From the NCBI GenBank assembly GCA_001600875.1, contig BCLD01000002.1, forward strand, positions 93,164 through 157,163: 64,000 nt of DNA. Direction: 5' to 3'. This stretch comes from Solicoccozyma terricola. Lineage: Eukaryota; Basidiomycota; Tremellomycetes; Filobasidiales; Piskurozymaceae. Positions within the stretch are counted from its first letter, which is position 1. Every line of letters starts with the position of its first letter. The translations under genes were made by a program, and so were the position numbers. The notes beneath the pieces are model-generated. The model searched no databases and was not told where the DNA came from. It saw nothing but the letters and a program-made list of their open reading frames with translations. This document shows positions 1 to 64,000 of the stretch, piece by piece.

Positions 1-61
1 CATACCATGAACGCCCGCTTCATTGATTCCCATCCACTCGAGCTGACCATCAACCGTACAG

Positions 62-1449
62 TATCGTAATAGCAACAGGTTCAAGTTGGAAACTTCAACG
101 TCTCGCAGGTAATCAAGCGTTCAACAGACCACAACCATTGAAAATCTTTGCCGAGAAAATCCTTGGAAAACATATCAATGTCTTGTTGCGCGGATTTGAA
201 GAGGTTTGCGTGGAAGTGGATGCAAAGTCGAATTCCAAGGGAAAGGGAAATATTGTGGATGTGATGGATGTAGCAGAAGAGTATGCGATGGCTGTGTTTG
301 GGGAATTGGCTTATGATGTGAGTCCGTCCGATTGGTCAATCCCGCGCGCTAGAAAAGTTGGCAGATGGACTGAAATGGATAACAACAATCAATCAAAAAA
401 AGTCCAATTTCTCTAGAATATCTTCATCATTCTCGATTCCGTTCAGTAGAGCGAGCGATATCACATCCGCTAGATTTTTCAATCCATTCTATCGATTCAC
501 GGAGAGGGTAACGCCTCAAGGAAGGAAGTTTCATGATGATGTGAAGGAAGTGAAGAAGTTTGGTAGGGAGTTGGTTCGAGAGATGATTGGAAAGGTGGAG
601 GATATGGAGATAGGGGAGACGCCGGAAGAGGATGGAGATACGAGGGGCTTGCTGTTGAAGGAGTTGATTAAAGCTCATGGCGGGGAGTCGGGTGACGAGG
701 AGTTTCTGGCCGATGCATGTATGAATTTCTTGACTGCTGGTGAGTAAAAAAAAAACATCCAAGCAACGCCCCGTTTCATCTCAGTATCCTGACCTACTCC
801 TCCAACACCAGGCAAGGACACCACAGCCCAAGCTCTCGCGTGGTCGATCTACGAGCTTCTCATACATCCAACGTGGATACCGCTCATCCGACGAGAGATC
901 AACCTGCACCCTTCGGCCGACTCCAACATCTCATACCAAGACCTGACCTCCCAGTCTGGCCCATTCAGATGCACCAACGCGTTCATCTCCGAGGTCCTAC
1001 GTCTTCGTCCTCCTGTTCCCATCGAAATCCTGCAAAACACGTTGAACGAAACGGTGTTATTACCCGATCAAACGGTAGTCAAACCGGGCGAGAATGTGCT
1101 TTGGTCTCCTTGGATCATGGGCAGGTCGATTCGGATATGGGGAGACGACGCGACAACTTTCCGACCTGAACGGTGGATGGATGAGGAGACGGGTGAGAAG
1201 GGTACGAGACATCCGAATCAAAAGACAGCGTATGAATTTCCAGTGTTTCATGGTGGACCTAGGAGTTGTTTAGGGAAACCCCTCGCTCGAGCCGAGTTGG
1301 CGTACTCGTTGCTTGCCATTGTAGGGAGGTATGATCTGGAGCCTGCGTGGGACACCACGAAGGAGAAAGGGATGGGTGGAGGTCTGCTGTCACCAGTGGA
1401 TGGAGGAGTGCCAGTGAGAGTGAGGAGACGACGGAGATTCAGGGTATGA
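62..1449 (+). CDS. Cytochrome P450 monooxygenase, 5' partial
   Basis: Haem-thiolate monooxygenase, normally ER-anchored and fed electrons by a P450 reductase. Exons by reading frame: about 62-317, about 418-739 and 812-1449, the last ending in TGA. Seen: the N-terminal-side motif SWKLQRLAGNQAFNRPQPL, the I-helix oxygen-activation motif AGKDTTAQALAW reconstructed exactly across the 740-811 intron, the ExxR motif in SEVLRLRP, and the haem loop FHGGPRSCLGKPLARAE with its Cys ligand. The order and the FNPFYRF/RxF region resemble fungal CYP63/CYP52-like families; the family name is inference. The membrane anchor and first exons lie left of the window. The junction near 318-418 does not join in phase with the obvious acceptors, so either the exon edge is misplaced or there is a small error. 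It converges on the type III PKS gene. Confidence 0.9.
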
Positions 1450-1539
1450 AACGAGGTCGACGACGGATGCCCAGAAGATATATATATATATATGTGTATA
1501 CATTTGATTCCACCATACAAAATGAATGAAAATGGTCCA

Positions 1540-2401
1540 TCATACGACATCGACTTTGACGACTTGAGACTTTGTGCTCAATCCCATCACACTCACTCCA
1601 TCAGTCACTCCATTCGTTTTATCCGTGACCCCCAACGCATGTCCCACATCTCCATTACTTTTCACTCCATTCCGTTCTGCTACACTCTCCACCGTTCTTC
1701 CTTTCCATCCTGTCCTTTTAAACAATGACATTTCAACCGTGACACCCGGACCAAACGCCACAACCACACACCCTTCTCTATCACCTTGTTGTCTACTCTC
1801 TTCGATAACAGCACCAATAGAAACGGAACTCGTGTTACCTTTATTCTTGTAAACTTTCCAAGATGATTTCGTGTGATCTGCTGCGTTGATTCCGAGGACA
1901 GATTCTAGTTTAGATAAGATCAAAGAACCTCCTGGATGGATCAACCAGTCGAATGAGGACGGATGGGTTGATGATGGTGGAGTCGCAAGGAGTGAATTTT
2001 TATTGAGGACGGAGATACGAGGTGATGATAAAAGTCGAGTGAAGATTGGAGGAACGGCTTTTGATGTGAGAAGAGGGACGCGGGATGAAATGATTGCCTA
2101 TGATTCGTCGCGGGCGCCGGGGGGTGGGGTGGGGGGGGGAGAGGGGGAGGGGGTTTCCATCAGATCCAAAACGACCGAAAATCGCCTCTTCTCTCTCTGT
2201 CTTCTCTCTTATCGACCAACCCGGAGAACTCACCTTCCACCCGTATTCATCGACATTGAATGCCAAATCAGCAGCAGTTTCCGGAACCGTCTCGGTCACA
2301 TTATCCAACACCTCGAACGATGAATGTTCTGCCCGCGAGAGAAGAAGAAGAAGAAAAGAAAATCAATTATTCCATGTCTCCCAACCCCACCACCCCCGCG
2401 C

Positions 2402-2449
<48 letters not shown>

Positions 2450-3315
2450 CGGGCCACACACACTCACCACCTTGCCTTAGGTCCCCACCACCAATAACAA
2501 TCGCACTAGCACCATCACTAAACAAACATAAACTAACATTCGCTCTCCCTTCATCTCCCGCCTTTGACATTTCATCTATTTCTGAACGACAAAGTGTTGA
2601 TGTTATTTCAGTTGCGATTACTAGGATTCGATGTGGACGAGAAGGATCGGTTGGTTGTATGAGTGATAATTGACGTGCTAGACGAATAGCTGCTAGACCT
2701 CCTGTAGTGGGGGTGGGGTGGGGTGGGGGTGGGGNNNNNNNNNNNNNNNNNNNNNNNNNNNNNNNNNNNNNNNNNNNNNNNNNNNNNNNNNNNNNNNNNN
2801 NNNNNNNNNNNNNNNNNNNNNNNNNNNNNNNNNNNNNNNNNNNNNNNNNNNNNNNNNNNNNNNNNNNNNNNNNNNNNNNNNNNNNNNNNNNNNNNNNNNN
2901 NNNNNNNNNNNNNNNNNNNNNNNNNNNNNNNNNNNNNNNNNNNNNNNNNNNNNNNNNNNNNNNNNNNNNNNNNNNNNNNNNNNNNNNNNNNNNNNNNNNN
3001 NNNNNNNNNNNNNNNNNNNNNNNNNNNNNNNNNNNNNNNNNNNNNNNNNNNNNNNNNNNNNNNNNNNNNNNNNNNNNNNNNNNNNNNNNNNNNNNNNNNN
3101 NNNNGGGGGTTTGGGTTGATATGTCAGTGGATGGTTCGTTTCGAAACCAAATGAAACGGTACCATCGAAGAGGGGGGAGGGAACTCCCCAGCGAACCAAA
3201 CTCACGCTTCACTCTCATCACACCATTTCTTTGCGAAATTTTCCAAATCTTGTGGTTTAGTTTGATGTGTTGGGAAAGCAGTTGCGATTCCCAAGATGTG
3301 AGATTGAGTTGCCAT
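1540..3315 (-). CDS. Type III polyketide synthase (chalcone synthase-like), interrupted by an assembly gap
   Basis: Homodimeric ketosynthase that condenses malonyl-CoA onto an acyl-CoA starter; the product cannot be read from sequence. Exons on the minus strand: 3315-3206 (N-terminus MATQSHILGIATAFPTHQTK), a part lost in the N gap, 2701-2468 (GLAAIRLARQL, then LFSDGASAIVIGG), 2328-2234 (FNVDEYGWK) and 2097-1540. All visible junctions are in phase. Catalytic His is seen in DWLIHPGG, catalytic Asn in GNTSSVSIG, and the family signature as AFGPGVT. The catalytic Cys should lie just before GLAAI and falls in the gap, so activity cannot be judged. A C homopolymer of about 40 bases lies in the intron at 2407-2448. 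Neighbours are a P450 and a dehydrogenase. Confidence 0.88.
2407..2448. repeat. Poly-C tract of about 40 bases
   Basis: Nearly uninterrupted C run inside an intron of the type III PKS gene (poly-G on the coding strand). Similar but shorter G/C runs recur near 5599, 7501, 21369, 40471 and elsewhere, mostly in introns or spacers. Length may be assembly-limited. Confidence 0.9.
2735..3104. other. Assembly gap (370 N)
   Basis: Run of N inside the type III PKS gene. It removes the end of one intron and the exon or exons that should encode the catalytic Cys. Translated ORFs spanning the gap are artefacts. Confidence 1.
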
Positions 3316-3916
3316 TGTGGGATTGTATGTGTGTGTGTGTGTGTGGTGTGGTGTTGTGGTGTGGTGTGTTTTGTTTTGTTGTTCTGTTCTGGTTTAGAAC
3401 GGTCCTACGTGGTGGTTTCTCTTCGACGAGGGATGTTAGAGAGTGTGATGAGAGAGTGGTTCCTTAAGATCTAAGGTGTGTGTGATTGTTGAATCTGTAC
3501 GAGTGAGATTGCGGTGCGGGTGCTGTGTGGGACGAGGAGACGACGATGATGATGCCGGTGACGATGGGTCGATGGGTCGATGGTCCGAATGGGGCTGTCA
3601 CCCCGTTGTTCCAAGTTGAGCAACGCGTCGAATTAATAATTGTTCAATGGGGGAGATGAGCGGGCAGAATGTTACATCCACAACTATTCACACAGACTGG
3701 CTCTTCCTCCCCCTCCCCCTCCCACTCCTCACACCACCACGTCCCACCAACCCCATCCGTCCCATCATACCAACACCAACACCAACAACCACACTCAGCC
3801 ACGTTGGAATCTTGTACGCCGTATAGCAGATAAACATCATACCGATACAGATCTTGTTTCGGGAATGTTCAAAAGGACATGTCAGCGTTTAAACCCGTAG
3901 AACAGAAGACAAATTC
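3316..3916. other. Intergenic region upstream of the PKS gene
   Basis: About 600 bp between the PKS start and the end of the dehydrogenase gene. It holds a TG/GTGTG-rich microsatellite (about 3325-3380) and pyrimidine-rich stretches. No ORF with recognisable content. It must contain the PKS promoter; no TATA box can be assigned with confidence. Confidence 0.6.
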
Positions 3917-6070
3917 TCAGGGTAATAAGGAGACCCTACACCCCCCGCGACTTACCCCGCTGAGAATGAATAGAAATTGAACCTTGGTAACCCGAAGTAC
4001 TTGTAAAATATCTCTATTCCTCTTCTTTTTGAATTCAGGATCATCGATTGTTCTATCCGTTCCCCGCGCGCGAAAATCGAAATCGAAAACCAAACCCCCA
4101 AAACCAAAACCATCAGTAATCGTCATCGTCGTCGTCGTCACAATACATAAACATTCTCCACACCACTCACATCCCACGTTCAATAATCCCATTCTCAATC
4201 TCTTCATACATCTTCACAGACAAAACATCATATTCTATATCTTTAATAACAAACGCTCTTTTATCATCTGGAAGAAGGATAGCTAATCCAGCTGATTGTT
4301 CGATCGTTGAGTTTCCTTCGGGGGTGGTTGATGCGGTGGACGTGGTGGACGTGGTGGACGGTGACGAGGAGGTGGACGTGGATGGAATAGGAAGAAGATC
4401 GGATTTAGTCGATGATAGTAAAGAAAGGATCGTCTCGCCAACGGAGATTGGAGGAACTTTAGGACATCCAGCTAGGAGTAATTTGATCTACACCGTTTTT
4501 TTCCCGCGGGGGGGGGACATCAGTTGAATACAATGGTCCTTGGATGTTCTTTCAATACGAAACGACTCACAGCTACTGGAAGAATCGGAGTGACTATTCG
4601 AGATAAATAAAAAAGAAGAAGAGAAGGAAATAGGAAATCAGATATTTTTTGGAATCCCTTACCCACCCATTTTTCCAATCCTTGTTATATCTAAAATCCA
4701 AAACTCACGAGAGAAAAAAGGACAAACAACATGACATCTTCCCTTCCCCCGCGGCCCATCAGTCATTCTATAATCCTCTCCCGTGTTAAAAGAAAAGAAG
4801 AAGAAAAAGCGCCCTCACTCACTGAAATTCTCTATCATCTCCTTTCTTTCGTAATTCCGCACATAAACCTAACCAATACCCTACAACACCATGTTTAGCC
4901 GTTGAGTAAAGTATTGAAACTGGAATTCCATCTAATCCGCCTGTTATTCGAGATCGAAAAGAAAAATCCCACATTCAAATCAGAGATGGGGTGGGGTGGG
5001 TGGGTGGGGGGGAAGGAAATCATCCGAAGAAGAACCGCAAAAAAAAAACACACAAACGTACCCATCGAACCAATCAATACGATTTCCCTCCCTTTTCTCC
5101 TCTCATCTCCCCTACCCCCACCCCCACCACTACCACCAACACCACCACTTCCCTCCCGTTTCTCATCATCTTCTTTCCAAGCTTTTCTTATCACATTCAC
5201 AGTTTTAATCACTCCTTGAAGGTTAATATCTAATGCGAGTGAGGATTGTTTTTTAGGATATATACCTAGGGATGGATCATCTATTCGGGGAGAGAGGGGG
5301 TGAGCGTCAGAGTAAAACTGAAACAAATAGGAGTTCCAGTCAAACCGAAACACTAACGAATTAAAACTTCATCTTGAGAACCACCAACTACACCTGCATT
5401 AGCAACTACCACATCTGGAGTTTGACCCCATCCCCAATCACCACCACCTTCTTCTTCTTCATTACTTGGTTCTAATCCTGATTTTGATGATGATGATGGT
5501 GATGATGGTTTTGAACGTGAGAATTCGATTGAATCTTGAAGAGAAGAAGTTGAAAAGACGTTTATTGGTTTGCTTGGAGATTTACAAACGCTGGTTTAGG
5601 GGGGGGGGGGGGGGTTGGGGTTGGGTTAATATTCTGTCCCTTTTTTCTTGTTCTCCACAACCATGTTTTTTTCGAATCACTTACCCTCCTACGAGATTAC
5701 ACAATCGAATAGTCTCGATGCATCCTTGTACATTAACGTCCGTAACGATTACTTTAGCACTGTTCGAGATAAATGAACGAAATGATGAGATATCGCGTTG
5801 CCCCTCCCGATAAGTGCCACTTTTTCCTCTCAACGGTACAAGTATAAAACTCAGAGAACACTCACCCTGCTTTTGAACATTCAATCGCAACGTGTCTTCC
5901 AAGACCTGATCCTCCACCTATCCGTATCATCGTCAGACACGGGTACGGGGAACCCTTGTTGGAAGGGGGGAATGGTTCGATGACGTACCTGTGATGAGGA
6001 CTACTTTATTTTTCAATCTGTGTGATTGGAGGGTTGTGTCTGTGTCCGGTAGGTGGTGGAGGATGGTCAT
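3917..6070 (-). CDS. Short-chain dehydrogenase/reductase, multi-exon
   Basis: NAD(P)-dependent oxidoreductase; substrate unknown. Exons traced on the minus strand: 6070-5989 (MTILHHLPDTD...KVVLITG), 5917-5866 (completing TGGGSGLGRHVAIECSKAG), about 5758-5696 (GAKVIVTDVNVQG), about 5602-5357 (PDVVVANAGVVGGSQDE), about 5271-5040 (LALDINLQGVIKTVNVIRKAW...EIVLIGSMG), about 4903-4810 (catalytic Tyr/Lys in YSTAKHG), a small exon near 4600-4570 (VTPILPVA) and about 4489-4167. The cofactor motif TGxxxGxG, NAG and YxxxK are all present. Two unusual Ser/Glu/Gly-rich insertions lie before the NAG motif and after the KAW segment. The 3' end is uncertain: it may stop at 4167 or continue through another exon to about 3917. 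Possible tailoring enzyme for the neighbouring PKS. Confidence 0.8.
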
Positions 6071-6630
6071 GATGTGAGGATGAAGTGGATGTGACTGAGG
6101 GAGTGATGCGATGATACGGATACGTGGGGTGGTGATAACGGGTGTCGGTGCCCCTCAACCTGCTCTTGCCCCCGTGCTTTCACATGAGACACCGACCACC
6201 AACCACACAACACTAACATACCCTCCACGACACCAGCTACATCAGACCCCCTATCCACATCCTCCCTCGACTACATCCCCCGTGGATCCCCATCACCACC
6301 TTGTCCCGTCTCCGTCTTTGGTCTTCTGGATATCTGCTATCGACTCACCAACTGCACGATCCATCCATCAATCGGAGAGGACGCGTCGTGAACGGGGACC
6401 GGTGACCTCGGACTAGCGGTCAGTCAGTGGATATCACCATCGTCGACCTCCAATACATAACATATCCCCTCACAGTCTCACCTTGGCTCGTTGGATCTCC
6501 AACGTCATTCCCCTTTCTACCACCTACATTCCCTACAAACCCCAAACAACAACCGACCCACTATCCAACGTCTCCATCGTTCACACAACAACCTACCCCG
6601 CCACCTCACCCTCACCCTCCCTCACCCTCC
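6071..6630. promoter_or_regulatory. Divergent promoter region, dehydrogenase / Rap1-like gene
   Basis: About 560 bp between two divergent start codons. The right half is C/T-rich on the plus strand with long CCTCACCC-type runs just before the Rap1-like ATG, a common form of fungal core promoter. No gene seen. Confidence 0.5.
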
Positions 6631-9453
6631 ATGTCGGATCATACTACTGTTCTCGGCGGGAAGAAAGTTTGGATACCGGATGAGTTTTCGGTAGATGTTC
6701 GTGAACGACTCGTTGATATCACACAGGTGAATACCCCGGGGTTTCTCTCTATTGAATACTCTATTACACACGTACTTGGAGGAGAATAACTGATACCTAC
6801 CTACCCACCGTCCTTTAGAAACTCGGAGGTCGTGTTATATCGATATTCGACCTCGTAAATACCCATTACATCATAACTTGTCCACCTATCCTCCCTTCAC
6901 CTTGGTTCACAAACTACACTAAACACATCTCGGAAATCGAACAAGATGAACCACGACCTGCACTTCGATCATATTATTGGCTTTTCTCATGTTTTCATAA
7001 TCGCAAATTGATCAAATCATCTACATTACCTATTGAACCTATTTTTGCAATCGATGAAATCGTCAATGGGATAATAACAAAAAAACGACCAATGAAAGTT
7101 TATGTTTCACTTAATATTTTGAAAAATGACGATGAAGATGCTTTAACTGCGAAATCAAAAGTAATCTCACAAATTGAATGTAATGGTGGTATTGTTTTCC
7201 AAACAAGAAGAACGGTAGATGTTTTAATCCTTAATCTAGAAACGGAAATAGGGAAACAATTGAAATTGGAAGCACAAGAAAGGAAAATGGGTCAAAAAGT
7301 AGTGGAAAGAGAATGGGTTGATGAGAAATTAGGAACGCAGGCGCAGGAAGAGAAATCAACGGAAGAAGAAGAGGAGGATAAAGATAGTTTTGCTGGGGAT
7401 GTGGTTATGGAGAGATCAAGAAGTGGAAAGAGGTGAGGGTTTGCTTTTTTTTTTTTTTTTCTGTGATCAAAATTACATCGTGGTTGATGTGAGGTATCGC
7501 CCCCCCCCCCTCCCCGCGGTAACAGAACACGACAAGAATTCACTCAGGAAGAAGATGATAAATTAGCTCGATGGTTGACAATCACTGATCCAGGTGCTAC
7601 AAAGTGGATCAGTACTTCGTATTACGAGCATTTGGTGAGTCTTTTGCGTATCTACGGATTCCCCCCCCCCTTCTCCCTCCCCCCCCCCCTCTCCTTCTCC
7701 CCACCTTTCACATGCTTATCGCGGCAATCAACCGACCTCTCCTCCCTCCAGATGAATGATCCCCAACACGGGTCATGGGCTACAAAACATACCGCAGAAT
7801 CATGGCGCGAGCGAGTAAAGAAGCGGAAACAATTGTTTTTAGCTAGGGTTGACAAGTACAAGACTATGAGATTGGATAAAAAGTTGAAAACTTCAGAAGA
7901 GAGAGCGAAGAGGAGATCTGATGCGATGGATGATCAGGAAGGAAGACCGTCGAAGAAAACTAGGCGAGTTCCTCAGTGTTCAGGTTGTCTATTGCAGATG
8001 TAGATCAGCTGACTTTGATAAATTTGTCTTATGTAGGACCGACAACGAAGCCGCGCCTGATCAAGCAATCAGTCACGCTCGTAAAGTAGCCAAGGCGAAA
8101 CAGATCGCAGAAGAGAAAGCAACAGCGTTACATCGAGCGGAATTGGCAAGGAAAAGGAGTAGAGTCGACGATGAAGCTGAAGCGTTTGGTGCGGCATCCG
8201 ATGAAGAGAATGAAGAGGCGAGACAGACACCCGCAGCTGTCCAGAAGAATACGATCAAGCAGGTTTCGAGAAAGGCTAGGAGCGTATCTGTTGGTCAACA
8301 GGTTATTGATCAAATACCGTCATCGTCGAAAGCTGCGAACGGACACTCCGAGGTACTACTTCCCGCTCAGGAGCCGTTCCCAATGTCTTCCCCACCATCA
8401 CAGGCACCACAAGTCTCAGCCTCCGTTCAGGTTGAGCTCGATTCCGAGGATGAACGAGGTGATGAGGATCTGCGCCAATCGATGCGAGATCGTTCAAAAT
8501 TATCTTCTCATGCTGTTGCTCCTCGTATACACCTGCCAGACGAGGATGAGGATGAGGACGACGACGACGACGACAACGACGACTCAGCTGGTCAAGCAGC
8601 GGCTCAACAATTCCTCGCTGGTTTAAATGTTCGGGTCCCCGGTTTGGAGCGTGCGATCGGTCGTAGGGCTCGTGCGAGTGAGCCAGCGTTGCGGCTCCCT
8701 CGTCTCGCGGAATCGCGGAGGGCAAAGAGGCACTCAGTAGACGACTTCATGGCACGCGCGTTGGCGGCTGCTGATGAAGATGATGACGAGGATGGTTACG
8801 AGGAGGAAGATTTGCAAGCTGGGGGAACAGTACCGGTACATCTCACAGGCCAACTTACAATCAGCTCGATCTCCGTTTCTCCACGCGGAACAGGCACAGT
8901 TCGACGAGGTCGGACTTCCGTCGCTCCGTCGAGTCCGGGTAGGCGAGCGTACACACCAGGTGTTGTTAGATCCAGTCCACTCGGTCGTTCGATTCAAGCG
9001 TCGAATTCACACATCCGACCCTCCGCCTTCCCGGCGGCTACAACTACATCTCCACCAATCTCCTCTCAATCGATCCTCGTCGACCCTACTCTCCGTCCTG
9101 TTTACAATCTTGCTGGACCATCGAGACCTCGCACTATGCGTCAGGAGACTGATCTCAGTCTGGTAGTTCAACCGAGGAGCGAGACGTCGGAAGCTGCTCT
9201 TCAAACCGCTGAACCCGCAGTGGGTCGTTCATCTGGCGGGGCCGCCGCTAAGAGCGTCGCTGACGCGGAAAGACGTGGAACAGCAAACATCCTCGCCAAG
9301 CTCGCTCACAAATTCGGCATCGACCCGAAAGAATTCCCACCTATCGCTCAAAGACTCAAGAGGGAGAACGGTGGTGTGCTCGATATGGAAAAGTTGAATC
9401 AAGCTTTGAAGGAGTTGAAGGAGAGGAAGATGGCGGAGGCTTCAAGATCGTGA
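6631..9453 (+). CDS. Rap1-like protein (BRCT plus Myb/SANT-type domain)
   Basis: Exons 6631-6726, 6819-7432, 7526-7634, 7752-7963 and 8037-9453 join in phase to an 815-residue protein. The N-terminus fits a BRCT fold: KKVWIPDEF, then LGGRVISIFDLVNTHYI, then YYWLFSCFHNRKL. A second segment with NGGIVFQTRRTVDVLI follows. Next comes RTRQEFTQEEDDKLARWL, leading to the short pattern HGSWATKHTAESWRERV, which resembles the Rap1 Myb-like domain (FT.EED.L..W, HSW.SWRdR). The rest is acidic, Ser/Arg-rich and low complexity, ending in a helical segment (FGIDPKEFPPIAQRL). BRCT plus Rap1-type Myb is the layout of telomere protein Rap1/TERF2IP; the telomere role is inference. The intron at 7964-8036 appears to use a GC-AG boundary (GCGAGT). 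Confidence 0.7.
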
Positions 9454-9644
9454 TGACGGCGAGTGGTTGGCTCGCAATGAGGGTTTGATACGAATTAAAC
9501 GAATTCCCCTTCAATGGAGTGTACATACGTACGGCATGTAATGGATTGGGTAAACGAACGACTCTTCTGGACGATATGATAATGGACAAAATATGTCCAA
9601 ATCCCCAATGCTCAAGACCATGAATAATAAGAAAAGACCGTCCT
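9454..9644. other. Convergent 3' spacer
   Basis: About 190 bp between the stop codons of the Rap1-like gene and the GRIM-19 gene. Nothing beyond presumed 3' ends is visible. Confidence 0.6.
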
Positions 9645-10754
9645 CTACAATACGACAATGGTCGGTTGAGTGTATCGAGAAGTGTGGTATGCGGATTTAC
9701 CGACCTGTGAGAGGGTGGAAGGGTTGGCGAGTGTCAGCGTGTAAGAACAGGATGGTAAGTGAGAGATGCGTGGAGAGACGTGGTCATTACGCCAGGTGGT
9801 TTCCTTCGTATATTTAGAGCCGCAATCTCCGATGACGGTTTTCCCATACGACTTTGCCGTATTCTGATCTCTCATTCCTTCCACTGACACAAACGTCCGC
9901 TGCTCCCCATTCGAGCCATCTGTGGATGGCTCCCGATGGAGGTGCTTCCGACTCGACACTCCCCACTCGGAAATCTGGTTCGATGCTTCCACATCCGTAC
10001 TCATCTCGTCCGTCCCTTCCAAGCTCGCTCCGCAACGATCAAATACCCTCCAACATCCTCCCACAAAAAGAAAAAGAAAAGAAGAGGAACACTCACTTCC
10101 CAACCCTTGACATCCTTCATTATCTCCTTCTCCCTAGCTAACGCAGCTACATTCCTTCGATAAGCATCTCTATCTTGTTCAGCTAAGAGAAGAGGGGTGG
10201 TGTAGATTCTGGACCAGGCTAGTTCTCGTCGGAGTTCACTGATACCCGGAGGTTACTCGTTAAAGATCAGTTGTCCGTGTGAGAATGGACTTTTACCCCG
10301 CCGTCCCTCGATGGGGGAAGAGAGGGAAACTCACCGTTTTTCGAGATTCCCTAAACCCAATTTATAAAAACCATACGCACAAACAACCGCGACTCCACCA
10401 AAGATAACCAGACCTGATGGACCTCTAATCGGTAGATTTCGTTTATATCTAACAGGCTCGAAACCACCTGCTGGTGGCATGTCTCTATGGGAAGGGAAAG
10501 AGCCATGAGGGGATGAGTTAGACGAGGAGAGGTGGTAGATGGGGACGGTTGACAGGAGACGAACTGAGTGAATGCTTTGGAAGACACTGTTGTTGGGATC
10601 GCTGCGTCAGTGAGATTACGTGTGAGTGATAAGAACAAATGACATACTGATGGGAGGAATCTATGGAGTTGGGTGGGCGGGTGGTTGGGTGGGTGGGGGA
10701 GGTGTCTTTGATGTTACCGTTCAAGCCCTGGTCGCCATCACCATCTAGGGCCAT
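9645..10754 (-). CDS. NADH:ubiquinone oxidoreductase subunit NDUFA13/GRIM-19 (B16.6)
   Basis: Single-pass accessory subunit of mitochondrial complex I. Proposed exons on the minus strand: 10754-10718, 10601-10565, 10484-10335, 10238-10097 and 9704-9645, giving 141 residues, close to the family length of about 144. Family signatures: AFTQDMPPAGGFEPV, YKRNLPIRGPSG, the membrane segment VIFGGVAVVCAYGFYKLG, then ELRRELAWSRIYTTPLLLAE, YRRNVAALAREKEIM and the C-terminus YTQPTIVVL. The last three exons are secure. The first two are small (37 nt each) and were chosen because they alone give the conserved TQDMPP junction in phase; the donor there is GTTCGT. The last intron is long (about 390 bp) and contains only chance ORFs. 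Confidence 0.88.
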
Positions 10755-11252
10755 CAGTCGTTATCAACAATCACAGACAATGACGTGGCACAGTGGTCGG
10801 TGGCGAGAAACTGCTCGGACTTCCCTGATGGCGACGGGGCTAGGAGCGCTGCCCAGGTGTGTAGGACGATGTCGATGGTCGATGTGGTGGATAGCGACAT
10901 GGATGGCAGGATAGAAGTGGTGTCAGGGATGGATATGGATTATGACAGAACACCAGAGATGTCTTCCGCATGGTTGTCTATTGTTCCCAACCCCTTCTCT
11001 CGAACCTCTCCCCATATTGTATTGTCCAAACATTCAAACTCGAATCCATCCATCATCGACATCGACATCGACGCCATCATATCGAGCACCCTACGACTCC
11101 ATCCATGTCTTCCTCTCCATCTCCATCTCCATCTCCTCATCCGTCCTTCCCATCCCTCTCCACTCTCTTCCCACCATCACCTCCACAGAACAGCAATATT
11201 TTATCCCGCAAGTCCTTCCTCTCCCAGTACTGGCTCATATTGAAGAAAACTG
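10755..11252. other. Intergenic region between GRIM-19 and the next gene
   Basis: About 500 bp between divergent genes, rich in CATCGACATCGAC and CTCCATCTCCATCTC short repeats near 11050-11140. An upstream ATG at 11105 opens a Ser/Pro-rich frame that could be a 5' exon or leader of the following gene; no in-phase intron links them convincingly. Confidence 0.45.
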
Positions 11253-13073
11253 ATGGTATCACTTCATTCAGGTGTCGCATCTCTTCTAATTCGACGTACT
11301 TCCTCGTCATACACACCCACCACCTCCCTCAGCCTCTCCATCACCACCAATTCCGTCCCTCCTCTTCTCATCCTTCCTCCTCAACCACTCATACTCTCCA
11401 ATCTACTCACATACCTCTCCGCCCTCTCTCATCGTCACCTCCAGTTCATCTCAATTCTCTCCACGACGACAATATCCCAGAACAAGAGGAAATCACTGAA
11501 TGCGACGATTGGATGTGATTGTTTACATGCTTTTAATACTATCATTAGGTTTTTATCGGAGATCGATGGGAAGGAGGAGGAGGAGCAGGGTGAGGTTGAT
11601 AGACTGAGATTAGGGTGTCTGGTCGTTCTTGAATTGGGTATTCAACATCGATCAATGGCTTGGTCTACAACTGTTATCTCCTCCTCCTACGACGACGACG
11701 ACCACGACAACAATGTTAACGACGATGGGGAAAAGGAAACGGAAACGGAAACACAACGTAGACTTAAACTACTGGATCTTGGAATCATTAACTTGGTATT
11801 AGATGAAACCATCGATTTTATCCATGGAGAAACATTAGCGACCATTAAAAAACAACTTGGATTCACTCTTAACCTCGAAGACGCATTGAATCAATTTCCA
11901 AGAACGATACGAAACACAATTCAACATCTTACTTCCCACACCACCAACCTCTCATCTTCAACTTCATCTACCAACCCTACATTCTACCACAATTTCCTAA
12001 CCACACTTTCCAACATCCTCTCTCCCTCGCATACACCATCTGCCCTTTTACAAGGCATTCAACCGGATATTGACCCTGAGATTTTATTCGATTGGGTGAG
12101 GTTGAAGATTGGGATTGAAAGAGTGGGTCTTGGGTTGGGGGCCGTTAGTTGGGTTATGAAATCTGGGAAAGGGGTAGGGAGAGATGCGATCATGGGGTTG
12201 AATGGTGGTGATGGGCTGGTGATGAATGAAGATGACGAGGAGGATGAGGAGATTGAAGTTGGTGAAAAGGAAGAGAATGAAGATGTTGAACCGGCGGTCG
12301 ATACATCACATCAAGTCCCTCAACTAGTTTCTCAATCACCTACGTTTACAGCTACATCCGTGTCGAATAATAACACAACAATTGACCCAGCCATCGATCT
12401 CATATACGTTCTTGAGTTGATCAACGCCCTGATCGAACGTCATGAGGATTCGCCACATGGTGCAACACCGGATGATATGAAAGTCTTGGTGAAGAAACGG
12501 CCATGGATTGTTAGGAAGACAGAGGAAGAAGAAAACACGGATGAGAGTGAAGATGATGGTGATAATGATGATGATACGTCGGAAGAATCATCGGAAAACA
12601 GTGATACCTGCAAAGATGAAGAATTGGATAATACAACGAATGGTGAAGGAAACGAAACAATCACTCAACAACTTGGACGCACAACAAACACCACCAACAT
12701 CTCACCACCACAACCAATCTTGACGTCCTTATTCACATTATATGATAGATACGTAGAACAACAACGTGCTATATGGTTGGATTTACCACTTCCGAAGATC
12801 AAGTGTGACAGATTCACAGAGAATGGAGATGTAGGTATAGCTTGGAGGAAAGTGGTAGGGAAGTTATCATTTGGTGTGCTCGGGACGTGAGTTGATCGTG
12901 GTCCCCGGGTGGCGTGTCCTGGCGTAGGTGGGGTGTTGACGATTGATTGTCATTGAATCGACAGAGCCACGATGCTAGCACATGGAATGGACGAGGATCA
13001 ACTGTACCGATGGGAGCAAGAGGAGGACGACGCTTTGAGGGCGAGGAAGAGGATAAAGAGGAGTAAGGTGTGA
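11253..13073 (+). CDS. Hypothetical acidic protein
   Basis: Family not recognised. Exons 11253-12886 and 12965-13073 join in phase to about 580 residues. The N-terminal 250 residues look folded and Leu-rich (LSNLLTYLSALSHRHLQF, LRLGCLVVLELGIQHRSM, LDLGIINLVLDETIDFIHG). A Glu/Asp-rich stretch follows (about residues 325-350), then a folded segment (AIDLIYVLELINALIERHED), a second acidic block, and LFTLYDRYVEQQRAIWLDLP. The second exon ends in a basic tail, RARKRIKRSKV, that could be a nuclear localisation signal. Acidic blocks plus the basic tail suggest a nuclear protein, but no function is claimed. The start at 11253 is the first ATG in the long frame; an upstream ATG at 11105 is possible. 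Confidence 0.65.
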
Positions 13074-13164
13074 GGCTGGATACGAGGACGGAGTAGGTAG
13101 AAGGGTGTATCTCATGTATGCTGCGATGGCATACCTCGACGAAGGGGGGATGAACTTGTCGCCA

Positions 13165-13203
13165 CTGTGCATTCGCCATTCGCCACTCGCCATTCGCCAC
13201 TCC
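13165..13203. repeat. Short tandem repeat CATTCGCCACTCGC
   Basis: Several near-identical copies of ATTCGCCA/ACTCGCCA in the spacer between the acidic-protein gene and the NBS1-like gene. Minor feature; no function seen. Confidence 0.7.
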
Positions 13204-13287
13204 AATCCGCGGTGCTCCCGTCCAAAACGCGACTAACCGAATTCGACCACTCTACTCCGTCCTACCTTCTTGAACATCATCGTCGAC

Positions 13288-13946
13288 ATGTGGGTCGTCC
13301 ACGTAGAGCAATGGGAGGTCGTCCGTGGGGATCGCCAGCGTGAGCATGGAATATCTTGTCCTCCAACGCGGGTACCAGCTGACTCACCCTTCCACCCTAG
13401 TCAGCACATCGATTTCCATTCCACTTCGATGCGGCAAGACATATCGTGTTGGTCGCACGGAGACTAGGACAGACAATCAAAGCAATGATATCATCATCAC
13501 GAAGAAGAATGTATCGAGGTCTGCAGGGACGATTCAGATCGGTCCTTGGCAATCTGGGAGGACCAGCGGTGGATACCCGGACTTGGTGAGTGATGGATCG
13601 CAAAACAATTCAACCCTCAGTTAGATGTCAGTCTGATCAATCGATCTTGCTTTCACTTCCACAGTCCCCACATGAAATCTCATACACGAACGAAACGATG
13701 ATACCAGCCGCATCAACCAAGAAGACTCAACCCACTCAAAGTGGAAAGAAACCCGTCAGCGTCTACTTTCCGAGACCTACGACACCGGCTGGAAGCACTG
13801 TACTTGCAGATTATGAGGTTGTTTCGGAGCATGATCATTTTGGAGTGGTTGATGGCAGCTTCATTTCATTGCTCGCTACTGGGTCAGATGTGTTAAGGTG
13901 AGAATGAACCAACCCCGGAGCAGCGTACACGAGAGCTGATGATAAT

Positions 13947-13978
<32 letters not shown>

Positions 13979-16900
13979 ACAGATTCGAGTGGATCTCGGC
14001 TGTCATCGTCGCTCAAGGTGGCACCAAACAGTTCGTGGGGCATAGAGATAATCTCAAAGCATTCGGTTCGTCCTTTGTTTCCTCCTCGAGAGACGCACAT
14101 CTTCCGGTTTGATCTTACTTACCTATCCCTCCCTGCAGGCATCCACCTTACCGATCAATTCATTCCCAACATCACCACTCACTACATAACCCCTCAAATC
14201 ACTCTATCCAAACATAACATTCTCGCCGCTTGTTACGGAATCCCAATATGCCTGCCAACATGGCTCAACAACCTGGACACCACTCTACAAGCGAGTAAAG
14301 CAGTTTCGCCGCTTGCACCACACCAGTGGCCAAATGAGAAAGATTATCTACCAGAAGTAGGACCAGACTTTGAGGAACATGATCCTAGAGCGAGACAAGA
14401 GTGGTGGATGCCGATGGGAGATAGGAAAAATGTTTGGAGAGGGATGACGATTGTCATGTTGACTGACAAGACGGTGAGTAACTTTTGAGTTCTTTCGAAT
14501 CATCATTGCACACTCTGATCTTTGATTCAAATCAAACCTAACCCAGAAACCGGAAGAGGATGAATACTTTACCGCATCGGGAGCTCTCGTTATTGACCTC
14601 GATGTCGTCACGCGACTTCCGATGCACAACCAAGACCTCGTCAAGCGACTCAAACCACCAATGGCCAAAGCGAAGCTTTACAATCGGAAAATTCGAGAAG
14701 AGATGATAGAGTCGGGAGCTGTAGATGCGAGTCTACCAAGCGAAAAGGACACCTTGGTCGTAGCAATTAGTCAACAGGTGATGATTGCTTTCGCTGAGGC
14801 CGGAGCGGATTTTCAAGAACTGGTCATGACGCCATTGCAGGAGTGAGTCGTGACGGCTGAACAATCTTCCAGATGATGGAAATTTAAACGGCTGGGGGAC
14901 AGGTTAAACATACATTGCAATATCGGCGAACTTTATTGGAAAGCGTTGACGGACTGTAATTGGAAGGATTTCCTCATCGTCGAGGGTGGCGACGATGCAC
15001 CAGGTGAGGCAGCATCGTGCGTTGTTTACCTCCACGCGTCTGGTACTCATAATAATCCTACAGGCACTCAAACGCTCGCTGCTAGACCGTCAGCATCTCA
15101 ATCAGATCCTCGCAGTTCTCAGCTTCGATTATCTGGCGTACCTGAGACTCCAATACATGCTTCGACGTCAGCCATCTCATCAATACCTCAAAACACGTTC
15201 ATTCCATCCACTCATCCGGAAGAGCACGCTGCGAACGTTGCTGAGGTTCAAAATTCTGCGGCAGTATTTGACAACGCAGGTGATGCGATGGTCCCGGAAA
15301 CGCCACGGGGAAGTGTTAAGAAGGTCAGCCCGGGTTGTGTGTTCGAAATGCTGGAACCAAAAGACTCATCTCACCGCTTCACAGCCTCTCAAACGTCGAG
15401 CTGGTCGCAATGCAGCTCCAATCCTCTTGACATTGTTCGACGAGGACGAGGAGGAAGAGCCACCAACCAAACGACCTAGACTTTCAGAAGAACAGCCTAC
15501 AGCGAGGACGCCAGCGGCAATACCTGCATCGATGGATCGCAATAGGGTGATTCTTGACAGCGTTGAGGATGCGGGTGATCAACCGGTGAGCAGGGATGAC
15601 CAGGTATTTGCAACGGGCCCACTGATGCCTTCTCTCACGATAGTCTTCATCTAGTCAGTCCAAGCCGAAGCTTCTCCGTCGCGCTGTCGGCGGTCGCAAG
15701 CCGACCCTCTTCGACATCAGCATGACGGATGGAGAAAATGCTCTCGCCTTCGCCATACCGGTTGACCCGCTTGAGAGGTATCGCAGCACATATAACAAAT
15801 CAAAGCAGAGCGGTGTCGAGTCGCAGGAGGCTGGTACTTCGCAGGGTGGTTTAGAGGCGATACAAGTCGACGAAGACGAGGACATGGAGGAAGAAGAGGA
15901 CTATGTTCGAATGTCTATTAACGCGCAGAAACAAGCACAACAAGCGAGAGAAAATGAAGAAGCTGAAGCTGAAGCTGAAGCTTTAGCGGGAAGCCAAGAT
16001 CCGACAACGGATCAGCTAGCTCTAGCATCAGGATTGTCAGCAACGGCGATCCATGCAACCGCGGCTATAGCACAACCTCCGTCTCCTCCACCCACTCCCG
16101 TCCACTCATCAACCAAGATCCTGCGAGACGGCACCGTTGATCGAGACGAGGCGTTTCTTCAGATCGCTGGCAAGGCCAGGAAGGGAGCAAAGGAGATTGA
16201 CGAGTTTGACAAGGATTTCAATGCGCTCAAGATTACGAAATCGAAGAAGAATATCCCTACACCTGGATTCTCTCGTACAGGTCTGATGCCCATCGATTAC
16301 GACGCTCTAGTCGCTGATTTTGATGCGGATACGACCGGCAACTTCATCAGGGTCGAGAAGAGGGATCTGATCAGGAAGGATAAGAAGGATGTAGGACATC
16401 AAGCGCTCAATCCAGATTGGGCAGGTCGCCCCAATTTCAAGAAATTCAAAAAGGTAAGTTGGGGTTGAAGTGAAGCGCCACCACTGCTTACCGACGAAAC
16501 TTGTGATCTTGCAGCAAATGGTGACTCGCCGAGAACCGATTGCGATGGTACTCGCTCCTGCGGCAGACTACGGAATCGGACCAAGTGAGTTTTGACCATG
16601 CGATGATATCGGCTTTGCCTGACCCAAATCATCCCCGATCATGCGTAGCCTATTGGGACGGCAAAGCGGAAGGAGCACCAGCGACACAGCCTCCAACTGC
16701 AAGTCAGAATATGACTCAAGCACGTCTACCTTTCAGCCAAGTGTCGCAACAAAGTACCAGGACCCAAGATCTGGCGCCAATGAAAGGCCGCCGGAAGCTT
16801 CTTCCAATCGACGAGGACTCTGACGGAGAGACGGTGGGACCACCACCATCCCAAAGGCGTGGTGCCGCATCTGCCACAAGGACCCAACCTAGCCAGTCAA

Positions 16901-17299
16901 CCACGCAGAGACAGAGTAGCCGCCTAGCGTCTGAAGAACCGCCTGCCATTGCGAAGAGAAAGAGGAAGGCTCCAGAAAAGGCTGTCGTTGTCGAAGTCAA
17001 CGGCCCTATCGATTTGTCACTGGCATCTGACTCTGACGCCGGCACTGGTAGCCGTGCTAAGCGAGCTCGACGAGCCACCAGCTCCACTCTGGGCGATACC
17101 GAACGGGCCGACGACATCTTGCCGGCTCGATCCACTCGCTCTTTTGGCACTCGCTCGGGTCCGGGGGCGACGAGACGCAAGTTGCTTCCTGTCGATGACG
17201 AAGACGAAGGGGAGGTGAGTGTATCCCGCGTAAAGAATTGATTGGCACCCGGCTTATCCTGTCATACAGGTCTTTGGAGCTCGCGGTAGACGGCACTGA
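13288..17299 (+). CDS. NBS1/nibrin-like subunit of the MRN DNA-repair complex
   Basis: About 13 exons give a protein of roughly 1,070 residues. Start ATG 13288 (MWVVHVEQWEVV) joins at 13339/13401 to an FHA core: GKTYRVGRTETRTDNQSND, then NVSRSAG. A BRCT-like region follows: the 14065/14139 junction gives AFGIHLTDQFIPNITTHYI, then LSKHNILAACYGIP. This FHA-BRCT order is typical of NBS1. Near the C-terminus, exon 15655-16453 ends in NFKKFKK, matching the Mre11-binding motif known from animal NBS1 (KNFKKFKKV), and continues after the intron with QMVTRREPIAMVLAP. The middle and tail are long, acidic and Ser/Arg-rich, with LFDEDEEEEPPTKRPRL. The last exon (17271-17299) is tiny and ends FGARGRRH. 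Predicted role: bridges Mre11-Rad50 and the checkpoint kinase at double-strand breaks (family knowledge). Confidence 0.85.
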
Positions 17300-17473
17300 A
17301 CATTAGATGAATGAGGTACACGACTCTTTTACGACCCACCACGATGTAGCAATAATGAAACATGATAATGCTGTTCACCTCGATAATACGTATACACCTA
17401 CAAAATCATGAAAACCAGAAAAAGACCCTTGCACCTCCCTACTTGTGTAGGTTAACGAACCAACATGTCCGCG

Positions 17474-20394
17474 TCATGCCTGTCCTATACTGACCTTCCC
17501 AGCGTGGATCGGCTCGAGGGAGCGCGGTAGAGAATTCGGAGTCACCGGCTGATCCGTAGAGTCCATCGACGTGGTGGCGGAAAGGGAATGAGTGGGTTGG
17601 GTGATCTGAGGTGGACGGAAGGCTGTACCGGAGTCAGATCTGTGATGACCGATAGGAGGGAAGTCGGCTTCCATGTCGGCCAGTCGCTCGCGAGCTCCCT
17701 CAGTAGATATTGACAGCTCGTGCGAACGACTGTTCCTTCGCGACTCGTCGTCGCCCCGCATCTCAACGTCTCCGCCCGAGTCGAGAGCCATCCGCATGCG
17801 ATCGCCAGCCGCGGATGGAGTTGTTACTGCCCTCGGATTGGCATCCCTGCCGCGTGGACTATCGATCGCGAGTCCAGAAAAGCGACCGGGGGAGAAGACC
17901 TCTACTGCTGCCTTCCCAGCTAGGTGATCCTCAAAGAGGACTCTCCCAATCCCACCAGGGGTCCCATTACCCTTGATCGACGACGTCTTTCTCGCGCTCC
18001 GCAATGGGCTCGGACTATGTGCGAGAAAAATCATGAGCTCAGCCGCCTTCTTGTCTTCGTCCTCGGATTCATCGGCGAATGCGTTGCTACTCGTGCTGGG
18101 CCTGCGATTCCGATGTGCGGTAGACGATCCACCTCTGGCATGCGATGAGGGCGTCTGAGAGATTGGCGAGTATGGATGAGGTCTCACGTGAGACATTGAA
18201 GGCGAGAGGTTGTTACCTGGGAACGGTGAAGAGATCGCGGCAAACGACTGGGATCGAGGTTTAAGATGTGAGTGTATCGCAGCTGAATTCCTCAGCGCAA
18301 GGTTGGAAACTGGACTTCTTCCCGCGTGATCGCCATCGAGTTCCCCGCCGAACCTATCCCCAAAGGATGATCTAACTGGACTTGGACTTGGACTTTCCGC
18401 TCTTCGACCAGTTCCCGACCCCAACATGCTCGTCAACGCCGTCGCAGCGTCTAATTCCATCTCGTCCGTGCTAGGAGGTAATCCCTGTCGATGGAGGTGA
18501 AATTCTGAATGTGATTGTGATCTCTGCTTTTTGCGTGAGTCCAACAAGAGACCAGGTCGAGGCAGTTGTGGTGGAGGCGGTGGCGGTGGCGGTGGCGCCG
18601 GCGGTTGTTGTGACGGTGGTGCCATTGTTGAAGCTTCAATGAATGAATATTGTCTCCCCGATCCCGCCGATATTGGAGAAGTTGGATAAGCGACTCTAGT
18701 TCCTGATGGTACCCTCCTATGACTCATTCGATTTCCCCTTTCCGCATTCTCCTCCGCCACTTGATCAAGTACTGACATCCCACTTGGTCGTTTAAACTTT
18801 GATGACCCACCAGAAGTCGGCGATGTTCTTTCATCATCTGAAGAACCTCTTCGTGTCATACCCATTTGAATCCCCATGAATGAATCGTAATTCCCACTTT
18901 CTTCCAACCTCGTTCTCTTTCTTGGACTTGTAACCAGTGGTTGTTTTGAACTTGATCCCTCGCCAATACTCGGTGGGATATAAGCGATCCTCGGTTTACT
19001 CCCACTTGGTTTTCTCTCATGTCTTGGTGATCCTCCTCCTCCTCCTCCGATCGCCGTACCAAAACTCGTCCGTGTAGGAGACTGCAAAGAATGTGAGAAT
19101 GAAGTAGATGTCGGAGAACGGAATCCAAAACGAGTAGGTGAGAATTCAGGTGACGGATCTTGTAAATCGGTTGGTGATGCGATTGATAGTTGACCGTGTG
19201 ATTTACGTTTTCGAAGTGGTGATCCGGAAGGTGATGGTGGTTGTTGTGTCTGTTGTTGTTGATTTGGCAGTTTCTAAAAGAAAGAAAAGGAAGAAAAGGA
19301 AAAGAAAAGGGGGGGGGGGGGGGGAATCTCCTAAATCAGCTACCAGAACTCCCCACGCGCATTATCCATCTCATACCAGGCATTCCAAAACCCACAAAAA
19401 AAAAACGACCAACTGAAAAACTCACAGGTTCAATTTCACCTAAGCTCAATTCTCCCCATCCGCGTTGAGTTTTAAAACTCGCTAATGCCAATCTCTGTTG
19501 AAGTATACCCGCTCTCTACAACCACCCATTCAAACGACACCAAACCGTACCGGCAAAAAAAAAATCGTCCAAATAAAAATATAACACAACATCAATATCA
19601 CGTTCAAAATCACCTCGACCATCAACCACCCCCCCACAACTCACCTTTGTCATCTCAATCGTAGCCAACAATCTCTCTTTATCAACTCCCCATTTAACCC
19701 TACCACCGCCAATCCCACCGCCACCACCGCCACCACCACCACCGCCAATCCCTCCTTCAATCACCCCATCCCCATCCCCACTCCCCTCCCCACTCCCAAC
19801 CCCATCCCCATCCCCATTCCCTTCAATATCTCCAATATCTCCAATCTCAGTAGTCGGTGATTCAATCGATTCGATACTTCCAAGTGGAGTAGATATTGAT
19901 ATATCGGATGATAGATGTGGTGTTATATGTTGATGAGTGGTTGGTGGATGTTGTTGTGATGCTGGTGGTGGTGGTGGGGGTGGTGGTGGGGGTGGTTGTT
20001 GTGCTGGTTGTGCTGGTGGTGGTTGTTGTTGTTGTGGTGGTAGTGGTAGTGGTGGTGGCGATGTCGAAGAAGAGGATTTACAAGTAAATTGAGTACCTAA
20101 TTGATTATTTCCTTCCACAATTTGATGTAATTCAACCTGTTCCAAACGATGATCTGTTGTTATCGAATCCTCCTTCTTAATATCCATTTCATTGTTTTGA
20201 ATAACCTCTTCCATCATTCTCGATTCCATATCTCCATTCTCATTCTCATTCTCATCCTCATCCTTATTCCTCCCATCCCTTCCATCCGTCTTAATCCCCC
20301 CTCCTTCTCCTTCTCCTTCTCCTCCTCCTCCTCCTCCTTCCTCTTCTACCTGAATTAACAACTTTGATTCTTCCATCTTCACGACCATCATCAT
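17474..20394 (-). CDS. Whi5/Nrm1-like G1/S transcription repressor
   Basis: Exons 20394-19645, 19515-19426 and 19273-17474 are each a whole number of codons and join in phase to 879 residues. The short middle exon reads RAGILQQRLALASFKTQRGW, the helix typical of Nrm1/Whi5-type proteins. Exon 3 contains AAELMIFLAHSPSPLR, the GTB-type motif by which Whi5/Nrm1 bind SBF/MBF factors, and many SP/TP sites fitting regulation by cyclin-dependent kinase. The N-terminal exon is mostly low complexity: poly-Glu/Gly, Gln/Pro runs and a Gly tract. Start chosen at the first ATG of ATGATGATG; upstream frame has only non-ATG starts. Function is inferred from the two short motifs. Confidence 0.7.
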
Positions 20395-21553
20395 CAAAAA
20401 AACAACTCTAAAACCCCCCACCCCCTTCTCTCTTTCCTGTTTTTTTTTCTCTGATTTCTGTTTATTATTCCTAGGTTTCCCTTGAGGAGAACTCCTAGCA
20501 CCCCTTTGGGAGGGAAGGGAAGGGAAGGGAAGGGAACGGGAAAGGGAAGGGGATTGACGATTCTCTTGTTTTCGTCCTGGTGTTTGATATATTCGTTAAC
20601 GTCGAGAGGGAGGGAGGGACGAAGAGAAGGAGGAAGAAGGAGGAAGATGGAGAGATGGAGAAAGGAAAGAAGTATCACCCAATCCAATATCTCAAAATCC
20701 AAAGCGTTCAAACTTCGTTCTCAATGTTTTGATTCTTTGTATCCGATAGAAAAAGACGATATTGGACCCCCTCCCTTCCCAAATTCGAGTGTATCGTTAT
20801 TAATTTCCTTTCAACCTTGTATGATCGGTGATGATGGGGGTTGATCGCTCGAGGTGTTTATGGATGGTCCTTTGTTAAACGATTCGGTGTTTGAAAATAT
20901 GGGGAAACCGTTGAACCAAAGTTGCGCGGTTGAATCTGTTTTAAGTAGATCGCGGGGGCGGGTGTGGTGATGACCGCGTCGTTCCTCTCACACGAGTTGA
21001 AATATGTGGTGGGATGACTAGATTGTGAGAATGGGTGAGAATGGGTGTGGGGGGGGTGGTGGGTGGGTGGTGGGTGGGTGGTGGTGGATGTGATGTGTAT
21101 GGGTGGATGGATGGGTATGGTATGCTATCTGTGTATGACTCTCCCTACTCTCCCTACTCCTCCCCCCTCCCCTCCTCCCCCTCTCTCCCTCCTCTGCCCT
21201 GTTCGCGTGTTCCCCGTCGCGTCACCAGTCAGGCAGGCAAGTGAGTCAAGTCAGTCGTCGCTGGTCGCTGGTCAGGGCAATGTAGCTCGGCACAGGGTAC
21301 ACAGTGTCAGACTGGGACAACACCAGGGACCCCGACTGGGACACTGGGGGACACCGCACACGGCAACCCCCCCCCCCCCCCCCCCGGGGTCAAGTAGATC
21401 TATCCTTGGAACCCACGGAACAACTCCATGTCGCGACTCGGAAAACACGCCCGGAGGGGGGGGGGGGGCGGTCATTCAGAGATTAAAAGAGTTTCATTCG
21501 GAACAACTTGTATAAACAAATAAAATAAAAGGAATCACCATCATCTACCTACC
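20395..21553. other. Long intergenic region upstream of the Whi5-like gene
   Basis: About 1.16 kb with GGGAA tandem repeats (20509-20547), GGA-rich tracts (20605-20665), GGTGGTGGGTGGG runs (21045-21085), a C run at 21366-21386 and a G run near 21455-21468. No convincing gene; short ORFs follow the repeats. Unusually long for this region; a large promoter would suit a cell-cycle regulator (inference). Confidence 0.6.
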
Positions 21554-24500
21554 TTACACAACCACAACTTGAGCAAACTTGCCATAAACAGCTTCTCTAA
21601 TCTTGAAATATTCTTCTCCAACATTCCCTTCAACTACCACTCCTTTATCTCCTTTCCTAACAGCCACAATTTCACCCCCATTCCCTCCTTCTCCTCCTTC
21701 TCCCCCTCCCCCTGGCCCCCCTGCTCCTCCTGATGATGCTACGAATCTTGGAACACCAGATCCACAAATCAATACACCTTCACCTACGAATTCAGATGGG
21801 ATACCTAAAGATGATAAATGAGATTTCAAAGAGAGTAAACGAAGATCACCTATGAATAAAGAAGTAGGAAGTGGGAGACGTGGTCGGATAGTTCGATGGG
21901 ATAGGGATCGAATGGGATAAGATGGTTGTTCGGATTTGATGATGGTTTGTTGTGTTTCGTTTGCGGATTCGGTTTTGATCGGTGGGGCGGGTGCTGGTGC
22001 TGGTGCTGGTGCTGATGTCGGTGTTGAAATCATAGATGAAACGACATCCAATAACGGGACGTTTGAATCAGAAGTTGATGATATTCTCCCACTAACTTGA
22101 GCGATTGAATAATCTTCAAACTGTAAGACAATTTGACAGTATCAAATCAGCAATTTTTTTTCTCCATTTCATTTCCAAAACGTCCCCTCGGCGATTCCCC
22201 CCCCCCGGCCCCCCCTCTCTTCCCCCGCAACTCACCTTCGACCAACCCAAACCCCCATTCAAACCCTGTAACACCGCCTCACTCAAGCTCACACTAAAAC
22301 TATTCGTATGTTCACCGATCGTAATCGATTCTCCAATATCAGGAGTGTATATCTCTCGTGTTAAAGACGAAGACGCATGACATGTTGAGATGAGGTCTGC
22401 GGTGGCTTCGGGATATGATTTGACGATGATCTACATTAAAGTTTTCCAAAAATGGGGCGGGGAGCGCCGCGGGGAGGGGGGGGGGGGGGAGCGTCAATTT
22501 AGGAAATAAGAAAATGTTCACAAAGGCCGCGGGCGGAGACATACCATTCGACGAGGATTCAGGGATGGTATAATCGTCTTGATCGCTCGACCATCATTCA
22601 GACCTTCCATATCAACGTAGAAAAGCAAACAACAAAGTTGAACCTCGATTTCTTCCGAGATGAATTTACTTGGTGGTTCTGGTGGTTCTTTCTGTGAAAT
22701 AGTAAAAGGTAATAAAGTTAGAAAGCCCAAAATTCTCCGAGACTTGGCAAAGAAAATAGCTCCCCCGCACCCACCTTCTTCTCCTCCTCTTCCTTCTTCC
22801 TCCTCTTCGCCTCCCTAACCTCCTCACTCTCCGTCTCTTCCTCAATTTCCCTCCCTTTCCTCTGCCATGCACCTACATCCAACAATTCTCCATAAACATC
22901 AACCATCCTACCCCTCCCACCTCTATCCACAAACGGAAACATCCTAAACCTCTCCTGCTGACCGACATTACCTGATCTGAAAAACCCAGTCGTCCTCGTT
23001 TGTTGTCCCTTGACGTAAATATCGAATGAAGTCGTTCGTATATCCTCCGAATCAAGGAATGCATTCCCAGCTCCTGTAACTCCACCACCATTCGCTAACA
23101 TCCCATCATCTTTAACATCATCAATCATCCCTCCTTCATCACCTGAATCAACAGACTCGTCATCATCCGATAAATCATCCGCTTCAGGACCCAATCCTCG
23201 CATTTGATACTCTGCACGACTCGTCGCTTCCTTCTCCTTTGCTTCCCTCTCAGCGTCTAAATAAGCCGCAAGCTCTTCACCCATCAAGGCAACTTTCGAA
23301 TCGAGTTCAACCTTGATCGAACCATCCAACCTCCTCACAGATCCAACACGACCCTCTCCATACCTCTCCGTTGAATCCTGTGCGTTATTCCAACGATCAA
23401 ATAGATCCTGAGCTAATGTTTTCGATTCAGTTCTTCCAGTTAAAACAACAACGGATCCTTCATCCGATGCGATACTGGTAAACAACTTTCGGGAAGGTCC
23501 ATACGATAATGACATTGGAACAGCCAATATGCACTTTGGTCGATCGGATGGGATAGCTTCCATCATCGCTTCAGTCGTAGCGAAGAATTTAAGGTGTCTA
23601 AACGCCAATGGATTCCTCCCTTCCCTTTGCCTCTTCCCCTTTTTCCCTACCGCCTCTTCATCAACCACGCTTCCTCCAAACCACTCCATTAGACTCCGAG
23701 CGAGCGTAATCATCTCACCCGCCGTTTTAGATACAAGACATAATGGGTAATTCCACGCCGTGTTGGAATTAGTAGATTGGGAGAGTTGGTATGACCAGTG
23801 AGCGTCGAGAAGGAGAAGGAGCTCGAGAAGACGAGGAGATGAATCGATGGGGAAGAGGAGTGAGTGAGAGGATCGGAGGGTGTTGGTGATGAGTTCTGCA
23901 CAGATAGAAGGCGACGACATCAATGAATGGGAGAAAACAGAGCCGACGCAGCGACAACCCCCCGGCACTCACCCAACAATGCTGACGCCCGATCCTTCTG
24001 TTTCACACCTTTGATCAAACTCCTACTCCCCTCTGTGATGAACAAATCCGGTCTTTGCAAACCCTCCTTCATTCCATGTGAACCCCCACCCAACAAAACA
24101 GTCCCATCCAACCCTCTCTCCCCCGCATGATTCATACCCACAGCATACAAAACCGTGCCACTCGTTGGACTCCTCAATTTGAATAAAGTTCCACCTAATG
24201 TATGTCCACTCTCGTATGGTGTGAGAAGGAGATGTGAGAGTGTACCTGGGAGATGGATTGGCTGGGAGTATCGGATCGGTTTGATGTGTGAGAATGATGA
24301 TGATATTTGAGCAGGTGTGCATATGAAAGGTGGTGTTAAAGGTTTCTTATCCATCGATTGTAGTTCCATCTTGATCGATCGTTTGATACCATCTCCATCA
24401 TCGACATTCATCCGTTCTCCATCGGAATCGACGGCAAGTTGTTCACCCAACTCATCCACTTCTTCCACTTCATCATCAACCTTTCTCTCCGCTCTCCAAT

Positions 24501-25096
24501 CCATAGCTTCTTCCAAACAAACAACACGTCCAATCTCCACCGTAGGTTGAGTTGCGTAAACTGGACATTTCAATCCCCAATGTGTTCTAGCATATGGATA
24601 GAGGGAGAGGTAATGGGATGGGGAATGGGAGAGGAGTACGAGATCGATCGTTGGTGATATTCTGGTTGTGAAGAAGAAGAGGTGGATTGTGGGTCAGTCG
24701 TGGAGACGGAGCGAGGGGTGGAGAGGGAGTGGCAGAGCGGAAGACGGAAGGTGGAGAGTATGAAAAACAGAGAGTATAGCTCGCTATACTCGTAGAAAAA
24801 ACAGAGAGTATAGCTCGCTATACTCGTAGAAAGACAGAGAGCATAGCTCGTACACTCGCCAAACGAGGCTTTCTTCGCGTACAACTCGTACACCAGCACG
24901 ATCACCAACATCCTCAAACTCACTCTCTAATCTTCATCTCATACTCCACCCCGCGATCCGCTGCATCCCTCGGATCATACCCTCCCATATCCAGTAGAAT
25001 CCTAACGTCATCGAGTTGGAGGAGATAACACGCTGGTGATGTGGTTGTGGGAGAGAGAGATGAGGAGGAGCCGGCTAGGGGAGTGAGGGTGATCAT
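21554..25096 (-). CDS. CFT2: Cleavage and polyadenylation specificity factor subunit 2 (CPSF2/Cft2)
   Basis: Metallo-beta-lactamase/beta-CASP protein of the mRNA 3'-end processing complex. Exons on the minus strand: 25096-24924, 24661-23973, 23895-22775, 22691-22545, 22430-22236 and 22120-21554; total 2,892 nt, exactly 964 codons including stop. The start MITLTPLAG is the family start and continues SPACYLLQLDDVRILLDMGG. The metal-site region reads LVLLSHSPSHYLSLYPYAR, lacking the HxHxDH of the active nuclease CPSF73, as expected for CPSF2. The beta-CASP region has KCILAVPMSLSYGPSRKLF; acidic low-complexity linkers follow. The C-terminal exon carries an Ala/Pro repeat (APAPAPAP) and ends YGKFAQVVVV. 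Intron 1 is long (262 bp) and holds a palindromic tandem repeat. Confidence 0.93.
24755..24865. repeat. Tandem palindromic repeat in CPSF2 intron 1
   Basis: Two exact copies and one degenerate copy of a unit of about 36 bp. Each full copy contains the inverted repeat GAGTATAG-CTCG-CTATACTC (8-bp arms, 4-base loop). Third copy near 24835-24865 has lost one arm (GAGCATAGCTCGTACACTC). Confidence 0.85.
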
Positions 25097-25351
25097 ATTT
25101 TGTGTGAACGGATAGGGCGGGGGGTAGGGAGGTGGTGGTCTGTGGTGGCCGGCCCTATGGAGGTGTCTGTGTGGTACTTTCGATGTTATGATTCTATCAC
25201 GTGTCATTGTGAGTGGGAGAAAGGGGGGGGATGGGTATTATTAATTGACACGTGACACATTCTCCCGCACCATACCAACACCGTAGACCATCAGTCAACC
25301 ACTCTCAACACCCACCTGTTCATCCATCCATCCATCCATCCACCCACCACC
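25097..25351. promoter_or_regulatory. Divergent promoter, CPSF2 / eIF4E-family gene
   Basis: 255 bp between the two start codons. The right half is pyrimidine-rich with ATCC tandem repeats (about 25322-25340) immediately before the eIF4E-like ATG, whose context is CACCATGG. No TATA box is evident. Confidence 0.5.
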
Positions 25352-27689
25352 ATGGCATCCATCTCCACCACCACCACACCGTCGCCCTTCCCATCCACTC
25401 GCTACTGGGCACCTAGTCCATCCACATCCCTCCTATCCACATCCTCATCCACTTCATCCACCCTCACCTCACTCTCTTCCCATTCTTCCCTAGGTCGCAC
25501 TCCCATCGACCCGTCATCGGAATCACACTCAAAGGGAGGGAATAACGGAGAGGGACATAGGAGGATAAAATCAGATGTAGTTGGGATGAACGTTTTACCT
25601 ACTGGTAAATCATTGAAATCCTCTCCGTCAATGACTTTTTTGATGGATAAAGTAGATATCGTTCGTCATCATTCGAGGAGGTTGACGATGGAGGATATAC
25701 CAATACAAGTTTTAAGATCGATCAATGATCCTTGTAATTCAACACGACGTATTTCAGAACAACTACCAACCACTATTAAACCATCTCTCCTCTCCAGGTC
25801 TTCTCAAATGTTACAATCTGGCTTCTCGTTCGGAAGGACGGTGAAGACGACGGACAAGGAGATATCGAAAACATTACAAGGTGGGATTTCAGATGGGAAA
25901 GGAACTACAATTGGAAAGATAAAAGACGATCAAACGACGAAAGATGAATCATCCTCCTCATCATCATCCTCACTTCCCGAGACTCCACCGATTCCCCACG
26001 ACGAAATCAATGAAATAGCACCACCGGCGAATTACAAAGAACTCATCATCGATGAACCAATTTCAACATCCTCATCACTTCAATCCATCTATCCACATCC
26101 TCATTCTCAAACACCAATCATCATCCATCTTCCACCTTCTTCTCCTCCTCAAATCCCCACAATCTTCCCACTCCCACTTACTACTTCGATTCAAACCATC
26201 GTATCTCCTGAACCATCATCATCTTGGACAAATGCATTCAACCTTTCTACACAAACGACAACCTCAAATAACTTTATCGAATCATCATCAAATTTCATAT
26301 TCCCAATTCCTCATCTCAATCACTCAGTTCTTCATACATCAAATACTACTTCTACAATCGATTCAATCAATTCGAATATCGAACTTGATTTTACTTTGGT
26401 TTCGAATGTTTCAACGGAGATTGAAGTTGTTGGGTTGATTGAGTTGAGTGAGGTTTTTGTCGGTGCGTTTGGGAAGAAGGTGGTTGGGGATGGGGATGTG
26501 GATGTGGATGTGGATGGGAAACTGCTGGTGGGACGTGAGAAAGACATGAATGGGGAGAGGGAATTTGATGGATTGATGGAAATTTTGGAAGAGCGATTGG
26601 AGGTGCAAGTGGATGATGATCTCAAGGAAAGATCAGAAGAGGAGCGATTAGAGGAACTCAACATCAACCAACCGCCACATCCACATATTAGAAAATCTCT
26701 TGAATCAGTTCCGTCAGTCATCATCACCGACTACTCTGATTTCAATTTCAAAACTTCTACGATCCCTTCGTCGTATCCGCCATCATTCAATTCCGATCAT
26801 TTACCTCTTTTATCATTCGAACGATCCGATGATGAGTCGACGACGACGACTTTAGATGATACATCTGCACCGATCACTCCCATCTCTGAAACAGAGTGCC
26901 CATCATTCACCACTTACGATAACGAATCATGGGATCACAATGAGATTCCTCCTCCTACGGATGATGATAACAAGAAACCAACCATTCAGACATCCCAGGA
27001 CTTGGGGATCCCACTTGCACATTCATGGACTATCCTATTCGCAAACACTGCAAAACGATCCATCCAAAAAGTCACCTCGCCATCCGCAATTTACACTGGA
27101 CCAGGATACGAAAACGGGTTATTCGAGATTTACTCGGCGTCCACTGTGCAAGATTGGGTAACGGGTTGGATGACATACAGAACTGGAATCAGTGAGCTAG
27201 CTAATAACGATGGGACGGGGTTGATAGGGTTAGGGTTGGAGAGGTTGGTGGCGGAACAGACAGTTCATTGCTTCAGAAGCGGGGTATTGCCGTTATGGGA
27301 GGATGAAATGTGTAAACAGGGAGGGAGGTTGTCCATTCAGACACCTCATGCGAATGTGAGTTGTTATGGATGTACACAGCGACGAATTCATACTGACAAC
27401 GTCCAACCAAAAAAAAAAAAAAAAAACCCGTATCCAGCTCGACTTGATCTTTGATGCAATCGCTTGGGCTATCGTAGGCAACGATCTAGATATCCCAGCT
27501 AATGTCGTTATTTGTGGCGTCTCAGCTATTCGCAAAGATATCACACCCCGTGGACAAGGGAGCCGGATCGACGTCTGGATAGGTGGTCAGTCACGTATCA
27601 CGAACGAAGCTATCGTCAAGATCCGAGAGGCGTTGTTGGAGAAGATTCCCTTGCCAGAAGTTCGAGAAGCGAGATGGAAGAAGTTTTGA
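25352..27689 (+). CDS. eIF4E-family cap-binding protein with very long N-terminal extension
   Basis: Exons 25352-27355 and 27438-27689 join in phase to 751 residues. The last 190 residues match the eIF4E fold: PLAHSWTILFANTAKR, the stretch STVQDWVTGWMTY, HCFRSGVLPLWEDEMCKQGG and, after the intron, IFDAIAWAIVGNDLDIPANV then VVICGVSAIRKD and SRIDVWIGGQ. The WEDE cap-contact Trp/Glu pair is present. The Trp expected between the first beta strand and the STVQDW segment (equivalent of human Trp56) is not seen; KRSIQKVTSPSAIY occupies that place, so this is not a canonical class I protein. The N-terminal 550 residues are Ser/Thr/Pro-rich with no recognised domain. Could be an eIF4E homologue acting in repression or mRNA localisation; role unknown. 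Confidence 0.78.
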
Positions 27690-27842
27690 ATCGAGTCGGG
27701 GTGAAATAAAGTTGTATCGAGCGAAAAAAGTCTCATTCTGCGTTGTATGTGCCATCTGCTGCTGCCTTTTCATTGTATTTTTTCCCCCCAGTGTCTAAAT
27801 CATCATCATCGTCAAAACGAGTACATCGTAGCTCTATACGCA
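27690..27842. other. Convergent 3' spacer
   Basis: 153 bp between the stops of the eIF4E-like gene and GlnRS. Nothing else seen. Confidence 0.6.
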
Positions 27843-30800
27843 TCAAGTCGCCTTCTTTCCCTTCTCCTCCTTCAGAGAGACGATCTTGTTAAGGATAATC
27901 TTGTCCCCTGGCCGCTGACCCGCCTCAACGTCGGCATCCTCACTCAAACACCCGATCACGGACTCCTTGTCTACGGCAAAGTAAGCAAGACGCATACCCT
28001 GGAACCGAATGCACTCCAGGCCGACAAGCTGCGACGCGGTAGCCACTGGCGTATCATCGTCAGTCGCAGGGATGTGCGTTGCAACGTCCGCGTTGTTTAC
28101 ACCCTGGGCGACTTCAGCTGGACCCGCCTCCACTCTACTCTGCGAGAACGTCGCCGCATTCTTGGTTCGCACCTCGGCGTCCTCCTTGGCCTCGTTGATG
28201 AGCTTCTTGGCCAGGCCGAAGAAGGCAGGCTCGATGAAGGCCCCACGGTATACCTTGAGCGATTCCGGGTTGATGTCCGCTTCGAAATCATCTACCTTGG
28301 ATGGGTCGTCACTCTTGAACAAAGGTTCGAAGAAGCGGACCTCGTCGACCGCTACGGCATCTCGTACATTCACCCAATGTATGGCAGATGCATCCTTCCC
28401 CTTGAACTTCTTGTCCTTGTTGGGACCAGTTCCATCCTCGAGCTGGGTGATGATTTCGATAACATTACCGTCCACATCCGTCTTGACGTCGGTACAGGTG
28501 ACCGGAAACGGCGAACCCATCAGGATAACCGATTTGCCTGGCGATAGCCTGTTGAAGTCGGCCGGTGGAGTGATTCGGAAGTCGTCTCGCTCGATGTACG
28601 AGTGCTTGCGGCATATCGCTTTGATCTTGCCCATCTCCGGGACTTTTGGATGGAGGAACTTTTCCACTTCAGCTTCCCACTCATCGGACACATTCTCGAT
28701 GGTCAGTTTGACCGGTTCAAGGACGAGTGACAGTCGGGCCGCCGACATTTCCAGAGTCTGCCTGATGCTCTGCTCAAATCTGTTCAGACGAGTTTCCGAG
28801 ATCGACGTGGACACACCGACTTCAGCCACGAATCGAAGCATTGCAGCGGGTGGGATACCACGACGGCGCAGAGCAATGAGCGTGAACAAGCGTGGGTCAT
28901 CCCAACCGGAGACATGTCCGCCATCGACGAGCTTCTTGATTTTCCTCTTGGAGAGGAACGTGCCCTGGAGTGAGAGACGTGCTGTCTCGTACTGCCTTGG
29001 TTTGTACACCTCAAGGGAGTCGCATAGCCACTCATAGGCAGGCCGCGCATCGACAAACTCGAGCGTGCAGAGCGAGTGTCTGCAGTTGGACTGACTGTCA
29101 GCACGGAGTTCGCGGACAACATCGGATTTCGATTGGTCCTCACGTGATATTCTCAATCGAATCACACAATGCGTGTGCAAAATCGTAACTAGGGTAGACT
29201 TCTGTGGACGCTCGCACGACGTATAAGTGAACATCATCCATGGGCACACATATCCGCTCCCTACTTACTCCATCTCGCTCCTGTCCTATGATGCGGAGCG
29301 TCTTTCACCCTATAAGCCACTGGGTCCCACAAGAACGGATTCCCGCTGTCCAGATCGATCTTCATACGAAGACAAGCTCCCTTTTCCTTGTATTTGCCCT
29401 CCTTCATCGCGGTGAATTCGGCAATGTTCTCTGAGACAGGTCGACCTCGATGGATGCAGGCAGTGGGAGAACCACGACCGCCTCCTTTAGCGGCAGCAAT
29501 GGTTTCCTCTGTGATGGGGAAATATCGGGATATCCACCGGTTGTCAGTGTCCAGCATGACAGCTGGGGCATTAACGCGCACACTCACGATCACAGTGACA
29601 TATATAAGCCTTTCCTTTCTTCGTCAACTCCATCGCCAACTCGTACAATCTTTCAAAGTTGTCACTCGAATATGTAATCTTCCACGGTTCGAAACCCAAC
29701 CACCTGACCATCTCAAGGATGGAATCAAAATATACACCTTCTTCACCGGATGGGTTAGTGTCGTCGAATCTGAGGGCGAGGAGGAGGAGGATGAGGATGA
29801 GGAAGAGGGTGACGAGGAGGATCAGAGGTTGGTATACACGTGTCCATCATTTCATCGCTCACCGAAGATAACAGTTCCCACCATGATGTTTCGCATATCC
29901 GAAATCAATCGTAATAGCCTTTGCATGACCTGATCCTCCTCAAATCAGCATTGATTCATGTTATACCTGCCCCCCCCCCCCTCTCCTCTCTTTTTCCCAC
30001 TTACCAATATGCAAATAACCATTAGGCTCAGGTGGGAACCTAGTGAAAACTTTCCCACCCGTCGCTTTCAAATGCTGCTCTTTTAGCTCGGGTTTACACT
30101 GCGGGTTCTCTCCTGGTTTATGAAGACGAGAGAGGAATCCTTCGGTGAAGATCGATGGTGGATCGATTGGGACCGGGGTGGAAGTACCCGTCGGTGTCCC
30201 TGATTTAGAAGCAGGTGCCTGTAGAGGATTGGGAATGTTTCCGAAAAAGAAAAATTAAAAAAGAAATCAGAAATGAACGAAAGAAAACCTGATTAAACAT
30301 GGTACCCACCTTTAATTTTGATGGCCCAGCTGCTATTCCTCCAGAAGGTTTAGGTCCGAAAGTATCAACGAACAACTGCTCTGTAGCGACGGCCACGTCT
30401 TTTCCATTCGCCCATCTTAGTCGCCAGGAATCGCCATTAGTACCAGGTCGGTCATCCTATCGACGAAGGGGTGGAACACTCACCGGAGATCAGGCAATCC
30501 ATTTTTCAGAGTATCACGGAATGTCTTCATACCAGTCCAATCTGTTGGTTTGTCAGACACGGTGAGGGACGAGAAGAATGAGGAGAGAGTCGAGGCGAGG
30601 GATTCTGTGGTGAATGATATTCCTGAATGGTTGATAGAGGAGGGGGTCAGTAGGTTGGAGAAAGGGAGGTATTGAAGTGATACCACTCACCGACACCACA
30701 TGATTTATCGAATGCAGCTTTGTCAATTGGCGCGTCTTCAGGTAGCGAAGCGAGGTACGTTGATCCGGCTGTATTATCTCACTCAGTCAGCATTCTCAAA

Positions 30801-31143
30801 AACAACTAACATCCAAACAAGCTAACGCCACCGACTCCGCACCTTTGACCTGATCCGGAGATTTCACATCCTTCTCTTTGATCCTCTCCACCAAATAACT
30901 GACCTCCCTATCCCCAAGTTTCCCACCCTCGAACTCGGATCCAACTTCCGCAACGAGGCCCGCCGTCTTCTCATCCCACTGAGCTCCTTCAAGATGACAT
31001 GTACGGATAACATGCGCGAGTGCGTCAGTGGATCGACATGACTGGAGGACGTTCTTTGTGCGAGAGGGGGCGAGACCGATGGAGGTGAAGAGAGGCTCGA
31101 GTGCCGGGTCACCTGGTTCCGCTTTCTTGGATTTGGGAGGCAT
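27843..31143 (-). CDS. Glutaminyl-tRNA synthetase, cytoplasmic type
   Basis: Class I synthetase charging tRNA-Gln. The start [19 protein letters not shown] (ATG ending at 31143) opens the eukaryotic N-terminal tRNA-binding domain; about ten exons follow. The active site appears as [11 protein letters not shown] followed after an intron by [14 protein letters not shown] (HIGH motif), then [34 protein letters not shown] and HSLCTLEF. The KMSKR-type loop is [10 protein letters not shown], followed by [17 protein letters not shown], the GlnRS rather than GluRS pattern. The C-terminal anticodon-binding barrel runs to the stop at 27843 and ends in a Lys-rich tail (EEKGKKAT). Exon edges between 29250 and 30850 were not all fixed. 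The 342-codon antisense ORF inside it is a composition shadow. Confidence 0.93.
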
Positions 31144-31570
31144 GGTGGTGGCGGTGGTGATGTGTGGGAGTTGGGACGGGAGTGGTGTGATGTGGTGTGG
31201 GTGGTGTGATGTGGGTGGTGAGATAGACGAGGTGGGTATATGTTGGATGATATGGGGTTGAATCGTCAACATCCCATCACGTGACTCGAACAAAAGAGGT
31301 CGGGTGGCGAATTCGAGTCAAGGGTAAATCACTAGTCAGCCAAACTACAGAGTGCATCGATCGCTATTACAGGAGCCAGGCAGGGACAGGGACAGGGACA
31401 GGGACGGGGACAACCGCACGCTGGAATGGAATGGAACAACAGCACAGACGTCCCTCTCTACGCTTCGTCCTGTCGAGCTCGCTTTCGAGATTCCGCACTG
31501 TAAAACACAAAAGACATCCATCAGCGTATGTCCTCTTCCCACCCCCCCGGGCTGCCTCTCCAGCAAACAC
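31144..31570. promoter_or_regulatory. GlnRS upstream region
   Basis: About 430 bp between the GlnRS start and the SNW1 stop (both minus). Contains GGTGTGATGTGG-type repeats near 31185-31220 and a GGGACA tandem repeat at 31381-31412. Should hold the GlnRS promoter and the SNW1 3' end. Confidence 0.5.
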
Positions 31571-33788
31571 TCACGTCGTAGTATCCAAACCCCTCTTCGG
31601 GGCCTTCTTCGCGTCGTCCATGAACTGCGTCAATCCGAAAGGATCATTCACCTGATCCATCGTCAACGACACATCCTTCTCAAACTGCACAGGACCCTCC
31701 TTTTCAGGCTGATCAGAAGCACCTTCGAAACCACGAACACCCAAAGCGAATCGATCGTTCTGCAACGCATTAGCGATTCCTTCCTCGGTTCCGCCTGCAA
31801 ACGCATCATCGTTCGCGTTATTACCACGGGGTTTGTAGATGGCAGCGGCGGCGGAAGAGCCGTGGAACAATGGCTTCTCGTAGATGTTGTAGTTGTCCGA
31901 TGAGCCAAATGATGACGATAGGGTTTCTCGGTTGAATAACCGGGAATCGAGGAGGGTTTCCTTCGAAGCTGACGGTTTCGCGAGTCCAAGCGCCACCTTT
32001 TCCGACACGCTTCGGTTCTCTTCCCTGCAAAACAGGAAACGCCGAGCCTCATCATCAGTATGAGGAACCCGCCGGGGGGGAGGGGGGGGGGGGGAGGATT
32101 AACTGTTCTTCCAACTCACCTCATCAACATCTTCGCCCTCTGTTCCGAGCCCATTTGATTCAACCTCATCTCCCTCTCTCTTTCCTGTCTCTTCTCCTTC
32201 CTAATCGTCTCTCTCTCCCTCGCTTCCTCTGTATCCTCCTCATCACTCTCCTCATCCTCCTCACTCCCGCTCTCCTCACTCCCACTTCCATACCCACCCA
32301 ATCCCATCCCCTTCGCTACGGGTGCAGCCTTCGCATTACCAGTAGCACCACCAACAGCACTCTGAGAAGGAGCAATCCCACTCCTCTCCTCCCTCGCTCT
32401 CTGCGCCAAAAGTCTCAAATTCTCCTCCTTGGCTGCTTTCTCCTTTTGAGCTAGCTTTTGCTGCATCAATGATCGTTCTCGAACTTCTTCTCGTGCATGA
32501 CGATCAGCGATGAATAGAGCTTCGGAGAATTTAGCAAAGTTGTCGTTGATGTGAATCTGTAGCCAACCGCCCAAACATCAAAAAAAGGAGTCAATAGGTT
32601 AAAATCTCACAACAAGGAGACGGGTCCACGGGGGTAGGAAATTCCCCACGTACATCTTGTAGACCCCTTCCATCAGCAGCCAACCTCTTATCCAACGGGA
32701 TCGTATACCCCTTATTATTCTTCCAATTCGAGATACACGGTGGAATTTGCCAATCTTTTTGATCTTGAACCGTCGCTCTTCTAGGTGGAGATTGCATGAC
32801 AGGTGGAGGAGCTTCATCTGGAGCTCTTGGAATTTTCTTTTGTTTGAATCTAGCAGGTTCAAGTGGATCTTCTGCTACCTCTGTTAATTTGATGATCCTT
32901 TGTTTACCTTGATCTGAAGATGAAGCTGGTGTGTATCGTAGGAATTGAGAACTAGCGGTATCTTTCACAGCGAGTGTTGTAGCTCGAGCCGCTTTGATGT
33001 GTCCGGATGTAAGAGCTTCGAGAGCTGCTTGGGTTCGTTTAGCGGTGGTCTGAACGTCTTCTTCGGAAGGTCGATCGAGGAGTCCTTCAGTTTGTTTAAC
33101 GTCCGTTCGTTTCGCTAGTGGTATGAGGTCTGCCGGTGGGAATACGTTTTAGTTTTTCCACGACCCCGGAGAGCACATGAAGGGGGAAAGACACTGACCT
33201 TTATGACTGGTATGAACCGTCGTTCCTGCTCTTCGACCTTGTTGAGCGATAGCATCGTATCGAACGTTCCCTTCAGCATCCACTTGAAGAGCTAGAGTAC
33301 CACCAGCAGCCGCCTATTTCCCGTGCAGGGACAAGCCGCCGCCTCGTGAATCAGCATCCAAACACCGTAAACCATATCCCATCAGAAAAAAAACAGCATT
33401 CTTCTCACCTTTTTCCTACCCATCTCCAACGGGTACTGCGCGACGTGACACTGTGAAGGAACCCATCATCAGTCTTCCTCTCCGATACGTCACACTACAA
33501 GGTAGCATCGTCCCCCAAAACCCACCTCTGGATAAGCACCACCACCGCCGAAATCATCCGCATTCTTCGGTCTCCAACCTTTCCTCTTTCCATATTTCGG
33601 AATATCAGGTAGAATTTTCAACGCGAGTAGGGATTCAGTTGATGGAGTGTCATCGAATTCCTCGATTGGACGATGGATAGGAGCGGGTAGGGATCTGTTG
33701 GGGGTGGGTGCGTGCATGCATTGCGTGGGTCATTAGTGATGGAAAACAAGGATGGGAGTTGGTCGACTTACCGAGCGAGAGCAGCCAT
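31571..33788 (-). CDS. SNW-domain spliceosome protein (SNW1/SKIP/Prp45)
   Basis: Component of the activated spliceosome, bridging step factors to pre-mRNA. Start ATG at 33788 (MAALAR) joins to SLPAPIHRPIEEFDDTPS. The SNW hallmark appears in ISNWKNNKGYTIPLDKRLAA, followed by DGRGL, and INDNFAKFSEALFIADRHAR begins the next exon. A coiled, basic/acidic middle (QKLAQKEKAAKEENLRLLAQ; SEEDEESDEEDTEEARERE) follows, then SVSEKVALGLAKPSAS and the conserved C-terminus with DPFGLTQFMDDAKK, ending at 31571. At least six introns. The gene is close to and on the same strand as GlnRS but separate. Confidence 0.93.
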
Positions 33789-34152
33789 GATTGGACCCGG
33801 AGAGACTTTGGAGTGGGAGTGGGAGTGGTAGTAGTGGTGGTAGTATCCGACGCAGTAGTTGTATAACCTGCTAGACCACCAGACGATGTGAGTGGATGCT
33901 GTTGTTAATGAGGATGATGTTCTATCTTGCTGTGGTGGCGCTCAAAGCGATGGAACGGACATCGGGATGGAAGGCAAGGGCGGACATGGGCGACCCTGTC
34001 GGTTGGGAGTGGCCACGGACATGGGCGACCCCGGTTGTTGGGAGTGTCACGTGCCACCGCTTGAATACCCACCCGGGGCACCTCACCACGCTCGTCTGTC
34101 ATCCCCCTCCCCCCCCCTCTCCTTCCCTCATCCATCTCTTACACACACCACA
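33789..34152. promoter_or_regulatory. Divergent promoter, SNW1 / ALG2
   Basis: 364 bp between start codons. Contains GGGAGT repeats (33811-33830) beside the SNW1 start, a duplicated GGCCACGGACATGGGCGACCC-like stretch (about 33985-34035), and a C/T-rich run before the ALG2 ATG. Confidence 0.5.
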
Positions 34153-36199
34153 ATGTCACCGTACACACCTCGTGCACTCCGTATCGCATTCATACATCCA
34201 GACCTCGGTATCGGTGAGTCCCTTGTACAACCCATACATCCATTCCATCGACAATCCCTGACTGATCCGCTGGCTCTCTCACCCGGCTTGATTCGCATAT
34301 GGTTTTTTTTCTTCCTCAAGGCGGAGCAGAACGCTTAGTCGTCGATGCTGCTGTATCGTTGAAACGAAAAGGTCATACGGTTCATTTATTTACATCTCGT
34401 CATGATCCAAGACGTTGTTTCCCAGAGACGGTGGATGGTGAGTTTTCCACCGTATACCAACGTTACACCTTTCCGCGGGGTTTCCTTTTTGGCTAATCTA
34501 TCTCTACGGGTATTGCGATATAGGAACTCTCCCCGTTACTGTACTCGGAAACACAATCCCTCGTTCTATCTTTGGTGGCTTTTCGATCTTGTGTGCAATG
34601 CTGAGACAACTTCACCTCACATTCCTAATCTTATTTCAAATCAACTCTCCAGCTTTTTTCCTTTCATTTTGCAATACCTTTATTGGAATCCTCCGTCTTC
34701 TTTTATTTATACCATCTTTGAAATCTTCAGAGGGAGATAACAAAGGGTTGAGGAAATTGAAATCGTTTGATATTTATTTTGTTGATCAGGTTTCAGTTTC
34801 AATCCCATTGATAAGATGGTTTGGTCAACGTAGAGTGATTTTCTATTGTCATTTTCCAGACAAGTTGTTGACTGGTGGATGGGAGATTAAAGTTGAAGGG
34901 AATTCAAACGATGATGGAGAAGAAGCGGTGATTGAAAGGCAACAAAAAGGGAATTTGTTTATCAGGATTCTCAAGTTCCTCTATCGATTACCCTTTGATA
35001 GGATTGAAGAAGTTACCACAGGTACGTTTCCATTTGATTCTCCATCCCATCTCCAGGAAGATTTCCTATCAACTAACCACCCCTCCCCCGCTTTTTAAAA
35101 CAGGACAAGCGGATATAATCCTCGCTAATTCCTACTTTACATCCAAAGTCTACTTATCGGCATTCCCATCATTACACCGACCTCCACATGTTGTTTACCC
35201 ATGTATCGACGTCGCTGCGTACACTGTTCCTGCTCCATCTGATGATGCGGATGTGAAATTGATTAAATCGTGAGTTTCTCGGGGGACTCGAAGGCGAGTT
35301 ATGGGATTACTAATCGGATGGATTGGGAGGTAACAGGGATAGACCTACGTTTATTAGTTTGAATAGGTTTGAAGGGAAGAAGAATGTTGGATTGGCGATC
35401 AGGGCTTTTCATTCTAGTAAGATGAGGGTAAAAGATGGGAAGAAGATGAGGTTGGTTATTGCTGGTGAGTTGTGCAAGGTGTTAGGAAAGCCGCGGGGGG
35501 GGGGGGGGGAAAAGAAAGAGACGGTGCGTTGATACAAATTGGGGCCCATTCGTGATAGGTGGATACGACAACAAGGTTCCAGACAACATTCAAACTCTTA
35601 AAGCTCTTCAAACTCTATGTGACAAATTCTCATTCACGCACACGACATTAGATCTCAAATCAACCACACCTTCACCCGATCTTGACGTTTATTTTTTACT
35701 CAATTTTTCCTCGTCACAACGTACTTACCTCCTTCAATCACCAAACACCATCGCACTCCTTTACACACCTCGTAATGAACATTTCGGTATCGTACCTGTC
35801 GAAGCTATGGCATGTGGACTTCCAGTCCTAGCCGTAAACTCTGGTGGTCCTCTCGAAACGATAATCGATTGTATCGAATACGAAAATGGGACTGGAATTC
35901 TCCGTCCTCCATCCGTCGATGAATGGGCAAAAGCGTTAGATGAGATCGTTGGGTTTGACGATGATCGGAGGAAGAGTATTAAAGAAGCGGGTATGAAGAG
36001 GGCACAAGGGCTTTTCTCATTGGAGACGTTGGGTGGGGATTTGGATCAAGCTGCGCAAGAAGCGATGAGGGAAGGGAGACCCGGGTTGGAGGATGGATTG
36101 TTGTTGTTGATTGGTGGAATCGGGTTTGTGGGTGCGGTATCAATCGTTGGGTCGGTCCTGTACCTGTACTGGCCTGCGGATTGGGAGCCGTTGATCTGA
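34153..36199 (+). CDS. ALG2: Alpha-1,3/1,6-mannosyltransferase ALG2
   Basis: ER-membrane GT4 glycosyltransferase adding the second and third mannoses to the lipid-linked N-glycan precursor. Exons 34153-34213, 34321-34437, 34524-35021, 35104-35269, 35337-35464 and 35559-36199 total 1,611 nt (536 residues) with every junction in phase. N-terminus: [20 protein letters not shown]. Internal membrane-associated helices (LRQLHLTFLILFQINSPAFF) precede VIFYCHFPDKLL. The C-terminal half has ILANSYFTSKVY, SLNRFEGKKNVGLAI and the GT4 E-x7-E motif in NEHFGIVPVEAMACGLPV. A C-terminal membrane segment (LLLLIGGIGFVGAVSIVGSV) matches fungal ALG2. Confidence 0.94.
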
Positions 36200-36204
36200 T
36201 GGGA

Positions 36205-36243
36205 TGGGATGGGTGGCGGGGTGGCGGGGTGGCGGGGTGGCGA
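36205..36243. repeat. GGTGGCGG tandem repeat
   Basis: Four copies of GGTGGCGG plus flanking GGGAT repeats in the short spacer between ALG2 and the Leo1 gene. Confidence 0.8.
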
Positions 36244-36363
36244 CGCATGTATAAATGAGAAATTGACCGTGACGTGGCAATTCAATGTCCAATCCCAACT
36301 CAACTCAACCACCCTCTCGCTCACATCTCTCTCACCCTCCCCACCCTCACGCAACCATCCATC

Positions 36364-38629
36364 ATGTCTGCATCACCATCCACACCACCCATCGTATCGC
36401 AAGATGATCCAATGGCCTCACCACCAGTAGACCACGACGTCAAGTCTGCCCCGGTGGCTCCTAACAACCCGTCGCCTAGCCCAACAGTCGAAGCGACGGA
36501 GAGTCCACAGAAACCTCCAGCTGTTGAACTGGATGACATGGTGAGGACTTTTGTGTTCAGATTCATCCCAACGAGAGAAATCGGTCTCCGTGTGTAATGA
36601 TTATTTGATTTGGGCATTTTTACAGTTCGCGGACGACGATGATGTTCCTGACGTGCCTCAGGCTGTCAGGTGAGTGACAGTGTCGGTAGATTCAAAACAA
36701 CAGCATTACGCGAATTGAAACCCCCTCCCCCCGCTCCAACCGACATCCTCTGGCATTCGCACCTAAGCTACGCATCTAGCATCTCAGGTCTTCAAGTCCC
36801 AGCTCAAGCTTCAGCATCACACAGTATAACCGCATCTCGATCTCCATCAGGAACTCCAGTTGAACATGCGGAAAAGAAATCTAGAGCTTGGTCGATTTCT
36901 GAATCCCCTTCGATACCGCCGAATCCACTTGAATATGAAGAAGAGGAATATGATGCACCAATGCCACAGGAACAAGTTGTTGCTGATATGCAATTACCGA
37001 AGATACCTACGTTGGGTAATACTGACAAGCAAGTGAGTTTAAGGTTTGAGGGGAATACCAGACGGTGTATTTCCGGTTTCATAAATATCCGCTGGAATCT
37101 AAAATCCAACAACTCTCCCGCTGCTTTAGCACTGGATGTTACGTCTGCCTCCCGCTGTCACTATCCAACCACGTCCTTATCACCCAGATGTATACCGAAG
37201 CGACGTGTACACTCAACAAGAGGAAGAAGATGGTGTGGCTCAAACAGTCAAGGAGAAACGAGCATTGGCATTGAAGCGATTGAATGAGGTGAATAACACC
37301 GTTCGATGGAGGTGGCAGAGTGGATCAGGTGGTGTTCAGGTGAGAAATCGAAACACGAAACACGACCTCGTGTCCGCCGTCCATTCTAACAGTAGATCCC
37401 TAAACTCTCAAACCTGCTTAAACATCAGACTCGAAGAAGTAACGCTCGTATCGTTCGGTGGTCGGATGGATCTAGCTCGTTGCAAGTCGGTGGAGAATTC
37501 TGGGAAGTCGATAGTGATGTTATTTTGCCAGGAGGTAAACCATTCTCCGGTGTACCTCCAACTACAATCGAGGAGAAAACTCCCGGCGCATCCCAGAGCG
37601 CCATCAAACTCGAGTCAGATAAAGGTCGATCACATGGTGTTTCCCTTCTACTCGCCAACGACCCATCCAATCAAGTCGTCGTAGGACAAGCCATCGTCAC
37701 TGGTGAATTAAGTCTCATTCCATCCGGTCCTGAAGCCATCAAAAGACAACAACGAGTTCAATTGGCGATGGATAGTACAGTCAAGAGAGCGGGTATCAAG
37801 ACCTGGAATGATACGTCTGGTGTTGATCCAGAACTTGCGCAGATGCAGCGTGAGAAAGAGAGGAAGAAGGCCAAGACGACGACGACGACGCGAGGACAAG
37901 CGACATGGACGGGTCGACCGCCAACGGGGAGGACTGTTGGTGGTGGTGGTGGTGGGAGGAAGAGTGGTGGACGTGTTGGTGGACGAAGAGCGGCAAGAGG
38001 TGATTCGTTCAGCGATAGTGAGGGAGAGGGTGGAATTGGTGCTCCGGCAGGGGTGTATGGCGGGTCTGGATACCAAGCGGATGGGTTTGTCGTGAGTGGT
38101 GTATGGGGTTGGGAGGGAGAGATCATGCATGTGCTGAACGCGATCATTTCACGATCACAGATTTCCGACGAGGATGATGACGTTGGTGGAAACACCAAGC
38201 AGCGATCAAAGAGCTCTAAACGGCGTAATCGAGACTTTGATTCCGATGACGACGATGAGGACGCAGGGGCAGCGGAGGAGGAGGACGAGGAGGATGAGGA
38301 GGAGGAGATGGACGTCGAAGAAACCCCGGAGCCAATGACCGAATTGGAGCGCGCCGAGGCTGCGGTAGAGAAGGTGGAAAGGCAGCGTAGGAAGGCGAGG
38401 ATGGAGGAGAAGAAGAACAAGACGCCGAAGAGCAAGGCACCAAAGTCTGCAGCGGTGGTTGATGGTGAGTGTGAGACGTGTACTGCGACCACCCCTCCCG
38501 CATTGCTGACAAACGAACCTCGCAGACGACGCAATGGATCTCGATAGCGACGAAGACCTGGAAACGAGGGCTCCACCAACTCAAAAGCGGGTCCTGCATG
38601 TGGACGATGATGACGATGATGATGAGTAG
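36364..38629 (+). CDS. Leo1, subunit of the Paf1 transcription elongation complex
   Basis: Nuclear Paf1C subunit acting with RNA polymerase II. Exon 1 is 36364-36540, exon 2 36627-36669, exon 3 starts at 36780. The Leo1 core is seen: LRLPPAVTIQPRPYHPDVY, then VNNTVRWRW, and after an intron TRRSNARIVRWSDGSSSLQV and GGEFWEVDSD. Then HGVSLLLANDPSNQVVVGQA and GPEAIKRQQRVQLAMDST follow, as in the family. The tail is acidic and basic low complexity (SDSEGEG, ISDEDDDVGG, a Lys/Arg coiled region) and ends VDDDDDDDE at 38629. A small exon or exon pair between about 37050 and 37135 is not settled; frames there allow more than one splice pattern. It is convergent with the transporter gene. Confidence 0.9.
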
Positions 38630-38851
38630 GGTGTTCGCGAGGGCGCTGTCGCAAAGGTAACAAACATGTTACTAGCTAGGTTGATTGTACTCTTTGCATG
38701 CGACGTGGAATTTTGTGCACGGACAGATATTCCTCGAACGGCGTGGAAACGGTGCAAGTGTACGTTTGTGAAGTGCCCCCATAACCCCAATGCATAATGC
38801 GCTATTGATACAGTCGTCAACCACCCCTCTCTCCCTTATCGTCTCTTCTCT
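38630..38851. other. Convergent 3' spacer
   Basis: 222 bp between the Leo1 and transporter stop codons. Nothing else seen. Confidence 0.6.
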
Positions 38852-40425
38852 TCACATCCGATACCTAAACTTCCTTCCACTTTTTGCAAACCTTGCACAA
38901 AGCAATATACTCGTTCCTACGATGATACACATCCCAGCGTATACATTCGCACCTACGAATTTACCACCTGTTGAAGATATGATTGCACCTGCTATTGGTG
39001 CTCCTAACAAACAAGCAACAGATACACAAGAGAATATCATTCCCATTCTAACACCAGCACGTTGAGGATCATCAGTTAATGAAGTAACAGCAGCTGGGAA
39101 AAGAGATTGAATCCCAGCTGCGAAAATCCCATAAAATGCTGCTGCGATGTATAAACTTGACGTTGTATGAACTGCGTTGAATGATATAACGATTATTCCA
39201 GCGATATAACCTATTGGAATCAAAACGTTCATTGGTCCTGCGTATCGATCTGCGATGTAATTCGGTATTAAACGAGAAGGTATACCGATTCCATTCATGA
39301 GTAGGAGTACTGAAGTTGCTTCTGAAACTGATAATCCAATGACGTTTGTTGCGAATAACCCGATATCGTAGAAGAGGTAGTATAAACCGAGGAATACCAA
39401 TACCATCCCTAGTGCGAATAACGAATAAGGAGGTTCTTTGAATGCTGATAATTCGATATATGGACCTGTTCGTCTTGGTGGTAATCGAGTCCTTAGTCCG
39501 ATATTACAAACCGTGAGAATGCCTAATATCAAGAACCCGATGATTCGAACTGTCCATCCGATTCCAAGTTTAGGTAGAAGTTGTTGTACGATAGCTATGA
39601 ATATCAAACCACCAGTTGATGAACCTGCAGCTGCAATTCCAAGTGCTAGACTCCTTTTCGTAGACCAATACGTGGATAGTAGAGTTAAAGCCGGACAAAA
39701 GAGTAACCCGTTTCCTAATCCAATACAAACACCTTGTGATAGGATTAATTGCCAATATGTTGTTGAAACTGAAGCGGTGAAGATACCCAGTAGGACGAGG
39801 ATTGTACCTGTGAGATAAACTTCATGGAAGTATCCCGCGTCTGTTGCTCTACCTGAGAAAGTTCCAATGAAAAATAGTAGGAAAATTTGAATAGAGCCGA
39901 CTGGGGGAGGAGGGGAGGGGATGGTCACACGAATCAGCCTTCCTATTCTCCCTCCATCCACGAACCCCACGCCCCAACCCCAAAACACTCACTCCAAGCC
40001 ACATCCCCCGACGTCTTGTCCAAAACCATCACATAGTGAGTTTCAAAGACGCCAAAGCTATTGATCGTTCCCCAGGTAGCCATGATCGTCATGTGTCCAA
40101 AAAGAACTTGAGACCAAGCTCTTAATCCTCCATTTGGAGGTGGACCTGGTGGTTTCCATTCTAATTCTCCTTCTGGAATTGATATACCCGCTTCTTTGGT
40201 TATTGGACGGGTTAAAGAACGAGATAGAGCTCGTGTTATTGGACCTCCTCCTAATGATGATGACGCCGCTACATCGAGTGGATTGAACCTTTGATTGGAT
40301 ACGAAATCGAGCTTTTCTTGGGAAATGGATGATAATCCCGAGGTTTCAGTGGATGGAGGAATTGGAGATGAAGAAGGAGGATTCTTTTCGTGTTCTTGCT
40401 TGGGAGGTGGGTCTAGTTGATTCAT
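38852..40425 (-). CDS. MFS transporter, monocarboxylate-porter (MCT/SLC16-like) type
   Basis: Plasma-membrane transporter; substrate not predictable. Exons 40425-39993 and 39900-38852 join in phase to 493 residues. A cytosolic N-tail of about 95 residues leads to PPNGGLRAWSQVLFGHM (the MCT-type DGG-W start of TM1), then WIGSIQIFLLFFIGTFSGRA followed by DAGYF across the intron, a fungal MCT signature. About twelve hydrophobic segments follow, including GVCIGLGNGLLFCPAL, GLIFIAIVQQLLP and FPAAVTSLTDD, ending RKFRYRM. Next to the retrotransposon cluster, whose LTR starts about 520 bp upstream of its start codon. Confidence 0.9.
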
Positions 40426-40941
40426 TTGAGGTGGAATTCACCGGGGGTGGGGGTGGGGTGGGTGGGGGGGGGGGGGGGGGGGGGGGAACAACTTGACCAG
40501 AGGAGGTTATTGAAATCTGAATGTGTTTTCGTGCTGAATTGATATTGGATGTGGTTGATATTCCAAGCATCCAAGCATCCAAGCATCCAACCTACCTCTC
40601 TCTCTACCCTGCTCATCCCTCTGGTCATCCCTCTCCCACCTACCCCCACCCACTCCACCTCCCATGCAACCACTTACTGACTCGCACCGGTCATCCCCGT
40701 TGCCCAAAAAAAAAAAAAGGGACGAGCGACATGGCACGCCACCCGAACTCGGTATTCATCGGCTCGGCCCGGGGGCCCGGGGGGTAACATCAACTAGTTC
40801 GAATCAGCTAACAAGAGTGAACGTGAAAGAACAGGGGTAGGGGGAGGCGGTTGGCGGTGAAGATATAGTGAACATTGGATGATTCATCCCCGTCATTTGG
40901 GGGAAAATATGGTAGGTACATAATCCACTTTTATACCATTG
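40426..40941. promoter_or_regulatory. Region upstream of the transporter, up to the first LTR
   Basis: About 515 bp with a G tract at 40467-40486, an AAGCATCC triplet repeat at 40565-40592, and an A run near 40708-40720. No gene seen. The LTR cluster begins at 40942, so element insertion may have changed the upstream control region. Confidence 0.5.
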
Positions 40942-41674
40942 TGTAACGATCTAACGTCGATCGCCACGTTCGAGATAGACAAGTCACCTGACTCTCTATC
41001 CAATGTTCGATCAGCTATGTCCTATAGCATGTCGTGGTCCGTCGACGTCAACGTGCGGCGACCAGGGTTCGTGTTCGGGTGCGCAAGCATGGCAGCTTCG
41101 CAAGTAAGAGGTCTAGCTTGAATGCCTATGGGCAAAGGTCGCTCGTGTGATGCTTTATGTAGGCATACAATTGATAATATTGCTCGAGGAAAGAGAGCAA
41201 TACAAAGAGACATACAGAAGGCTTCCTTATGTACCTAAAACGGACAGGGAAGCCCTGGCTACTCGCCAATCCTGTCCGGGCCGTACCGGCTAACGCCAGC
41301 ATCCCTCGAACGACCATATTTGCAATCCGGCTCACGACGTCCAATGGTCCTAAGCATTCTTGGACCTCCTATGGCATCCAGGCCATCTGCCAAGGTGCCG
41401 AAAGGTACCCTGGCAAACCCCATTCATCCATGTCTTGATCGGGACGTCCCGTAGGGGATCATCGTAACTCCCTTTGGTTGGTGATACTCGGCTACGAGGA
41501 TGGAGACCGGAAGCAAGCTGGTGTAAGGCCCAGACGGGTCGCGGCAGGTCGCTACCTGTAAGGATACGAACCATCTCAGGCCCGAATCCTCACCGATCTG
41601 CGGATCTCGCCCACCGATTCTGTAAGGATACGACCTTTCCCAGGCCTCCTCCTCACCGTTCCGCGGTGCCACGC
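40942..41674 (-). mobile_element. Older Ty3/gypsy LTR fragment, minus orientation
   Basis: Read on the minus strand it ends GATCGTTACA and matches the 3' two-thirds of Element 2's LTR: the ATTGCTC...GAGCAATATTATC segment, AAGGAAGCC, the GTCCAAGAATGC region and the CCAACCAAAGGGAGTTACG region. It lacks the TGTCACGGGAATTCC beginning. Its motif site at about 41037-41067 is of the Element 2 type (GTCCGTCGACGTCAACG). It carries an internal tandem duplication of about 65 bp (TAAGGATACGA...CTCACCG, about 41557-41668). Element 1's LTR starts immediately after it, so Element 1 may have inserted into it, or the two were joined by deletion. Confidence 0.75.
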
Positions 41675-42511
41675 TGTAACGATCTAACGACGATCGTCAC
41701 ACCCGAGGATAGACGAGTCACTTGACTCTCTATTCGGTATCGGTCAGCGTTCGTTGGGGTCTGGATGGATTCGGACGGAAGTGGGTGGATCCACACGGTA
41801 TCATCTTCGTGTGTTCGTGTGTTCGTGTGTGTGTAAGCGGAGCGTGCTTCACTAAGTGCGTCTACGTTCGAGTGCCTCTAGACAATGGTCGGTCGTATAA
41901 TGCAACGGTCATAAGGGTGTTGCATACAATTGATAATATTGCTCGAGGAAAGAGAGCAATAACTAGAGTACCTACAAAAGGCTACCTTAAGTATGTAGGA
42001 CGGACGGGGGAACCTGGCTAATTGCCAAGGGAGCCTGGCTAATTGCCATACCATCCAGACCGTACTGTTCTGACGCTCTATTGTTCCATGGAGGCCATAT
42101 TGGAGATACGGGCGTCGTATTGGAGATATGGGTGTCCGTGTACGACCGATCCAGGCTGCCAAGCTACGGTAGGATCGTATCACGACTTCAGAACGTAGGT
42201 TCGAGCCGACTTGTGGGTGTGTGAGCGGCGAGAGCATGTCTTAGTCGAATCCGGACGGATTCGGACGGATCCGTCTGATGGCGACCACGTCTGAGATGGT
42301 GTGAGTCGGTTTAGCTGCTGTCGGGCCGTAGACCTGACATATGTCCATTGTTCCTTGAACAATGGTTGTAGGTGTACGAGCCTAGTTCGGGTCACACGAA
42401 TGACGATGATAACGTGCGCGAGTTCATGTTGGATGACGTGGTGCCCCTATCTGATATCCTAGCACGACGGCGATGGGAGATCGTAGCATGTCCAGAGGAA
42501 TTCCCGTGACA
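41675..42511 (-). mobile_element. 3' LTR of Element 1
   Basis: About 837 bp. On the minus strand it begins TGTCACGGGAATTCC directly after the polypurine tract and ends CGTTAGATCGTTACA, giving TGT...ACA ends. It shares the GAGCAATATTATCAATTG hairpin region with Element 2's LTR but differs strongly elsewhere. It contains two Element 1-type motif sites (41761-41798 and 42245-42275). Confidence 0.85.
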
Positions 42512-42526
42512 GTCCCCCCCCTTTTA
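42512..42526 (-). other. Polypurine tract of Element 1
   Basis: On the minus strand CTCTAAAAGGGGGGGGACT lies directly before the LTR start. The preceding GCATCTTGCAGCTACACCC is shared almost exactly with Element 2. Confidence 0.85.
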
Positions 42527-42824
42527 GAGCGGGTGTAGCTGCAAGATGCGCTCGCCATCCCCGTAACATTCGAGTATGCGTGTCGTGACTCATGAAAATT
42601 TTGCCACTGATTATATGGTTACCATATGATGTCATCAGGTTACCATCCTATTCGTTTCCCAGGAACAGGCAACGAAAGTCGTGTTCTCGCTTGCGAGGAA
42701 GCTAAGACTGTGGGCTGCGTAGTGAAAGTCCGTTGGTCCGACGCTGCAGGTCGTACGCTGTTGCTACGGCATGCTGTTGCGATCGTTGTCCCACGTTGTC
42801 TTGGCCTTGCCGGAGATCCCTCCT

Positions 42825-42925
42825 GTTTGCGCAGTATCTGACAGTGTTTCCTTGTGTTTGCGCAGTCGTCTCCTCGTGTTGCGCAGTCTTCCACGTTGTT
42901 CCCTCCTGTCTGCGCAGTATTCTAC
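42825..42925 (+). repeat. Repeated TGTTTGCGCAGT motif upstream of the Element 1 antisense gene
   Basis: Four copies of TGT(T/C)TGCGCAGT or TGTTGCGCAGT within about 90 bp (near 42827, 42856, 42874, 42907), 300 bp upstream of the antisense gene's TATA box. Related GTTTGCGCA copies lie upstream of the corresponding gene in Element 2. Candidate upstream activating sites. Confidence 0.6.
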
Positions 42926-43137
42926 GTTGTTCCCTCGTGTTTCAGAAGCGTTTGGTGGCTTCTAGCGTGAGGAAAAGAGGGTTTTCAACCCCAGATCGTG
43001 TTTGTCCCTGCATAACGACGATCTTGTGGCGTATCTCCATTGTTCCGAACAACGTCGTTCCACGACGACCAGGGGGCTCGTGTTTTGGCGAAAAATTTGC
43101 AGCGTTGCCAGCGTTGTCAGCGTTGGGGTACCCATTT

Positions 43138-43149
43138 GGATATATAAGG
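43138..43149 (+). promoter_or_regulatory. TATA box of the Element 1 antisense accessory gene
   Basis: GGATATATAAGG, about 95 bp before the ATG at 43239, followed by GGGGAATT. The same GGATATATAAGG...GGGGAATT block is found before the antisense gene of Element 2 (55731-55720 on the minus strand). Confidence 0.7.
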
Positions 43150-43238
43150 TGAGGGGAATTATGCAAATTCCCCTCCCACCTCGTTATACTTCATCGACAT
43201 CGCCATTGCCCCTCTTCGTTTCCTTTAACAACATCAGC

Positions 43239-44362
43239 ATGTCACCTCGAACTCGTCCTTCTACTGCCAGGGCCACTGCCCTTCGTCCGTCGCTTACGCC
43301 CCCACCTCGTCTTATAAGCAAAGAGGACGAGAAAGCCATCGAGGAGCTCGCGAAAATGGCGTCTGTTCCTGGTGCTGAGAAAATGATGACCGCCTTTCTC
43401 AATGACTATGGTCTGAAAACCCGCCCGGCCAACGAGGAGGAGGGGGAAGCGCGGGTGGCGCTTTTCAAAAGCTTGGTGAAAACGAAGAAAGTGAGCTGGA
43501 GTGCGACGACGTTGGTGACTGCTGGCCTCGCGTTTCCTGTGAGTGTGTTGGGCGATTTCGGTCGTTTCCGCCCGGATTCGTCCACTTCCGCTGACCTGTG
43601 CTTGTCGTCGTATAGGTACCCCGCAAGGTGACGATTCGTGGGACTCTGGTACCGAGCGTGGACCCCTGTTCCCACTGCCTAAAGCAAGTCCCGCCGCTCG
43701 TCTGCATGACAACCCTCGTCGAGGATGGGTTGTTGGTTAAGAACTACAGCAACCAGTGCTCTGCCTCGAAGAGCAAGTGTTCGATTGGTCCAGCGAGGAT
43801 ATCGAATGCGGTCACGCTCGCTACTTCCATCGGGGTCGGGCTTCGTGGACTGGGGGCGCAGCTGCGAGTTGCCGGATTCGCTGGCGACGGTCCTCTCGCC
43901 ACGGCGGAGAAGTTGATGGAAGATGTCCTCAAGCTTCTCCAGGCGACAGTTCCGGCGGCATCGACGGCGGTTAGGAAAGCTCTCCGCGACTCCGACGGCG
44001 AGACTCAGAAATTATCTGAGTCGGTCGTTAACCCCTCGTCCGCTCCGAGCTTCTCGCAGAGTGGGTACCCGTCTGGCCGTCCCTTCAGCCGTGCTCCCAT
44101 GGTTAAGTCGGAGTACCGTGGTCGTGAGTGTAAGTTCCGCTGGTTGCAGCGTGGTGTCCGTATCGCTGACCAGGTCTCTTTGTCAGTCGCGTCGCCACAG
44201 AAGGGGCCTCGGTCTCCCTGGAAGGGTAAGCAGAAGGCTACCTCCGAGGACGAGGAGGAGTCTGACAGGGGTGGGGCGGAGTCGGGGTCGGGGTCGGGCG
44301 AGGAGGAAGAAACGCCGCCGCCCCCGAGGAAGTTCAAGAGGGCCCGTGGCGGGGGCCAGTAG
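43239..44362 (+). CDS. Antisense accessory gene of Element 1, Cys-rich protein
   Basis: Transcribed against gag-pol. Exons 43239-43538 and 43616-44362 (GTGAGT donor, TATAG acceptor) give 348 residues. Exon 1: VPGAEKMMTAFLNDYGLKTR, PANEEEGEARVALFKSLV, WSATTLVTAGLAFP. After the intron: VDPCSHC, a spaced Cys in PLVC, then NYSNQCSASKSKCSIGP, a pattern that could bind zinc. The C-terminal third is Ser/Glu-rich with a basic end (PRKFKRARGGGQ) that could direct nuclear import. Element 2 has a homologue at the same place with the same intron position. Function unknown; nucleic-acid binding is a guess from the Cys pattern and charge. It ends 106 bp from the stop of the sense accessory ORF, tail to tail. 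Confidence 0.75.
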
Positions 44363-44468
44363 AGGGCGAGATGGCTCTTTTCTCCACCTTTTGTTTCTTC
44401 CGACGTTTCGTGTCGAAGAGATACATCGATTGTACCTTTTAGTCTTGTCCTTCCTTTATCGATGTCAT

Positions 44469-45173
44469 CTACTGCGGGAATCTCTCCACTGCATCCGCGA
44501 GTGTGTCGTGGAATGGTGCCTCATAGTATTCCGCAACTATCGTTCTCCAATGGTCAAGATTCTCCTCGAACTCGCCGGCGTTGAAGTAAGTGTCGTACTG
44601 CAGTTGATATAGGAGGTGGTGACCCAGAGTGTAAACCTCGTGTATGTCGTCGGATATAAGGAGTTCTCCCCATAGTTGCACTTCATTCGGCGAATCCACT
44701 TCCCCGTGGGCCAACAGTGTTCCTATGTGCCGTTGGTCGGTCCTAGTCAGCATTAAGTGCAACAATGTCACCTTTAACAGGGACAGTTTTAGCCGCTGGT
44801 CCGCTCCCCTATTCGATTCTTCGAGGTAGTGTGACAAGGGTAGTTTATCCCCTTCGTATAGCTGTCCACCGGACGTTTCCGTCAGATCAAGGAGGAATGG
44901 GTGTCGAATTTGGAGGAGTAGTCGTATTTTGTGGAGAGTATCCCGAGCCTTGCTATACGGCGGCGGGATTGGACGAAACTCGTCATGCCAGAACCCATGG
45001 TCGCTATTTTCATCGGTTACGTCCGGGTCCTCCGACCAGTCATTACTATCAGAGATGGTACTGGCGGCGTTGGTGCTCAGTTGAGAATCGACTGGCGATA
45101 CTGAGCGAGTATCCGTGGGCATGGTAGAGCACGGGGTTGGGCGGATCCGGGTGGATTCGGATGGATTGACCAA
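44469..45173 (-). CDS. Sense accessory ORF of Element 1 (downstream of pol)
   Basis: 234 codons from ATG at 45173, or 217 from the ATG at 45122 whose sequence (RSVSPVDS) aligns with the Element 2 start (RSVSPVEA). Family not recognised. Shared with Element 2: TLHKIR..LQ...PFLLD, L.LSLLKVTLLHLMLT, GEVDSPNEVQLWGELL, HEVYTLGHHLLYQL and a WRTIVAEYYEAPFHDTLADA ending. Acidic N-terminus, helical body. No membrane segment, so it does not look like an envelope gene. The frame is intact in an otherwise broken element. Confidence 0.75.
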   Translation of the reverse strand: MVNPSESTRIRPTPCSTMPTDTRSVSPVDSQLSTNAASTISDSNDWSEDPDVTDENSDHGFWHDEFRPIPPPYSKARDTLHKIRLLLQIRHPFLLDLTETSGGQLYEGDKLPLSHYLEESNRGADQRLKLSLLKVTLLHLMLTRTDQRHIGTLLAHGEVDSPNEVQLWGELLISDDIHEVYTLGHHLLYQLQYDTYFNAGEFEENLDHWRTIVAEYYEAPFHDTLADAVERFPQ

Positions 45174-45223
45174 AGGTGTATGAATATGCGTTCAATGTCA
45201 GAATTCCGCTCGAGTACAGGCCC

Positions 45224-46895
45224 TTATACCCGTCGATGCCTCGACTTCTTCCCCTGCGAGACTCCTTTTTTCTCCACAGGTTCCATTGGGCCACCCGGCG
45301 CTGACGGGTGGGCTTGGTAGTACTCTTCGACGAGGCTGTCAGGCACTATCGCATCCTCCCATTCCCAGGATGCAGCATCGTCGGTGTGTTCCCATCCACG
45401 CCACTGGATAAGGTATTCCAAATGTCCCTTCATTCTTCCTCGTGCTCCGACCCAGTCTGAGTCCAAGATTCGTTCCACCTCGTACTCGTTCGACTCCAGT
45501 TCCACCGGACCTGGCGGCTGTACTTGGCGTTCGGGAATGAATGAAGGGGAGGGGGCGGGTTCGAGTAGGTCCACGTGGAAGACATTGTGAATCCTCATCT
45601 TCGTCCCTAACTGCAGCCGGTACGCCCAATCATTAATCTTTTCTGTGATCATAAATGGGCCGTAGTTCTTGGCGTCCAGTTTTGGCGAAGGGCGTAGCGT
45701 GGAGAGGTGTTTCCCATTGAGGAACACGAAGTCACCCACTTCGAAAGCCGGTGTGGGGAGGTGGCTGCGATTGAACTGCGCAGCTTGACGTTCCTGAGCC
45801 TTTTTAAGTTCCCCACGCACATATTGATGTACTTCGGCTAAATCCGCGGCTTGTTCGGAAGCAGCGGGTGCAGTTCCAGCGTTAAACAGTGCTCGGATGT
45901 CAAACCTTGGGTGATAACCATAATTTGCGAAAAACGGTGTTACCTTGATGGAGGAATGAATGGTGTTATTCCTCGAGAATTCCGCGAGGGCCAGATATTG
46001 GGCCCAGTCGTTTTGCATGTACGTGACATAGAAACGGAGGTACGTTTCCAACTCTTGATTAACCCGTTCCGTCTGTCCATCTGTTTGCGGGTGATAAGCC
46101 GTACTAAACTTAGCTTCGACCCCCCAGATGTTTGAGGAACTCTCTCCACCAGGACGAGGTAAAGGTTGCTCCTCGGTCGGATACGATCGACTTTGGCAAG
46201 CCATGGTGTCGAAAGATGTTCCTTACGAAGAGTTGTGCGAGGTCTGAAGCCATAGCCGTGTCAGTCGTGGGGATATACTTACTCATTTTACTAAGCCTGT
46301 CCACCACGACCAGGATGGCGTTGCATCCCTCCGATTCTGGCAGTCCCACGATGTGGTCCATCTTGATGTCGTCCCATGGTCGTGAGGGAGCCTCGAGGGA
46401 TCTGAGGAATCCATACGGTGCATGGCGTTTGGCTTTGTTCCTCGCACAGGCATGGCATGTCTGCACAAAATCTCGTATCCACTTGTCCATCGCCGGCCAG
46501 TAGTAATCGCGGCTGACGAGGTCGTGCATCTTGTGAAGGCCTGGGTGGCCTGCAGTGACACTGTCATGTCTATTAACGAGCACGTCCAGTCGAGCATTGA
46601 GATAATCGGGAACCACGAGACGATCTCTGTAGATTAGCAGTCCTTCGCGAGTCCATGACACCGTCGGCTCGCTGGAATGATTGGTTCCCTGACCAAAACC
46701 GCCGTCATTGCCGTCTCCCAGAGGGGGCGAACGGAGGGATCGTGCTGGAGTCCTTCCAATAGCTTGTCCATCAGTGTCACCGCCTTGGGGTGTGTGGCAC
46801 GGAGGAGAAAAGGTTCGTCGACGTCCTTTCCCCAACCACTTGGGAGTAGAGTAGTGGGGCGAAACGTTTTCGAGGGCAGTCCCGGGCGGATTCGT
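45224..46895 (-). pseudogene. Element 1 pol, integrase and chromodomain part, frameshifted
   Basis: Integrase zinc-binding region: NRHDSVTAGHPGLHKM...FVQTCHACARNK. Catalytic core: KMDHIVGLP, VSDRGATFTS, and HPQTDGQTERVNQEL. C-terminal chromodomain: YEVERILDSDWV...HLEYLIQWRGW. Two frame breaks: near 46680, where the frame used by KLLEGLQHDPSVRPLWETAM is lost before SEPTVSWTREGLL, and near 46118-46125, where a G run (CTGGGGGGTCG) shifts the frame between the second and third catalytic residues. The enzyme cannot be made intact from this copy. Confidence 0.88.
46891..46895 (+). other. Target-site duplication of Element 2, left copy
   Basis: ATTCG immediately before TGTCACGGG. The same five bases follow the 3' LTR at 57306-57310. 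Confidence 0.92.
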
Positions 46896-46935
46896 GTCAC
46901 GGGAATTCCTCTGATACGAACAACGACTCCAGTAT

Positions 46936-47016
46936 CGCTCGCCTACGACATGTCATCATACTCGCTCGCCTGCGACACGTCATCATACTCGCTCACCTGC
47001 GACACGTCATCATACG
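46936..47016. repeat. 27-bp tandem repeat in LTR U3
   Basis: Three copies of CGCTCGCCTGCGACACGTC followed by ATCATACT, with small variants (ACATGTC in the first). The 3' LTR has two copies (56455-56508). Palindromic GACATGTC/GACACGTC cores could bind a regulator. Confidence 0.85.
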
Positions 47017-47303
47017 CGTCGCCCAATATCAGAGTCACCCCTGACTTCAACCGTCGCCCCATTGCTGTGTCCTTTACGAGGGACACGATGCCAGTGGACC
47101 TTCGCTCCGCTACGGGGGCCGACNCTCGTTCGATATGGATAAATGGTCGCACGCCATTCATGGACGATCTTCCGTTCCATCTCCCTGTCGCCATCGACGG
47201 ACAGCGACCTGCCGGGACCCATCTGGACCCTACGCCAGCTCGCTTCCAGTCTCCATCCTCGTAGCCGAGTATCACCGACCAAAGGGAGTTACGGCGAGAC
47301 CCT

Positions 47304-47853
47304 NNNNNNNNNNNNNNNNNNNNNNNNNNNNNNNNNNNNNNNNNNNNNNNNNNNNNNNNNNNNNNNNNNNNNNNNNNNNNNNNNNNNNNNNNNNNNNNNN
47401 NNNNNNNNNNNNNNNNNNNNNNNNNNNNNNNNNNNNNNNNNNNNNNNNNNNNNNNNNNNNNNNNNNNNNNNNNNNNNNNNNNNNNNNNNNNNNNNNNNNN
47501 NNNNNNNNNNNNNNNNNNNNNNNNNNNNNNNNNNNNNNNNNNNNNNNNNNNNNNNNNNNNNNNNNNNNNNNNNNNNNNNNNNNNNNNNNNNNNNNNNNNN
47601 NNNNNNNNNNNNNNNNNNNNNNNNNNNNNNNNNNNNNNNNNNNNNNNNNNNNNNNNNNNNNNNNNNNNNNNNNNNNNNNNNNNNNNNNNNNNNNNNNNNN
47701 NNNNNNNNNNNNNNNNNNNNNNNNNNNNNNNNNNNNNNNNNNNNNNNNNNNNNNNNNNNNNNNNNNNNNNNNNNNNNNNNNNNNNNNNNNNNNNNNNNNN
47801 NNNNNNNNNNNNNNNNNNNNNNNNNNNNNNNNNNNNNNNNNNNNNNNNNNNNN
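47304..47853. other. Assembly gap (550 N) inside the 5' LTR
   Basis: The matching interval of the 3' LTR is 56796-57033, 238 bp, so the gap is probably over-sized by about 310 bases. Confidence 0.95.
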
Positions 47854-48127
47854 ACGTCTCTTCATATTGCTCTCTTCCCTCGAGCAATATTATCAATTGT
47901 ATGCCCACATAAAGCATCACACGAGCGACCTTTGCCCATAGGCGTTCAAGCTAGACCTCTTACTTCGCCAGCTGCCACGCTTGCACCCACGTACACGAAC
48001 CCAGGTCGCTACCCGTCGACGTCGACGGACAGCGACACGCTATAGGACATAGCTGATCGAACATTGGATAGAGAGTCAGGTGACTTGTCTATCTCGAACG
48101 TGGCGATCGACGTTAGATCGTTACAGT

Positions 48128-48139
48128 ATAATATTGCTC
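48128..48139 (+). other. Primer-binding site, self-priming type
   Basis: ATAATATTGCTC, two bases after the LTR, is the exact reverse complement of GAGCAATATTAT within the LTR (47882-47893; 3' LTR equivalent about 57062-57073). This matches the Tf1/sushi mode, in which the 5' end of the RNA folds back as primer, and would place the transcription start at that LTR position. Confidence 0.7.
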
Positions 48140-48180
48140 CCGTTACTCTTATTCGATAACGGTCAGCGAACGAAACAAGA

Positions 48181-49400
48181 ATGCCTCCGAAGGCACCAGT
48201 ACCAATTAGGGCAAGGCCCGTGAGAGACTCTCCGTCTCTCGGTAACAACGATCAGCCTGGGGCGATTCCCGCAGGCGCCGTCGTTGGTCAACAAGGCTCG
48301 CAGGTAGCGAGGCCTACTCCGACACAAGACACGGCTGTTCAGCCGTCCGGGACCATCCAAGGTGGAGGTCCCACCACCATCAACACAAGTACGCTCACAC
48401 CCATCGAGCCTAAAGGGAAAGGCCGCGCAACCTCCTCGGTTGCCAGTGACAGGAGTCACGGCCGCAAGCGAAGCCAACAAGGGTCTCGGACCTCACAAGC
48501 AAGCCCCCCGGGCCCCACCCGAGGGCATGACATCGCACCAGCCCTTCTCGAACAGATCTCTCGGTTACTAGATGCGAGGCTCGGTCCGGTCGATAGGAAC
48601 AGAAGCCCATACCCTATCGGTACCAACGACCGTCCCTACACGGCCCCTACCTTCAAAAGGGAGCAATCCATCTCGTCCGATAGATCCTCTACAGCTCCCT
48701 GGAATAAAAGGGAAGCCACAAGCCTCCCTCCGACCAAGAAGAAAGCGGTCCTATCCAAACACCATTTCACCTCGGCGGATAGCGATGATGAGGCTGCGAT
48801 GGATGGCGACGTCAACGTTAGGTTCAAACTAATCGAATTCTATGGGAAGACAGATGTCAAGAACGAAGTCGAGAGGTTCATTGCGAACAATGAACTAGTC
48901 TTCGACCTCAAACGCCAACAATTTCGAAGCGACACCCAGAAGATCAACTTCATGGCCACCCTCTTCCGAGATGACGCTCAGGAGTGGTACGAACCGTACC
49001 AAGGGATGGAGAGGCTGGACAAACCAGAATGGTGTCTTAAGTACTCGCTCTTTGTTAAGGAACTCCTAGACGAATTTGGCGACCCAAAGCCACTTGAATC
49101 AGCTTCGGACCGAATCCTTGCGTGCAAACAGAAGCCTATGCAAGACGTCAGACAATATCACCGAGAGTTCTCCGGTATCGCAGTCAAGCTCAAGGACTGG
49201 GGCGAGGCTTCCTTCGCTCGACTCTTCTTCCAGGGCCTCGCTCCTGAAATCCAAGTGCTCGTTAGCAACGCCAACAACGATTTCCCGACGACCCTCAAGG
49301 GCATGCGAGATGTCGCAGTACAAGCTTACCGCCGACAGGAGGCCCTACACAAGGAACCTAAGGAGCTACGAGACGGTCGACACAAGTCGACACTACCCTG
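48181..49400 (+). CDS. Element 2 gag, matrix/capsid part
   Basis: Starts MPPKAPVPIRARPV. A basic, disordered N-terminal 200 residues is followed by a capsid-like retrotransposon gag domain: KINFMATLFRDDAQEWYEPY, FVKELLDEFGDPKPLESAS, MQDVRQYHREFSGIAVKL, FFQGLAPEIQVLVSNAN. The frame runs on to 49536 but the residues after about 49400 are out of register. The nucleocapsid continues in the -1 frame from about 49380. The break falls in a GTCGACACAAGTCGACAC stretch (49374-49395), so copy-number change in that motif could be the cause. Confidence 0.85.
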
Positions 49401-49796
49401 CCACGAGGCATGTACACCGTCACCCCTAAGGCCCAAAACCCTGCTGCAAAGACCCCCGACGCGGTGCCTCGCTACACGGCGCAGTACCCCAAATCAGGGG
49501 TGCAGGTGGGGAATTACTCCAGCCGCCCTCCGATAGTGCATGGACGGTCTAACGACGAGCGCAACCGACTGGTCGCACAGGGCCGCTGCCTCGGTTGCGA
49601 GGAGCTTGGGCACATGTACGCCGAGTGCCCGAAGAACAAGAACAACGAGGGCAAGCAAAACCTTCTGAACCCCAATGCCCCGGCGAAGGCCCCGCCTCGT
49701 GTCCGCGTCATCCAACTCTACGAGGAAGAGGAGGAACAAACTGCGGACGAGAACGCCGAAGAAGAGCCAAAAAATGGCTCTGCGACCTTGACGTAG
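49380..49796 (+). CDS. Element 2 gag, nucleocapsid part with zinc knuckle
   Basis: Frame -1 to the capsid frame. Contains the CCHC zinc knuckle CLGCEELGHMYAEC (C-x2-C-x4-H-x4-C) and an acidic tail (EEEEEQTADENAEEEP). It ends with TAG at 49794-49796, 19 bases after a slippery heptamer. Whether it is joined to capsid by a second frameshift or separated from it by mutation is not clear. Confidence 0.8.
   Translation, partial: TQVDTTLPRGMYTVTPKAQNPAAKTPDAVPRYTAQYPKSGVQVGNYSSRPPIVHGRSNDERNRLVAQGRCLGCEELGHMYAECPKNKNNEGKQNLLNPNAPAKAPPRVRVIQLYEEEEEQTADENAEEEPKNGSATLT
49769..49775 (+). promoter_or_regulatory. -1 ribosomal frameshift site, A AAA AAT
   Basis: Zero-frame codons CCA AAA AAT; slipping back one base reads AAA AAA TGG and enters the pol frame (KKWLCDLDVGRV), 18 bases before the gag stop. 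Fits the X XXY YYZ rule. A stimulatory RNA structure downstream was not tested. Confidence 0.6.
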
Positions 49797-52700
49797 GCCG
49801 TGTCAAGGTTCGCGCTATTGGATCGGCCCAATCGCTCGAAGATGTTGGGAAGCTCTTCGAGAACATGATGGTCGGTCCCTCCCCCTCTTCCCCCTTTCGA
49901 GTTCGGTTTGCTGTGTCGGATAATGAAGCTCTCCTTGTAGCACGAGTATCTGTCGATAGGATCAATTTTTCGCTGGTTGCATGTCTCCTAGACACTGGTG
50001 CAACGATCAACTTAATCCGACGCGACAGCCTCCTGCTCAAGACTGCGAAGATTTGCCACTACTCGCAACCGCGAAAGCTTGAACTGGCGGACGGGTCGAT
50101 CTCCAGTTTTGCCCCTATCGAAACCTTCATCATGGCTACCTTCCAATTCGGCCTTGGTGTACCCCCCAAGCGAATCAAGCTAGATATCGCCGACCTCGGC
50201 GGTACCGAAGTAATCTTGGGGGGACGTTTCTTCAAGGACGGCAAAATCGTTATGGACTGGGATAAGAACGAACTAGAGTTCCCCAGCCACACGGTTCTCG
50301 ACCTCCTCGGCAACGACCTGCAGGGCGAACTCCAGGACATAGAGGACGAGTGGGCGGTAGGACGAGCACGAGCGCTCCGAACAAGTAGCGTCCACCCAGA
50401 CCATCTATTGGCCAACGTGGACTTTGGGGTAGTGCAAGACTCCGTCACCCATCTGGAGCTATCCCAGCTGGTCGCCGCAGGTCGATGCAGGTCGACATCG
50501 ACATTCCCCTATCAAGAACTAGTGGATGTGCCTAGTATCGATTTCGACTACCTAGGTGACAACGACGACTGGCAAGACCTGGAAGAGGACGAAATCAAGG
50601 CCCTTGTCCCGGAGGAATTCCACCATTGGGTAGATATCTTCCGCAAGTCCAAGGCCGACCAACTGCCTCCTCACAGGGCTTGCGACCACCGCATCGACTT
50701 AGTCCCCGATGCTCGACTTACTACTGGACCAATCTACCGGTTAGCAAGAAAGGAAGACGAATGGGTACAGGACTTCCTCACGACAAACTGTGCCATGGGT
50801 CACCTTCGACAGTCTCCTGCACCTCACAGTAGCCCGATCTTCGCTATCCCCAAGAAAGACGGAACATATCGACTCGTAACTGACTACCGCAAGCTAAACG
50901 CAGTTACCGTCAAGGACGCGACCCCCCTGCCAAGTATCGAGACCATACTCGACCAAATGGCAGGAGCCGAAGTCTTTATATCCTGCGACCTCCCCCGAGC
51001 ATATCAGCTCATCAGGATGGCCGACGGGCATGAACACTACACCACCATCCGACACCAGCGAGGTCAACATGAATCACTGGTGATGAGGGACGGTCTCTGT
51101 AACGCTCCGGCGACCTTTCAGGGTTTCCTGAACGAGATCTTCCAACCCCTTATCGGCCGAGGTGTGGTGGTCTACATAGACGACATAGCAGTCTATGGCA
51201 AGACGGAGGAAGAAGTGCGGACAACCTTCCTCGAAGTCCTTCGAATTCTCAAAGAGAATTCCCTCTACCTCAAGCCGACGAAGTGCTTCTTTTATACGAG
51301 AAGTATCAACTTCCTTGGCTACGAGATCTCCAAGGATGGCATCCAGATGCAAACCGCCAAGATTGATGCGGTCCGGGACTGGCCCGAACCGAAGGACGTC
51401 AAGGGAGTCCAACGCTTTTTAGGATTCGCTAACTTCTATCGAAAGTTTATCGACAGTTACGCACGGATCACCACCCCACTGACAAGACTGACCAGGAAGG
51501 ATCAGGAGTGGGTCTGGGGCGAGGAGCAAAAGCAGGCATTCGCGGATCTCAAATGGATGTTTACAGAGGCCCCCATCCTGAAACATTTCGATAGGGATCG
51601 AAAGCTCTATCTGGAAACGGATGCCTCCGACTTCGCAGTGGCCGCTGTGGTTAGCCAACTGTACGAATCTGGCGAAGGCGACGACAGGAAGACGCGCCTA
51701 CACCCAGTGGGCTATTACTCTCGCAAGCTTATCGCGGCCGAACTCAACTACACAGTGCACGATAAAGAGCTACTGGCAATAGTAGAAGCGTTCGTACACT
51801 GGAGCTTCCAGTTCCGAGACAATGCATTCCCGATCGACATCATCACCGATCATCGGAACCTGGAGTACTTCATGGACAAGAAGCAGCTAAATCGCCGACA
51901 TGCTCGTTGGCATGAATTCCTTCAGGAATACGACTTCTCGATTCGCTATCGACCGGGTATCAAGGCAGTTCGGCCGGATGCCCTCTCCAGACGTGAGGAC
52001 TATCATGCTGGCAAAGGGGCAAGCCTGGATCCGGAGCACAACCCCGGTAACTTCACGTCTCTGCTCCCCAAAGGATGGGGTGAGGACGTTACTGAGCGGT
52101 TCTTACTCCGAGGGGTGAGCCCTGGAGGTGTCGACACAGGTCGACGCAGGTCGACGGCGACATCCCCAAGGGCGGTCTCGCTTGCCGACAAGCTTCTCGA
52201 GGGGCTGTCACACGACCCCTCCATCCGCCCGCTGTGGGAAACGGCCATGACGGCTATCCTCGTCAGCGAACCACCGATTCTGGGAGACCCAACCGTGGCT
52301 TGGACGTATGACGGTCTCCTACTATATCGAAACCGTCTAGTAGTGCCCGACTACCTCAACGCACGATTGGATGTCCTCACCAATCGCCACGATAGTGTCA
52401 CGGCAGGGCACCCTGGAATACACAAGATGCGGGAACTAGTCAGCCGGGACTACTATTGGCCGGAAATGGACAAGTGGGTACGGGATTTCGTACAAACTTG
52501 TCATGCATGTGCTCGTAACAAGGCAAAACACCACGCACCCTACGGGCTTCTCAAATCGTTGCAAGTACCCACACGACCGTGGGACGATATCACAATGGAT
52601 CACATCGTAGGCCTGCCTGTCTCTGAGGGGTGTAACGCCATCCTGGTGGTCGTGGACCGTCTCAGCAAGATGTGCAAGTATATCCCCACGACAGATACAG

Positions 52701-53731
52701 CGACGGCAGCGGACTTGGCTCAGTTGTTCATTCGGCACATTTTTCGACACCATGGCTTGCCAAAATCGATCGTATCCGACCGAGGAGCAACTTTTACCTC
52801 ACAATGGTGGCGAGAATTCCTCAAGCAACTGGGGGTAGAAACGAAGTTTAGCACCGCCTATCACCCCCAGACCGATGGACAAACTGAGCGGGTGAATCAG
52901 GAACTCGAGACGTATCTCCGGTTCTATGTTACCTACATGCAGGATGACTGGATTCAGTACCTTCCTATAGCGGAATTTGCGAGGAATAACACGACCCACT
53001 CGTCCATCAAGGTAACGCCGTTCTTCACGAACTACGGATACCACCCCCGGTTTGATGTCCGAGTACCTTTGAAAGCCGGAACCTCCCCGGGAGCATCCGA
53101 GCAGGCCTCGGACCTGACGGAAGTTCATCAATACGTCCAGACCGAGCTCAAAAAGGCCCAAGAACGTCAGGCATCTCAGTTTAATCGACGACACCTCCCA
53201 GCTCCGAACTACAGCATAGGGGATTATGTCTTCCTTAAGGGCAAACACCTCTCTACCTTGAGGCCCTCGCCGAAACTGGACGCCAAGAACTATGGTCCGT
53301 TCATGATAGTCGCGAAGATCTCAGACTGGGCGTACCGACTCCAACTGGGACCAAACATGCGAATCCATGACGTGTTTCACGTGGAGCTACTCGAACCCGG
53401 ACCGGCCCCTTCCTTCATACAGGGTCGTGAGGTGGAACCTCCTGGACCGGTGGAACTGGAATCAAACGAGTATGAGGTGGAACGCATTCTGGATTCCGAC
53501 TGGGTGGGTGCGTGGGGGACAACAAAAGCGCACCTCGAATACCTCATTAAGTGGCATGGCTGGGACAATACCGACGACGCTGCGACATGGGAACGAGCTG
53601 AAGCTATTGTTTCGACAACCCTGGTCGACGAATACTATGAAACGCACCCAACAGCCCTTGGAGGACCAGATGAGCCGCTGGAGAAACAGGGGGTCTGGCA
53701 GAGGAAGAAGGCGAGGCATCGTCGTGTATAA
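49775..53731 (+). CDS. Element 2 pol polyprotein (PR-RT-RNase H-IN-chromodomain)
   Basis: About 1,318 codons after the frameshift. Aspartic protease: LLDTGATINLIRR (about 49988). RT: IFAIPKKDGTYRLVTDYRKL (about 50830), SCDLPRAYQLIRM, LCNAPATFQGFLNEIF, and the active site VVYIDDIAVYG (about 51170). RNase H: LYLETDASDFAVAAVVSQLY, and TDHRNLEYFMDKKQLNRRHA. Integrase: HRHDSVTAGHPGIH/CHACARN zinc site reading NRHDSVTAGHPG and CHACARNK, core MDHIVGLP, SDRGATFTSQWW, and HPQTDGQTERVNQELE. Chromodomain: NEYEVERILDSDWV then HLEYLIKWHGWDN and TWE. The frame is open throughout, so the copy may be functional apart from gag. The reading frame extends upstream to 49595, overlapping gag. Confidence 0.95.
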   Translation, partial: WLCDLDVGRVKVRAIGSAQSLEDVGKLFENMMVGPSPSSPFRVRFAVSDNEALLVARVSVDRINFSLVACLLDTGATINLIRRDSLLLKTAKICHYSQPRKLELADGSISSFAPIETFIMATFQFGLGVPPKRIKLDIADLGGTEVILGGRFFKDGKIVMDWDKNELEFPSHTVLDLLGNDLQGELQDIEDEWAVGRARALRTSSVHPDHLLANVDFGVVQDSVTHLELSQLVAAGRCRSTSTFPYQELVDVPSIDFDYLGDNDDWQDLEEDEIKALVPEEFHHWVDIFRKSKADQLPPHRACDHRIDLVPDARLTTGPIYRLARKEDEWVQDFLTTNCAMGHLRQSPAPHSSPIFAIPKKDGTYRLVTDYRKLNAVTVKDATPLPSIETILDQMAGAEVFISCDLPRAYQLIRMADGHEHYTTIRHQRGQHESLVMRDGLCNAPATFQGFLNEIFQPLIGRGVVVYIDDIAVYGKTEEEVRTTFLEVLRILKENSLYLKPTKCFFYTRSINFLGYEISKDGIQMQTAKIDAVRDWPEPKDVKGVQRFLGFANFYRKFIDSYARITTPLTRLTRKDQEWVWGEEQKQAFADLKWMFTEAPILKHFDRDRKLYLETDASDFAVAAVVSQLYESGEGDDRKTRLHPVGYYSRKLIAAELNYTVHDKELLAIVEAFVHWSFQFRDNAFPIDIITDHRNLEYFMDKKQLNRRHARWHEFLQEYDFSIRYRPGIKAVRPDALSRREDYHAGKGASLDPEHNPGNFTSLLPKGWGEDVTERFLLRGVSPGGVDTGRRRSTATSPRAVSLADKLLEGLSHDPSIRPLWETAMTAILVSEPPILGDPTVAWTYDGLLLYRNRLVVPDYLNARLDVLTNRHDSVTAGHPGIHKMRELVSRDYYWPEMDKWVRDFVQTCHACARNKAKHHAPYGLLKSLQVPTRPWDDITMDHIVGLPVSEGCNAILVVVDRLSKMCKYIPTTDTATAADLAQLFIRHIFRHHGLPKSIVSDRGATFTSQWWREFLKQLGVETKFSTAYHPQTDGQTERVNQELETYLRFYVTYMQDDWIQYLPIAEFARNNTTHSSIKVTPFFTNYGYHPRFDVRVPLKAGTSPGASEQASDLTEVHQYVQTELKKAQERQASQFNRRHLPAPNYSIGDYVFLKGKHLSTLRPSPKLDAKNYGPFMIVAKISDWAYRLQLGPNMRIHDVFHVELLEPGPAPSFIQGREVEPPGPVELESNEYEVERILDSDWVGAWGTTKAHLEYLIKWHGWDNTDDAATWERAEAIVSTTLVDEYYETHPTALGGPDEPLEKQGVWQRKKARHRRV

Positions 53732-53837
53732 GTATCTACCGTCGCTGGTGGTGTTTGGTTTGGGGACTATATTACGATTCTTTACCCACACAACCCGTCG
53801 ACGTCGATGGACGGCGACCTGCAGCGACCTACGGACC

Positions 53838-54425
53838 ATGGAACGACCCCCCCGCCGATCGGTCTCCCCTGTGGAGGCCCTATTGTCCGATAGCGATGAC
53901 GAAGACGCGCCGGAAGTATACCCCCGTGCCCGCTGGCGTCGGGACAACCCCCGGTTCAGCACGACGCGAGAAGTGTTACACCGGATCCGCCGGGAAATAC
54001 AACGAACAACACCATTCCTGCTGGACCCCATGTACTGTTCCGGTGACGCCCTGTTTTGGAAGGACCTACGCCCCCTCTCTTTCTGGCTCCCCGACCTACG
54101 AGTGGAAGGCGTCCTCAAGATACCCCTGCTGAAGGCAGCATTCTTCCAACTAGCGCTGACACCCTACGAAACCCGGAACCTCTTGCTCAACGACGTACAT
54201 GGAGAAGCACATTCAGTCGAGGAAGCTCGGCTGTGGGATGAAATAGGACTCTGCGCGGACGCACACGAACTCTACACCGTCGGCCACGAGCTCCTATCTC
54301 GACTCAACCTTGTAGATAGCCTCTACAGCGAGAGAGTGTTTAAATGGCGACTGCTGGTACAGGACTACTACATTGCCCCGCTCCGAGATAGCATTCGGGA
54401 AGCACAGGTGATGTACGGCGCATGA
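53838..54425 (+). CDS. Sense accessory ORF of Element 2
   Basis: 195 residues from ATG 53838 (MERPPRRSVSPVEALLSDSD). Homologous along its length to 45173-44469 of Element 1: TREVLHRIRREIQRTTPFLL, LKIPLLKAAFFQLALTPYET, HGEAHSVEEARLWDEIGL, HELYTVGHELLSRL and WRLLVQDYYIAPLRDSI. No known family recognised. No signal peptide or membrane segment. It follows pol by 106 bp in the same frame class as a normal third gene and ends 16 bp from the end of the antisense gene. Conservation across two clearly diverged elements implies selection (inference). Confidence 0.8.
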   Translation: MERPPRRSVSPVEALLSDSDDEDAPEVYPRARWRRDNPRFSTTREVLHRIRREIQRTTPFLLDPMYCSGDALFWKDLRPLSFWLPDLRVEGVLKIPLLKAAFFQLALTPYETRNLLLNDVHGEAHSVEEARLWDEIGLCADAHELYTVGHELLSRLNLVDSLYSERVFKWRLLVQDYYIAPLRDSIREAQVMYGA

Positions 54426-54441
54426 ATCCATCATTAACAAA

Positions 54442-55643
54442 CTAGAGAAGGTACAACAGATGGATTCCTTCGACATGTTGTCGGCATCGATTCACAGGAA
54501 TCGGCATCGATACGGAATCGGACCACGTCAGGTGGAGAAAACGGCCACCACGCCGTACAAACCCCCTCCGCCCCCTACCCCTGCCTCCCTTTCCCCTTCC
54601 GATCGGGACGAGCACGAGCGCTGTCCAAGTCCTCCGGGAGGGGCGACATAGGAGAGGACACCCTCCCCCCCCGGGCCCCCCCTGCTCCTCCTCCGCCCCC
54701 TGCCCCATCTCTTCATCCTCCGCCTCCTCCTCCTGCTCCGGACGAGTGTTGGAACCACTAGCCACCGCGTTTTGATGGCGGCCAGCGGGGGTTGAAGGCG
54801 AGGGCGCGGGGCGGTAAGGGTGGTCTCTGAAGGACCTCCGGACTCGCTGGGTCCCACGCATCGGCGTCATGGTGGACGGGGGAGTAGGGTGGTGACGGCC
54901 GGCCACGGAGTAGGGGTCGACGACGAACGCGGCGGCGAGACGAGTTGCCTTATCGGAGGGACCCAGGACCGCCTCCATCGCCTGCAGGGCCGGAGCGGAC
55001 ACCTCACGGAGCAACGAGATGACCTGCGTGACCACCTGTTGCGAAGCCTCCAGCGCGGGACGAGACGGGGGGTCCTGGTCACGGAGGATCGACGAGAGAC
55101 TTTGCATCGCGACCCCGATGGCGGTTCCTCGAGAGGTCAGGCTGTTAACGTGGAGGGCCCCGAGCGAACACCTCCCGTGACCAGTCGAGCAGGGAACGCA
55201 GTAGTTGCCGGTCATCAAACCGTCCTTGCCCAAAAAGATCGTACAGTGCCGGACGTTACGGCACTGTTCGCAGGGGACGGCGGCATCACCCACGAGGCAG
55301 ACGGGGCGAGCGGGTGGGACCTGTTCGGGACACAAGCGGAACGGAGTCAGGCCTGTACACGTCGACGTCGACGGACCGCGACACTCAGTGGGAAACCGAG
55401 TCCAGCAAGCACCAGCCTCGTAGGACTCCACCGCGCACGATGTGGCATTTCGGCCTTGAAAAATCGTACCCGCTGTTCACCCTCCTCTTCGTTGGCGGGG
55501 CCCTCGCGGATGCCGTAGTCCCGACAGAACTGCGGCGTAAGAACCTCGGCACCCGGCGTGGAGGCATGAGCGACTAATTCTCGAATAAGGGCGACGACCT
55601 CGGCAGTAAGGTCGGGATAAAGCTCGGTGTTATAGGCGGCCAT
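54442..55643 (-). CDS. Antisense accessory gene of Element 2, Cys-rich protein
   Basis: Exon 1 55643-55389 (MAAYNTELYPDLTAEVVALI; TPGAEVLTPQFCRDYGIR; PANEEEGEQRVRFFKAEM; TRLVLAGLGFP) and exon 2 55320-54442 (VPPARPVCLVGDAAVPCEQC; NVRHCTIFLGKDGLMTGNYC; CSTGHGRCSLG). Alignment with Element 1 puts the intron at the same codon boundary (after FP, before VP). The donor here reads CTGAGTG instead of GTGAGTG, so normal splicing should fail. If unspliced, exon 2 could start from an ATG at 55431 (329 codons). The Cys pattern C-x2-C...C...NYC-x2-C-x6-C suggests zinc binding. The basic C-terminal region (GRGKGGRGRGRRG) could bind nucleic acid. Confidence 0.72.
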
Positions 55644-55719
55644 GGTGGATGAATACGAGAACGATGAAGTATGGACTGGGACGGGGGGATGTCGACGGAA
55701 TTCGACAGAATTCCCCCTG

Positions 55720-55731
55720 CCTTATATATCC
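55720..55731 (-). promoter_or_regulatory. TATA box of the Element 2 antisense gene
   Basis: Minus strand GGATATATAAGG, about 85 bp before the ATG at 55643, followed by GGGGGAATT as in Element 1. Confidence 0.7.
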
Positions 55732-55816
55732 AGCCGACACCGTAGGATAGCCCCACCGCTGGGGCAGAAAATTTTCCCCAACGCAGGATGACACGCCTCC
55801 GCAGCAAGTATGAGAA

Positions 55817-56170
55817 CCCCGATACTAGCCTGAAACAGGGATTAGGGATCGACGTTGTCAGGGACAACCTCTCTCTGCTCAAAAGTCACACGCTTTCGGC
55901 GCTAGAAGCTGAACGATGCTTCTTGAACATGTGCAAACAACGGAAGTAACTGCGGAATGGGACAACACGAGGCTCGTAGGACAACTAAGTACGCCCCGAT
56001 ACTAGCCTGAAACAGGGATTAGGGATCGACGTTGTCAGGGACAGCCTCTCTCTGCTCAAATTCACACGCTTTCGACGTCAGAAGCTGAACGATGCTTCTT
56101 GACCATGCGCAAACAACGGAAGTGACTGCGGATTGGGACAACACGAGGCTCGTAGGACGCCTAATTACGC
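55817..56170. repeat. 177-bp tandem duplication upstream of the antisense gene
   Basis: Two adjacent copies (55817-55993 and 55994-56170), beginning CCCCGATACTAGCCTGAAAC, about 90% alike by eye. Each includes TG(C/T)GCAAACAACGGAAGT, the reverse of the GTTTGCGCA motif seen upstream of the Element 1 gene. Position just upstream of the TATA box suggests a duplicated control region. Confidence 0.85.
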
Positions 56171-56398
56171 CTCCCAAGACCAACACGAGGCTCTCTAACA
56201 ACACGGTGCTTTTGCTAGCAGTGCAGGACCAGCAGATGCGGACTTTTGACTGCCAGCGCCACCGGACCCTCGCTTCGAATTGCGCAGTCTACGTTCTCAG
56301 TAGCCGAGGACACGACTTTAATGGTCTTTCCATGCGTCGACATGGTGACGACAACGTACGGCAATATTGCGGTCGCATCTTGCAGCTACGCCCGCTCT

Positions 56399-56413
56399 AA
56401 AGGGGGGGGGGAC
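56399..56413 (+). other. Polypurine tract of Element 2
   Basis: AAAGGGGGGGGGGAC directly before the 3' LTR start TGTCACGGG; primes plus-strand DNA in this family. Confidence 0.88.
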
Positions 56414-57305
56414 TGTCACGGGAATTCCTCTGATACGAACAACGACTCCAGTATCGCTCGCCTACGACATGTCATCATACTCGCTCACCTGCGACACGTC
56501 ATCATACGCGTCGCCCAATATCAGAGTCACCCCTGACTTCAACCGTCGCCCCATTGCTGTGTCCTTTACGAGGGACACGATGCCAGTGGACCTTCGCTCC
56601 GCTACGGGGGCCGACACTCGTTCGATATGGATAAATGGTCGCACGCCATTCATGGACGATCTTCCGTTCCATCTCCCTGTCGCCATCGACGGACAGCGAC
56701 CTGCCGGGACCCATCTGGACCCTACGCCAGCTCGCTTCCAGTCTCCATCCTCGTAGCCGAGTATCACCGACCAAAGGGAGTTACGGCGAGACCCTACGGG
56801 ACGTTCCGATCAAGACATGGACGAATGGGGATTGCTGGGGTACCTTTCGGTACCTTGGCAGATGGTCCCGACGACATAGGAGGTCCAAGAACGCTTGGGA
56901 CCAAGGACGTCGCGACCCGCATTGCAAATATGGTCGTTCGAGGGATGCTGGCATTAGCCGGTATGGCCCGGACAGGACTGGCGAGCAGCCAGGGTTTCCC
57001 NTCCGTTTTTAGGTACATAAGGAAGCCTTCTGTACGTCTCTTCATATTGCTCTCTTCCCTCGAGCAATATTATCAATTGTATGCCCACATAAAGCATCAC
57101 ACGAGCGACCTTTGCCCATAGGCGTTCAAGCTAGACCTCTTACTTCGCCAGCTGCCACGCTTGCACCCACGTACACGAACCCAGGTCGCTACCCGTCGAC
57201 GTCGACGGACAGCGACACGCTATAGGACATAGCTGATCGAACATTGGATAGAGAGTCAGGTGACTTGTCTATCTCGAACGTGGCGATCGACGTTAGATCG
57301 TTACA
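56414..57305 (+). mobile_element. 3' LTR of Element 2
   Basis: 892 bp, TGTCACGGG...GATCGTTACA. Contains the U3 27-bp repeat (two copies), the two motif sites (56681-56706, 57182-57216), a TACATAA element at about 57013, and the hairpin ATTGCTC-N8-GAGCAAT leading into the predicted RNA start GAGCAATATTAT. One ambiguous base at 57001. Confidence 0.94.
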
Positions 57306-57310
57306 ATTCG
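57306..57310 (+). other. Target-site duplication of Element 2, right copy
   Basis: ATTCG directly after GATCGTTACA; matches 46891-46895. Confidence 0.92.
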
Positions 57311-59640
57311 TCCGGATCCGTCCTCTGGTGACCTCGACGGGTCTTCCGTGATCCATGCGACCCGTAATAGGAAGGTTTCGGTGACTTCTGGCCCCCATCC
57401 TTCCGGTAGGAGCGAGGTGAAGTTACCAGGGTTGTGTTCCGGTAGGAGACTTGCACCCTTACCCGTGTGGTAATCCTCTCGGCATGAGAGAGCATCTGGG
57501 CGCACTGCCTTGATTCCGGGACGATATCGAATGGAGAAATCGTACTCTTGGAGGAACTCATGCCATCGAGCATGTCTCCGATTGAGTTGCTTCTTGTCCA
57601 TAAAATACTCCAAGTTCCTATGGTCGGTAATGATATCGATGGGGAACACGTTGTCCCGGAACTGGAAACTCCAGTGTATGAACGCTTCCATGATGGCGAG
57701 GAGCTCCTTGTCATGGACCGTGTAGTTGAGCTCCGCGGCTGCAAGCTTGCGTGAGTAGTAACCCACCGGGTGTAACCGTGTCTTCTTTTCCTGCCCATCA
57801 TCGGTCTCATATAATTGACTGACGACAGCGGCTACTGCGAAGTCGGATGCGTCGGTCTCAAGGTATATCTTACGATCCCTATCAAAGTGTCGCAAAATGG
57901 GTGCCTCCGTGAACCTCTTCTTGAGTTCTGCGAAAGCTTCCTGCTGTTCCTCCCCCCATACCCACTCTTGTTCCTTCTTGGTCAGAGTGGTGAGTGGGGT
58001 AGTTATGCGAGCATCACTATCGATGAATTTCCGATAGAAATTGGTGAATCCAAGGAATCGTTGCACTCCTCTAACATCCGTTGGAGCAGGCCATTCTCGA
58101 ACCGCCTCTATCTTAGCGGATTGCATCTGGATGCCATTTTTCGAGATCTCGTATCCAAGGAAGTTGATAGACTTTGTGTAAAAGAAACACTTCGTGGGTT
58201 TGAGGTATAGGGAATTCTCCTTGAGAATACAGAGAACTTCTAGGAACGTCGCTCGGACCTCGTTCTTCGTCTTCCCATAGACAGCAATGTCGTCGATATA
58301 GACAACGATGCCTCTCCCAATCAGGGGTTGGAAGATCTCGTTCAGGAAGCCTTGGAAGGTGGCTGGGGCGTTACAGAGTCCATCACGCATGACGAGGGAT
58401 TCGTGTTGTCCTCGTTGATGTCGAATGGTGGTGTAATGTTCATGTTCTTCCGCCATTCGAATCAACTGGTACGCTCGCGGCAGGTCGCAGGAGATGAACC
58501 ATTCGGCTCCTGCGAGTTGATCGAGGATCGTCTCAATACTGGGAAGGGGAGTCGCATCCTTGACGGTTACCGCATTGAGCTTGCGGTAATCGGTAACGAG
58601 ACGATATGTCCCATCCTTCTTAGGTATCGCGAAGATAGGACTGCTGTGTGGAGCCGTGGATTGACGCAGGTGACCGGTAGCGCAGTTGCTGGTTAGAAAC
58701 TCCTGTACCCATTCGTCTTCTCTCCTCGCTAGATGGTAGATAGGTCCAGTCGTGAGNCGGGCGTCAGGTATGAGGTCGATGCGGTGATCACATGCGCGGT
58801 GGGGAGGTAGCTCATCCGCCTTGGATTTACGAAAGATGTCCATCCACTCGTGGAACTCCTCAGGGATGAGAGCCTTGATCTCGTCTTCTTCCAGATCTTG
58901 CCAATCCTCGTTATCCCCGATGTAGTCGAAGTCGAAGACTGGGGCGTCCACCATATCAGGGTCAGGAGAGGTCGAGGCCGCGCGGATCCGGACGATTCCG
59001 TGCAACTCTTCCAAGTCCTGCTCGGTGAGTTGTTCTTGACCTATGCCGAAGTCCACGTTTGCCAGGCTTTTGTATGGGTGAGTGCAATTCGGTCGTAGGG
59101 CCCTAGCCCTTCCTACCGCCCACTCNTCCTCAATATCCTGTAGTTCTCCTTGCAAATCATTGCCAAGGAGATCGAGTATCGTGTTGCTAGGGAATTCTAG
59201 CTCATTCTTTTCCCAGTCCATCANGATCTTTCCTTCTTTGAAGAATCTTCCGCCTAAGATTACTTCTGTTCCTCCAAGGTCGGCAATGTCTAGTTTGATC
59301 CTCTTCGGGGGAACCCCTGCTCCAAACTGGAAAGTCGCCATGATGAAGGTATTGATCGGGGCGAAGTTTGGTATCGATCCATCCGCTAACTCTAACTTTC
59401 GTGGTTGCGTGTATTGGCATATTTTGGCAGTCTTGAGCAAGTGGCTGTCTCGTCGAATCAAGTTGATCGTTGCACCAGTNTCTAATAGACAGGCAACAGG
59501 AGAGAAATTGATCCGATCGACAGAGACTCTTGCTACAAGGAAAGCTTCATTATCCGATACCGCAAAACGAACTCGAAAGGGAGAAGGGGATGGACCGACC
59601 GTCATCTTCCCGAAGAGTTTGTTAACATCTTCGAGGGAAC
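57311..59640 (-). pseudogene. Element 1 pol, protease-RT-RNase H part, separated by insertion
   Basis: Open frame on the minus strand. Protease motif in ACLL.TGATINLIRRD (the Asp codon contains an n at 59480). RT: YRLVTDYRKLNAVTVKDATP, SCDLPRAYQLIRM, VVYIDDIAVYGKT. RNase H: YLETDASDFAVAAVVSQLYE and FMDKKQLNRRHARWHEF. It stops at the Element 2 insertion inside the RNase H-integrase linker. Homology to Element 2 ends abruptly at about 59640 (SLEDVNKLFGKM), so gag and the 5' LTR are missing. Four ambiguous bases (58757, 59126, 59224, 59480) suggest collapsed repeat copies. Confidence 0.9.
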
Positions 59641-59895
59641 AATAGAGAAATTGAACGACTTCCACCCGTATCTGACGACGTTTCGCATATGAGTCAGCTA
59701 TGCCCCTCAATCATGACCCATTGTCCTCCAGTGCGCCAAGTGACGTGCAGTGTCTGTGACGCATGGGCAGTATGGATATAAGGCCATTCGTTGACGTCCA
59801 TTCCGGAATAGTTGATAGCACAAAGCATCATTGTTTGGAGATGCATTACAATCTCACACGCTCGAGGTGATTGAAGGATGAGACCGGGTAATCGC
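59641..59895. other. Right flank of Element 1, no gene seen
   Basis: No LTR or gag similarity is found where Element 1 should continue. Nothing recognisable in this stretch. Confidence 0.5.
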
Positions 59896-60245
59896 TGATG
59901 CTCTGATCAATTTTAAGCTATTCACACCCGGCAATATCGGTGCGCATGAGAACCCGATGTGGCACATCAACAAGCCTTTCGGATTCTCTTCGTTCCCCTA
60001 TGAGCTGACTCCTGTGCCACGAAACTGGGCTGCCACAACGGGAGACCTCGTCTTCTTCAGACAACATTCCAGGGTAAGTTCCCGTCAATTCCCTCTGCAG
60101 AGCCCTCACGTATCCTGCTGAAGATCACCGATGGCGGGACTCTTTCCAGGGAGGCCATTTTGCTGCCATCGAACGGCCTGACGATCTCCTCAAAGACATT
60201 GAAGATTTCGTAGCGCAAGTCTGGCCGGAAGCGAGCAAGGCGTAG
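59896..60245 (+). pseudogene. Epoxide hydrolase, C-terminal fragment
   Basis: Reads HENPMWHINKPFGFSSFPYE then LTPVPRNWA, and after a short intron (GTAAG donor at about 60073, CAG acceptor at about 60148) GGHFAAIERPDDLLKDIEDF and VWPEASKA followed by TAG. GGHFAAxE carries the catalytic His of microsomal-type (EHN family) epoxide hydrolases, and FPYE..PVP is also conserved. The N-terminal domain and most of the alpha/beta-hydrolase core are absent upstream. Most likely a remnant left when Element 1's end was deleted or rearranged. Confidence 0.72.
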
Positions 60246-60617
60246 TAGGCATGTGTTACGCACATTCTCGATGGATCTCTCGGCCTATCCACCCCGACGC
60301 GGACAGGCTGTCGATGTCGTGTAACAAGCTGGAGGATTCGCCATTTGTGGACCAAGGACCAAATGGAATCGCATGTGTAACCAGTGGAAACGTCGCTGGC
60401 TTATCCACCAATGGCATCGGAATCGACTATGGGGCAACTTTCTCTTGTTCTTGTGAGTGTTGTGCCGGCTACCTACTCATATGCAAGTCAGATATATGTT
60501 GGTCTTTGGCTTGCGCTACCCTTGTAAATGATAGTCAAGCAGTGTCAAGAAAACATACTCTTAGCAGAAGAGGCTACTCCGTATAGTTATGTCCTTCATA
60601 ACAACCGAAGAGAAACG

Positions 60618-61107
60618 TCAGCAACTGGTCACCTGTTTGACAATGAATTGCACGAACTGTTGATGAGCGCATTGATGAACTTTTCTTTTGCTGGCGATGG
60701 TGTTACGAAGCTCTGTGGGTGGGAACGGGTGGTAATGAGATTGGCCCGGTTTGATCAGCGCTTTCCACTCACTCTCAATCTCGTCCTTGGATACGTCGGC
60801 TTGAATGGGGATGATCTCGCTTCTGAGATCGTTCTTCGGCTTGGCCTCTTTGGCAGCCTGTTCAAGAACGACACCCCGGCGACCAGTGATGTACACTCGG
60901 GCTCCGTTGTGAGCGAGAGCCGCGGCAGTCGTGAGGCCGAGACCAGTTCCTCCGCCGGTACCTGGGCGTAGATGGGTCAGAGCGATAAATGGCATGGCGG
61001 CATATCACGGACTCACCGACTACCACCCATCCCCTGACGCTGAACATCTTCTGGACGTCGAGAGCACCTGTGCCAATCACAGACTGAAGGAGTGCGCTGG
61101 AGCTCAT
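60618..61107 (-). pseudogene. Short-chain dehydrogenase, N-terminal part only
   Basis: Exon 1 from ATG at 61107 (MSSSALLQSVIGTGALDVQK, MFSVRGWVVVG) joins in phase to exon 2: TGGGTGLGLTTAAALAHNGA, RVYITGRR, IIPIQADVSKDEIES. The cofactor motif TGGGTGLG is intact. After KALIK the sequence no longer resembles the family; the NNAG segment and the YxxxK active site are not found downstream. Probably cut off by the rearrangement that also left the epoxide hydrolase fragment; it is different from the dehydrogenase at 3.9-6.1 kb. Confidence 0.7.
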
Positions 61108-61239
61108 CGTGAGGTGAGTTATCGAGGGGTATTGGAGGAATGGGTGTGTGACCAGCTGAACGAAGATGAGGGAAGAACTGTGGGTTGTTGAGCGACGAGT
61201 CCAGGCTTAGCAGAGGCCGGTGCTGTGAGAGCGGCATTG

Positions 61240-62078
61240 TTCAGCGTATGTTAGGTCGATCGATAGACCATCAACCGCGCGGTGTATTCGCCTAGGGTAA
61301 AGAAGAGAAAATTGTGCACAGTAGTTAGCAGATTTGTTTCCTGCGCACAGGAAGTGGGTTGAGGAGCAAGTGGCCTCACTTGTATGATCCTCAGTTCAGG
61401 GAGGTTTCGGTTGAGGAGTATCCTTTCACACCGGCATTGCAGCTCAGATTTGTCGTTGAAGGCAGGAGCAGCGTACTTGCTTTGTCCGCGCTCTCGCCGT
61501 TTCGCGGTAGTCATTGAACCGCTCAAGGTATACGGACGCAATGTCCGGATCAGGTTCAGGCTCTGTCCGATAAGTACCCTCCACCAGGATATTGAGATCT
61601 GCGGATGTATATATGTCAGCCTGTTCCCTCAGTGCCTTTGGGAGCCGCCCCCTCTGGTGGATCTTTTGCTAACACAACACACCAACAGCGGTAGAAGCGT
61701 TGGTGGCACTGAGCGGTAGTGGCGGATGTGCCCCCATGGTCGCCTGTGAACGCGACCGGGGGCTCCTCATGTGTCAAACAAAAGTCCGTTCCAGTCCATT
61801 TGAAGTGTCATATGAAAACAGAACATTCCAGCCACCCCTTCAAGCGGCTTCTGCTCGCGATCATCCACTGTTCGACGTCTCTCTCGGATGCAGGTGAATC
61901 AATGGAATCCTGTGTGGAGCGACGCCACTAGTATTTGTGCCTGAGCTGAGACCACATGGAGAGATCCCGTATGTGGATTCAAATCGATCGTCTCGTCCTC
62001 AGCTTCATAGACCTAGCAGTGCCCCTCCTCCCCAGTCGCATTCTAATTACACAAACAAACATCTCCGCTCGCTTTAAT
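61240..62078. other. No recognisable gene
   Basis: About 840 bp between the dehydrogenase fragment and the membrane-protein gene. Short ORFs on both strands without recognisable domains. Confidence 0.5.
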
Positions 62079-62867
62079 ATGTTTAGTTGGTTTCAAGACC
62101 TCTCGAACAGGACAGTCCGGTATAAAGTTACAACTGCAGATGCGGAAAAACTTCTTGGAGAGGCTCGGGCAAGGTTTGCAGAGGCTGCGCCGTCCAAAGG
62201 CGCAGCACCCCATTTATACTTACATGGAATGAAAGGACGGGAGCCGTCGCCAGGACTTGCAGTTTTGACCGTTAACGAAATCGAGAAGTTTATCCTTAAG
62301 AGAGGCGAGTTCTTGCCAGCACCTTGGCTTGTGGCGAACTTGGCTGATCTGCAGCTAACCACTTTGTTGTTCAGATGCTTCCGATCTCCCTTACTCAGGC
62401 TTCAACACCGTGACTGCTTTCGTTTGCTCCATTGGAATCGCCTTTTCATTGAATGGTGCTTTAAGTGGGGATCAGCTTCACATCAAGAAACTCTATGGCC
62501 TCGCATCTGTGTTCTTCATGGCCGCGTTGGCACTCAGCACCCTTTCATCTTTATTCCTCACAGATCCAAAGGCGAAAGCCCATCTTACCATTCGATCGCG
62601 CGTGCTTGCCATCAACAACAAAGCAAAATCTGGGACAATCATTTTATTTCGTTAACCGTCTTGTCCTGGACCTCTCTGTTCATGATTATTTCGGCATTCC
62701 TCACCATTGGCGTAGCACTGGAGCGTGGAATGGACTTTAAGCTCGGGTGGGCGTTCTTGGCGGTGATAATGACGTCGAATGTGGTTGGGTTCGTGATATG
62801 GCCGTTGATTCTGTGCTCCGCAGACCCAGAGAATTCACTCTTACCCCAGGGGGCAGGGCGGTCCTAG
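62079..62867 (+). CDS. Predicted membrane protein, frame-disrupted, family unknown
   Basis: ATG 62079 (MFSWFQDLSNRTVRYKVTTA) opens a soluble N-terminal region ending IEKFILKR. A GC-AG intron (GCGAGT at about 62308, CAG at 62374) gives an in-phase join to ASDLPYSGFNTVTAFVCSIG and the hydrophobic stretch LYGLASVFFMAALALSTLSS. Near 62600-62650 the frame must change to read LTVLSWTSLFMIISAFLTIG, then LGWAFLAVIMTSNVVGFVIW, ending at 62867. At least three membrane segments. The shift may be a mutation, a missed intron or an assembly error. No family recognised. Confidence 0.5.
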   Translation: MFSWFQDLSNRTVRYKVTTADAEKLLGEARARFAEAAPSKGAAPHLYLHGMKGREPSPGLAVLTVNEIEKFILKRGEFLPAPWLVANLADLQLTTLLFRCFRSPLLRLQHRDCFRLLHWNRLFIEWCFKWGSASHQETLWPRICVLHGRVGTQHPFIFIPHRSKGESPSYHSIARACHQQQSKIWDNHFISLTVLSWTSLFMIISAFLTIGVALERGMDFKLGWAFLAVIMTSNVVGFVIWPLILCSADPENSLLPQGAGRS

Positions 62868-64000
62868 TGACGAAAGAAGAGAAACGATGGCCACACAAAA
62901 GCTGGGGATGAATATGCAGGTGGCAATGGACCCTGGGGGATGATGTGACGAACAACGCACCCTCACTTGCAGGGATATTTGACTGCACCCCTTGCACTTG
63001 CGGACGAGGGGATCTCGATATGTAGTACCGAAGTACCGAAGCCTCTTCTTATCGACAGGTCTACAGTATTAAGGAATACAGGTATACTGGAATTCGGCTG
63101 TAGCCCTTTAGAGTAGCAACATAATCTAATAGTTGAACGCAAATGAGACGTAGACCCCTTTCACAATTTTTCTTCCCTCAAGCAATATTATGATCCACTT
63201 AGCACTCTACTAGGCATATGGCCTGTGCAATGCACAGGCAGCAACATCTAGCATCGATCAACCCTGAGCGGCTCTGATAACGGACGTCAATGTTCAAACG
63301 ATAACCCGTTGGGAACGGGACCCCATATTCTCGTTCGCTTCTTCCTGGTGTGTGATTAGATTGATTACAAGTCGAAATGCTGGCATGTAGAACTGTTCGT
63401 GCAACGGTGATGGCGGTCATGGCAGGGACTGCGACCAAGCAAGGTAAATTGAAGGACTGATGGAACTATGTGAGGAATCGCAAAAAGATCGTGGAGTGGA
63501 CAACACTGGATTGGTGGAGCGTCTACGACTCGCTTTTCGAGAGAGATCATATCGGTGAGAAGGAGAGGGGAGGGAAGTATGACGAGGGAGGCATCAACAC
63601 CAATTTCGCATACCCCTCCCTCTATCTTCCAAGTCAGTCTTTAATTTCTTGCCTGCAACTAAAACACTCCGACATTATCGACGACTAAGAATTTCCCCCA
63701 TCCCTCTGACGCCTTGACCCCCTCCCGCCGCTGAATTTCACATGTCATTGAAAGTTCATGCAAGATCCAGCTCATCACTTGTCGCGTCTTAACTTGAATC
63801 TATAACAACTCTACATTGACCTCAAACACCCATTTATCACATTACAAACTATTGTTGAGTAGCCACATGGTCTAATTCTGTACACCTTCGTCTCAAACAA
63901 CAAACGCAGCAGACGAGGTAGTAGTTGATGAGCAGGAGACGCTCTTAGTGAAGATGATATCAGTCGAAATCCGATGAAAAAGATAAGAGGCATTCGAATG
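62868..64000. other. No recognisable gene; possible LTR trace
   Basis: Only short ORFs. At 63170-63191, TCTTCCCTCAAGCAATATTAT resembles the LTR segment TCTTCCCTCGAGCAATATTAT of Elements 1 and 2, with weaker similarity to its left; possibly a decayed LTR. A 72-codon ORF at 63470-63688 might be an exon but nothing supports it. Confidence 0.4.

Follow-up and report, generated by a model that had tools for sequence, protein, structure and literature searches.

Intron-containing antisense genes downstream of pol in Ty3/gypsy chromodomain retrotransposons of the fungus Solicoccozyma terricola

We find that Ty3/gypsy chromodomain retrotransposons of a fungus carry, downstream of pol and on the opposite strand, a gene with conserved introns (AS), which encodes a protein with a shared set of cysteines and is under purifying selection. 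An antisense gene of this six-cysteine type follows pol at 10 of the 22 loci with an integrase match in this genome, and these loci belong to two integrase groups. We propose that AS is a regulator of its own element.

Results

Two nested elements carry a tail-to-tail pair of genes

The window, the whole stretch of DNA analysed, comprises 64,000 nucleotides of contig BCLD01000002.1 (positions 93,164 to 157,163) and contains two elements, A and B, whose features are collected in Table 1. Element A (46895-57305) has the features of a chromovirus, namely LTRs, a polypurine tract, a 5-bp target duplication and a pol in which the Pfam domains run in the order RT-RNase H-integrase-chromodomain. It sits inside the pol of B, and the ATTCG on either side of it is the target duplication of that insertion; the nesting is absent from the earlier note on this DNA. 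The 5' part of B pol is severed from the remainder by A, and the two parts abut on the pol of a third element, C (2543/2539). Element C (contig C1) carries the same pair of genes as A and B, a sense ORF (S) and AS. The earlier note had placed this pair between pol and the 3' LTR in A and B, and the LTRs bear out that position.

Table 1. Coordinates of features of elements A and B, in positions of the window
Feature	Position	Strand	Remarks
5' LTR of A	46895..48125	+	direct repeat with 56414-57305; flanking ATTCG; contains 550-N gap 47304-47853
gag of A	48160..49536	+	ORF; Pfam Retrotrans_gag 5.9e-9, Ty3_capsid 3.6e-8
pol of A	49553..53731	+	ORF; Pfam RVT_1, RT_RNaseH, rve, Chromo, all above cut-off
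S of A	53838..54425	+	195 aa
AS of A	54442..55643	-	exon 1 55643-55389, intron 55388-55321, exon 2 from 55320; 3' end uncertain
TATA-like block GGATATATAAGG of A	55720..55731	-	upstream of AS; identical in A, B, C
Polypurine tract of A	56397..56413	+	adjoins 3' LTR
3' LTR of A	56414..57305	+	direct repeat with 5' LTR
5' part of B pol	57306..59710	-	95.2% nt identity to C pol
3' part of B pol (integrase, chromodomain)	45224..46894	-	93.9% nt identity to C pol
S of B	44469..45122	-	217 aa; 84% identity with C and 83% with P0002
AS of B	43239..44362	+	exons 43239-43538, 43616-44129, 44187-44362
TATA-like block GGATATATAAGG of B	43138..43149	+	upstream of AS; identical in A, B, C
Polypurine tract of B	42512..42527	-	sequence
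3' LTR of B	41675..42511	-	89% identity to LTR of C, 879 columns

The antisense gene is built of three exons in B, C and an orphan copy, D. The earlier note had drawn two, but B has a second canonical intron, as do C and D. The introns of B (43539-43615 and 44130-44186) are both GT-AG, and the second is 57 nt long and in frame in B, 58 nt in C and 71 nt in D. The first lies at the identical place ('GLxFP|') in A, B, C and D, which agrees with the shared intron position described earlier. The AS starts given in that note, 55643 in A and 43239 in B, also stand, but the end of A at 54442 is doubtful, because a word that comes directly after the stop of AS in the copies B, C and D (in D by eye) lies in A at 54531-54554, ahead of 54442 in the AS direction, and because a stop in another frame is found at 54575; the 3' end of A is thus uncertain, at 54442 or about 54575. 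Intron 2 could not be placed in A. Where the first donor is conserved, A has CT instead of GT; a GT six bases further on would keep the frame. Two of the AS copies look damaged, that of A with its CT donor and that of B, which keeps five of the six cluster cysteines.

The sense ORF of A has the coordinates reported earlier; in B, a start at 45173 is too far upstream, and the Met common to C and P0002 is at 45122. Both sets of proteins align between elements, as had been claimed: S shows 37% identity between A and B, and the AS proteins are alignable. The gap between the S and AS stops is 16 bp in A, with AS ending as in the earlier note, and 106 bp in B, and the junction words described there are shared, AAGGTACAA at 54448 and 44430 (minus) and CTTCGACA at 54468 and 44411 (minus). 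Between B and C, dN is 0.082 and dS 0.444 for S (dN/dS 0.18), and dN is 0.246 and dS 1.037 for AS exons 1-2 (dN/dS 0.24); neither ratio is near 1, the value that, in both ORFs, would have refuted the claim of the earlier note.

The introns of AS would survive reverse transcription because the genomic RNA is the opposite strand. An antisense gene that retains its introns would need a transcript of its own, and this logic, already set out in the earlier note, is supported by TATA-like blocks upstream of AS, GGATATATAAGG in A, B and C and a second, GGTATATAGTC, common to a further pair of elements, E1 and E2. Since these blocks are conserved, AS is probably driven by a promoter of its own within the element, and since the GT-AG introns are conserved and preserve the frame, its transcript is probably spliced.

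AS is widespread and under selection

The relatives of these genes that had been asked after do exist in other elements. AS lies between pol and a visible 3' LTR in A, B, C and E1, and after pol in six further loci; at 12 of the 22 loci with an integrase match no AS was found, the flank being short or decayed at some of them. In E1, both LTRs are present (99% identical over 456 nt) and enclose AS on the 3' side of pol. AS-type matches with no pol seen nearby are D (C9), C24:283078, E3 (C2:640927) and a short, weak match at C2:1117033; D and E3 adjoin LTR sequence.

The pair E1/E2, in which AS has five exons and four GT-AG introns, gives the clearest view of selection. Over 399 codons dN is 0.019 versus a dS of 0.352, and the differences fall 12/7/74 on the three codon positions. 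The exons are without indels, whereas two of the four introns contain them. Among five control frames, dN exceeds dS in four, and the wobble-matched reverse frame shows a weaker pattern than AS (0.028/0.258). For exon 3 of AS in two other loci, G and K, dN is 0.353 and dS 0.866.

In all three element pairs compared, silent-site divergence is much higher in AS than in pol. This excess suggests that AS has been exchanged between elements, and it points to modular exchange.

Contrary to what had been proposed, the pair itself is not the core of the system, since AS follows pol with no recognisable S beside it in E1, E2 or the group G/H/K/L/M, around whose loci the search for S covered 1.5 kb of flank. 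In this genome S is found in A, B and C and in two remnants only; because of this restriction, it looks like an addition in the A/B/C lineage, set tail to tail with AS. A protein-database search with S matched P0002 and P0003 and nothing else, a PDB search gave nothing significant (best E 0.27), and a scan of IMG/VR with an S profile returned 30 stretches that match the pattern, with no relative confirmed. The predicted structure of S is helix-rich, from a poor model (mean pLDDT 44.7).

With AS as query, the protein database yielded P0001 and P0004 and nothing else among the 8000 or 7999 scored candidates sharing most words, and the IMG/VR scan with an AS profile yielded 41 stretches that match the pattern, again with no relative confirmed. 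The AS protein of B used in the genome, protein-database and Pfam searches has 348 residues, including the unspliced 19-residue intron 2. Comparison of the profiles of A-D and E gave a weak match (probability 20%, E 0.0011); common descent of all AS genes therefore rests on position, orientation and cysteines.

AS proteins share a six-cysteine cluster

Six cysteines, arranged in two C-x2-C-x6-C-like halves, are invariant in seven aligned AS proteins, a set that excludes the five-cysteine B. In the 3' flanks, paired halves 40-200 nt apart occur at 8 of 22 loci in antisense and at none in sense, versus one (antisense) and none (sense) in the 5' flanks. Seven of the eight are AS genes, and the eighth (L050) looks like chance. 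In approximate dinucleotide shuffles of 20 flanks, an average of 0.05 loci had paired halves, with a largest count of 1 in 100 runs. A single half is no test for AS, because antisense 5' flanks hold as many (10/22) as antisense 3' flanks (10/22); on the sense strand, 1 locus has a half in the 3' flank and 5 have one in the 5' flank.

The layout C-x2-C-x6-C ... C-x2-C-x6-C resembles that of Zn2Cys6 proteins (PF00172, Zn_clus), such as PUT3, but all AS matches are under the curated cut-off and the spacing varies, with a first half of C-x2-C-x8-C in G and K and a longer loop in A-D. Zn_clus was found below the cut-off in four of six AS proteins (best 14.4 bits versus 21), and none of the eight scanned with Pfam (B, D, C, E1, G, H, L and M) reached it; the listing of Zn_clus matches in the genome has 42 entries, none of them at the place of an AS. 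These 42 matches mark the genome as fungal, Zn_clus being regarded as restricted to fungi, whereas KDZ transposase as a marker was uninformative, with no match in the genome or in the controls. The best weak match is not always Zn_clus: it is WAK_assoc in M (E 0.0053), and in L an IF5A-like match (E 0.039) stands ahead of Zn_clus (0.041). In the PDB, AS has three weak matches, of which two are PUT3 (E 0.35 and 0.5) and the best is a copper chaperone (E 0.17). By eye, acidic and basic tails follow the cluster. A CGG-rich motif in the B/C LTR was considered as a Zn2Cys6 target and rejected as too weak (7 matches with ≤2 mismatches versus 2.4 expected, equalled in 1 of 100 shuffles).

Discussion

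We consider it reasonably probable that AS is a self-promoted, spliced and probably nuclear regulator of its own element. It would be transcribed toward pol from the internal promoter and then spliced, and its product, with a Zn2Cys6-like cluster that may bind zinc, would most likely be a nuclear nucleic-acid-binding regulator. The protein may act in trans on the transcription, copy number or integration of the element, with specificity between element types, and such type-specific action would be consistent with AS alleles that are unusually old and have apparently been exchanged. Autoregulation alone gives no need for allele exchange.

A bolder version, which we hold to be rather doubtful, is that AS genes form an element-specificity system general in many fungal Ty3 elements: each AS protein would recognise elements of its own type and either repress or license them, and by swapping AS alleles elements would evade control by resident copies, in the manner of phage immunity regions. 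If so, AS may have been overlooked in many fungal Ty3 elements, because annotation leaves antisense exons unjoined in retrotransposons.

That AS and S are instead structural or replication helpers, either nucleocapsid-like or cofactors of integration, seems unlikely. Nucleic-acid chaperones also carry cysteine clusters, and S is helix-rich, albeit in a poor model; against this, though not decisively, an antisense promoter would make expression independent of gag-pol, and the spacing of the six cysteines is closer to Zn2Cys6 than to CCHC and is followed by the two charged tails. Somewhat less likely still is a function of the antisense RNA itself, as dsRNA or by blocking sense transcription as it reads into pol, with the protein secondary. 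The same idea has been raised for plant antisense ORFs (PMC7264820), and the closeness of the S and AS stops (in A, as drawn in the earlier note) means that the transcripts would overlap, but an RNA function does not predict the third-position bias of E1/E2 (74/93) or the confinement of indels to introns.

We regard as improbable a host gene captured as a passenger and now decaying: the damage to the A and B copies and the AS-type matches lacking a nearby pol would suit it, but AS has the same place and orientation in two integrase groups, the E1/E2 gene is under strong purifying selection, D and E3 adjoin LTR sequence and the remaining matches from the genome searches with AS sit in elements with pol. 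Chance open frames mirrored from biased composition are scarcely credible, for although the wobble-matched reverse frame also has dN<dS, more weakly, and single halves are also frequent in antisense to pol, AS lies past pol rather than over it, its GT-AG introns keep the frame, its cysteines are invariant, paired halves occur almost exclusively in antisense within the 3' flank, and the codon-position pattern of E1/E2 disfavours such frames.

Intron-rich antisense genes under selection are thus found inside reverse-transcribing elements of two integrase groups in one fungal genome. A small fungal genome thereby offers a setting in which to test the role of antisense accessory genes in LTR retrotransposons, as protein or as RNA, and spliced antisense genes may be missed by element annotation.

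Comparison with known systems

An antisense gene in an LTR element is already known, the plant Grande and Retand ORFs and brtn of Botrytis being nearest. HBZ of HTLV-1 is a spliced antisense product and a bZIP protein. If AS is spliced and nuclear as proposed, it would resemble HBZ as a nuclear regulator that a retroelement encodes in antisense, in a spliced gene close to its 3' LTR; the two have no sequence relation, and bZIP is not among the Pfam matches listed for AS proteins. A nuclear role of HBZ is mentioned in PMC11963269, and the HTLV antisense promoter is located in the 3' LTR (PMC7264820), whereas the TATA-like blocks of AS are internal to the element.

Their order of gag, pol and chromodomain is also that of the Tcn-type Ty3 elements with a chromodomain in Cryptococcus and other fungi. 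One of these, TCN3, is about 6.3 kb long, with LTRs of 606 bp and an ORF of 4.7 kb (PMC12810828). The earlier note knew of no fungal case, but brtn, an additional antisense gene of Boty-like elements of Botrytis cinerea, was already published (Zhao et al. 2011, Virology; as cited in PMC7264820, PMC8365987 and PMC4227169). It likewise joins an antisense gene to a fungal chromodomain gag-pol LTR element (Boty domains, from PMC4227169), a likeness known by citation.

The plant Ty3/gypsy antisense ORFs (aORF-3R) include Grande gene23, RIRE2, Retand (TRP28, PF04195) and PvRetro13; they too lie antisense between pol and the 3' LTR, in a region that holds tandem repeats, gene23 is driven by a promoter of its own and its product is nuclear, and the Retand product is predicted to bind DNA (PMC7264820 and PMC11963269). 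To the promoter of gene23, the AS elements offer conserved TATA-like blocks as a putative counterpart. TRP28 (PF04195) has no match in the eight AS proteins scanned with Pfam, in which no other family exceeds its cut-off either, and Retand is of a non-chromovirus lineage, whereas the AS elements have a chromodomain. The word intron is absent from the text of both papers, and PMC7264820 asks for a search of antisense and spliced transcripts. AS differs from the plant genes in its six-cysteine cluster, its two to four conserved introns and its fungal host.

A sense ORF and an intron-containing antisense gene follow pol

Elements A and B, which lie in the window, and element C, which lies elsewhere in the 23.9-Mb genome (33 contigs, the window being part of it), each carry after pol a sense ORF (S) and, convergent with it, an antisense gene (AS). 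A sits inside the pol of B, flanked by a 5-bp duplication, ATTCG (46890-46894 and 57306-57310), and the two parts of B pol meet at one shared point on the pol of C. We found no gag or 5' LTR of B within the window; in C, on contig C1, gag, pol and both LTRs are visible.

Positions of the elements and of the orphan AS gene D (window coordinates unless a contig is named)
Feature	Position	Strand	Description
Element A	46895-57305	+	LTRs, gag, pol (RT, RNase H, integrase, chromodomain), polypurine tract
B pol, one part	57306-59710	-	95.2% identity to C pol
B pol, other part	45224-46894	-	93.9% identity to C pol
B 3' LTR	42511-41675	-	
C 5' LTR	from 1233931 (contig C1)		99.3% over 136 nt, then an N gap hiding the remainder
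C 3' LTR	1243330-1244201 (contig C1)		
D, orphan AS gene	G000:C9:192821-193917		two canonical introns

S encodes 195 amino acids in A and 217 in B and C, with 84% identity between B and C and 37% between A and B. Searches of the protein database gave two relatives of S from outside this genome (83% and 82%) and two of AS (P0001 and P0004), and remnants of S occur in the genome at C3:62275 and, weakly, at C20:67584. No Pfam or PDB entry matches the S protein above the cut-off, and the structure model of S is helical, with low confidence.

The earlier note described AS in A and B as a two-exon gene with an identically placed intron. The first intron does occupy an identical position in A, B, C and D, but B, C and D have a second intron (57, 58 and 71 nt, respectively), and AS is thus a three-exon gene in those copies. 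In A, the donor of the first intron is CT, with a frame-keeping GT six bases on, and the 3' end of the gene is placed only tentatively. Identity between the AS proteins of A and B/C is only around one third to one half, yet GGATATATAAGG and adjoining words upstream of AS are common to A, B and C. Directly beyond the AS stop, all three share a word like GGTGGAGAAAA..GCCA (54531-54554 in A, 44365-44388 in B), a possible 3'-end signal; by eye, D has a similar word. CGG-rich, CGGATTCGGACGG-like words in and near the B LTR (41766, 42246-42268 and 45152) are possible, statistically weak, zinc-cluster sites. Near D, LTR-like sequence forms a tail at 192309, and from 195936 onward the sequence consists of Ns. 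In A, an imperfect tandem duplication of ∼177 bp (55817-56171) lies between the predicted AS promoter and the 3' LTR; repeats are reported in the corresponding region of plant Retand, according to PMC11963269.

AS is widespread among Ty3 loci of the genome

The AS gene is real and widespread among the Ty3 elements of this genome. An integrase query gave 23 matches, representing 22 loci; roughly the final four score poorly (E 1e-5 to 3e-4, 26-27% identity) and are possibly not closely related. An antisense gene with both halves of a six-cysteine, Zn2Cys6-like cluster follows pol at 10 of the 22 loci (A, B, C, E1, E2, G, H, K, L and M); AS is therefore present in the A/B lineage, to which it had been attributed, but is not restricted to it. 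AS is not proven to be absent from the other 12 loci, as the flank covered was 1.5 kb for most loci, and the 12 include L033 and L047 (3' flanks <300 nt) and several decayed fragments.

Single cysteine halves (C-x2-C-x5-9-C) cannot serve as a test, since on the antisense strand they occur in the 3' flanks of 10/22 loci and equally in the 5' flanks of 10/22 (sense strand: 1/22 and 5/22, respectively). Paired halves, 40-200 nt apart, were found in the antisense 3' flank of 8/22 loci, compared to one antisense 5' flank and no sense flank on either side. The eight comprise the seven AS genes with a cluster within 1.5 kb, plus locus L050, where the pair is probably due to chance. In shuffled sequence (approximate dinucleotide shuffle, 20 longer flanks, 100 runs), the mean number of loci with a pair was 0.05 and the maximum 1.

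In G, H, K and L the two halves lie on either side of an intron, as they apparently do in M, in which the acceptor is not fixed. In E1 and E2, AS has five exons and four GT-AG introns, and no S was found. E1 retains its two LTRs, which are 99% identical over 456 nt, and its AS lies between pol and the 3' LTR. In a third E-type copy, E3 (G000:C2:640751-641168), similarity to E2 stops within the second AS exon, where by eye a different, LTR-like sequence starts. A further cysteine gene of the H/M type, at G000:C24:283078-283316, has no recognisable pol within its 1.5-kb flanks.

In an integrase tree built from 15 of the loci, those that bear AS fall into one group of {A,B,C,E1,E2} (support 83/89) and another of {G,K,H,L,M} (100/100); four rows are less than half filled and the join of long branches is flagged unsafe. 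Loci in which no AS was seen are closer to the {A,B,C,E1,E2} group.

The antisense frames are under purifying selection

The antisense frames are coding, based on dN/dS, codon positions and control frames, and purifying selection on them is strong in E1/E2, but moderate in the other pairs. Between E1 and E2, 74 of the 93 differences over 399 AS codons fall at third positions (dN 0.019, dS 0.352). The values are 0.246 and 1.037 for exons 1-2 of AS in B/C, 0.353 and 0.866 for exon 3 in G/K, and 0.082 and 0.444 for S in B/C. Among control frames, dN exceeded dS in 4/5 for E1/E2 and B/C and in 2/5 for G/K, with near-equal values in two more; the wobble-matched reverse frame had dN<dS in every pair, yet less markedly than the AS frame.

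All six cysteines are invariant in seven aligned AS proteins (D, E1, G, H, K, L and M); A and C also keep six, and B five. Zn_clus (PF00172) matched 4/6 AS proteins scanned, always below the cut-off (best score 14.4 bits, cut-off 21), and was not in every case the best weak match (WAK_assoc, E 0.0053, in M; IF5A-like, 0.039, in L). Profile comparison with the PDB gave three weak matches: a copper chaperone, the best of them (E 0.17), and two PUT3 chains (E 0.35 and 0.5). Downstream of the cluster we noted, by eye, acidic runs and basic, nuclear-signal-like stretches. Profiles of the A-D and E families match weakly, on the basis of a ‘GLxFP’ exon end and the cysteines. The function of AS is one that we infer.

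AS is an island of silent-site divergence

Between B and C, AS (43252-44375) is an island of low identity, silent sites included. Identity is 0.91-0.92 at 44531-44453, drops to 0.63-0.75 through the bulk of 44375-43252, apart from 0.84 close to intron 1, and is 0.75-1.00 in blocks past AS; S shows a dip as well, to 0.75-0.79, in its 3' half (44771-44611). We compared AS with integrase at fourfold sites whose first two bases are shared. Differences were in excess in AS in B/C (58/116 versus 21/131, Fisher P = 1.2e-8), G/K (23/57 versus 14/148, P = 1.2e-6) and E1/E2 (38/175 versus 6/131, P = 1.2e-5), that is, in all three of the close-copy pairs at hand.

The island would be explained if diverged elements exchanged AS, or if old AS alleles were retained while pol and the LTRs homogenise. 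Constraint acting on pol at its silent sites could also produce the contrast between AS and pol, but is the weaker explanation. Faster protein change alone does not account for the island, because silent sites have also diverged.

Comparison with known elements

An antisense accessory gene is an already known kind of Ty3 gene: Boty-like elements of Botrytis carry the antisense gene brtn, as cited in PMC7264820, PMC8365987 and PMC4227169. Among the literature matches listed, which cover few subscription papers, we found no published spliced antisense zinc-cluster gene in a fungal or basidiomycete Ty3 element. Against this background, the intron-rich, six-cysteine form of AS and its silent-site island look new.
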